Made by a program: the position numbers and the translations under genes. Positions 1 to 40,366 of a stretch of DNA of 40,366 nucleotides are shown here, piece by piece. The notes beneath the pieces were generated by a model. It saw only the letters and a program-made list of their open reading frames with translations. It searched no databases and was not told the DNA's origin. Position 1 is the stretch's first letter. Every line of letters starts with the position of its first letter. The stretch covers positions 1 through 40,366 of the IMG/VR virus record IMGVR_UViG_3300012920_000094; one strand, written 5' to 3'. Source of the DNA: a virus.

Positions 1-387
1 AATTACGGTTATCAATGGGAAAGAGGTTATCAACTAGATAAAGTTGTACAACAACTCAAAGATAATCCTAATACTAGAAAAGCTGCAATATCAATTTACG
101 ATGGTAAAGAGATACACAGATACAGGTACGATACTCCATGTACATACGCAGTTCAATTTACAGTTGTAAATAATAAACTGAATATGTGCGTGACGATGCG
201 ATCTAATGATCTCTGGTTCGGTTTCTGTAACGATCAATACTGTTTTTCAGAACTGATGAAGGTTGTTGCAGAGAGGACAGGATATGAGATCGGTTCGTAT
301 TTCCACTTTGCACACAATTTACATTTGTATGAGAGAGATTTAAACAAGAATGGCTTACTACAAAGGAAGGCAAATTATTATGGATAA
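1..387 (+). CDS. thymidylate synthase-superfamily protein, 5'-partial (possible dCMP hydroxymethylase type)
   Basis: The reading frame is open from the first base to the TAA at 385-387, so the N-terminus lies outside the window; 128 residues are visible. The pattern is that of the thymidylate synthase fold, which moves a one-carbon unit from methylene-tetrahydrofolate to C5 of dUMP or dCMP. Visible residues are the nucleophile in DTPC (Cys47 of the fragment), the RSND phosphate/base motif (67-70), and a late HLY motif (108-110). Aligned without gaps from RS, Asp78 falls where E. coli ThyA has Asn177; Asp at that place is typical of dCMP hydroxymethylases such as T4 gp42. The protein ends 18 residues after HLY, whereas ThyA continues for about 55, so the C-terminal closing segment is missing. 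It heads the nucleotide operon and overlaps the next gene by 8 nt. The superfamily is secure; the substrate is inferred. Confidence 0.85.
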   Translation, partial: NYGYQWERGYQLDKVVQQLKDNPNTRKAAISIYDGKEIHRYRYDTPCTYAVQFTVVNNKLNMCVTMRSNDLWFGFCNDQYCFSELMKVVAERTGYEIGSYFHFAHNLHLYERDLNKNGLLQRKANYYG

Positions 388-1267
388 AATAATGTATTAT
401 TTATACCACATCCCGGGTAAAAAGATCGGTGTGACACGTGATCTTAATAATAGGGTAACAAAACAACAGGGATATTTTCCAGACGAATATGAAGTTCTTG
501 ATCATAGTACAGATATAGATTATATATCAAAACGTGAGATAGAACTTCAACAGTCTTATGGCTATAAGATTGACAGAGTAGAATATAAAAACTTAGGTAA
601 AAAGATGAAGATAAATGCGACAGAAATGACATCAACGTTTCCTTATCCTTTAAACAAACTTAAAGGTAATTTAATGGATAACATGGGTAAAACATGGGAA
701 ACTGTTTTTGGTAAGTTCGAGTTAGACAGAGAGACAGTTGATTGGATTGTCAATAACGCTCAAACATCAATGTATGATGCTAAGCGTAGCTATATTTATA
801 ACAAAGCTTTCTTTGAAAAGTTCGTTAACAAAAACCTTAAACAAGCCAAGGTCAATGCTAAGGAAGCTGCTGATAAAGCGTTAGAACATATAGAAGCAAT
901 GAAGGCAGAATTAATATCACATTCAAGAGCTGTTAATACACGTGAAACTTATCAAGACTTAGAAGTTAAAGAAACTGATAGGTTTCAAAAGATCAGAGAT
1001 TGGGCCGAAGAAAGAGGATTGTATGATAAAGGTGATACTAAAACTCAGTTCTGTAAACTGATGGAAGAAGCTGGCGAATTAGGTAGAGCTGTACTTAAAG
1101 ACAACCAAGCTGAGTTTGTAGATGCTATTGGTGATATGGTAGTTGTATTAACTAATATGGCTATGTTAGGTGGAACATCAATTGAAACTTGTATTGATGC
1201 TGCTTACGATGAGATCAAGAACCGTAAAGGTAAAATGGTTAACGGAACATTTGTCAAAAATGGATGA
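380..1267 (+). CDS. GIY-YIG-like domain fused to MazG-type nucleotide pyrophosphohydrolase
   Basis: The 295-residue protein has two parts. The first ~65 residues look like a divergent GIY-YIG nuclease fold: YYLY stands in for GIY, KKIGVT for YIG, and there is a downstream RDLNNR arginine and a KREIEL glutamate. A long helical linker follows. The C-terminal ~90 residues carry the MazG signature EExxE...ExxD (E229, E230, E233, then E245 and D248), with D252 just beyond, which binds Mg2+ and hydrolyses NTPs or dNTPs to monophosphates. I chose the ATG at 380 over the in-frame ATG at 350 because AGGAAGG lies about 9 nt upstream and because it only slightly overlaps the thymidylate synthase gene. 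The stop overlaps the next start (1260). A role in cleaning or reshaping the nucleotide pool during infection fits the neighbours. The MazG call is firm; the nuclease-like domain may be catalytically degenerate. Confidence 0.85.
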   Translation: MDKIMYYLYHIPGKKIGVTRDLNNRVTKQQGYFPDEYEVLDHSTDIDYISKREIELQQSYGYKIDRVEYKNLGKKMKINATEMTSTFPYPLNKLKGNLMDNMGKTWETVFGKFELDRETVDWIVNNAQTSMYDAKRSYIYNKAFFEKFVNKNLKQAKVNAKEAADKALEHIEAMKAELISHSRAVNTRETYQDLEVKETDRFQKIRDWAEERGLYDKGDTKTQFCKLMEEAGELGRAVLKDNQAEFVDAIGDMVVVLTNMAMLGGTSIETCIDAAYDEIKNRKGKMVNGTFVKNG

Positions 1268-1382
1268 TTCGTTAGCAGCGTTTACACAAGTGTATTTAAT
1301 GTTCGGAGCAATGTTTTTACTAGGATTGTTTGCGATATTTATATGGATTAAAAGTGATAAAGATGACAGAGAAAACAATTAA
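1260..1382 (+). CDS. small single-pass membrane peptide
   Basis: This is a 40-residue open frame starting at an ATG that overlaps the MazG gene stop and ending 20 nt inside the next gene, so it fits exactly into the tight operon. The sequence has an acidic start (MDDS), one hydrophobic stretch of roughly 20 residues (about 12-30, MFGAMFLLGLFAIFIWI), and a charged tail rich in Lys, Asp and Arg. This is the layout of a one-helix membrane protein with the tail probably in the cytoplasm. The upstream in-frame ATGs lie inside MazG and are less likely. No family is recognised. Its place in a nucleotide-metabolism operon gives no clear function; small toxic or membrane-modifying early phage peptides often look like this, but that is only a comparison. 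Confidence 0.5.
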   Translation: MDDSLAAFTQVYLMFGAMFLLGLFAIFIWIKSDKDDRENN

Positions 1383-1641
1383 ATTTAGAGACCCAGTAGT
1401 CGAAAGAGTAGTAGATAAATTTGTATCAAGATCAGATGTTGGTTTTGCTAAGTATGGTAAAACATTACATGACGAAAGAACTGGTGGACATAAAGATCTA
1501 ACAGGATATCTTAACGATGTTCAAGAGGAGTTAATGGATGCAATATTATATATTCAAGCTGCTAAAGAAGAGTTACAAGAGGCTAGCTCAGGCAGTTTAA
1601 ATCCAGGTTTACCTTATTACGTGACAGATGTGGCGGGGTAA
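1363..1641 (+). CDS. small MazG-like all-alpha NTP pyrophosphohydrolase-type protein
   Basis: The protein has 92 residues from the ATG at 1363 (an earlier in-frame ATG at 1330 would add residues lying inside the previous gene). A DPVVERVVDKFVSRS helix is followed by a YGKTL motif and then by DLTGYLNDVQEELMDAILYI. The EE-L-MDA-x-Y pattern on a helix is characteristic of small phage proteins related to the MazG/dUTPase-like all-alpha NTP pyrophosphatases. These bind Mg2+ with paired acidic residues and remove pyrophosphate from nucleotides. It overlaps its neighbours on both sides (20 nt upstream, 14 nt downstream) and sits right after a full MazG gene, so the operon may carry two such activities. 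The fold assignment is moderately sure; activity and substrate are unknown. Confidence 0.65.
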   Translation: MTEKTIKFRDPVVERVVDKFVSRSDVGFAKYGKTLHDERTGGHKDLTGYLNDVQEELMDAILYIQAAKEELQEASSGSLNPGLPYYVTDVAG

Positions 1642-2077
1642 AAAGAAGAAAAAAGGACCTGTCAGAGCAAAGAAGACCGTCGTTGATGGTCTTTCTTTCT
1701 CTTCGGGTTTAGAAGCTTATATGTATAAAGCATTAAAAGCTGCTAAAATACAAGCTAAATACGAAGGAGAAACGTATGAACTAATACATGCTTTTAAATT
1801 TCAAAGTGATGTATATGAGAGATGTGCAAATAGCAAAGGCGAATATAAAAATAGAGGAAACAAAAATATTTTAGGAATAAAATATACTCCAGATTTCGTA
1901 GGTAAAAACTTTATAATTGAATGTAAAGGTAGACCTAACGAATCTTTTCCGATCAGATGGAAACTATTTAAAAGATATGTCGAAATGTTTTTGCCTGGTT
2001 ACACAATTTATAAACCACAAAATCAAAAAGAGTGCGACGCAACTATAAACCTCATCCTAAACAAAGCGCAGCAATAG
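1628..2077 (+). CDS. PD-(D/E)XK endonuclease, T7 endonuclease I-like
   Basis: This 149-residue protein begins with a lysine-rich stretch and then shows the catalytic layout of T7 endonuclease I: an early glutamate in SSGLEAYMY (E29), then YTPDF (D89), then IIECKG (E98, K100). In the T7 family the equivalent residues bind two Mg2+ ions and cut branched DNA such as Holliday junctions and replication forks, which helps degrade host DNA and resolve phage DNA before packaging. The length is the same as that of the T7 enzyme (149 residues). A KNRGNKNILGIK insertion precedes the PD motif. The start lies 14 nt inside the previous gene. The nuclease superfamily is firm. Junction resolution is inferred, and a related replacement such as a DUF1064-type nuclease cannot be excluded. 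Confidence 0.8.
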   Translation: MWRGKKKKKGPVRAKKTVVDGLSFSSGLEAYMYKALKAAKIQAKYEGETYELIHAFKFQSDVYERCANSKGEYKNRGNKNILGIKYTPDFVGKNFIIECKGRPNESFPIRWKLFKRYVEMFLPGYTIYKPQNQKECDATINLILNKAQQ

Positions 2078-2082
2078 CGCGT

Positions 2083-2190
2083 ATGCAATACAAAAACAGA
2101 CAAGTTGATAAATTTGTTAAATGGAGTATTGAGCAAAAAGGATATTTGAAATATAGAGAATTAATAGAATTTGAAAAACAATATAAATGA
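2083..2190 (+). CDS. very small basic/helical protein of unknown function
   Basis: A 35-residue frame runs from the ATG at 2083, 5 nt after the nuclease stop, to TGA at 2188-2190, where it overlaps the next ATG by 4 nt (ATGA). The sequence (MQYKNRQVDKF...KGYLKYRELIEFEKQYK) is charged and probably helical. The frame stays open upstream, and a GTG at 2032 would give a 52-residue protein beginning VRRNYKPHPKQSA, which overlaps the nuclease gene by 46 nt and looks equally protein-like. The evidence is only its fit in the operon and the stop-start coupling; no family is recognised. Confidence 0.45.
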   Translation: MQYKNRQVDKFVKWSIEQKGYLKYRELIEFEKQYK

Positions 2191-2357
2191 GAAATTGGGA
2201 CTTAAGTATAGGTTTTTATCCAGGAATATTAATTGGAATGAGAACCTATGGAAGCCAAATTGGCGGAAAAACCTCCCATGTGTTTTACTTACCCTTAATT
2301 GATTTGTGTATAGATATATATAATGAAAGAACAGACATTAATAGAGATGAAAAATAA
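2187..2357 (+). CDS. small conserved-looking phage protein (56 aa)
   Basis: The ATG at 2187 overlaps the preceding stop (ATGA), and the frame runs to TAA at 2355-2357, 35 nt inside the next gene. The protein starts MRNWDLSIGFYPGILIGMRTY and later has a HVFYLPLIDLCIDIYNE segment. The aromatic, glycine-rich start and hydrophobic middle do not look like random translation. I recall similar short proteins, with a start in this style and a FYLPL...DI-Y motif, in other aquatic phages, but I cannot name a family. Without this gene the stretch would be an unexplained gap in an otherwise gapless operon. A surface- or membrane-associated role is possible. Function unknown. Confidence 0.6.
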   Translation: MRNWDLSIGFYPGILIGMRTYGSQIGGKTSHVFYLPLIDLCIDIYNERTDINRDEK

Positions 2358-2550
2358 AATTGATTCTATGACTAGAATTTTACAACATTTAATCAATGAA
2401 ACAACTCATCTTAGAGAACTTGGTGTAGGTACTTTAGAAACTTTAAAGTTAATGCCTGGTTACCAAGACGCCATCGATAAATTAAAAAAGAAGATGGAGG
2501 AAAATGTAGAAGAAAAAAAGAAAGCTGAAAAGAATGGAACTAGCAAGTGA
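2323..2550 (+). CDS. small coiled-coil protein of unknown function
   Basis: The 75-residue protein starts at the ATG at 2323, preceded by an AT-rich leader (GATATATATA) with no clear Shine-Dalgarno sequence. Residues 1-35 form a heptad-like helix (MKEQTLIEMKNKIDSMTRILQHLINE). A short LGVGTLETLKLMPGY middle follows, and residues 50-75 are a very lysine/glutamate-rich helix. It overlaps the ribonucleotide reductase gene by 17 nt and the previous small gene by 35 nt. No enzymatic motif is visible. It may be an accessory or oligomerisation peptide made together with the reductase, but no function can be assigned. Confidence 0.6.
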   Translation: MKEQTLIEMKNKIDSMTRILQHLINETTHLRELGVGTLETLKLMPGYQDAIDKLKKKMEENVEEKKKAEKNGTSK

Positions 2551-4396
2551 AATCTTATCTAATATTACAGTATATATGAAATATGCAAAGTATATTCCAG
2601 AACTAAATCGCAGGGAAACTTGGGATGAGTTAGTAACAAGGAACAAACAAATGCATATTAAAAAGTATCCAGACTTAAAAGACCAAATAGAAGAAGTTTA
2701 TAAGTTAGTATATGAAAAGAAGGTTTTACCAAGTATGCGTAGTCTTCAGTTCGGTGGTAAACCGATTGAGATATCTCCTAACAGAGTATACAACTGCGCT
2801 TATCTCCCTATTGACCATGTAGATTCATTCCATGAAACAATGTTTTTGTTACTTGGAGGAACTGGCGTAGGGTATTCTGTTCAAAAACACCATGTTAGTA
2901 AATTACCTCCTATAAACAAACCTTATGAAAAACGTAGGAGAAGGTTTTTAATTGGTGATTCAATTGAAGGTTGGGCTGACGCGATTAAAGTATTAATGAA
3001 GTCTTATATGGGTGATCGAAGATCGTCTAGAATTAGTTTCGATTACTCGGATATAAGACCTAAAGGTGCTCAGCTAGTGACGTCAGGAGGTAAAGCTCCT
3101 GGCCCACAGCCTTTAAAAGAATGTTTAGTTAAACTTAAAGGTATATTACAAGCTAAAGAGGATGGAGATCAATTAACAACAGTAGAAGTTCATGACATTA
3201 TATGTCACATAGCTGATGCTGTATTAGCAGGTGGTATTAGACGTGCTGCCTTAATATCTTTATTTTCTGCAGATGATCATGAAATGATTGCTTGTAAATC
3301 TGGAAACTGGTGGGAAACAAACCCACAAAGAGGTAGATCAAATAACTCTGCTGTTTTAATGCGACATAAAATTACTAAAGATTACTTTATGAATTTATGG
3401 GAACGTGTTGAAAAAAGTGGAGCCGGAGAACCCGGAATTTATTTTAACAATGATAAGGATTGGGGTACAAATCCCTGCTGTGAAATAGCATTACGACCTT
3501 ATCAATTTTGTAACTTATGTGAAGTTAATGTTTCAGATCTTGAATCACAAGATGATCTAAACGAAAGAGTAAAAGCTGCGGCGTTTATTGGAACGTTACA
3601 AGCTGGTTACACTGACTTCCATTATTTAAGAGAGATATGGCAAGAAACAACCGAAAAAGACGCTCTGATTGGAGTGAGTATGACGGGGATAGGGAGTGGC
3701 ACGGTATTAGGATACGACATGGAGAAAGCCGCTCAACTTGTAAAAAGAGAAAACACAAGAGTCGCGAAGCTGATTGGAATTAATAAAGCCGCGCGATGTA
3801 CAACTGTGAAGCCTGCTGGGACGACATCTCTGGCATTAGGAACTTCATCTGGTATTCATGCGTGGCATAATGATTATTACATCCGTAGGATCAGAGTTGG
3901 AAAGAACGAATCAATGTATAAATACTTAGCTGAACATCATCCTGAGTTAATTGAAGACGAGTATTTTCGACCTCACGATACTGCTGTAATATCTATACCA
4001 CAGAAAGCTCCTGAAGGTTCAATACTTAGAACTGAATCTCCATTTGATCTTTTAAATAGAGTTAAAAAGATAGCAACTGAATGGGTTAAACCGGGCCATA
4101 GAAAAGGATCTAATACTCATAACGTTTCTGCTACAATTAGTTTAAAACCTGAAGAATGGTTAGATGCAGGAGAATGGATGTGGGATAATAGAGAATACTA
4201 TAATGGTTTATCGGTGTTACCTTATGATGGTGGAACGTATACTCAAGCTCCATTTGAGGATATAGATCCAAACAAATATCAAGAGTTGATGCAATCGTTA
4301 AAGCAAGTTGACTTATCAAACATAACAGAAACAGAAGATAACACAGATTTATCAGGTGAACTAGCTTGCGCTGGTGGTGCTTGTGAGATTAAATAA
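2534..4396 (+). CDS. nrdJ: adenosylcobalamin-dependent (class II) ribonucleoside-triphosphate reductase
   Basis: The 620-residue enzyme converts ribonucleotides to deoxyribonucleotides using a B12-generated radical. The barrel and active site are visible: YNCAYLP with Cys88, NPCCEI with Asn313, Cys315 (thiyl radical) and Glu317, and Cys326, 11 residues later. That spacing equals Cys408/Cys419 of the Lactobacillus leichmannii monomeric enzyme, with Cys88 as the probable disulfide partner of Cys326. PAGTTS at about 428 is a conserved loop. The tail ends CAGGACEIK (Cys612, Cys617), the shuttle pair that re-reduces the active site. It is shorter than the ~740-residue L. leichmannii enzyme. It is the last gene of the + operon, directly before a terminator. 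Class II enzymes work with or without oxygen but need B12, so the host must make or import it. Very secure. Confidence 0.95.
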   Translation: MELASEILSNITVYMKYAKYIPELNRRETWDELVTRNKQMHIKKYPDLKDQIEEVYKLVYEKKVLPSMRSLQFGGKPIEISPNRVYNCAYLPIDHVDSFHETMFLLLGGTGVGYSVQKHHVSKLPPINKPYEKRRRRFLIGDSIEGWADAIKVLMKSYMGDRRSSRISFDYSDIRPKGAQLVTSGGKAPGPQPLKECLVKLKGILQAKEDGDQLTTVEVHDIICHIADAVLAGGIRRAALISLFSADDHEMIACKSGNWWETNPQRGRSNNSAVLMRHKITKDYFMNLWERVEKSGAGEPGIYFNNDKDWGTNPCCEIALRPYQFCNLCEVNVSDLESQDDLNERVKAAAFIGTLQAGYTDFHYLREIWQETTEKDALIGVSMTGIGSGTVLGYDMEKAAQLVKRENTRVAKLIGINKAARCTTVKPAGTTSLALGTSSGIHAWHNDYYIRRIRVGKNESMYKYLAEHHPELIEDEYFRPHDTAVISIPQKAPEGSILRTESPFDLLNRVKKIATEWVKPGHRKGSNTHNVSATISLKPEEWLDAGEWMWDNREYYNGLSVLPYDGGTYTQAPFEDIDPNKYQELMQSLKQVDLSNITETEDNTDLSGELACAGGACEIK

Positions 4397-4414
4397 TATA
4401 AATTTAGTCAAATT

Positions 4415-4448
4415 AAAAAGGGGACCTCGTTTTGAGATCCCCTTTTTT
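4415..4448. terminator. bidirectional intrinsic terminator between the converging blocks
   Basis: The stem GGGGA-c-CTC pairs with GAG-a-TCCCC around a GTTTT loop and is flanked by A5 on the left and T6 on the right, so it gives a U-tract whichever strand is transcribed. It lies 18 nt after the ribonucleotide reductase stop and about 45 nt before the end of the - strand block, exactly where two converging transcripts need to stop. Confidence 0.9.
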
Positions 4449-4454
4449 GGTTAC

Positions 4455-4492
4455 AGGAACTTTGGGTATGGTGCCCATTTTATCGTGTTCCT
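4455..4492 (+). terminator. possible second hairpin in the convergent gap
   Basis: AGGAAC (4455-4460) can pair with GTTCCT (4487-4492), and an inner GGG/CCC pair (4464-4466 with 4474-4476) closes a small loop. A T-rich run follows on the + strand, so it could back up the terminator just upstream. The loop between outer and inner stems is long, so this is weak. Confidence 0.3.
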
Positions 4493-4493
4493 T

Positions 4494-4754
4494 TTATTTT
4501 TCTTTATTATTACTACAAAACTTCCGAGCAGATTCTACACTTTCAAAACCCCACTTTTTTAAAGCCCTAGCTTTTCTAGTTGGTTCACCATTAGGTTTCT
4601 TCATAGGCCCTTTCATACCAGCAAATCTACAAGCAAATGAAACCCTACGTTTATTCTTACCAGTTGTAAGTCTTTTACCTAAAGTCTTTCCAGTTTCTCT
4701 TTTATGTTCTGCTCGCATTTTGCGATTAGACTTTTCATAACTAGCATCATCCAT
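4494..4754 (-). CDS. small basic phage protein, DUF6321-like
   Basis: The 86-residue protein is strongly basic. Its core SFACRFAGMKGPMKKPNGEPTRKARALKKW matches a motif I recall from many marine phages, of the form SFCARMxGMKGPMKKxNGKPTRKALALKKW, placed in DUF6321. A KRETGKTLGKRLTTG segment precedes it. The two cysteines and the many lysines would suit nucleic acid binding, but no function is established. The start overlaps the stop of the next upstream gene by 1 nt (TAATG), so the two are probably translated together. It is the last gene of the - strand block, before the shared terminator. Family resemblance is good; function is unknown. Confidence 0.75.
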   Translation of the reverse strand: MDDASYEKSNRKMRAEHKRETGKTLGKRLTTGKNKRRVSFACRFAGMKGPMKKPNGEPTRKARALKKWGFESVESARKFCSNNKEK

Positions 4755-4879
4755 TATTTTTTCTTTTTAATAGGCACACAGTTAGGAACTTTTCTACCAC
4801 CTTTTTTCTTCATGCCTATGGCTTCGTAACCTTTCCAGCATGGGTTTTTCATTTTCTTTTTACCTCTTTTTGTTGCCAT
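4754..4879 (-). CDS. very small basic phage protein with CWKGYE...GMKKKGG...VPNCVP motif
   Basis: This 41-residue gene starts at the ATG at 4879 and stops at 4754-4756. The sequence MATKRGKKKMKNPCWKGYE continues to AIGMKKKGGRKVPNCVPIKKKK. The pattern NPCWKGYExxGMKxKxGxxVPNCVP recurs as a tiny lysine-rich protein in many marine phages. Two cysteines (14 and 34) in a basic frame might form a small metal- or nucleic acid-binding unit. It is coupled by 1-nt overlaps to the secreted-protein gene upstream and to the basic gene downstream. The motif match makes it a real gene despite its length. Its function is unknown. Confidence 0.75.
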   Translation of the reverse strand: MATKRGKKKMKNPCWKGYEAIGMKKKGGRKVPNCVPIKKKK

Positions 4880-6303
4880 TATTCATAATATTTTTTTACA
4901 TACGTTCCATCTTGGTATACTTCTAATACCATACCTTTGTAATATTCATTTACCTCTTGTCCTGCGAAGTTTATGATCTTATCTATTATTTTTTCTTCTG
5001 AACTGATTGAGATCGATATAGGATGAAATGATTCGTGTTGTCCATCATAATCAGTCTGTTTCAGACGATAATAAGAAATTCCTTTAATTGGGTTGTCATC
5101 AATTATAGAGTATGACATTTGGCTATTACTATTCCCAGCTCCTGTCACAGTTTCAACTGTCTTCCATTGTTCAGCATCAATACTTCTTTGTATTTCAAAA
5201 TAATCATTATTTACTTGAGACAAAGTTGTCCATCTAATTAAAACAATTGGATGAACACTACCACCTAATACTTCTCCTGTAAATGATATAAGATCTATAG
5301 GTAAAGCTGTTCCTCCACCTTGCCATCCAAATAAAGTATTAGGTCTAATAGAATTTCTATAACCTATAGGTCCAGGAAAAACTCCATCATCATAATTATA
5401 TACTACAGAATTTGACTTAGTTGTGTATTGAAATTCAGGGTAAGTTGAAGCCCATGATCCGTGATTATTAACTACTTTAACTATTAAATTCTGTATACCA
5501 TCATAACCGTATAAACCTTGCAACATTACTTCATTCCAACCAGATCTAAAATCTATAGTTCCGTCATATACTAATTTCCAATCTGTCCAAGGACCAGCCC
5601 CGTCTTCAGGCATGGTTCCATCCATAAACTCTTCATCCATAGTCATTGCCATCCAGATTTCTTGGTTGTTCATGGTCATTGAAGCTCCATTAGTAACATT
5701 CCAACTAATCTTTTCTATGTTTAAAGGAATACCACCAAGCTCTGCTGCTGTATAAATAGATGCGCTCCAACTATAATCATAATATCCATAAGCAGGAACT
5801 CTACCATCATCTAATGTAGAGTTAGGATCTCCAATTGTAATTTCATTAGTAGAACCTCCACCGCTTCCGCCAGTAGTAGCAGGTGTTTTATAAATCATTA
5901 CTTCTGTTGACGTAGAGTTAGTGGCACAATTATATTCATTTAAGTGTACATATAAAACTCCACTATAAGTTGGTGTATATTTTATATACGATGTAAATCC
6001 TGTACAACCTGTATAGTCGTCGTTAAATCCTACGACAACACCTGATTCATCTATCAATGTAAGTTGTGTATCATACGAAGCTAAAACTCCTCCAAATCCA
6101 TCACATGTGGAAAATTGATACTCATCTCCATCAATTACATTAACTCTAATAACTTCACCTGCGTAATTAAAACTAGTAGCAGAACCCCAAGTATTATCAG
6201 TTGGAGTATATATAGTGCTAGGATAATAATTAGTACCGTTATCACATTGAGAGTAGCCCAATATAATAAGTAAAGTAGATATTAAAGTTAGTAAATGTTT
6301 CAT
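4879..6303 (-). CDS. secreted multidomain protein resembling Bacteroidetes type IX secretion substrates
   Basis: The 474-residue protein starts with a signal peptide (about 1-18, hydrophobic LLTLISTLLIILG then YSQ, or lipoprotein-like up to Cys20). Residues 21-140 look like a pre-peptidase-type beta domain (YQFSTCDGF..YDTQLTLID..NDDYTGC), with paired cysteines. A GGSGGGS linker follows, then a second beta domain (153-330) with YTAAEL. Residues 334-430 are the repeat-like module common in flavobacterial surface proteins (LPIDLISFTGE, RWTTLSQVNNDYFEIQRS, VTGAGNS, YYRLKQTDYDGQ). The last ~35 residues (IINFAGQEVN...VYQDGTYVKK) resemble a T9SS C-terminal sorting domain. In hosts such a tail directs export through the outer membrane. 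In a phage late block it could be displayed on infected cells or recruited to virions. Architecture is clear; role unknown. Confidence 0.8.
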   Translation of the reverse strand: MKHLLTLISTLLIILGYSQCDNGTNYYPSTIYTPTDNTWGSATSFNYAGEVIRVNVIDGDEYQFSTCDGFGGVLASYDTQLTLIDESGVVVGFNDDYTGCTGFTSYIKYTPTYSGVLYVHLNEYNCATNSTSTEVMIYKTPATTGGSGGGSTNEITIGDPNSTLDDGRVPAYGYYDYSWSASIYTAAELGGIPLNIEKISWNVTNGASMTMNNQEIWMAMTMDEEFMDGTMPEDGAGPWTDWKLVYDGTIDFRSGWNEVMLQGLYGYDGIQNLIVKVVNNHGSWASTYPEFQYTTKSNSVVYNYDDGVFPGPIGYRNSIRPNTLFGWQGGGTALPIDLISFTGEVLGGSVHPIVLIRWTTLSQVNNDYFEIQRSIDAEQWKTVETVTGAGNSNSQMSYSIIDDNPIKGISYYRLKQTDYDGQHESFHPISISISSEEKIIDKIINFAGQEVNEYYKGMVLEVYQDGTYVKKYYE

Positions 6304-6578
6304 TATTTTTTATTTATTTTTTTTCTAGCTGTATTTATTCTTTGAGTTGCATTTTGTATTTTCTTAACAGCTTCTTTTTCAGCAGGATTATAACTAATAG
6401 TCTTACTTAAATCCAAACCTTTTCCACTACCTTCTCCGAATAAACTTACTTTAAACAAATCAATTTTTTGTTTCTTAACTTCATCTAAATATTTTTTAGT
6501 TGCAGTTTTTACTCTTTCAATTTTACTTTTAAAATCTCCATTAGTCAATGGTGGATCGGGTTTCATTTCAAAAGCCAT
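6303..6578 (-). CDS. small basic helical protein of unknown function
   Basis: The 91-residue protein is lysine-rich at both ends (IERVKTATKKYLDEVKKQKIDLFKVSLF, then VKKIQNATQRINTARKKINKK), with a GEGSGKGLDL turn in the middle. The C-terminal half looks like one amphipathic helix. No signal peptide, membrane segment or catalytic motif is visible. It overlaps the start of the secreted-protein gene by 1 nt and is separated by 1 nt from the membrane protein gene upstream, so it belongs to the same late transcript. A structural or lysis-cassette role is possible from position alone. Confidence 0.6.
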   Translation of the reverse strand: MAFEMKPDPPLTNGDFKSKIERVKTATKKYLDEVKKQKIDLFKVSLFGEGSGKGLDLSKTISYNPAEKEAVKKIQNATQRINTARKKINKK

Positions 6579-6579
6579 G

Positions 6580-6858
6580 TTATTTCTTTTTATTTTTGTA
6601 TACTTCTTTATCTACTTCTCTACACCAAAATAATATTTCATCTACCTTTTCTTCTAGTTTTTCGATGTGTTGAGTTTGCCATTGCTGTTTTAGATCATAT
6701 TCAATTCTATCTATAACTGCTGGAGGCATTTTTTTAGCTTCTTCTATATCTGATTGTAAAGTATAATACATACCTACAAAAGTCGCTGTTAAAACTACAA
6801 TTTTAATTATACCTTTTAAATCTAGTTTCACTTCTGTTTGTTCAGTAATCTTAGTCAT
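6580..6858 (-). CDS. single-helix membrane protein with coiled coil (holin- or spanin-like candidate)
   Basis: The 92-residue protein has a charged N-terminus, one hydrophobic helix at about 16-34 (IIKIVVLTATFVGMYYTL), and then a long charged helix (HIEKLEEKVDEILFW...VDKEVY). This layout, with one N-terminal membrane anchor and a coiled-coil tail, is shared by many phage membrane proteins near the lysis cassette, including i-spanins and some holins. It overlaps the end of the giant virion protein gene by 8 nt, at the end of the virion block where lysis genes are often found. No partner outer-membrane spanin or endolysin was recognised next to it, so lysis function is only suggested. Confidence 0.6.
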   Translation of the reverse strand: MTKITEQTEVKLDLKGIIKIVVLTATFVGMYYTLQSDIEEAKKMPPAVIDRIEYDLKQQWQTQHIEKLEEKVDEILFWCREVDKEVYKNKKK

Positions 6859-9800
6859 CTTTCATTAACTCTAATAACTTTTCAACTCTATCGGCTTCAT
6901 ATTTTAAAGCTCGTATTTCTTTTTTAGATAAACCTAAGCTATCTAACATTTCAACTTGTTTTGGTTTATTAAGTTTAGTATATTCTAATGAATCTAATTG
7001 ATATTGACTATATCTCATAGGACTAGCTTTTAAAGGACCAGTTCCTATTTTTGTAGTATAAACTTTTCCACTCTCTTCTTGCTTATCTAAAATAGCATTA
7101 GTTCTAGTTTCTTTATCTTCCATTGCTTTTATCTCTTCATCACTATAACCATGTTGTTTTAGAATATCTACCTGTTGAGCTTTATTATACAAACTAGGAT
7201 CTTCTCCTTTTCTACTTTTATCTTTTTGGTCTTTAGTTTGTAATTGCCATTCTGGCCAACCTAAAAACATAGCTACTCTCATCCATGTTTCATTTTCGCT
7301 ATTTGCAGCTCCTTGTAAGTTTTCTATTTTTTGTAAAACTCTATCTAAAGGTACGTTTGTAGTAGCTGAAAATACTTTAGCAAATGATTCAAAGGCTGGA
7401 TTATCTAAACTAAATCCTTTATCCATTATAGCTTGTCTTCCTTTTTTACTATCAAAAGGACGACCTGCAGATTTAATTTTTTTCAATTTGCTTTTTAAAG
7501 CAGGTGAAAATTCTAATAAAGTTTCCCAAGCATCAGAATATTCTGGTCGTTCTCTTTGTGATCTCTCTGCAATGTCCATTACAAAGTTTTTCAATACAGA
7601 CACAGTCATTCCACCTAAGCCAAGTCCTCTTAATATAGAATCAACAGCACCATTAGCAGTATCCCATCCTTTTTCCTCAACGTCTTCTTCAGTTGCTTCA
7701 TCCCCAAAACCTAAGGCAAAAGCGCCTTGTTGCATCATGTTAAACCAAAGATTTTGAACTATTCCATAATATACAATTTTACTTACATTACTTTTCCAAT
7801 CTCCCCTTTTGTTTACTATATCTTTAAATGCTGCTTTTTGTAATCTAGCATATTGCATAGGTGTGTTAACAAATTGTAAAAATATTCTACCTACATCACT
7901 TGCTTGTTGCATAGATATTTTACTAGGATCAGAAGATTGTTGAGACTTTTCAGATATTTCCATAAACTCTTCATAAGCCTTTGCTTTAGCAGCTTCTTCT
8001 GATAAACCTTCTTTCTTCATCAGATCATTTATTCTATTTCTATACCACGTAGCTCCACCTGATGCTATAGCAAAACTATCTGCAAATCTAGTAGGAGCAT
8101 AACCTTTTTCAAGAATATAGTTAACAGCGGCTTTAGCTTTGTTAGAGCTAGTAGCAGCTGCATCTGCTATTTCACTTTCTGATATGTTCATTTTCAAACC
8201 ATTTCTCCTATCTACTAAATAGTCAGAATTCATTAACTCCATAAAATCCTTCCAATATTGAGGTTGGTTAGCAAACGCTTTACCAGCTTTTAAAGGATTA
8301 TTAAAACCTATATTTATAAAGTTAGCAGAAGATATAGTTTGCAGTATAGCTGATCTCATGTTGAGGAACATAATAGTTCCTTGTGCGTTGTTAATATAAT
8401 CTAATACTTGATTACCTAATCTATTACCGGTTTCAGTTCTATTTTTACCAGACTTCATTCTAGTTAACATATTTTCTAAAGCTTCCCTATACTTAGGACC
8501 ATATGCCGCTTCTAATTTGTTCATGTTTTTTTCTGAAAAAATAACATCAACATTATCTCTCCACTCTTGCAAATATTTACTACGTTTTGTTGTACTTAAA
8601 ACATCAATCAAATCTGTAGTAATTGTTCCACTTAACCAGTGTTGTCCAGGTTTATTATAGCCATCACCTTTTGTTAATTGTAAAATAGATTCAGCAAAAG
8701 CGTGAAGTTTACCATCGCTTTCTATTATTGTGTTTAATTCTGCTAAGTCTGTTTTAGAAAGACCGGGAATTTTTTGACCTGTTTTGTTCCATAAATAAAC
8801 CCTTACAGCTTGTTCTTTAGTAAAACCTGATTTAGTTTTTTTCCTTAAATCTTTAGGAACTTTAAGTTGATTTTTAATTGCTTTAAAATCTCCCATCATA
8901 TTAACTCTTTCAGTAGCTAAACTGTTTATTCCTCTAGAGTAAGGTTTATATAAAGTTTCATTATAAAATTCTCTTTGCTGTTCCCCTACTTTTCCTTTTC
9001 CTAAAGTAAAATCCATTAATCCTGTAAAATCTTCTGCTGATGGTGGAATCCAAAACTTTCTTTTTTGATTTTCTTTTCCTCTTACTTTAGCTTTAGCACT
9101 AGAAAATTCTTTCTGCCATTCAATACCTGTTTTATTTTCAATGATCTTATTAAACATCATATCTAAGTTTTCAGAACTTCTATTAAATCTTGCTTGTTGT
9201 ACTTTTGATTTAACATCAATAGGTTCTAAGGCTTTTTTAACAGCTTCTACATTTTGAATAGCATCATCTGCGAAATAAAAATCATTATATCCCTCAGCAG
9301 CTTTATCCACGATCCACTCTGCTTTAGCTTCACCTGTAGAATTACCTAGTCCTTTTATGTTTTCTAATGGAATATCAATACCCATCGCTTTTAAAAACTC
9401 ATGAATAGCAGTTGCAGATTCTGGAGCTCTTGCTGTAAGAATAAACATATCTCTATCTCCAGGTGATTCTTTCATTTTCTTCATTAAATCAAATAACGGT
9501 CCCTTTTTTCCTTCTACAACTTTATTAAAATCCGAAAAATCCATTTTCCAACCTTCTTCAACTAAACGTTCTCCTTCTTTAGCAAATTCTTCTGCAGTTA
9601 GTATTTTCTTTTCTCCACCTTTAGTAGCAAACACTTTACTATTAGTTCTAGCTACTGTATCATCAAAATCAAATATTCTTGCTTTCTTTTTCTTCGAGTT
9701 AATTTCTCTTCCTTTTTCTAACGCTTTATCAGCTGTTTTAGTTATATCTATTAACTCTTGTTTAGTTTTACCTTTAGTAGAAGATCTATTCCAAAGCCCA

Positions 9801-12800
9801 ATGTTTTCTACTACTTTTCTATCTGCCGCAGTAACCTTTTCGTTTCTAGCTATTTTAGCTGCTATCTCATGTTCTTTTCCATACTTTGAAGCTTCGTAAT
9901 CTTTAGTTTTAATATAATCTTTTAGATTCAACATAGCGCGCGCTCTAGGATCTCCATATGTAGCTAAATTAAACGCACGCCCATATCTTTCTCCTCCTTT
10001 AATTACTTGAAATGCTTTATCAGTTTTATATTGATCTTCTAACAGCTTATCTAGTGTTTTAGTTTCTCCTTTTTCATAAGTCTCTATCAAAGCAGTTTCA
10101 TAATTATCAAAAGCTTTGTTTAACATGTCTTTAGCAGATTTCTTGAGTCGTAAAGTTTTTCCACTGCCTATCCATGATCCTTTATTATTTAAAATAGCAG
10201 TAAGTTCTCTTAACAATGGATCAGCTGCTCTTTTATGTTCTACAGTAAGGTTCTTTAATCTATCACCTTTAAGCGGAATCATAACGTCAGTTAAGTTAGC
10301 TGATGATCTTAGATGAGTAGTCATATTAGTATTATAACTATTTAACTTTAAAAATAACAATTCTTTATCTATTTCACCCTTTTTAAAATCTTTGAAATCT
10401 TCAATCATTTCATCTAATACATTTTTTTGAAATTCATTAGCTTCAATCTCTCTTTCTTTTATTTCTTTTTCTAACCTTTTAAATTTTTCTGGATTATTTT
10501 TTGCCCAATTAGGATCCGCTTCCATTTCTGTAGCATATTCCATTAACCATTTCAAACTTTTAGGATTTTGTCCTTTAGTTTGTAAATCTGCTTTAACCTC
10601 TTTACCATTAATTTTTAAAGATCCAGGTTTTAAACTTCCTTCTTTAGGGTGTCCTTTTTTATATACTTGGTATTCTAAATCTATTCCATATTCTTTTAGA
10701 ATAGGCTTCATTGTTTCAAATAAATCTGGTTTCCCTCCAAAAAATTGTCCTCTTTTTCCTCTAGCACCACCAGCACTTACTAAATGATTAGTATTATATT
10801 TTAAATAATTAATAACAGTTTTTACAGGATCAGTTGAATCTTTAAGTTTTTTATTCAAATACTTCATAGTATGCTCTACTCCCTCATTAGCTCTTTCAAT
10901 AGCTTTTTCTTTAGCTGAGATATTAATATCTAACTGTTTTTGTAACTTAGCAGATTCACTTACTTCTAATCCTCTATCTAACATTTTTTGGACTTCAAAA
11001 TCTGCTATTTCTTCTGCTTTTATTTTTTCAATATCTCCTTGTAAATCTTTAGCTTCTCTTTCTATTCTATTTTCAATATTTCCTTTAGAATATTTGTATC
11101 CTTGTATTACTTTTTTTCCTACATTCAACAAGTCTTTAGCCATTCCTCTAGCTATTTTATTGTCAATTGTAAATCCATTACCAAGATCAATAGCTTTTCC
11201 TTCAACCTCTGTTACTTCTTTAATTAAATTTTTTAATTCAGTTTCTGTAACGTCTGGCCATCCAGCTTTTATTAATTTTGACGGTAATTTTTCTTTTAAA
11301 ATACTACTTATTCGATCTGTAATTTCTAAACCTAATGAAGCATCCGTTCCTACTTCAACTCTAATAGCTTCTGCTAATGTAGAAGATCTTCTGAAGTTAC
11401 TAATTTCTATTTGTTGATTAATTTTTTGAGTAAAATCTCCTGCTTCTAACTGTTTAACTTTGAAAGCTTCTCCAAATTGACTAGTAACTTCTCCTTGAGC
11501 TAATAATTCTTTTACTGTGCTCATGTAAGTATCTCTACGTTTATTAAACTCTGCTTGTGTTATTTCTTTGTTATCTAATTCTAAACGAGATGTATTAAAA
11601 TCTTTTTCTGCTTGATCTAGCTTATATTCTATCTCATTTTTCATTTCAATAGTTTCTAGAAACTTTTTAGATCCCCAACTATCAGCAATTTGGTAAGCTA
11701 ATCCTTTTTTCTTTGCTCCCCATCTACTTGGAACAGCAGCTTCTATAAACTTCATTTTATCTGCTTCCGTAAGATTTTCTTTAACCTTCATGCTTTTAGG
11801 GCCCGATGTCCATCGCTTGTCTCTACCTGTAGTTCCTGTAACTTCTTTACCTCCTTTAGTAACTAAAAAAGGAAAATTCCTTGAAACATAACCAATGGGT
11901 AAACCACGAACTATACTTTCAAAATTTTTACTTACATAATCTGTATATTCAGCTTTAGTTTTACCCATGCTTTTTTCTACAGCTGCTGTTCCTTTTGCTC
12001 CAAATTGTTTTTTAAATTCTCTAACAAAGGGAGATATAGTTTGATTCCTACCTGCAGGTTTTTCATACGCTTCTATTAACTTAGGAAAGTCTAATTCTTT
12101 CATATCTTTGTTAAGCTGTTCGATAGAACTTTCATTTAAGCCTAACTTTTTAGCGGTTTGCTCAGATGTAGCTTTAACATATACTTCCTCTGGACGCGAA
12201 GATTGATCTACAACATCGTATCCTGTTTGCTCTTTCATTTGATCTAAAGACTTTTTTCCTTGATCGTAAACTCCCATATCTCTTTTTACATCTATAGCTT
12301 TTCTACTTAAATAACTATTGATATAAGCAAAAAATCCTTTAGCACCACTAGTTGTTTGTTTAACTTCACTAAATCCTTTAACTAATTGAGATATTTCACT
12401 ATACACACTTCTAACAAAATTAGCATCCATTCGTTGCGTCCAACCTTTAGGTCTCGGAACAGGTAAATTAGCTCCTATTAAACGATCTAATAAACCTTCT
12501 TTTTCCATGGTTTCTAAAGCTTTTTTCCACCCACCTTCGCTCCAATCACGAGCGTTCTCTTTATAAAGTTTTATCATCTCAGGTTCTACGTCCTTAACTG
12601 CACTTTTATTTAAAGTTTGTGAAAGTTCAGGATTTTCTCCCTCTAACCATTTCTTATATTCTTTTATACCTTCATTAGCAACTTTACTTAATTTAGTAAA
12701 ATCTTTTCCTTTAGCTTTAGCAAATCGAGCTAAGAAATTTCTTGCTCCTTCTCCTGTTTCGAAATTAGCGTCTTTAAAAGCTGTTTCTTTATTAACCACT

Positions 12801-15800
12801 TCTTTTAACTTGCTTGCTAAATTTTTCCAAGTTCTTACATCTCCCTTTTGAGCAAATGGATCAAGCTTTCCATCTTTAACCATTTCTCCATATATAGTTA
12901 ACCATTCAGATCCTTTATAACCAGGTTTATAGTCAGGATGAGTTTTTAATTGTTCTAATACTGCGTTATATTCTCCTGTTTTTTTCAATGTGTTAATGAA
13001 ATCTCCAACGAATTCAGGATTAGTTGCAACAGATTTTTCTACTAAAGGATGTATTATTTCATGAAATAAAGTATTACGCTTTGCCTTGCTCATAATTGAA
13101 AAATCTTTACCTTCAGCTAACAAAGGTTTACTACGTTCAAAATTTTCATTAAACTTTACTTGAGCTTTAGCAGCTTTAGCTTTATCAACAATAGTATAAG
13201 TTTTAACTCCACCCTTTGTTTTAATATCAATGTGTGCTCCGTAATCACTTCGCCTTACATCAATACCCATCTCTTCAAGAAGCATTTCATCTATTTCTTC
13301 TCTTTGTTTTAGCTTTTCTAATTCTTTTAATTCTTTTCTATTGTCTTTTTCAAATTTTGTTTTTGCTCTATTCTCTAAAGCCTCTGCAGCTTCTTTTCCG
13401 TAAAGATCTATAATAGCTTGATTAACCGTTTGTCCTTCTTTAGTTTCTATTACTTCAGCTTCCGTAATAGATTTTTTAAGTTTTTCTATTTCAGCATTAG
13501 TTTCTTTTGCTTCTAGTTCTATTAAACCTTTTTCTCTTTCTAATAAAGATTTTTGTTTTTCTTTTATTATTTCACTTTGTAGATCTAATGTAGCTTTATT
13601 TATTTCTCCTTTTTTATGAGATTTTTTCAACTGTTCTAATTCAACTTCTAATTTAAAACCTTGCGATTGTAATTTAAAAAATTCTCTTTGATTTTTAGAA
13701 CCTTTTCTAAAACCGTAAGCGTCATTTACTTTAGCTAAATTCTCGCACCAGTCTACATATTCTTTAGCTTTTAACTCTGACATACCAGTAGCTCCCATTA
13801 ATTCTTTTATAAGAGCGTTTCGATTAGCACCTTCAGACCAACTAGAAATTTGTCCCAATTTCAATTGATCCATATAATTTGTTTCTACTCCTTTAGCTAA
13901 TCTTCCTAGTAAATTTTCAAATTCCCCAGACATACTTTTTTCTCCATATGCAGCATCCCACATACTAGGTTGATCATAGCGAGTTTGATCTATTTCAGAT
14001 TTTAATTTTAAAAACTTAGAAACTTCTTGAAGATTATTTATTTCTTTTTGTTGTTCAGAAGGAGTTAACTCTTTATTAGAATTTATTTCTTTTATTCTTT
14101 TACTTAAAGCTAAATCGATTTCTTCTGCAGTCCAAGAACTTTTACGTCCTTCATGATTTTTAGCGCTGTAGTTTTTTATTTTACGTAAGTGTCCTCCATA
14201 CATATCAGCTGCAGCGTTATATTTTCTAGTAGCAGCAGTAGTTCCAAAATTCTTTAAATCACTCATTAATGTTTTAAAACCAATCTTACCTTCTCTTCCA
14301 CCTGATCGCATACCCATAACGAGCATTGTACCAAAAGTTTCTACAAATGAATCTGCATCTAAAGCGTGATCCCAGAATTGAGTCCAGTTCATTTCTCCAG
14401 AAAACACATCTGCTATACTTCCAACCAGTTCTCCAGACTTAATAGTAGCTGTACCGATTCCTGCTTGTAACATTTTTTTAGGTGCGTATCCTGCTAGTCT
14501 TAATGGAGTACCTAGTAATAATGGGTTATTGTTAACAATAGAATTAACTGTTCCCCATTTAACAGCAGCAGGACTAGAACGTTGAGCAGAAGCGCTTAAC
14601 ATGTTAGTTTTAAATTGGTTATAACGCCTTCCTAATCCAGTCACACCTAATCTTGCTAAAGAAGAACCTAAAGCAAAAGACCACACAGGCATTCTTTCTC
14701 TTCCCCATGCATGTGATCCAATTTGATTAGATCCCTCTAATATCATTGCTTCGTGTAGCATCATTTTTGTCCATCCGCCAGCTACTACCGAAGTCTTCCT
14801 TCCTAATCCTGCCGTTCTATACAATTGAGTGGCGCGTCGTCCAATGTTAGCTAAAGCTACTCCACTACCCATACCTGCGGTTAAGAATTCAATAGCAGCT
14901 GTTTCAGCAATCATAACAGCAAAAGTAGGTACTTGCCTTCCAACAGTATACCAAGTAGAAACGTTATCTAATTTTTTATCTAATTCGTTTTGTAAAGCAT
15001 TTACTTGTATATCTTCTCCCGTTTCTTTATCTTTGATAGTTATTTGTTTATCTACTCCAAAGTCATTTATCATAGAGGTTACAAATTCTTGCTGTAGTTC
15101 ATCATCATATACTCCTGCCATATCTACTCCAAAAGCTTCTGGAAGTCCACGTTTCATTCCTTCTAACATTTTCTCTCCTGCTTCGGCTTTCCCTTGAGGC
15201 GTCCAAAAAGAATGAGTTGTTTCAGCTGCTTTATTTTCTAAACTTTTTACAGGGTCAAAGTTCATTAAATAAACCTCTGACAATGCTCTTAAAGTATTAA
15301 GTTTACTATTATAAGATTTACATAAAGGAGTAGTGCAGTTTACTGGAGTGAGGTGATTAAAGTCTATTAAACCTGTTTTTTTAAAATTTTCAATGATATT
15401 ATTCATATCATCTAAATCTTCTTGAGTAGTTTTTAGATTGCCTTGAGTTGTTATTCCTAAAACATCTTGAGTTTTATCTAAAAAACCTCCTTCATAACCC
15501 CATCCTGAACCGCCTAAATGAATACCTATTTCTTTTTCGGTATAATTTTTAGCGTTGAAAGAAGTCATGTCATTTAAAATATCTCGTTGAAGTTTAAATA
15601 ACAGATTTTTTACAGTATCATTAGTAAATATACCTGATGAGAAATCATTAATAATTTGATCATAATCTTTAGCTGATTGTTGACCTTCGTTACTTGTTAC
15701 TTCATCTTTTCTAACTAGTTGTCCAGTGCTTACGTCAATTATCATTACAGCTCTATCAGGATTTTCTAACTCTCTTCCTATTATATTATACCATTGTGTA

Positions 15801-17407
15801 TTTAAATCTTTAAGTTTAGAGGCTACTTCACTATTTTCCATCCTTTTTTCAGCTTGAGCTAATGCTAGTTTCTCAGCTTCTTTCCCTTTCTTTCCATTAG
15901 CATCGTAAATCTCTTGGGCTATGTCATTTCTTTGTGCGTAGTAATCAGTTAATAATTCTTTACTTTGAACGTTAACTTGAGCCATATCTTCCGCATCTTT
16001 AACAGTCCATTCTCTATCACTAGTACCAAGTTGGTTAGCTGCACTATAAAATGTAGACTCTTCTTTTTTAGTAACCATTATTTCGTAAACCTCTTCTGCG
16101 CTTTTATTAGGATTTGATGCTGTAACGTTTGCTTCTAATGTCTGTGCTGCGATAGCATGTGTTTGACCGTCTTGTATAGTTTGAAATGACTTTGATGCTG
16201 ATACTCCGTCTATATGATGAGTAAAATAAAATTCCATTAATTTCTGAGATGCAATAGTATAATCATGTAAAGCAGTATTATAAATCTCTCCTCCATATTC
16301 CAAGTCAGTACGAATATCTTTACCAGCTCTAATATCATTAAATTCCCATCTTGCTTCTTGCCAATCTTCTAAAAGTTCACTATAAGCATCACCTAGATCA
16401 TTTGGATCTCCCTGAACATAAGCATTATTAGGTATGGCATGACGAGTTCCTGGTTTTGTAGGAAAAAACTTAGGAGTTAACTGCATATAAGGGCTCATAG
16501 TGTTATCATTCCACCAACTATGAATGTTATTTTCATCCCAAACAGATCCATCTACAGTTAACAATGGATAATATCTAGAATTACCACTAGCGTGATGAGT
16601 AGACATCACGTTTGCAAAACTTTTATTATTTGGATTTAATATGTTTATTTTTTCTTGATCGTATGATCTTACATATTTAGTTTCATAAATATCTTCTTTT
16701 GTTTTAGGAGCTTGTACTACCCAATTCGAAGTCTGTGTTTTTACCCAATCATTTATAGCAAGCTCTTTTGTTTGAGCTTCTTCTGCTTCTTGCGCAGCCT
16801 TTTCCTCTTCTTGTATTTTTTTTACTTTTGCGTGATATTCGTCTCTAGATAATGATAAATCCCACTCTTCCTCACTAGCTCGCAACTGCTCTGATTCAGG
16901 TAAAATAAATAATGATCCAGTTCTAGTATCTAAACCATATTTACCAGTCATCAATTTCTTTTTCATTATCTCACTATAGCCTCTTTGCCAATTACCTGGA
17001 ATACCTGTATTAGACCACGCCATATCGCCATTAATCATGTCTATAATATTTTTATTATTTTTCCATGTTAATATACCAACTACGTTGGGCAGGTCAAATG
17101 TTTTTCCTGTAAATACAGCGTTTGGATTATAATTGAATTTATCCTCAGTATCAGAAACTAAAGGAGATACTTTACTTAATGCTTTTGATTCTTTTGGTTC
17201 GTGTCCATGAACACGGTTCCAGTAATCTTCTACTTTATTAAAATCTTTAAGACTTTGAAAACCTTTAGATTTAGAAAAATCAAAAATATTTCTAAAAAAT
17301 TGATCATCTTGTAAGATATCCTTTTTCCAAACATGCTTTTCATATGACTCTACGTATGATGGATCATTCGTGATAATGTCTTCCCAAAGAAGGTCTAATT
17401 CATCCAT
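6851..17407 (-). CDS. giant virion/polyvalent protein (3518 aa) with zincin, sigma-like and HAD motifs
   Basis: This single uninterrupted gene is about a quarter of the window. In order: a charged N-terminal part with coiled coil near 190-215; an alanine/glycine-rich hydrophobic region at about 825-1060, like channel-forming internal virion proteins; coiled coil to about 1400; a zincin motif HEIIH (1449-1453); a helix FFAYINSYLSRKAIDVKR (1692-1709) resembling sigma factor region 2; helical linkers; a HAD phosphatase signature with DFDDT (2580-2584), ILTAR (Thr2658) and FADD (Asp2714, Asp2715); then a region with IPPSAEDFTGL and RVYLWNKTG, conserved in large proteins of marine phages; and a helical tail. 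Such assemblies match the polyvalent proteins of phages, thought to enter the cell with the DNA. It follows two internal virion-type genes, which supports packaging in the virion. No RNA polymerase signature was seen. Domain functions are inferred. Confidence 0.85.
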   Translation of the reverse strand: MDELDLLWEDIITNDPSYVESYEKHVWKKDILQDDQFFRNIFDFSKSKGFQSLKDFNKVEDYWNRVHGHEPKESKALSKVSPLVSDTEDKFNYNPNAVFTGKTFDLPNVVGILTWKNNKNIIDMINGDMAWSNTGIPGNWQRGYSEIMKKKLMTGKYGLDTRTGSLFILPESEQLRASEEEWDLSLSRDEYHAKVKKIQEEEKAAQEAEEAQTKELAINDWVKTQTSNWVVQAPKTKEDIYETKYVRSYDQEKINILNPNNKSFANVMSTHHASGNSRYYPLLTVDGSVWDENNIHSWWNDNTMSPYMQLTPKFFPTKPGTRHAIPNNAYVQGDPNDLGDAYSELLEDWQEARWEFNDIRAGKDIRTDLEYGGEIYNTALHDYTIASQKLMEFYFTHHIDGVSASKSFQTIQDGQTHAIAAQTLEANVTASNPNKSAEEVYEIMVTKKEESTFYSAANQLGTSDREWTVKDAEDMAQVNVQSKELLTDYYAQRNDIAQEIYDANGKKGKEAEKLALAQAEKRMENSEVASKLKDLNTQWYNIIGRELENPDRAVMIIDVSTGQLVRKDEVTSNEGQQSAKDYDQIINDFSSGIFTNDTVKNLLFKLQRDILNDMTSFNAKNYTEKEIGIHLGGSGWGYEGGFLDKTQDVLGITTQGNLKTTQEDLDDMNNIIENFKKTGLIDFNHLTPVNCTTPLCKSYNSKLNTLRALSEVYLMNFDPVKSLENKAAETTHSFWTPQGKAEAGEKMLEGMKRGLPEAFGVDMAGVYDDELQQEFVTSMINDFGVDKQITIKDKETGEDIQVNALQNELDKKLDNVSTWYTVGRQVPTFAVMIAETAAIEFLTAGMGSGVALANIGRRATQLYRTAGLGRKTSVVAGGWTKMMLHEAMILEGSNQIGSHAWGRERMPVWSFALGSSLARLGVTGLGRRYNQFKTNMLSASAQRSSPAAVKWGTVNSIVNNNPLLLGTPLRLAGYAPKKMLQAGIGTATIKSGELVGSIADVFSGEMNWTQFWDHALDADSFVETFGTMLVMGMRSGGREGKIGFKTLMSDLKNFGTTAATRKYNAAADMYGGHLRKIKNYSAKNHEGRKSSWTAEEIDLALSKRIKEINSNKELTPSEQQKEINNLQEVSKFLKLKSEIDQTRYDQPSMWDAAYGEKSMSGEFENLLGRLAKGVETNYMDQLKLGQISSWSEGANRNALIKELMGATGMSELKAKEYVDWCENLAKVNDAYGFRKGSKNQREFFKLQSQGFKLEVELEQLKKSHKKGEINKATLDLQSEIIKEKQKSLLEREKGLIELEAKETNAEIEKLKKSITEAEVIETKEGQTVNQAIIDLYGKEAAEALENRAKTKFEKDNRKELKELEKLKQREEIDEMLLEEMGIDVRRSDYGAHIDIKTKGGVKTYTIVDKAKAAKAQVKFNENFERSKPLLAEGKDFSIMSKAKRNTLFHEIIHPLVEKSVATNPEFVGDFINTLKKTGEYNAVLEQLKTHPDYKPGYKGSEWLTIYGEMVKDGKLDPFAQKGDVRTWKNLASKLKEVVNKETAFKDANFETGEGARNFLARFAKAKGKDFTKLSKVANEGIKEYKKWLEGENPELSQTLNKSAVKDVEPEMIKLYKENARDWSEGGWKKALETMEKEGLLDRLIGANLPVPRPKGWTQRMDANFVRSVYSEISQLVKGFSEVKQTTSGAKGFFAYINSYLSRKAIDVKRDMGVYDQGKKSLDQMKEQTGYDVVDQSSRPEEVYVKATSEQTAKKLGLNESSIEQLNKDMKELDFPKLIEAYEKPAGRNQTISPFVREFKKQFGAKGTAAVEKSMGKTKAEYTDYVSKNFESIVRGLPIGYVSRNFPFLVTKGGKEVTGTTGRDKRWTSGPKSMKVKENLTEADKMKFIEAAVPSRWGAKKKGLAYQIADSWGSKKFLETIEMKNEIEYKLDQAEKDFNTSRLELDNKEITQAEFNKRRDTYMSTVKELLAQGEVTSQFGEAFKVKQLEAGDFTQKINQQIEISNFRRSSTLAEAIRVEVGTDASLGLEITDRISSILKEKLPSKLIKAGWPDVTETELKNLIKEVTEVEGKAIDLGNGFTIDNKIARGMAKDLLNVGKKVIQGYKYSKGNIENRIEREAKDLQGDIEKIKAEEIADFEVQKMLDRGLEVSESAKLQKQLDINISAKEKAIERANEGVEHTMKYLNKKLKDSTDPVKTVINYLKYNTNHLVSAGGARGKRGQFFGGKPDLFETMKPILKEYGIDLEYQVYKKGHPKEGSLKPGSLKINGKEVKADLQTKGQNPKSLKWLMEYATEMEADPNWAKNNPEKFKRLEKEIKEREIEANEFQKNVLDEMIEDFKDFKKGEIDKELLFLKLNSYNTNMTTHLRSSANLTDVMIPLKGDRLKNLTVEHKRAADPLLRELTAILNNKGSWIGSGKTLRLKKSAKDMLNKAFDNYETALIETYEKGETKTLDKLLEDQYKTDKAFQVIKGGERYGRAFNLATYGDPRARAMLNLKDYIKTKDYEASKYGKEHEIAAKIARNEKVTAADRKVVENIGLWNRSSTKGKTKQELIDITKTADKALEKGREINSKKKKARIFDFDDTVARTNSKVFATKGGEKKILTAEEFAKEGERLVEEGWKMDFSDFNKVVEGKKGPLFDLMKKMKESPGDRDMFILTARAPESATAIHEFLKAMGIDIPLENIKGLGNSTGEAKAEWIVDKAAEGYNDFYFADDAIQNVEAVKKALEPIDVKSKVQQARFNRSSENLDMMFNKIIENKTGIEWQKEFSSAKAKVRGKENQKRKFWIPPSAEDFTGLMDFTLGKGKVGEQQREFYNETLYKPYSRGINSLATERVNMMGDFKAIKNQLKVPKDLRKKTKSGFTKEQAVRVYLWNKTGQKIPGLSKTDLAELNTIIESDGKLHAFAESILQLTKGDGYNKPGQHWLSGTITTDLIDVLSTTKRSKYLQEWRDNVDVIFSEKNMNKLEAAYGPKYREALENMLTRMKSGKNRTETGNRLGNQVLDYINNAQGTIMFLNMRSAILQTISSANFINIGFNNPLKAGKAFANQPQYWKDFMELMNSDYLVDRRNGLKMNISESEIADAAATSSNKAKAAVNYILEKGYAPTRFADSFAIASGGATWYRNRINDLMKKEGLSEEAAKAKAYEEFMEISEKSQQSSDPSKISMQQASDVGRIFLQFVNTPMQYARLQKAAFKDIVNKRGDWKSNVSKIVYYGIVQNLWFNMMQQGAFALGFGDEATEEDVEEKGWDTANGAVDSILRGLGLGGMTVSVLKNFVMDIAERSQRERPEYSDAWETLLEFSPALKSKLKKIKSAGRPFDSKKGRQAIMDKGFSLDNPAFESFAKVFSATTNVPLDRVLQKIENLQGAANSENETWMRVAMFLGWPEWQLQTKDQKDKSRKGEDPSLYNKAQQVDILKQHGYSDEEIKAMEDKETRTNAILDKQEESGKVYTTKIGTGPLKASPMRYSQYQLDSLEYTKLNKPKQVEMLDSLGLSKKEIRALKYEADRVEKLLELMKDD

Positions 17408-17414
17408 ATATCTA

Positions 17415-18788
17415 TTATTTTATTGGCGTAGCTTGTGTAGCAACAGTGGCTTTTTGAGACTCTGCAAGCGGTTGACTTATCTTAGTCAAAGCGTACTCTT
17501 GAAGTTTTTTCCTCAACTCTTTTTGTAAATTTTCTGTTCCCATGTATTTATCCTCTGAAAGATCTAAATCAGTTTGTAACCAACCTGCTAAATCTTCTTC
17601 TAAAGTTTCGCTCTGTAAAAAAGCATTAAATAAACTAGCAGCTGCTGGATTTTTGTAGCCTGTTGCATCATCATAACTGAGAAAATCTTTTAATTGTTCT
17701 TGATTGAGATAAGTTTGTTTTTTTGGTGTTGCACTCTCACCCTGAGGAGTTTCTCCATCCTTTTTTGCTACCTCAAGTTCAGTACCATCATCGCTAGCAA
17801 CTACTTTTTGAATTGATGGTCTATGAGTTTGTAAAAACTTATTAAATGCTGTATCAAATGATTCTTGTAAAGTTTTTTGATCACCCACCTTCTTAAAAAA
17901 CCCTCCATCAGCACCTCCAGTTTGACCTGCTTTATATTTACGTGAAAAGTCAGTGGCGTTTATAGGATCTATATCAACATCGTAGTTATATATTAAATTA
18001 CCATCACCATCTTCTGTATATATGTCATTGTTAGGATCTCTTGCCCATTTTTCCATTGCAGCATATTTTTCCTCAGGACTTACAATACCATCACCATCAG
18101 TGTCATACGTCATGTCTGTATAATCTATCTCACCAGCCGTAATTTTTGTATCCATAGGAAATATTTGCCAATCACCATTTTCATCTTCTGAAATTAATAA
18201 GTTTACTTCATCATCTTCCATTTTTTCAAACAACATTTGAAGTTGAGGATTAGAACTACTTAATACTGATCCACTTCTACCATCTTTTGGACTATTATAA
18301 TATTCTTGAGCAGCAGCCATTAAATCCGTTATACTAGTATGAAGTTTTTCTACTCGTCCAATGCTTTCACCTACAAATTTTTGTATCTCCATTTCAGTCA
18401 TGTCTTGACCTTCACTACTAGAAAGTTTATTACTTAACTCTTTTGCAATCTTACCTAACTGACTTTGTATTTGGTTTTGAATAGCTAATATTTCAAATCT
18501 TCGAGTTTTCTGTTTTTCGCTCCCCTTTTTCGTATCTCCATAGGCTCCACTTAAAGAGTTTTCTAAATTTTCTAAATCTTTAGTAGCGGCTTGGTATTCA
18601 GTCCAAAATGAACTTGTTTGCTTTTCTTGTTTAAGTTCTCTTTTCGCTTTCAATGCAGATACTTGCTGCTTTCTTTTCCGTAAAAAGTCTCCTATTTCAC
18701 TTATACCACTTGTTGCTGCTCTTCTAGTATTACGTGATGCCATTGCATCTGCCATTGTAAAATAAGCAGCGGGATTTTCATATGCCAT
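17415..18788 (-). CDS. internal virion-type coiled-coil protein with EF-hand loop
   Basis: The 457-residue protein has a basic N-terminal third (SRNTRRAATSG, then FLRKRKQQVSALKAKRELKQ), long helical segments, and at 229-240 a textbook EF-hand calcium loop, DTDGDGIVSPEE, with acidic residues at positions 1, 3, 5 and 12. A second acidic stretch, EDGDGN, lies ~35 residues later and could be a degenerate partner. The C-terminal half is helical and glutamine/lysine-rich. It sits between the internal virion protein and the giant gene, 7 nt upstream of the latter, in the order expected for proteins stacked inside the capsid and ejected with the DNA. Calcium binding is inferred from the motif. The broader family was not recognised. 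Confidence 0.7.
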   Translation of the reverse strand: MAYENPAAYFTMADAMASRNTRRAATSGISEIGDFLRKRKQQVSALKAKRELKQEKQTSSFWTEYQAATKDLENLENSLSGAYGDTKKGSEKQKTRRFEILAIQNQIQSQLGKIAKELSNKLSSSEGQDMTEMEIQKFVGESIGRVEKLHTSITDLMAAAQEYYNSPKDGRSGSVLSSSNPQLQMLFEKMEDDEVNLLISEDENGDWQIFPMDTKITAGEIDYTDMTYDTDGDGIVSPEEKYAAMEKWARDPNNDIYTEDGDGNLIYNYDVDIDPINATDFSRKYKAGQTGGADGGFFKKVGDQKTLQESFDTAFNKFLQTHRPSIQKVVASDDGTELEVAKKDGETPQGESATPKKQTYLNQEQLKDFLSYDDATGYKNPAAASLFNAFLQSETLEEDLAGWLQTDLDLSEDKYMGTENLQKELRKKLQEYALTKISQPLAESQKATVATQATPIK

Positions 18789-18807
18789 AGTTAATTATTA
18801 TTAATTT

Positions 18808-19527
18808 TTAACTCATCCAGTTAGGTAAGTCAGGGCCACCTTCACCACCTCCCTGCATTCCAACGTCTAACATAGATGTACCTATATTAGTTATATCGCC
18901 CATTAGTTGACCCATGTTTTGCTGAGCCATTTGATCAAAAGCAATTCCTGCTTGAAGTGCCCTATCTTCTAATCCAGCAAGTCTATTCAATTTACTAATG
19001 TCTCTAGTCTCTTGTCTATCATAAGCACTTACTTCTTCTGCTAATGCAGTTTGTTCTAAATCCCTCATTATTTGATTACGTTTAGCTTCTCCTGCAATTC
19101 TAAGTTTTTGATTGTCTAACTCTTGAGCTTCAATACCAGCACTAACCTCAGCTTTACTAGCAGCAGCCATTTGAGCTAGCGCCGTTGCGTTACCTGCACC
19201 TGGTCCCATTGCTGCAATAGTATCTAAAGTGTTTGCTAAAGCTTTATCAGTTTCGGCTATTTTTAAGTTAGTAGCTTGCATAGCAACACCTAAATTAGCA
19301 GCTTCATTAAACACTTGTCCTTTCATAGCTCTAATTTTATCAGCTTGATTTATAACAGGTTGTCTACTTTTTTCGAAATCTTCCATTTGTTGCTGTAATC
19401 TTCTAGCTTTAGCTTGTTCTATTCTTGACATTCTAGCATTTTTTGCCGCGTTGATCCCAGACATTGTTGCGCTACCTAAAGCTCCAACACCGGCTGTAAT
19501 TGCTCCAACAGTTATTATTACACTCAT
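18808..19527 (-). CDS. internal virion protein, T7 gp14-like layout
   Basis: The 239-residue protein opens with a glycine/alanine-rich hydrophobic helix (VGAITAGVGALGSATMSGI), followed by long alanine-, glutamine- and glutamate-rich helices and a short glycine-rich tail (GGGEGGPDLPNWMS). This is the usual composition of podovirus internal core proteins such as T7 gp14, which leave the head first and help make the DNA channel through the cell envelope. It overlaps the cupin gene by 4 nt (ATGA) and is followed by the EF-hand and giant genes, a typical small-to-large internal protein series. The assignment is by composition and position, so moderately sure. Confidence 0.65.
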   Translation of the reverse strand: MSVIITVGAITAGVGALGSATMSGINAAKNARMSRIEQAKARRLQQQMEDFEKSRQPVINQADKIRAMKGQVFNEAANLGVAMQATNLKIAETDKALANTLDTIAAMGPGAGNATALAQMAAASKAEVSAGIEAQELDNQKLRIAGEAKRNQIMRDLEQTALAEEVSAYDRQETRDISKLNRLAGLEDRALQAGIAFDQMAQQNMGQLMGDITNIGTSMLDVGMQGGGEGGPDLPNWMS

Positions 19528-19994
19528 TTCTTTTGTTGTTTTATATACTCCTCAAATTCATCATAATTTAAAGCTACAATGTTTTTTTCTAAAATATTTA
19601 TATCTGTAACATTGTTTGGATTTTTATGTATGTTCACAAAGATTGAATCTTCGTTTGCAAAAATAACTCTTTGATCTCCTGGTTGAGAAGTAACATAACA
19701 TGGAGCTATATAATCTTCTACTTTGTTATTCATTGCTATACTTACATGTCCTTTTAATAAAAACCAAATATGTAAATGCTTATGAATAGCACCTACAACT
19801 AAATGGTCTTTATTTAAATCCATTCTACGTAAATAAATACCGTCTGCAAAATCATGAATTATATTAACTCCTGGAGCTTTTCTTACAATATCTTTTCCAT
19901 TACCTACTAAAGTTTCTCCATTTTCGTTTTCAATCATAAAGTTCTTTAGTTGTTCAATTTTTTCTTTTCTATTTTCTATTATATTTGATTCCAT
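19524..19994 (-). CDS. cupin-fold (RmlC-like) protein
   Basis: The 156-residue protein has a helical start, and then from about 50 a beta-barrel pattern with a metal-site-like HKHLHIWFLLKG (His71, His73, His75), a PGDQRV turn (105-110) and a late FVNIHKNP histidine (His123). These are the two conserved cupin motifs in order. Similar short cupins occur among tail and internal virion genes of marine podoviruses, where their function is unknown; they may be structural, or act on small molecules or on a protein. It has an AT-rich leader (AAATTAAATTAA) and lies between a tail gene and the internal virion gene, with a 4-nt overlap downstream. The fold is fairly sure; activity is unknown. Confidence 0.75.
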   Translation of the reverse strand: MESNIIENRKEKIEQLKNFMIENENGETLVGNGKDIVRKAPGVNIIHDFADGIYLRRMDLNKDHLVVGAIHKHLHIWFLLKGHVSIAMNNKVEDYIAPCYVTSQPGDQRVIFANEDSIFVNIHKNPNNVTDINILEKNIVALNYDEFEEYIKQQKK

Positions 19995-19999
19995 TTAAT

Positions 20000-21946
20000 T
20001 TAATTTGAAGATAACACGAACTGTGACGATGTACTAAATATTTCTTTCCTTCCTCCTGGATCTGTAGTTTTATCTATAGATAATTTAACTGTAGCTACAT
20101 ATCCTTTTATACCTGTCATTAAAGTCGCTAAACTAGATCCATCAGGGTTAGTAGGATAATTTATAGCTGATCCAAACAACACCTCATTATATCTAGGTTT
20201 TGTATTACCACTTACAATATCTGCTACGTATTTATTTTCTTTTAATACAAAACCAGCGTTGTTCGGCATACCACTTTCGTCTATATAAAATCCTTCTATA
20301 TAACTTAATACAGGTTCAGCCATATCTCTAAAATGAACTGAATTATTAAAAGTAGGAGGTTGTATATTCCAAGTTCCATCAGGATCAAATTCTTGCCAAT
20401 CTGAAACTATCATATCAGCTTCCCATCCATTACCACCTTCATAAGAAATTGTTTTGAAATTTTTAACTACAGTAGGTGAAGGATTAAAAATAAAAGTTAT
20501 ATTAGAATCATATGGTTCACTAACACCATAAAATTTACCATAATTTTTATTGTATGGAGGTGTAGCAGTTTCAAAGTAATGTTCATATAAGCCACATTCA
20601 TAAAAGCTATAGTATTTACTTTTTAAACTTCCTACAAATATAGGTTTATAACTGTAAAAACTAACCCATCCTTGAACTGTTTCATCAAAGTTTAATGTGT
20701 AATATTCCCCTTCTTCTTCTAGCGTTTGACCTGGTTGTTGTAAAGATATTACATAATTTTGATTGTGTACATCCCATCCACCAATAATTCGTGGTTTTTT
20801 ATAAATACTGAAAAATACCGCTACTTCATTACCGGTGAACAAATATGGGGTACTTAATGTAATAGTGTTAGTAGCATCTACATTACTTACAAAATTGTTT
20901 GTAGTAATTATTTGTCCATCATCAAGAATAAAAGTAACAATACTTCCATTTGGAACACCACATGGAAAATCTTCACTATCTATAGTAAACGTTAAATTTG
21001 TATCAGTATTAATACTATTTATAGTATAAGACGAACTTGCTTTTAAAGAAAAATTAGATCCAACAGCGTTTAAATTATCTCTAAACCAATCAACCATTCC
21101 ATAGGCGGATATTTCTGTAATACCATCCATAGATAAACGACATACTACTCCCCTGTCTCTATCTGTAAAATATTTTCTATAACCAAACTGTGCAAACGAT
21201 TGCCCGTTTTTACTTATACCATACTCTCCAGCGTATGGATTCAATTGACCAAAGAAACTAATATTTGTTGTATCTTGCGATCCTTGATCTCCAGAATATA
21301 AAGCATTTTTGTTTATTAATATCTTACTAACTTTTGCTTCTTGAAAAACTAACAATAAAGTGTTTTCTACATATAATTGTTCAATACTTCCATTTCTTTG
21401 CTCTAAATCTTTTTCTATATTTGTGGCAACAGAGAATACATTAGTTTCATTGTAACCTGTTCTAGTGTTTAATATACCTGAATGTATTACACTAAAGTTT
21501 CTATCTTGACCTTTAGGGTTTTCATCTACAGTATAAGCTCTTACACCTAAAGATAATCTTGTATTGTTAAACCCACCTTTTATTACGCTTTCTTCTATAT
21601 ACCAGTTAGCTCCACCGACACTAAAATTTTGATCTAATTCAACAAAACCTCCTAGTCCTTGCATGACCCCAGGGGTTCTACCAGCTGAAGCATAACCATT
21701 ATACCAAGCAAATGGAGGATAGCTTAGAGGTTGACCCGCAATTGCAGGATCAGGATAAGTAGAAGCTGTAATATATGTAGGTGTCCATGGTAAACCAGGC
21801 CATTGACCAATACCTAAATAGTATTCATCAAAAGTTAAATCACCTTTCCACGCGTCTGGTTCAGGATCTCCATTAAATGCTACTGCTGGGCAAACTTTTT
21901 TCAACCAAAAACTATTGAAATATTTTACTTGTATATTTACTGCCAT
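20000..21946 (-). CDS. tail structural protein (648 aa), beta-rich
   Basis: The protein is rich in Asn, Gly, Tyr and Thr and predicted mostly beta. The stretch IEESVIKGGFNNTRLSLGVRAY and the later FGQLNPYAGEYGISKNGQSFA and GYRKYFTDRDRGVVCRLSMDGI are the kind of conserved blocks seen in tail-end or nozzle proteins of crAss-like and other Bacteroidetes podoviruses. No enzyme motif or signal peptide was found. It lies directly downstream of the 1396-residue tail protein (21 nt gap), so the two probably assemble together at the lower tail. The start has an AT-rich leader without Shine-Dalgarno. A structural role is quite sure; the exact position in the tail is not. Confidence 0.7.
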   Translation of the reverse strand: MAVNIQVKYFNSFWLKKVCPAVAFNGDPEPDAWKGDLTFDEYYLGIGQWPGLPWTPTYITASTYPDPAIAGQPLSYPPFAWYNGYASAGRTPGVMQGLGGFVELDQNFSVGGANWYIEESVIKGGFNNTRLSLGVRAYTVDENPKGQDRNFSVIHSGILNTRTGYNETNVFSVATNIEKDLEQRNGSIEQLYVENTLLLVFQEAKVSKILINKNALYSGDQGSQDTTNISFFGQLNPYAGEYGISKNGQSFAQFGYRKYFTDRDRGVVCRLSMDGITEISAYGMVDWFRDNLNAVGSNFSLKASSSYTINSINTDTNLTFTIDSEDFPCGVPNGSIVTFILDDGQIITTNNFVSNVDATNTITLSTPYLFTGNEVAVFFSIYKKPRIIGGWDVHNQNYVISLQQPGQTLEEEGEYYTLNFDETVQGWVSFYSYKPIFVGSLKSKYYSFYECGLYEHYFETATPPYNKNYGKFYGVSEPYDSNITFIFNPSPTVVKNFKTISYEGGNGWEADMIVSDWQEFDPDGTWNIQPPTFNNSVHFRDMAEPVLSYIEGFYIDESGMPNNAGFVLKENKYVADIVSGNTKPRYNEVLFGSAINYPTNPDGSSLATLMTGIKGYVATVKLSIDKTTDPGGRKEIFSTSSQFVLSSN

Positions 21947-21967
21947 AATATATAATCACTTACTATT

Positions 21968-24900
21968 TTAACTTATTACTTGAATTTCAAATGTACACGA
22001 GTCGGTTAAACCTCCAGAATCTCTTGCTCCTATAGTGACTTCATATGTATCTAGTGGTATTGCTTCTTCAAAAAATATTTGTATTAAAAATGGCAAAGAA
22101 GACGTTGTCCAACTATAAGTATTTGGTCCTGGATTTATAGTTGTTCCAGAACTGTTTACAACTTTAACTATACTATTCCCAAAAGTTGTCCATATTAATC
22201 CACAATAAACATCTGATCCACTTGCAAGGTTTCCTCCATTTACGACTGAGCTATTATAAACTGGAGTAGGCCAAGAAACTATAGACCCTTTAGATAATAC
22301 AGCAGGAGCTGGACACGACATTACGTCAGGAGTATTATTTAATAACGTGTGAGTAAGTTCGAAAGTTTCAAACTGAAAAGTTCCATCAACTGGATACGTG
22401 GGAGTAGGAGATTTTACAGTAATAACAAATTCAAATGTATTACTATTTGCTGGGTTACAATAAGTAAAATAATCATTAGTTTGTAATATATAACGACCTC
22501 CAGAAGTTCCAGGTATTAAATTGAATCTATGACTAATATCTACTCCTTGACAAATAACACCATCTAAAGACATAGTTACAGGACCTAACATGCTACTATC
22601 ATCTACTGCAGTTCCAGCGCTATTATATGCCACTATTTCGCCATTAAATACGTTTGTTCCAATAGAATGATTCTCTCTTTGTCGATATTGTAATACACCT
22701 CCAGATCCTGTTTTCAAACTTCTTACAGAAAATTCATCTTCTTCTAGTATTCTACTATTTAATTCACTTATTAATCCAGTAGTAGTAGTTTCCCAGTAGA
22801 TATCTAATTTAGATTCTAATGCTTGGGTTTCTAAAATAGCCAAATTAGGTTCCATTATTCCAGGCCATTCAGTTTTGTCAATATCTAATTTAACTCTACC
22901 GGTTGAATCTCCCGCGCCTGTTATTTCGTATTCTACCTCATAAGGGTAAGTATTAGTTGGAGATAAGAATCCTTTTACTCCATTTTGACCTTCATTATTA
23001 GCTACATGAATACCATTATTTATTAACTCTCCATATTTAGTTGAATCAGTGGTAAAACCATCGATAGAGTCATTTACCGCATCAATGTTAAATAACAATC
23101 CTTGACCTGATTCTCCTACATTGTTTTGAGTACTAGAACCTGGTACAACTTTTCCTTGAACATTTCTAGATTTAGGAACATAATCGTCTCCCTCAAAAGT
23201 TGGGACTACTCCTGATGGTTGTACATTATATGTAACTAAACCAGCTTCAGGTGAAGGACCCCTTCTACCAAAAGCGTAAATTTCTACATTTCCACAATCA
23301 TCAATAGAGTTTTTAGCATCAACAGATAAACCAATATTTAACTTTGCTACAAGTGGATTATTTTCATATCCATAAAAAACTGGTGCTGTGTTGTAAGGAG
23401 GTAAAGCAGCAGGGTCCCACAATCCTAACTCTACTCCAGTTCCCAAAGTAGTAACAGTGGAAAAAGCTTCGCCTGGATACCATTGTTTTATTTGTGTAGG
23501 TATAAAAGCCGAGCTAACTAAAGAACTACTAAGAGAATTTATTACTCTTGGAGATAAGTTAACTAAAGCGTTGTTTATTTGACTTCCAGAATCTAAAGCT
23601 AACTCTCTATCTCTTTGTTTCAACAGTGTTTCAGCTTCTCGATCATATGGATCTACAGTGAAAGGTTCTCCTGACGTATCTACAAAATCATAATAACTAG
23701 GATCATCTTTAATAGATGGTCTTCCACTTCTAAATACATTTTGTGTTGGGCCAACTAAACTTAAATCTCTAGGTATTTTATTAATGTTGTCTCCAAAAAC
23801 TGCAAAATGCGCAATAGGTAATGATGGTGTTGCGCCTTCAAGAAATATGCTGCTAGTAGCTCTTCCTGGGTTAGGTCCTTCTCCATCAATAAAACCATTT
23901 AATATGCCAGCTGTATAAACATTGTAATAATCTGTTTCAGGTTGTTTAACTACGACTTTCCAAGAGTACCAACCTGTAGGATTAGGTTGTTGTAAGTTTA
24001 ATATTTTAAAAGAAGCATTATTGTCTCCTCCAGGAATATTAATAATATCTCCTTGTTTATAATCTTCTCCTAAATTAGTAAACTCAATGCTGTCAATAGG
24101 ACCTGGTCCTCCACCTGCAACATCAATATTTAAATTTAATCCAGATCCAGAACCTTGATTTATAAAATTAGCTTCAGTGTAAGAAGCAGAAAAATAACCA
24201 GTACCATAACTTATCCATTCGATAGAATCAGGATCAATAACACCATATCCTTGATATAAACCAGGCGTACCTGTGTTACTGTTAAAACTAGAATTTATAG
24301 GATCTATAAATGTTACATTTAAGCAATCTCCCGGCCATGTGTCAGTTGGACTCGTAGGTGAATATGGGCCAAGTAAATTATTAGAAGTAGCATTGTCATC
24401 ATACCATGAAAAAGAAGTTTGAGAACCATAATCCGTAGGTGGACAACCAATACACTTACACCCTAAAGATGCCATTCCACCATCTTTAAACGGATGGAAG
24501 TAAGTCGAAGCATCATCATTAGCTAATATAACAGAAGATTGACGACCATATCTATCGGATAATACTAATCCAGCTTGATAGCTTCTATTTTGTTTTAAAG
24601 TGTGATTTTGGTATTCTATTTGTAAACTATCAATATCGTCTCCACTTTTTTCATTTACACCAACTACGTAGTTTAATGTATCAGGTGGTGTTGGTTTATC
24701 AAAGAAATTACCATAAATAACTCTATTTTCAGCCCACTCTTGAGTTTTAGCTCTTACTGGTACTTTATCATAAACTCTTAATAACTCTTTATCAGGAAGT
24801 GTTTTATAAGGAGCTTCACTTTTATATTTATATCTTAAAATAGGTAGCTCATATATATCATTATTTTGTTCATTATTTACATCTATAGTTTGAGCTACTC

Positions 24901-26158
24901 TTAAATTTTGTTCATTAGACTGTTTGTAAATAATATCAATTTCAACAATGTTCATTTTATCAAAACTCTCTTTCCATGAACTATACGGAGAGTTTAAAAT
25001 TAAGTCTACTTCATTAATTTTGTTTTGCATTATTTCTACTTCTGTAGATGTGTAAGCATTGTCATCATCGTTTTTTACAAACTTTGTTCCATCCCAATTT
25101 TTTATAAAATAACCATCTTGTTGGGGAACAAAACATTCTTGAGTAAATGGAGAAATAAGAGAATATTCTCCATCATCAAACTTAAATCTATAAGCAAAAC
25201 TAATAAACTTGTCTTTCATCCAATTTTTATCTCCATCCCAACTTGGATCATATAAAGGATTAGGAGCAACTCCATCAGCTAATTCTGCATTTACTTTGTC
25301 ATACATTGTGCTTAACCAATCAGTACTTAAACTAATTGTACCCCAAGTTATAACTGCAGGGTTATTGGGATTTACTATATAATAAGATCCACTATTATAA
25401 CCAATACCAGTATTTAAAATTTTAACAGTTAATATTTCACCAGTAATTGGATCAACACTTTCAACTTCTAATTGAAAACCAACTCCAGGACCTTCTGTTC
25501 CTATCACAGGAGCTAAAGTACAAATATTACCAACGCTAAAGTTACTACCAGGATTGGTGACAATGTAAGAATTAACTTCTTTGTTTATAAGTAAAGGGGA
25601 AGTATGAGGATAATATTTAGATACACTAATTTGATCTTCATTGGTATAGTATGAAGTATCAGCTAAAGCTCTAGTGATATTTATTTTTCTAGGTTGATTT
25701 CTATTATCAGTCCAATATAAATACTGTTCAATAACATTAACTCCAGTAATCTCATGAGTTTTAGAAAAATTTAAGTAGTAACCACTAACTATATTAGTAA
25801 TTGTGTTGTTAGTAAGATCATATACGAATATACCACATAGCGCGCTAGTAGGAGCAAAGTCACTAAGCTGGTCAGTGGAAGTGTCAGAAAAGTTTGTAGT
25901 AAAGACAAATATTCTGTCATTTATCATGTCCATAAAATACCCTATAACTTCTTCTCCACAACAATCAACTCCACCTTCTACCTTGAAATTAGCTAACAAT
26001 GCATTACCAAGTACATTCTCTAAAGCTCCTACATCATCACCTTCAGATCTACTGATCATAACGTTTAAAGCGTCTCTATATTCACCTACTGGAACAAGTC
26101 TTTGCTCTAAATCCTTGTTCATTTTAGATTTTAAGAAATTATTTCTTGCTTCTGGCAT
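21968..26158 (-). CDS. large tail protein, nozzle/tubular protein B-like (1396 aa)
   Basis: The N-terminus (NNFLKSKMNKDLEQRLVPVG, then EYRDALNVMISRSEGDDVGALENVLGN) is a pattern typical of the propeller-type lower tail proteins (T7 gp12 / P22 gp10 role) in marine podoviruses. Repeated short strands such as YFMDMINDRIFVFTT and YLYWTDNRNQPRKINI suggest beta-propeller blades. Two inserted glycine-rich modules with G-x-G-Y/D-Y and S-G or Q-G-D features (about 200-262 and 665-710) interrupt it. A CKCIGCPP cysteine cluster lies between them. The last ~300 residues look like Ig- or cadherin-like beta domains (CTFEIQVIS end), suited to surface contact. It follows two connector-type genes. The size is about double that of T7 gp12. 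The structural call is firm; blade count and function are inferred. Confidence 0.75.
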   Translation of the reverse strand: MPEARNNFLKSKMNKDLEQRLVPVGEYRDALNVMISRSEGDDVGALENVLGNALLANFKVEGGVDCCGEEVIGYFMDMINDRIFVFTTNFSDTSTDQLSDFAPTSALCGIFVYDLTNNTITNIVSGYYLNFSKTHEITGVNVIEQYLYWTDNRNQPRKINITRALADTSYYTNEDQISVSKYYPHTSPLLINKEVNSYIVTNPGSNFSVGNICTLAPVIGTEGPGVGFQLEVESVDPITGEILTVKILNTGIGYNSGSYYIVNPNNPAVITWGTISLSTDWLSTMYDKVNAELADGVAPNPLYDPSWDGDKNWMKDKFISFAYRFKFDDGEYSLISPFTQECFVPQQDGYFIKNWDGTKFVKNDDDNAYTSTEVEIMQNKINEVDLILNSPYSSWKESFDKMNIVEIDIIYKQSNEQNLRVAQTIDVNNEQNNDIYELPILRYKYKSEAPYKTLPDKELLRVYDKVPVRAKTQEWAENRVIYGNFFDKPTPPDTLNYVVGVNEKSGDDIDSLQIEYQNHTLKQNRSYQAGLVLSDRYGRQSSVILANDDASTYFHPFKDGGMASLGCKCIGCPPTDYGSQTSFSWYDDNATSNNLLGPYSPTSPTDTWPGDCLNVTFIDPINSSFNSNTGTPGLYQGYGVIDPDSIEWISYGTGYFSASYTEANFINQGSGSGLNLNIDVAGGGPGPIDSIEFTNLGEDYKQGDIINIPGGDNNASFKILNLQQPNPTGWYSWKVVVKQPETDYYNVYTAGILNGFIDGEGPNPGRATSSIFLEGATPSLPIAHFAVFGDNINKIPRDLSLVGPTQNVFRSGRPSIKDDPSYYDFVDTSGEPFTVDPYDREAETLLKQRDRELALDSGSQINNALVNLSPRVINSLSSSLVSSAFIPTQIKQWYPGEAFSTVTTLGTGVELGLWDPAALPPYNTAPVFYGYENNPLVAKLNIGLSVDAKNSIDDCGNVEIYAFGRRGPSPEAGLVTYNVQPSGVVPTFEGDDYVPKSRNVQGKVVPGSSTQNNVGESGQGLLFNIDAVNDSIDGFTTDSTKYGELINNGIHVANNEGQNGVKGFLSPTNTYPYEVEYEITGAGDSTGRVKLDIDKTEWPGIMEPNLAILETQALESKLDIYWETTTTGLISELNSRILEEDEFSVRSLKTGSGGVLQYRQRENHSIGTNVFNGEIVAYNSAGTAVDDSSMLGPVTMSLDGVICQGVDISHRFNLIPGTSGGRYILQTNDYFTYCNPANSNTFEFVITVKSPTPTYPVDGTFQFETFELTHTLLNNTPDVMSCPAPAVLSKGSIVSWPTPVYNSSVVNGGNLASGSDVYCGLIWTTFGNSIVKVVNSSGTTINPGPNTYSWTTSSLPFLIQIFFEEAIPLDTYEVTIGARDSGGLTDSCTFEIQVIS

Positions 26159-26163
26159 CTTTA

Positions 26164-27369
26164 TTAATGTTTAATCCATTTAGATTTTCCTCGCATTAAT
26201 TGAGTAAATTCTTCTGATTTTATATTAGACAATCTAATTTTAGCATTTCGCAATGCTGCTGATCTAGCGTTTCTATATCTTCGTACTACATATTCAGGAA
26301 CACCCATCTTAATAGATAAGATAGCATGCGCTATATGCATATATAAAGCCTCCTCTGCGAACTTTGGCACTTTCATGTCTTCAGTATAAGCTAAGCCATC
26401 TGAAATGTATTCTAAGATGATTAATTGACCTTGTAGATTGCTAGAAAAGGAAAACGTACCTTTACGTCTATTTATAGTATACCATCCATTTTGTTGAGTT
26501 ATTTCTGGAGATAATCCATATCTTTCTCCATAGAAGAACTTCCAATATTGCCAATCATATACTCCTAAGTCATTTATATTCCACTCTCCAATTAAATTGT
26601 TTTGGTTAAATTTCTTCCACCTTTCTTCTGTAAAAGACTGTTGTGCAAGTAAATTACTTTCATACCCAGGATAACCATCTTGAGTTGGTATTCCATCACT
26701 GTCTTGAATTGGTAATTCTGTGGGATCTGAAGTTAGATTAGGTTCTGCTGGATATATAATTCGTTTAACACCTGCTTCATCTATCCAACTAACTTTAACA
26801 TAATTTACGTAGTCTTGAGGTATAGGTACAGATAAGCTAGGAGGAATAGTTAATTCTTGAGATTTTATACTTCTAAGTGTATCATAACTAAACTCTTGTA
26901 ATCCTCTTTTAGCATGAAATACAATATCACTTCTTTTAGCTCTTTCTATAAGTTTTTGTTCTCCTACATAACCAAATAAGAAGTTATCTATAGCATCACC
27001 TAGCTTAATATATTCATAACCTCCATAATTGTCTTCTCTTGCCCATTCTCTTAATTGAACGTAAAAGTTACCATCATAATTACCGTTAATAGTTATTTCA
27101 CTGTTTTGAGGATTAGATATCCATATTAAATTTTCAGCAATTTTAGTATAAGTAGTAGGAGTAAGAATTGGAGCGTAATATACGTCAAAGTTTATGTAAG
27201 GGTTTCCAGATACATTACCTAATGCATCATATCCACTTACAGCTGGTGTTTCTAAATTCCATCCACTAAGAACTACTGGATTACCCGCTAAAGCAGGAAA
27301 AGCTTGTTGTCCAGCGTAGTATTGAGCGTTTGTTTCGGTTAATAAACCACCATTAGGATAAGTTGCCAT
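26164..27369 (-). CDS. head-tail connector/tail accessory structural protein (401 aa)
   Basis: After a variable N-terminal ~120 residues of beta character, a conserved part begins: DAIDNFLFGYVGEQKLIERAKR, then FHAKRGLQEFSYDTLRS, then PPSLSVPIPQDYVNYVKVSW. The C-terminal helix region is YMHIAHAILSIKMGVPEYVVRRYRNARSAALRNAKIRLSN. This combination of a helical core with a VPIPQDYV loop is typical of connector proteins (P22 gp4 or T7 gp11 role) that extend the portal. The neighbouring upstream gene is of similar type, so two rings are likely. It is separated by 6 nt or less from both neighbours. No enzyme motif is present. The call rests on pattern and location. Confidence 0.7.
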   Translation of the reverse strand: MATYPNGGLLTETNAQYYAGQQAFPALAGNPVVLSGWNLETPAVSGYDALGNVSGNPYINFDVYYAPILTPTTYTKIAENLIWISNPQNSEITINGNYDGNFYVQLREWAREDNYGGYEYIKLGDAIDNFLFGYVGEQKLIERAKRSDIVFHAKRGLQEFSYDTLRSIKSQELTIPPSLSVPIPQDYVNYVKVSWIDEAGVKRIIYPAEPNLTSDPTELPIQDSDGIPTQDGYPGYESNLLAQQSFTEERWKKFNQNNLIGEWNINDLGVYDWQYWKFFYGERYGLSPEITQQNGWYTINRRKGTFSFSSNLQGQLIILEYISDGLAYTEDMKVPKFAEEALYMHIAHAILSIKMGVPEYVVRRYRNARSAALRNAKIRLSNIKSEEFTQLMRGKSKWIKH

Positions 27370-27375
27370 ATTTTA

Positions 27376-28107
27376 TTATTTTTTCTCATTAGCTTCTTCC
27401 ATTTGCATAGCTTGAGAAGCTGCTTGGACTATACTAGGATCACGAATTATAATACCCGCATACATTAATATTTGAATTACTAATTCAGTTTGATCTTGAT
27501 CAGAAATTTCAAAATTAACTGAAGTAGGAACGTTAGGATAAATAGTGCCGCCAGAAGGACTTGAAGGATCTTCCCATACATACTGACCTTGAGGCCCAAT
27601 AGTAAAAGCCCATACAGGATCTAATGGCTTTCGTACGTAGTAACATTGTAATTCTGCTTCAGGAAGCGTAGGATATACTTGTAAAACATTACCTCGTCGA
27701 GTAAACATTGGTAATTCAGCGGAAGGCTGAGTTAATGGAGATCTTACAGCTTTATAGTATTGATGTTGAGTTGATTCTTCACATTCAATAACTCTTCCTC
27801 CATTAGGTTCGTATTGCATAGTTCCAAACCTATGAAGATCATCTGGTAATATATAACCAGCTTGTAAAGGATTAGTAGTTTCAAATTCAGAAATTCTCTC
27901 TTCTAAAACTTTAACTCTATCTGCCAATTCAGTACTTAATCTAGGAGCTCTCAAGTATTGATTTAAATCTTCAAAATATTTTTCAAATATTTCTAATTGT
28001 ACTTGTCGCGCTACACTATTAAATTCTGCTGGCGTCATATAACCTCTTTGTTCTTTGTTTAATATAAACAAAACGGTTTGATATACAGTGTTTACGTTTA
28101 CAGCCAT
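27376..28107 (-). CDS. tail tubular protein A-like / connector ring protein (243 aa)
   Basis: The 243-residue protein begins MAVNVNTVYQTVLFILNKEQRG, followed by MTPAEFNSVARQVQLEIFEKYFEDL, a helical start found in connector proteins of Bacteroidetes podoviruses. A beta-rich middle carries LPDDLHRFGTM, MFTRRGNVLQVYPTL and ELQCYYVRKPLDPVW, the last being a motif like that of tail tubular proteins (a strand with Y-x-R-x-P followed by aromatic residues). A helical end (QTELVIQILMYAGIIIRDPSIVQAASQAM) closes it. The size is close to T7 gp11 (~196) and P22 gp4 (166) with additions. It is the first tail gene after an intrinsic terminator. Good confidence for a structural connector, less for the precise ring. 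Confidence 0.7.
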   Translation of the reverse strand: MAVNVNTVYQTVLFILNKEQRGYMTPAEFNSVARQVQLEIFEKYFEDLNQYLRAPRLSTELADRVKVLEERISEFETTNPLQAGYILPDDLHRFGTMQYEPNGGRVIECEESTQHQYYKAVRSPLTQPSAELPMFTRRGNVLQVYPTLPEAELQCYYVRKPLDPVWAFTIGPQGQYVWEDPSSPSGGTIYPNVPTSVNFEISDQDQTELVIQILMYAGIIIRDPSIVQAASQAMQMEEANEKK

Positions 28108-28119
28108 TTATTATGTTTT

Positions 28120-28149
28120 AAAAAAAAAGGCGGCGAAAATGGCCGCCTT
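28120..28149 (-). terminator. intrinsic terminator on the - strand
   Basis: The arms AAGGCGGC (28127-28134) and GCCGCCTT (28142-28149) pair perfectly around a 7-nt loop; read on the - strand the stem is followed by a run of T (A-run 28120-28128 on the + strand). It lies after the 248-residue gene and before the tail genes. It is the most GC-rich element in its neighbourhood. Confidence 0.9.
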
Positions 28150-28164
28150 AATTATAATCACTTG

Positions 28165-28911
28165 TTATTTGAGTTTTTTCTCTATTGATTTGTAAACTTC
28201 TACACCTTCATCAGTTTTTAACCAAGAAGCCATAGCTGAATAAGGATTTTCATCAAATGGAATGCTCATTAATTTCTTTCCATTACTTCCCCAAGCAAAA
28301 GTTCTTTGATCTTGAGATAGTTTAATGATGTTAGCTTCGGTTGCTTTTATAGCAAAGTTTCTTAATACTACGTTATCATCGTTACATAAATTAATAAACA
28401 ATGCCGGATTTTTCTTAGCAAAAATCAATAAATCTCTTTTTATTTCTTTTGATGATAAACTTGTTACCTTTGAACCTTGTTCTACTCTTAGTATAGCCTC
28501 AGCCATATCTACATCTAAATTTTTAGCTATATTTAATGCCTCAATTTCTAATTCGATAAATGCCAATTCGTCTTTAGCTTCTACTACAGCATCATATTCA
28601 TCATACAAACTTCCTTTTTGTGGGTGGTAAAGAGAAAGCAACTCTTGTAAATTTCTTTTTTGTTTAGGAACAAACAATGTGCCGTTTTCAAAAATAATAT
28701 GTTCTAATGTTACTGGTCCAGATTGTTCGTCAACAAAACAACTTTTTTGATTTGTTGCATATCTTAATTCTCTTTGGTGACCTTTAACTTCATCAAACCA
28801 CATTAAAGGATGTCTACTTGTGTGTCTAGAACCAAGTTTAAATGTTAGTGGTTCTACGTTGTTCGTAAGATAATAATGTCTATCTTTATACTCTAATTTT
28901 GTATCTTCCAT
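28165..28911 (-). CDS. phage protein of unknown function between two terminators (248 aa)
   Basis: The first ~95 residues look beta-rich and conserved in style (YKDRHYYLTNN, FKLGSRHTSRHPLMWFDE, RELRYATNQKSCFVDEQSG), and I recall similar N-termini in marine phage proteins near the capsid genes. Residues ~100-248 are helical (DELAFIELEIEALNIAK, MAEAILRVEQGSKV, LLIFAKKNPALFINLCNDDNVVLRNFAIKA). No enzyme motif or membrane segment is seen. The gene is bracketed by two strong - strand terminators, so its transcript level is set separately from both the capsid and the tail genes. A structural or assembly role is likely from location, but the protein is not identified. Confidence 0.65.
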   Translation of the reverse strand: MEDTKLEYKDRHYYLTNNVEPLTFKLGSRHTSRHPLMWFDEVKGHQRELRYATNQKSCFVDEQSGPVTLEHIIFENGTLFVPKQKRNLQELLSLYHPQKGSLYDEYDAVVEAKDELAFIELEIEALNIAKNLDVDMAEAILRVEQGSKVTSLSSKEIKRDLLIFAKKNPALFINLCNDDNVVLRNFAIKATEANIIKLSQDQRTFAWGSNGKKLMSIPFDENPYSAMASWLKTDEGVEVYKSIEKKLK

Positions 28912-28933
28912 AATTTAATATAATATAATAATT

Positions 28934-28961
28934 AAAAAAGATCCCGCCGAAACGGGATCTT
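28934..28961 (-). terminator. intrinsic terminator after the capsid genes
   Basis: The arms AAGATCCCG (28938-28946) and CGGGATCTT (28953-28961) pair perfectly around a 6-nt loop; on the - strand a T-run follows (A-run 28934-28939). It lies 6 nt after the larger decoration-type gene, at the end of the capsid gene group, a usual place to lift capsid transcript levels. Confidence 0.9.
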
Positions 28962-28967
28962 ATTATT

Positions 28968-29564
28968 TTAAGACAACGCTACGTCATAACACGTAACACC
29001 TTCAGGTAACGCCAATACTGGGTTACGATGAGGAGCTTGCATTGCTTGTCTCATTGCTGTATTAACAGCTAAAAGAATAGCATCTGCATTATCGGTTGTT
29101 CCACCGTTAAGTGAAAGTCTCCAATATCTGTTATGTTCTGGTTGTATTTGGTACATATCTACCGCACTAGCATCAGAAGCAGCTAACTGCACAAATAATG
29201 CGTAGTCAACTGGTACTAAAGCTTGATCTTCAGTATCGGGAGTAACAAGAGCACCACCAACGATTGTTAAAGTTAATTCATCAGAAAATTCAACACCATC
29301 ACCAAGGATAGATATTTCATCTCCAACTTTATAACCATCACCACCTTCAGTAATTGTTACTAAATATGCAGGTGTTAAAGGTCCACCTGAAACAACTACT
29401 GATGCTTTTGCTCCTGCTCCTGATCCTGTAACTGTCGTTACATCAAGTAAAGAAGTACCATCAGCCACCCAAGTTGCAGCGGAATCATCCCATCCAGGTA
29501 GAGCAGCTTCAGCTAATGGTAATCCATCCGCGGAGGATATATTTACTATAAATTGATTTGCCAT
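28968..29564 (-). CDS. decoration-type capsid accessory protein with inserted glycine-rich module (198 aa)
   Basis: The protein is acidic, alanine-rich and beta-predicted, without cleavable signal or enzyme motif. Residues ~45-90 form an inserted module with GSGAGAKASVVVSGG and ITEGGDGYKVGDEISILG, a motif reused elsewhere in this genome. The C-terminal part (DNADAILLAVNTAMRQAMQAPHRNPVLALP) matches the C-terminal part of the next upstream gene (AAALELVMKRAQQAPGSKTLFELP), so the two are paralogues. Both lie immediately after the major capsid gene, where phages place head decoration proteins. The terminator right behind it ends the capsid group. Role by location and composition; family not named. 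Confidence 0.65.
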   Translation of the reverse strand: MANQFIVNISSADGLPLAEAALPGWDDSAATWVADGTSLLDVTTVTGSGAGAKASVVVSGGPLTPAYLVTITEGGDGYKVGDEISILGDGVEFSDELTLTIVGGALVTPDTEDQALVPVDYALFVQLAASDASAVDMYQIQPEHNRYWRLSLNGGTTDNADAILLAVNTAMRQAMQAPHRNPVLALPEGVTCYDVALS

Positions 29565-29576
29565 AATTTCTAGTTT

Positions 29577-29882
29577 TTAAGGATAAACTTCATCGCTAAC
29601 TGCCATTGAGTCAACTGTCGCGTCTTTGTTAGACGGTAATTCAAAAAGAGTTTTAGACCCTGGAGCCTGTTGTGCTCTTTTCATTACAAGCTCTAATGCA
29701 GCAGCATCATCTGCCGTTACATCTTCGCTCATATCAATGGTCACTGCCCACACCGATCCTGGTTCTGCTGGAGTATTGTAGTAACAAATAGCATTATTGC
29801 CACTTCTTTCTACTCTAAAAACTCCATCAACATTTAAGCTAAGTGTGCCAGTTCCATATTTTAATTCTATCAAACTTGCCAT
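29577..29882 (-). CDS. small decoration-type capsid accessory protein (101 aa)
   Basis: The 101-residue protein shows an N-terminal beta part (IELKYGTGTLSLNVDGVFRVERSGNNAICYY, then VWAVTIDMSED) and a short helix plus strand C-terminus (DDAAALELVMKRAQQAPGSKTLFELP). The latter half is related to the C-terminus of the 198-residue neighbour, suggesting duplication. It lies 33 nt after the major capsid gene and 12 nt before the paralogue, with A/T-rich leader and no Shine-Dalgarno sequence. Head decoration or capsid-stabilising function is inferred from position, small size and acidic character. Confidence 0.65.
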   Translation of the reverse strand: MASLIELKYGTGTLSLNVDGVFRVERSGNNAICYYNTPAEPGSVWAVTIDMSEDVTADDAAALELVMKRAQQAPGSKTLFELPSNKDATVDSMAVSDEVYP

Positions 29883-29915
29883 AATTTTGTAGTTTAAAAA
29901 GTTAATAATTATAAA

Positions 29916-31406
29916 TTATACAGTCGATTTAAACAATACAAAGTTATTAGCAGCTTGAGTAACTAAACATCTTTCAGTTAGGAAGTTAACTTGCATTGCA
30001 TCTAAATCAGATGTATATGCCCCACCTACTGAACCAGTGATCCAAGATTTGTATCTTCTATCATCGGTTTGAGAAGCTCTATATCTTACGTGTAAGAAAG
30101 GTCTTCTAATATTAGTGCCTAATACTTGATCATACACTGTTGTTGTACCTGCAGGAACCATAACACCATCGATGTCTCTAATAAGACCTCGAGTAGTAGC
30201 GTCATTTAAGTATTTCCAGTCAGTTTTATAGAAGTCATAAGAACCTCTTCTAAAACCAGCAAATCCAAAGTTCAATGCCATTTCAGCTTCATTGTCAAAT
30301 AAACCATAAGAAGCAGCTTGAGTAGAAGCATAACCTCCACCAGCTTGAGCAGCGATCATATCATCAAAATCAAGAGCTGTAGCTCTGTTTAAGAATAACA
30401 TGTTCTCTTCAATAGCTCCTTGCTTATCTAAATGCTTAAGAATTTGATCGAAATCACCTAAAGCACCAGCTCCAGGAGCAGCAGCACCAGCAAAATCATT
30501 CCAGATATTTCCTCTTGCTTCAATAGCAGCGAACATACCTTGTGTACCTTCTGGTTGAGCATTGGCATCATATACTACGCCACCACCTGAATAAGGAGGA
30601 TTTGGTGTAGTATTAAAACCTGCAGCAGCAGAACCGCCAGCAGCTAATTCACCTTCAACCAACGCCATTTCCATGTAATCTTCGAATCTCAACCTAGTTT
30701 CAGCTTCAGATTTTAAATACCAGAAATATCCAGCAGATCCATCTTCAGCAGCGATTTCAATCCAGCCAATTTGAGCTGTATCAGAACCAGAAACTTCAAA
30801 AAAGTCTTTGATTATAATAGGCTTGTTAGAAAACGTTTGAGGTACTGGTTCAATTGATTGTCTCATTCCAGACGAACCTTTAGAGAATTCAGAACCATAA
30901 ACAAACATCTTAATATCAGTTGTTCCTAAACCTGTAACAGCAGCTAAACTAGCGGCAGTATAAGGTAAAGCAGTAACAGTCGTAGCAGTAACTTGAGATA
31001 CAATACATTTTACTGTAACTATTCCATTAGAAACTACTACTGTTTGGTTAATTCTTACTGAGTTATTAGCACCACCTGGTAAAGTAATTTCACCATTTGC
31101 AGCATCAGTAATTTCGCAACCATCATACGCGATGTGTAATCTATTTTGTTCAGACCAAATAACTTGATCAGATGTCATTGGCATTTCAGCGCCAACCATT
31201 CTTAAGAAACCAGATAAAGTTCTGTTTCCATATCTCTCTACCTCTTGTTCATACAATTCAGGTAGGTACTGTTGTGCCCATTGTTGAAAACCACCACCTT
31301 GAAAATTAATATAATTTTCTGGCATAGTCATCTTTTGAGGCATTGGAGTAATAGACGCTGGAAAAGCTCCAGTTCCGACTCCGGTATTGTTATTAACAAA
31401 TCCCAT
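29916..31406 (-). CDS. major capsid protein (HK97-fold type)
   Basis: The 496-residue protein starts with a flexible segment and FQQWAQQYLPELYEQEVERYGNRTLSGFL helix. The later blocks SEAETRLRFEDYMEMALVEGE (spine-helix-like), KHLDKQGAIEENMLFLNRATALDFDDMI (A-domain-like) and a C-terminal strand region (TERCLVTQAANNFVLF) follow the usual order of a phage major capsid protein. The length agrees with capsid proteins of crAss-like podoviruses (about 490-500). An insertion with GAAAPGAGALG is at about 310. It sits between the scaffold-like gene and the decoration genes, the standard cassette order. No protease gene is evident near by. The functional call is confident; fold is inferred. Confidence 0.85.
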   Translation of the reverse strand: MGFVNNNTGVGTGAFPASITPMPQKMTMPENYINFQGGGFQQWAQQYLPELYEQEVERYGNRTLSGFLRMVGAEMPMTSDQVIWSEQNRLHIAYDGCEITDAANGEITLPGGANNSVRINQTVVVSNGIVTVKCIVSQVTATTVTALPYTAASLAAVTGLGTTDIKMFVYGSEFSKGSSGMRQSIEPVPQTFSNKPIIIKDFFEVSGSDTAQIGWIEIAAEDGSAGYFWYLKSEAETRLRFEDYMEMALVEGELAAGGSAAAGFNTTPNPPYSGGGVVYDANAQPEGTQGMFAAIEARGNIWNDFAGAAAPGAGALGDFDQILKHLDKQGAIEENMLFLNRATALDFDDMIAAQAGGGYASTQAASYGLFDNEAEMALNFGFAGFRRGSYDFYKTDWKYLNDATTRGLIRDIDGVMVPAGTTTVYDQVLGTNIRRPFLHVRYRASQTDDRRYKSWITGSVGGAYTSDLDAMQVNFLTERCLVTQAANNFVLFKSTV

Positions 31407-31419
31407 TTTTACTTATTTT

Positions 31420-32616
31420 TTATTTTTTTCCTTTTATTTTCAATCTAGAACTGTCATCACCGCTTATCGCTCTAACTTTATACCCATTGATAAACATGTC
31501 ACCAGGAGCTTGTTGATTGATATCGGTACTAACATTGTTAGATTTTGCAGTTATATTTTTAACAGCATCAGCTTTACCTTGTTCGTAAAAGTGACGAGCT
31601 AAATTATCTGCATTTCTAGCAGCATAAAGAGCTTTGTGATAACCTTGTAAATCTGTTACTTCACCTTCTTTGTTTTGGAACTTTCCTATAAAATCTAGTA
31701 AATCAGATTGTTTGTTAGCGGTGTCTTGAGTGTTATTTATGTTGTACTTAAAAGCTTTTTCACCTACCTTAAATTCGAAACCTTCGAAATTGTTGAAAAA
31801 CTCTTGAGTGCCATTTTTAAAATTTTCATGACGAGTTGCTCTTTTACTTTGTTCTTGACTGTGTATGTTGTAAAAGTCGATTGCTTTTTGTTGATCAGGT
31901 GTTACGTTAGATTTCAACTTGATTTCATCGTAATACTTATTTTTCAAACCATTTAAAAAATTATCGGCTTTTGCAAGTTCTTCTTTTAACACAATTTTCT
32001 TGTGTGTTATTTCTTTATCACTATCTTCTTCCTCATCCCAAGCGAATTGTTCTTCCATGTGAAATGTTATTTCTGAATCGCTTAAGTAGGGTTTAGTAGT
32101 TCTATAATATTCTCTTAATTTTTGTTCGTTGTTAAGTTTGCTATAATCTTTACTTAACTTAACATAATCTTCTACAGTTCCACCAGTATCTTTCATAAAA
32201 TCAACTAGTTTCTCAATATTTTCTGGAAGTTTTGTTTCTGCTATAACCGGTTCAGACGTAGGAGAAGGTTTTACTTCTTCTTTAGGTTTTACTTCTTTTG
32301 TTTCCGAAGGGGTTATTTCTTCTATAACAGGAGAATCATTTACTTCTTCTTCTTTTTCGACTTCTTGACTTTCTGTGGAAGGTTTTGAGGATTCAACGTG
32401 TGTTTCTCCCATCTTTCCGCCATCTGTGGATTTTCCATCCACATCCATTTTCTCTGTGCTTGACTCTTGAACGGCATTTTCTTCTTTTTTTAATTCAACT
32501 TTAGTAACTTCATCCTTTTTTTGGGTTAACTTTTTAGGTCTACCTGGTTTTCTTTTCATTTTAAATTCTCCTTCTTGAGGAACTTCTTCTGTTTTATTTT
32601 TTACTTCTTTTGACAT
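31420..32616 (-). CDS. scaffold-like protein with AT-hook at the N-terminus
   Basis: The 398-residue protein lies directly upstream of the capsid gene, the normal place for a scaffolding protein. Residues 1-135 are highly charged, low complexity, rich in Glu, Lys, Ser and Pro; within this, KRKPGRPKK (21-29) matches the AT-hook core GRP flanked by basic residues, a minor-groove binder of AT-rich DNA. Residues 140-300 are helical (LVDFMKDTGGTVEDYVKLSKDYSKL, KKIVLKEELAKADNFLNGLKNKYY), as in scaffolds. The tail is basic (RLKIKGKK), and scaffolds often bind the capsid protein through such tails. Scaffold role is inferred from position, composition and helix content. Confidence 0.75.
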   Translation of the reverse strand: MSKEVKNKTEEVPQEGEFKMKRKPGRPKKLTQKKDEVTKVELKKEENAVQESSTEKMDVDGKSTDGGKMGETHVESSKPSTESQEVEKEEEVNDSPVIEEITPSETKEVKPKEEVKPSPTSEPVIAETKLPENIEKLVDFMKDTGGTVEDYVKLSKDYSKLNNEQKLREYYRTTKPYLSDSEITFHMEEQFAWDEEEDSDKEITHKKIVLKEELAKADNFLNGLKNKYYDEIKLKSNVTPDQQKAIDFYNIHSQEQSKRATRHENFKNGTQEFFNNFEGFEFKVGEKAFKYNINNTQDTANKQSDLLDFIGKFQNKEGEVTDLQGYHKALYAARNADNLARHFYEQGKADAVKNITAKSNNVSTDINQQAPGDMFINGYKVRAISGDDSSRLKIKGKK

Positions 32617-32641
32617 AATATAATATTATAAAATTAATAAA

Positions 32642-35056
32642 CTACATGATTCCTCCTAAATTTGCAATATCTCCATTTAAGACATCGTTTCCAGAAGACT
32701 CAAAATTAATTGGTAATCCATCTTCTTGACGTTGTTGAATCATTTCGCTTTGTTGTGTTGCTTGCAACTTTGTTCTATTATCTTTTCTATCTTCTATTTC
32801 TTGAATTTTTTGCTCTTCACTTGATACTTTTGCTTGTGCTAATTGCATATTGTATTTAAACTCTTGCTCCATCAACTGTTGTTTAATTTGTCCTTCTCTT
32901 TCCATTCTTTGGATTTCAAATTGAGATTTAGCTGATTCAAAAGAAACTTGACTTTCAAGTAACGCTTGCTGTTTTTGAGCTTCATACATAGCAGCTTTTT
33001 CAGCAGTTTCTTGATTAGCTTGAGCTTGCATTTGTATATTTTGTTGTTGTAATTCTTCTTCTCGCTTTTGCTTTTCTTTCCTTCTCTTTTTTAACAATTC
33101 ATTTGCTAGTTTAAGATTTTTAACTTCTCTAATATCTATAGCATCTTCTAAATCTATACCACCTGTTTTTAAAGCAATCTGAATATTTTGCTCTAGTTGT
33201 TCTTTTTCTACTTCATCAGGTTCTAATTCTATAAATATACCGAAATCATGGATATTTAATCTACTTAATTCATCTAAAGTTCCAACGTTAAAATGTGTTA
33301 TACTGTTTTCTAAAGCTTTTCTTGTTAATGGAAACTTTAATGATTGAGCTATTTTGTTAGAAATGTTTTCACAAGTTTTTAAAGTTAAATATAAACTAGC
33401 TTGTAATATATGACGAGTAGCTGTGTTTGAGTTTGCAGCTGCAAGTTTTTGCAATCCTACTAGCGAATTAGAATCTGGAACACTACCATCTCTAGCTTCA
33501 TTTAATCCGGTCGTATCTCTTATCATTTGTAAATAATATTGATACGTTTGGATAAGCGATTGTATTTTGGCTCCACCACTAGAACTTTGCAATTCTTGAA
33601 TAGGTACTTTTCCTCTATTTAATTCCCCATCTTGAGTCAATGATCTACCTACAATACTACCAGTTTGAAAATACATATTTAAAGCTTCCGCAGGATTATA
33701 GTTAGTGCCATTACCTAAATCTACTTCTGCTAATCCATCCATGTCTAAAAATATACCATCAGGAACCGTTCTAGATATAACCTGTTGCATTTTAAGATGA
33801 GTTAATTGTATCATATCAGCAAAACCAGTTATACGTGACACAAGTGATTCTATACGTCCTCTATACATTCTAGGAGCACATATTTGATAACTCATATTTA
33901 CTTTTGTAGTATCGGCGTCAGGTCTAGTCATATTTTCCGACATTCCCCAAGATAACATATTTTCAAATCCTAATATCTTTGCACCTGAATACAATACTTC
34001 AATGGTTCTAGACGCTCTTTCAAAGTTAGGATCTTCTGGTGGTAAAAACGTATCTTCTTTTTCTAATGATTTTAATAAACCTTGTTCTGTTTTCTTTATT
34101 TTAAAAACTTGATCAACAAAAGTTTTCCATTCAAAAAATAACACTTGTACAGTGTTTTCATCCCATCTACCATTCCATCCTCTCACATATTCAGAATTAC
34201 CTTTATATTTTTCTATTTGTTCAATTTCTTGTGGTCCTAGATATGGAAATTTCTTTTTTAATTGCGGTATAGTTAAGTTTTTAACTTCTCCAACATAGTA
34301 CAAATCCTGAAAGTTTGGATCTTCTGTATAAGACCAAACCATATAAGCTGGATCTACATAGTCTAATGTAATTCCTTCAGCTTTATTCCATTCGGTTTTT
34401 ACAGCAGCAATTCCTAACACGGTTAAATCGTAATTTAATCTTTTTCTAACTAAATGATATTTGTTTTTATCTAAAACTTGATCAATAACTTCTTCTTCTG
34501 CAATTTCAATTGATTGTTTATAATCCAATTGCATGTGCATAGGAAGTTCATCTAGGTTTTCTGGAGTGTTTTTATCAGGACTAAAATTTCTTAAATCAGT
34601 GCTGGGAAAATATTCTTTTACTGCTTCATAAAACTCTTTTAAAGCTATATCTTCTACTATCTTTTGAGCATATTTTGTTCTGCGTTGTCTTGAATATGGA
34701 TCTTGAGCAAACGTTTTAATATCGTAACTTCTTTGAGACATTCCATTTACAACAATATCTACAAATTTAGGAATAACAGGAACCGGTTTCCAATCAAGAT
34801 TTAAATAAGATAAATCTCCATTTATAGCTAATTCATCTTTGTATTTTTGAACTGGTTGTTCTGCTCGAGCGTATAAACGTAAATTATGAAAATAAGTGTA
34901 ATTAGTTAAAAACCTATAACCAGTTCCTCTCCAATTTCTAAACCACTCTGATTCTACAGCTCTACCTACTGCTAATCCATACTCATATGTATTTTTTTCT
35001 GCAACAGGTACTACCTGATCCGGAAAGATACTATTACTGTTTGTGTAAATCTGCAT
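32642..35056 (-). CDS. portal protein (804 aa)
   Basis: The protein follows the terminase by one nucleotide and precedes the scaffold and capsid genes. Portal features include the N-terminal helical wing, the long stretch with DLTVLGIAAVKTEWN, the block SQRSYDIKTFAQDPYSRQRRTKY, and the stem/crown-like IQTYQYYLQMIRDTTGLNEARDGS. The motif RDTTGLNEARDGS...GLQKLAAANSNTATRHI is typical of portals in this kind of phage. The final ~150 residues are an unusually long Gln/Glu/Lys-rich coiled coil (about 650-770), which could form the barrel crown inside the capsid. At 804 residues it is longer than T7 gp8 (536), in line with crAss-like portals. Dodecamer and DNA channel function are family knowledge. 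Confidence 0.85.
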   Translation of the reverse strand: MQIYTNSNSIFPDQVVPVAEKNTYEYGLAVGRAVESEWFRNWRGTGYRFLTNYTYFHNLRLYARAEQPVQKYKDELAINGDLSYLNLDWKPVPVIPKFVDIVVNGMSQRSYDIKTFAQDPYSRQRRTKYAQKIVEDIALKEFYEAVKEYFPSTDLRNFSPDKNTPENLDELPMHMQLDYKQSIEIAEEEVIDQVLDKNKYHLVRKRLNYDLTVLGIAAVKTEWNKAEGITLDYVDPAYMVWSYTEDPNFQDLYYVGEVKNLTIPQLKKKFPYLGPQEIEQIEKYKGNSEYVRGWNGRWDENTVQVLFFEWKTFVDQVFKIKKTEQGLLKSLEKEDTFLPPEDPNFERASRTIEVLYSGAKILGFENMLSWGMSENMTRPDADTTKVNMSYQICAPRMYRGRIESLVSRITGFADMIQLTHLKMQQVISRTVPDGIFLDMDGLAEVDLGNGTNYNPAEALNMYFQTGSIVGRSLTQDGELNRGKVPIQELQSSSGGAKIQSLIQTYQYYLQMIRDTTGLNEARDGSVPDSNSLVGLQKLAAANSNTATRHILQASLYLTLKTCENISNKIAQSLKFPLTRKALENSITHFNVGTLDELSRLNIHDFGIFIELEPDEVEKEQLEQNIQIALKTGGIDLEDAIDIREVKNLKLANELLKKRRKEKQKREEELQQQNIQMQAQANQETAEKAAMYEAQKQQALLESQVSFESAKSQFEIQRMEREGQIKQQLMEQEFKYNMQLAQAKVSSEEQKIQEIEDRKDNRTKLQATQQSEMIQQRQEDGLPINFESSGNDVLNGDIANLGGIM

Positions 35057-37282
35057 TTATTTATTAATTTTTGAAATTATTCCACTATTGTCATACGTTT
35101 TAATTCCTAAACTTACAGGTTTATATGTTTTCGGTGGAACAGGTCTATATCTATTTTTATTGCAAGCCATGATTGCTAATCCTGAACTAATAGAAGCATC
35201 ATGTTTTGTTCTATTGTTTATATTAAAAATAGCCCAATCTTCTAGTGTTCTTTGAAAATACATATCACCATATTCACTTTGTTTCAATCCTACGTATTCA
35301 TTTATATATGATTCAATTGCTGCTGCGTGAGCTTGTTTAATATCTTCACTAGAGTTAGGTATACCACCAACTTCTCTTTCCGCAACAGATAATTTGTTCC
35401 AAATTTTATCAGGTCTATTCATACTAAACCCTCTATATCCTCTTCTTTTTAAATGGTAAAGTAATCTTGGTTTGTTGTTTTCTGCTAATATAGGCATTCC
35501 ATAAAAATGTAAAGCCATTAAAACATCTTCAAAAAACAACTCGGCGGTTTGAGGTCTATCTATATATTCTAAAAAAAAGTGGTTAGGAGGAGCATCTTCC
35601 ATACTAAACTTAGTTAATCCATGAAGCGATCCTTTAGAACCTCTGCCATCGACAGTACCACTAATATCGTAACTATCACAACCAAAGGCTCCCACGTGTT
35701 CGTTACCAGGATATTTAATACCATTTTTTATTATTATATTGTTTTGAATACTTTTAGGAGGAATCCATGAAACAAAAAATCTACCAGTGCTGCTAGGCAC
35801 AAATATAACTTTAGAATCTCTCCATTCGTTTTCCCAAGCAAAATTACCTTGAGTAATATTTTTTTGATTTTCTATAGTATCATTGTGATCAATTTGCTCG
35901 TATATTTTTTGGAGATTAAATAAACTATCTTTAGCTTCATCTCTAAAAGCGTGTTGTTCACTTCTTGGGAATTGTCTGTAATATTCATTCAAACTATCAG
36001 GATCTTCTTTTAATCCTTCTACTTCATTCTCCCAATGTTCTACAACTCCAATATCTATTAAATTTCCATCAATACCTTTAATTGGTTTAGATGGCGTGTT
36101 AAAAACAGGCTGTCCATACAGATCAATAAAACCTTCATAATTCCATTCCATTGGAATAAATAAAGAATATAATCCTTCTTTAGTTTGACCATTACGGTTT
36201 CTTTTTAAAACGTCAGATCCGTAATATATATCTTTAAAATTTTGTCCTCCTTTATCCAAAGCGTTAGAAGTAGAACCCATCATACACTTACCTACTACTT
36301 TGCGTCCTAATCTCAAACAAGTTTTTGTTACCTTCCAATTATTTTTAATATTATCAGGTCTCTCCCATTTACCACTTTCATCATGACCAAGTAACTTAAG
36401 TTTTTCACCATCGTAACTATTGTCTCCAGTATTTTTCCAATCAATAGTAGTATCTAAACCGTCTAGTTCTCTAATCTCTTCATTAACTTCCAACTTTCTA
36501 CGTGTGAGTTTAGATGCCGGAACCCTATATGCCAATTCGGTTTTAGGGCGATCCATACCATCTTGGATTGGTTTGAAGAAAAACGGATAGTTAACCGAGA
36601 TTGGTACAACTTTATCTGTGAACATTTTTTTAGCATCTGCACCAGTCTTAGATAAAATCCCATATCTACTGTCGGATGATATGGTTGCTTGATTAACAAG
36701 TTCAGCTGAACACATAAAGGAAAATCCAGATCGTCTATTTTTAAGGTAGCACATTCCATAACATCTGGTATCAGCTTTACAAGCTTCCCAGAAAATAAAG
36801 AATAATCTATTTGATTCTCTATAGTCTGGTGCTCCAACGTCAATTTTTGACCATTGCAAGTACATGTAGTGAGTACCAGTAATATAAATAGGTTTACCAT
36901 TATTATAAAACCAATACCCTTCGTCTCTTCTTTTAAATTCTTCATCTATATAATCCCACCATTCTTCTCTAAAATCAATAGGGTATTTTTCCCAATCAAA
37001 TCTACTTTTAATTCTTTTTAATTCTTTTGGATATTCAAATTGTTCCCAGTATTGTTCTGTTTTTTTATCACTTCTTTTGTACGGTTTGTCAATTGCTGGT
37101 AAAGCAATGCGGAGATTTTGTATTTCAATGATTTGTCCAATTTGTCCAGTTTTGCTTATTACAATAAAATCATAATCTTTGTTATACCCATAATCCCACT
37201 TTTTTAATCTATTTTGTTTAGCTAATATTTTAGGATTTACAACATCTGATATTTCTTTCCAAAGTGTTTGCTCGTAACTCAT
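35057..37282 (-). CDS. terminase large subunit (741 aa)
   Basis: The packaging motor has an N-terminal ATPase and a C-terminal nuclease. The Walker A is of the deviant type with the lysine in front: KNRRSGFS (181-188), as in lambda gpA (KSARVGYS), rather than GKS/T. Walker B with the catalytic carboxylate reads KLKLLGHDE (Asp301, Glu302), and motif III is GSTSN (336-340). The nuclease domain has an RNase H-like start, FGCDSYD, a second acidic site in MPILAENN, and an adjacent RRGYRGF. The start (AAGGGAGAAG then ATG) has one of the few Shine-Dalgarno-like leaders here and overlaps the previous stop by 4 nt. Length fits crAss-like large terminases. The identity is firm. Confidence 0.9.
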   Translation of the reverse strand: MSYEQTLWKEISDVVNPKILAKQNRLKKWDYGYNKDYDFIVISKTGQIGQIIEIQNLRIALPAIDKPYKRSDKKTEQYWEQFEYPKELKRIKSRFDWEKYPIDFREEWWDYIDEEFKRRDEGYWFYNNGKPIYITGTHYMYLQWSKIDVGAPDYRESNRLFFIFWEACKADTRCYGMCYLKNRRSGFSFMCSAELVNQATISSDSRYGILSKTGADAKKMFTDKVVPISVNYPFFFKPIQDGMDRPKTELAYRVPASKLTRRKLEVNEEIRELDGLDTTIDWKNTGDNSYDGEKLKLLGHDESGKWERPDNIKNNWKVTKTCLRLGRKVVGKCMMGSTSNALDKGGQNFKDIYYGSDVLKRNRNGQTKEGLYSLFIPMEWNYEGFIDLYGQPVFNTPSKPIKGIDGNLIDIGVVEHWENEVEGLKEDPDSLNEYYRQFPRSEQHAFRDEAKDSLFNLQKIYEQIDHNDTIENQKNITQGNFAWENEWRDSKVIFVPSSTGRFFVSWIPPKSIQNNIIIKNGIKYPGNEHVGAFGCDSYDISGTVDGRGSKGSLHGLTKFSMEDAPPNHFFLEYIDRPQTAELFFEDVLMALHFYGMPILAENNKPRLLYHLKRRGYRGFSMNRPDKIWNKLSVAEREVGGIPNSSEDIKQAHAAAIESYINEYVGLKQSEYGDMYFQRTLEDWAIFNINNRTKHDASISSGLAIMACNKNRYRPVPPKTYKPVSLGIKTYDNSGIISKINK

Positions 37283-37554
37283 TTACTTCTCCCTTCTGCA
37301 AACTTAAAAACCCTTTCTTCTTTCTTTTCTTCTTTTGGTTTACCTTCTAGTAAATTTTCTTCTTCTTCTATTCTATTTAAGATTTCAAAAGCGTCAAAAA
37401 TCGCTAACTTCTTGGTAGCAGCTGCGTTCTTTAGTCGGTCCGCAGTCACATCTTCTCCCGTGTCCACAATCGGTTCCTTCGCCACTTTTATCAGTTCTTT
37501 CACCGCTAATTGTCCAGCTTGGATTATATTCTTTTTCGTCTCCTTTACGTTCAT
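37279..37554 (-). CDS. small helical protein at the terminase small-subunit position (91 aa)
   Basis: The protein is mainly helical: ETKKNIIQAGQLAVKELIKVAKEP at the start, then EDVTADRLKNAAATKKLAIFDAFEILNRIEEEE, then a charged tail (EKKEERVFKFAEGRSK). The central ADRLKNAAATKKLAIFDAF segment is well-formed coding sequence and recurs in my memory of marine phage genes before terminase. Its stop overlaps the terminase start by 4 nt. Terminase small subunits commonly sit here and are small and helical, but no DNA-binding HTH was seen, so this is a candidate only. Its first 161 nt overlap another gene in a different frame. Confidence 0.55.
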   Translation of the reverse strand: MNVKETKKNIIQAGQLAVKELIKVAKEPIVDTGEDVTADRLKNAAATKKLAIFDAFEILNRIEEEENLLEGKPKEEKKEERVFKFAEGRSK

Positions 37555-38080
37555 GTTTTATAGCAATATCATTTAATTTCATACAATACAATCTTTCTCC
37601 ATTTATTAAAAATTCAAATTCTGAATTAGGAGTAAAAGTTATTAAACTATCAACAGGTACTTCTTTTGTATTTCCATATTTTAACACACCTTGTAATTCT
37701 TTTTCTTTTTTCTTATCTAAACTATCTAAATCTAATATTGGTTTAACAAAACAATAGTCTAAATGAGGTGTATTATTATACATGTATATTTGTTCAGGAT
37801 TACAAAAAAACAAATTATCTTTAAAAAAAGTAGAACTATTTCTTTCTCTTCCCTTTTGATCATACCACCTTCTAAACAAGTTATGATGAACATATACTAT
37901 ATCTCCTTTTTTTATAGGAGTATCGTATGCTAAAGGTGTTTCAATTATTTCTGCTGATTTATTAACGTATAAATGTTGATCTACACTAGTGTTTAATATT
38001 AATTCTTTATTTTCTATTGTTACACTATTATTATATCGTTTGTTTACAGGTTTTATAATAAAATTATATAAAGATCTCAT
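37394..38080 (-). CDS. GroES/gp31-like co-chaperonin-type protein with overlapping C-terminal tail
   Basis: The 228-residue protein shows two chaperonin-10-like half patterns. The first (about 40-105) has IKKGDIVYVHHNLFRRWYD followed by NPEQIYMY; the second (about 130-176) has GVLKYGN, LITFTPNSEFEFLINGERLYCMKLNDIAIK. Both follow the Cpn10 arrangement of 'GD-x-V', strands and a closing 'D-I'. T4 gp31 and similar phage co-chaperonins pair with host GroEL to fold the capsid protein; the location before the head genes fits. Residues 176-228 read through the next gene in another frame and form a cysteine-rich tail (TDCGHGRRCDCG); this might be real or the end of a frame artefact. Fold assignment is moderate; tail validity is open. 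Confidence 0.55.
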   Translation of the reverse strand: MRSLYNFIIKPVNKRYNNSVTIENKELILNTSVDQHLYVNKSAEIIETPLAYDTPIKKGDIVYVHHNLFRRWYDQKGRERNSSTFFKDNLFFCNPEQIYMYNNTPHLDYCFVKPILDLDSLDKKKEKELQGVLKYGNTKEVPVDSLITFTPNSEFEFLINGERLYCMKLNDIAIKHERKGDEKEYNPSWTISGERTDKSGEGTDCGHGRRCDCGPTKERSCYQEVSDF

Positions 38081-38304
38081 TAATATTCTAGATCATACTC
38101 TACGGCTATAGCCATATTAGAATTAAATTTTTTCCAAGGTAACATCTCATCATGCTTTTTTATGTAAATCATATATTCCCCGTGCTCAGGTTCTAAAATG
38201 TCACAAATAGTATGTCCTCCGTAAACTGGTTGACCTACAGCGTAATGCATAGCTTCATTTTTATAATCAGAACCTATACTTATTTTTCTTATTTTATTAG
38301 ACAT
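38080..38304 (-). CDS. small conserved phage protein of unknown function (74 aa)
   Basis: The 74-residue protein begins IRKISIGSDYKNEAMHYAVGQPV, followed by GGHTICDILEPEHGEYMIYIKKHDEMLPWKKFN. The sequence seems very well-formed, and the SDYKNEAMHY and MLPWK motifs recur in my memory of marine phage genomes close to the head genes. It is predicted beta with short turns, without membrane segment or enzyme motif. It overlaps both neighbours by 1 nt (TAATG), so it is tightly coupled to the GroES-like gene downstream and the coiled-coil gene upstream. Function is not known. Confidence 0.6.
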   Translation of the reverse strand: MSNKIRKISIGSDYKNEAMHYAVGQPVYGGHTICDILEPEHGEYMIYIKKHDEMLPWKKFNSNMAIAVEYDLEY

Positions 38305-38555
38305 TATTCTACTTTATTTAATTCTGCTTCTTTTTCTATTTCAGTATATTCACCAGTGGCTAAATCAATATTTATAGATCCATATTTAGTTTCTAAATCT
38401 TCTTTAGTTTTCTGTATATTTTGATTCATAATACCTACTTCATGACATAAAGCATGTTGTTGAGTAGATAAAATTCCTATTTCTTTTACTAATTTTTCTA
38501 GTTTATCTTGTTGGTCAATAATACTTTTTAATTCTTCTTCTTTAATTTTTTTCAT
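38304..38555 (-). CDS. small coiled-coil phage protein (83 aa)
   Basis: The 83-residue protein has a clear heptad-type helix in residues 1-55 (KKIKEEELKSIIDQQDKLEKLVKEIGILSTQQHAL...NQNIQKTKEDLETKYG), ending in GSINIDLATGEY, a short strand-turn motif. The LExKYG-x-(I/V)-xID-x-x-x-G-x-Y ending recurs in many marine phages of various types, usually in the region before the head genes; function is unknown. It overlaps the next gene by 1 nt. It is likely to form a dimer or trimer by coiled coil. Confidence 0.65.
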   Translation of the reverse strand: MKKIKEEELKSIIDQQDKLEKLVKEIGILSTQQHALCHEVGIMNQNIQKTKEDLETKYGSINIDLATGEYTEIEKEAELNKVE

Positions 38556-38576
38556 TTAATTGTATTTAATTTATAT

Positions 38577-38849
38577 TTATTCTTCTATAGGTTGAGCTGG
38601 CGTCCATTCAGGCGTTGCCATTAAATCTAATATATCAACGTGATCGTAAGTACCAACAGGTACTACGCTGCCATCTAAAATAAACGTTGGTATATGCCCT
38701 TTCTCCCATTTAATTACAAATTGAGTTTGAGCTATGTTTCTTCTAACAGTTCCAGCACTTGTTTGACCTACTTGTGAAAAGTCTATTAAGTTAATGTCTG
38801 TTAGGTTAATTACTGCATAAGTTCTCGTATTATAAGTTCTTATATCCAT
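38577..38849 (-). CDS. small beta-rich phage protein of unknown function (90 aa)
   Basis: The 90-residue protein begins MDIRTYNTRTYAVINLTDINLIDFSQVG, continues TSAGTVRRNIAQTQFVIKWEKGHIPTFILDG, and ends with VGTYDHVDILDLMATPEW. It is beta-predicted, with a likely strand-hairpin core. I recall a similar short protein in related marine phages next to tail-fibre-type genes. It lies 11 nt after the LamG protein gene, with an AT-rich leader (AATTTTAAAAA). No motif is assigned; it may be a structural or chaperone protein for the adjacent surface protein. Confidence 0.55.
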   Translation of the reverse strand: MDIRTYNTRTYAVINLTDINLIDFSQVGQTSAGTVRRNIAQTQFVIKWEKGHIPTFILDGSVVPVGTYDHVDILDLMATPEWTPAQPIEE

Positions 38850-38860
38850 TTTTTAAAATT

Positions 38861-40366
38861 TTATGGTGTGTCATTAGATATATCTGCTTCCTCCATATTG
38901 AAGCTAACTGCGTTGTTTGAGCTATTTGGTGCATCTCCTACTCTGTCCTCTATTGTCATATTTGCACTTGTTGCACTTGTTGCATTATTACTTCCTATTT
39001 GGTCAGGTAAAGTCCATTCGCTTGATGTTGAATTATAAGTTGCATTATCTCCCATTTGCCAATAAGATAAAGCACCACTTATAACTAACGGAGTGCCTGA
39101 ATTATATATACTTAAAACATCAGCATCACTTAAAGCAGTATTCCATATAGCTACTTCATCAATACCGCCCTCCCAACTACCAACAAGAGCGGTAGGTAAA
39201 GAACCATTATTATAACCACCAATACAAGTTCTTGCTGTAGTTCTTAATGGAAAATTACCAAACCCAGCAGTAGTTTTAGTACCTTGTAAAACTCCATCTG
39301 TATATAAAGAAGCAGTATCAATACCATCGTAAACTCCAACAACATGATGCCATTGACCATCATTGATTGGTATAATTGGATCACCCTGTGGATCATTTGC
39401 ACTTGTTAATCTTAGATTTATAGCATCACTATTGGTATTATATAAATTCCAATATGGAGCTCCTCCAGGTGATGCTGTAGGATAAAAGTTATCTTTAATC
39501 AAGTTCCAGTCTCTGTTTGGGTTACCAAATCTATCTCTTGTTATTATATACTCATATACAGCTCCTTGAGTAGTTTTAACCCAACAAGAAACACTAATAG
39601 CACCATCTATTTGGTTTAAATCTCCCGCTAGATCTGATTGACACAATACTACATCATCCACGCCATCAAATTTAAAACTGTAATTTGAAACCTTATCTTT
39701 ATTAGTATTCATAGGCATTAATATCTGTGGTGATTTAAAAGTTGAGTTGTCACCGTTTCTAAACCAAGTATTAGGAGCAGGTGCAGTATCTAAATTATTT
39801 AAATCTGCAACTGTTCCTGAGGCATAAATTTCATCTATATAAGCAGCCATATCTTGATTGTAAATTGCTACTTCGTCAATGTTGCCTAAAAATGGAGCAT
39901 TCCAACCGTTTTGATGCTCTCCAATATATAAGCCAGTGTTTGCATTGCTTGGTGATGCAAATCTTGTAGAGTCAAATAAAGTGTTTTCAACACCATTTAT
40001 AAAAAATTTAAGTTTTAAATTAGCTGCTCTTCCATCATCTCTTGTAACTAAAACGTGAGTCCATTGGTCTTGCACTATTGCATTATCGTTAGTTGAACCT
40101 GAATAGCTTAAACCAGCCATATAAAAAAATATTCTCTCTGTGCTTGATTTATATATTTGAAATTGTGATGCTCTTGTGTCTGCACTTGACATTCCAATAG
40201 ATAAAATTTGTCTATTTGTGCCAGTGTCAGTTGGCTTAATCCAAAAACTAAAAGCAAAATTTTCTAAGCCATCTAATAAAGTGTAAATGTCAGGTGTTTT
40301 GACATATTCATCTACTCCATCAAAGGCTAAACTCTTTGTATTAGGAAAACCTCCACCGCCTCCGCC
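38861..40366 (-). CDS. LamG/concanavalin A-like surface protein, 5'-partial
   Basis: The frame stays open to the right edge, so the N-terminus is missing; at least 501 residues are present. The visible start is a glycine run (GGGGGG), an inter-domain linker. Two tandem LamG-type (concanavalin A-like) jelly rolls follow. The first has SLAFDGVDEYV, FAFSFWIKP, QWTHVLVTRD, LKFFINGVE and NIDEVAIYN; the second has FKFDGVDDVV, ISVSCWVKT, QWHHVVGVYDG, LYTDGVLQGT and GIDEVAIWN. Both contain the characteristic DGVD and IDEVAI(Y/W)N repeats. LamG domains bind sugars or surface polymers, so this is probably a receptor-binding or head/tail fibre protein. No signal peptide can be seen, since the beginning is outside. 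Confident on domains; location in the particle is inferred. Confidence 0.85.
   Translation of the reverse strand, partial: GGGGGGFPNTKSLAFDGVDEYVKTPDIYTLLDGLENFAFSFWIKPTDTGTNRQILSIGMSSADTRASQFQIYKSSTERIFFYMAGLSYSGSTNDNAIVQDQWTHVLVTRDDGRAANLKLKFFINGVENTLFDSTRFASPSNANTGLYIGEHQNGWNAPFLGNIDEVAIYNQDMAAYIDEIYASGTVADLNNLDTAPAPNTWFRNGDNSTFKSPQILMPMNTNKDKVSNYSFKFDGVDDVVLCQSDLAGDLNQIDGAISVSCWVKTTQGAVYEYIITRDRFGNPNRDWNLIKDNFYPTASPGGAPYWNLYNTNSDAINLRLTSANDPQGDPIIPINDGQWHHVVGVYDGIDTASLYTDGVLQGTKTTAGFGNFPLRTTARTCIGGYNNGSLPTALVGSWEGGIDEVAIWNTALSDADVLSIYNSGTPLVISGALSYWQMGDNATYNSTSSEWTLPDQIGSNNATSATSANMTIEDRVGDAPNSSNNAVSFNMEEADISNDTP

Follow-up and report, generated by a model that had tools for sequence, protein, structure and literature searches.

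The 3518-aa protein encoded in the 40,366-bp IMG/VR virus record analyzed here (the window; GC content 33 %) is probably the large member of a three-protein ejection set in a short-tailed flavobacterial phage, and probably of the polyvalent type, with proposed host-side activities. From the gene, its domain plan, catalytic residues, family and synteny, all of which were observed, we infer packaging, injection, membrane insertion, processing and targets as the best explanation.

The giant ORF occupies about a quarter of the window, and the unbroken 3518-residue gene described in the sequence-only reading was confirmed, with no internal stop among the 3518 codons. That reading gave no strand; the minus strand was established here. 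When the ORF was compared with that of its closest relative L002 (80 % identity), dN/dS was 0.04-0.32 across all domains, and 0.04-0.05 for the zincin, sigma-like, HAD and C-terminal domains. With L003 (52 %) included, the values were 0.04-0.53 over every domain. As the ratio is below 1 in all domains, the ORF is a functional gene under purifying selection. The order of domains along the protein is hydrophobic domain, HExxH zincin, sigma-2-like module, Glu-His module, HAD domain and conserved C-terminal region (Table 1). No genuine match was obtained when the whole giant and slices of 400-500 aa were searched against Pfam, or the whole protein against PHROGs, and tblastn against 50,697 phage records gave a single weak match only.

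Table 1 Features of the giant gene and its two upstream neighbours in the window
Feature	Residues	Position	Strand	Basis or remarks
Giant ORF, 3518 aa		6851..17407	-	ORF reading, ATG at 17407; dN/dS <1 vs L002/L003
Fast-evolving N-terminal region	1-640	15488..17407	-	Aligns to closest relatives only
Hydrophobic domain (candidate membrane/ejection)	753-1140	13988..15151	-	Found in 14 giants; peaks at 826, 908, 984 and 1015
Zincin metallopeptidase domain	1379-1514	12866..13273	-	HExxH at 13049-13063; third ligand E1501 at 12905-12907
Sigma-70 region-2-like module	1619-1759 (core 1689-1741)	12131..12553	-	Family profiles
Glu-His module	2300-2505	9893..10510	-	E2390-H2391 at 10235-10240; no known family
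HAD-type phosphatase	2560-2745	9173..9730	-	Motif I, D2580, D2582, T2584 (DxDxT); II, T2658; III, K2695; IV, D2714-D2715
All-helical conserved C-terminal domain	2748-3406	7190..9166	-	No PDB fold match
Variable C-terminal tail	3406-3518	6854..7192	-	K/R-rich in many relatives
457-aa middle protein of putative ejection trio		17415..18788	-	Synteny with phi38:1 gp100, elemoE gp19 and MW202828 644-aa protein
239-aa small protein, N-terminal hydrophobic helix		18808..19527	-	Homologous to phi38:1 gp99 and elemoE gp20

When the C-terminal 1,000 residues were used as a query, at least 400 related contigs were found in IMG/VR, in agreement with the earlier claim of conserved regions after the HAD domain. 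Other seeds gave 585 and 490 candidate stretches. The working set comprised 164 distinct giants, all complete and no shorter than 2000 aa; their lengths span 2094-3697 aa, with a median of 2864. Taken for the window by itself, the domain plan of the giant is unusually rich, as the sequence-only reading stated, but it recurs across hundreds of uncharacterised marine viruses. The size of this undescribed family, the sigma-2-like module and the unmatched C-terminal fold are new here.

The zincin domain contains an HExxH motif at residue 1449 (H1449, E1450 and H1453) and a third ligand, E1501, 48 residues past the second His. Among the 164 giants, 151 contain exactly one HExxH, where chance would give about 0.5 occurrences; none contains two, and 13 have none. 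The motif precedes the core in 71 of the 73 complete giants (0.275 expected from shuffles) and in 150 of 165 in a larger set (0.53 expected). When 80 sequences were centred on HExxH, the sole other near-invariant residue was the Glu equivalent to E1501 (79/80). In the AF2 model, three strands and one helix are followed by the helix with HExxH and the helix with the Glu; polyvalent zincins were described with this same core (PMC5512222). Peptidase_M78 was matched by 4 of 17 members (best E-value 8e-4), and a zincin profile built without window-like members found the window protein at residues 1449-1514 (E = 3.7e-8). The zincin motif of the sequence-only reading is thus supported by the HExxH and third-ligand Glu, the modelled core and the Peptidase_M78 matches in relatives.

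The proposed HAD phosphatase signature was also supported. About 140 of the 141 HAD-bearing giants keep motifs I-IV complete, with invariant catalytic residues, and the domain is missing from the other 23 of the 164. Pfam matches in relatives included DUF2608 (28/39, best 5e-6), HAD, Hydrolase and PNK3P. Judged by these residues, the zincin and HAD domains are catalytically complete and conserved family-wide.

In most members, a two-helix segment with the pattern F-x-P-x(n)-F/L-x2-Y-I-x3-L-x2-R/K was observed about 190-280 residues after HExxH. L187, L225 and like relatives contain an additional upstream helix and a D-E-I-x-T-G-x-R-G pattern. When profile A11 was compared with the PDB, the top match was a sigma factor (E = 0.0038), and of the 23 matches at E-values up to 10, 17 were to various types of sigma factor, with the alignment falling on region 2. 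A13, built from a more uniform subset, again ranked sigma factors first and second (0.013 and 0.033), and Sigma70_r2 was the best Pfam family in both scans of members. We consider it quite probable from these profiles that the module is homologous to sigma factors; binding of the RNA polymerase core by the module is rated lower. The sigma region-2 helix claimed earlier finds support through family profiles, weaker than that for the zincin and HAD domains but non-random, whereas the segment of the window protein as sole query gave no match. A zincin and sigma profile built without window-like members did find the window protein at residues 1446-1883 (E = 1.7e-49), so its segment belongs to the family even though alone it matches nothing.

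The module could instead be a short helical bundle unrelated to sigma, with a chance F-P-G-F-Y pattern. This appears the less probable choice by a clear measure, although the missing match of the window segment speaks for it, as does the AF2 model, which gave no sigma fold when searched whole. The hhalign probabilities of 2-17 % for the module point the same way: A8 against 32 sigma factors gave P = 0.0014, yet a probability of only 17 %. However, control slices of the giant outside the module reached only P above 0.09, the A11 matches were to sigma factors of several types, the A13 subset repeated the ranking, and Sigma70_r2 led both Pfam scans. A template made solely of the sigma factors of five related viruses gave no significant result, and the A13 HMM was not clearly better than shuffles against 32 sigma proteins. 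Tryptophans are typical of sigma region 2.3, and tryptophans of this type were not seen in the module. T4 gp55, a stand-alone late factor, is a sigma relative limited to region 2; it resembles the module in having region 2 only and differs from it in lying outside any virion giant.

The region described earlier as hydrophobic and channel-like (about residues 753-1140) is a conserved hydrophobic domain with a putative channel function. A second homologous hydrophobic set comprises phi38:1 gp101, elemoE gp18 and 17 other giants of the window's core family, and is similarly placed, in most of them some 400-500 aa ahead of HExxH. The hydrophobic domain of the window protein failed to merge with this set on HMM iteration. 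In the Glu-His module, the pair E2390-H2391 is near-invariant (E 54/55, H 53/55); a search against families gave no known family. The C-terminal domain of about 660 residues was modelled by AF2 as all helices (pLDDT 76, pTM 0.72) and matched no PDB fold and no Pfam family. No match at E below 0.001 was obtained when both AF2 models were compared with the PDB, and one with BFVD, using Foldseek. The multi-domain AF2 model is dominated by long helices. LPD38 (PF18857) was considered for the C-terminus and was not found in 30 records, in a search without positive control.

Rates of change differ strongly along the protein. TerL is about 71-81 % identical to that of the window in 28 of 29 contigs with related giants, the exception being a 36.6-kb record. 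Seven relatives (L005, L029, L033, L039, L056, L061 and L081) combine a TerL 79-80 % identical to the window's with a lack of BLAST matches on the N-terminal side of residue 2450; they retain the HAD domain, and their C-terminal domain is roughly 44-65 % identical. Thus, divergence or exchange alters the N-terminal two thirds far more rapidly. Even with L002, residues 1-640 share 58 % identity, compared with 92-94 % for the zincin, sigma-like and C-terminal domains. Outside the closest relatives, the zincin-to-HAD interval shows 13-20 % identity; its spacing is nonetheless kept (1049 +/- 105 aa). Clean swapping of N-terminal cassettes was dropped as an explanation, as weak homology persists in the hydrophobic, zincin and sigma-like domains, and this persisting homology makes fast divergence and exchange indistinguishable.

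TerL and portal of the window best match the uncultured podovirus MW202828 (62/49 % identity), followed by Flavobacterium elemo phages (44/40 %), and the portal of Cellulophaga phi38:1 shares 33 %. Hosts of the isolate relatives are Flavobacteriia, and one relative is located in a Flavobacteriaceae MAG. As the sequence-only reading had proposed, the giant follows internal virion and tail genes: PHROG and Pfam searches of neighbouring genes identified portal, TerL, virion proteins and a crAss-type muzzle C-terminal domain. The 239-aa, 457-aa and 3518-aa proteins parallel phi38:1 gp99/100/101 and elemoE gp20/19/18. They form an adjacent set of a small hydrophobic-helix protein, a middle protein and a giant at the end of the structural genes, and may be analogous to T7 gp14/15/16 or N4-like gp73/72/71. 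Both homologues of the small protein are annotated as virion structural proteins, and gp101 (1691 aa) and gp18 (3694 aa), in the same genomic place as the giant, are also structural by annotation. Because of this synteny with annotated structural proteins of isolates, the giant is likely present in the virion and injected with the DNA. The 457-aa protein is placed by synteny and had no sequence match. Both isolate giants have a hydrophobic domain in common with 17 relatives of the window protein, and elemoE gp18, like the window giant, matches the zincin profile; neither has the HAD domain plus C-terminal core. As phi38:1 gp101 contains no zincin, HAD or C-terminal domain, these domains are dispensable for the structural role.

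Polyvalent proteins are large phage proteins joining disparate domains, with zincin as a common hub (Iyer et al. 2017, PMC5512222), and some N4-type members are virion giants that carry a zincin (PMC5512222). The window giant resembles them in uniting a zincin and a HAD domain, both established, with a probable sigma-2-like module in one chain, and in having the HExxH and a third ligand on the second helix. It differs in its sigma-2-like module, as sigma-like domains go unmentioned in PMC5512222, and in its C-terminal helical domain, which matches no Pfam family. LPD38, frequent though not obligatory in polyvalent proteins, was not found in the 30 records searched without positive control. The polyvalent type assigned earlier fits by domain composition and phage origin; synteny with ejection trios suggests delivery into the host. 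The N4-like phage DEV has an adjacent small, middle and giant trio, gp73/gp72/gp71, with a giant of 3398 aa (PMC10925440). The window has the same arrangement of small membrane-helix protein, middle protein and giant (about 3400 aa in DEV), with HAD and sigma-2-like modules in place of RNA polymerase. Ejection of large cargo proteins by way of the tail was reported for crassviruses (phi-crAss001 gp45-gp50, PMC10172136). The likeness lies in a nearby muzzle protein and large cargo proposed to exit via the tail; unlike the window giant, crassvirus giants are RNA-polymerase-associated proteins.

According to the ejection reading, the giant would be packed inside the capsid head and would exit ahead of or together with the DNA. 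Its hydrophobic domain would then be placed at the inner membrane and the remainder would reach the cytoplasm. There, the zincin may cut its own chain or host proteins, and the sigma-2-like module may contact the RNA polymerase core of the host. Substrates of the HAD phosphatase may be phosphorylated nucleotides, ends of nucleic acids or proteins, and packaging or anchoring could be the role of the conserved helical C-terminus. We favour this reading because the zincin and HAD domains are catalytically complete across the family and their spacing is kept despite the low identity between them. It is further supported by the structural annotation of homologous or syntenic giants in cultured phages, with a hydrophobic domain common to 17 giants, by the small trio member and its N-terminal hydrophobic helix, and by the sigma-2-like profile evidence. 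The nearby muzzle and crAss-type structural genes, given crassvirus ejection of large cargo (PMC10172136), and the same trio in N4-like phages (PMC10925440), whose type of giant carries zincin (PMC5512222), also argue for it. Counted against it were that the isolate structural labels are annotations, that phi38:1 gp101 does without three of the domains, that some giants have no HExxH (13/164) or HAD (23/164), and that the window's own hydrophobic domain stayed apart from the phi38:1 set.

The giant might instead be purely virion-building, forming an inner core or ejection channel, with the zincin as a particle maturation protease, the HAD domain as a structural relic and no action on the host. 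Its place at the end of the structural block, the 1691-aa version with which phi38:1 manages, and the fact that the best-conserved part is helical and belongs to no known enzyme family agree with this. However, a relic would not keep its catalytic residues invariant in about 140 of 141 giants, and an N-terminal half diverging far faster than terminase or the C-terminus is typical of host-facing parts, so that we regard it as rather improbable. Somewhat less improbable, though still unlikely, is a polyprotein cut by the zincin into several mature proteins during assembly, with no 3518-residue chain in the virion. Polyvalent proteins were proposed to be processed by zincins, and cleavage of P1 DdrB precedes its packaging, but the zincin-bearing N4 virion polymerase is packaged unprocessed (PMC5512222), and the long ORF is whole in 73 complete relatives. 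Such processing is compatible with ejection. A virion RNA polymerase of N4 or crAss type would fit the size class and gene place of N4-like vRNAP and the crAss-type neighbours. It is extremely improbable: the window protein has no DxDxD-type catalytic motif, the D-rich motif present is the HAD nucleophile, and Pfam and PHROGs scans gave no RNAP family match.

What happens in the first minutes of infection is decided by virion-borne giants, which to our knowledge are little known outside the polymerases of N4-, crAss- and jumbo-phages. The present family is testable, as it covers at least 400 viral contigs and cultured relatives with a giant in the same place infect marine and Baltic flavobacteria. 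If the ejection reading is true, delivery of a sigma-like piece together with the DNA would jump-start transcription in another way than by bringing a polymerase along. A more specific version, which we put forward only tentatively and regard as doubtful, is that the virion carries the sigma-2-like giant and not an RNA polymerase. The giant, released by its own protease, would seize the host polymerase core at entry; its effector half would be diversified or exchanged among close relatives, and the HAD domain and C-terminus would form a delivery chassis. Of 30 relatives, 5 additionally encode a stand-alone sigma factor (about 250 aa), and thus at least those viruses appear to use a sigma-dependent polymerase.

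Among the homologues of the giant protein in related viruses, L092 and L033 lack the Glu-His module upstream of the HAD domain (residues 2300-2505 and 2560-2745, respectively, in the window giant). In L092 its place is taken by a stretch, PFNVELKKKTA, which looks like a PD-(D/E)XK nuclease motif. This absence and the PD-(D/E)XK-like replacement suggest that the module has been exchanged. Downstream, insertions of about 200 aa separate HAD from the C-terminal domain in L024, L062, L066, L067 and L073, and the alignment falls into two pieces.

The C-terminal tails also vary. Many giants carry a K/R-rich type (K+R 34 % over the last 30 residues versus 14 % overall), and the window giant and some relatives carry a helix (LDSLGLSKKxIKxLKYExDRV). 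The tails are possible packaging or DNA-binding signals. Five related viruses (L096-L100) have a stand-alone sigma factor of about 250 aa.

The muzzle/virion protein is encoded by a single gene (1324-1551 aa) in phi38:1, elemoE and MW202828, whereas in the window its two ends lie in separate ORFs. The N-terminus of the longer ORF aligns with the start of the single-gene protein and the shorter ORF corresponds to its C-terminal part, an arrangement that would reflect either a split gene or a large insertion.

The edge-cut ORF likely encodes a host-recognition protein, judging from its domains. GroEL/GroES genes are present in related isolates. The MazG-like, resolvase-like and reductase genes lie opposite to the (-) strand genes.

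Features of the window
Feature	Position	Strand	Remark
MazG-like	350-1267	+	
Resolvase-like	1628-2077	+	
B12-type ribonucleotide reductase	2534-4396	+	
C-terminal tail of giant	6854-7192	-	
Muzzle/virion protein region	20000-26158	-	longer ORF of 1396 aa, shorter ORF of 648 aa
Co-chaperonin GroES-like protein	37394-38080	-	close to TerL
Edge-cut ORF	38861-40366	-	ConA/laminin-G-like lectin domains
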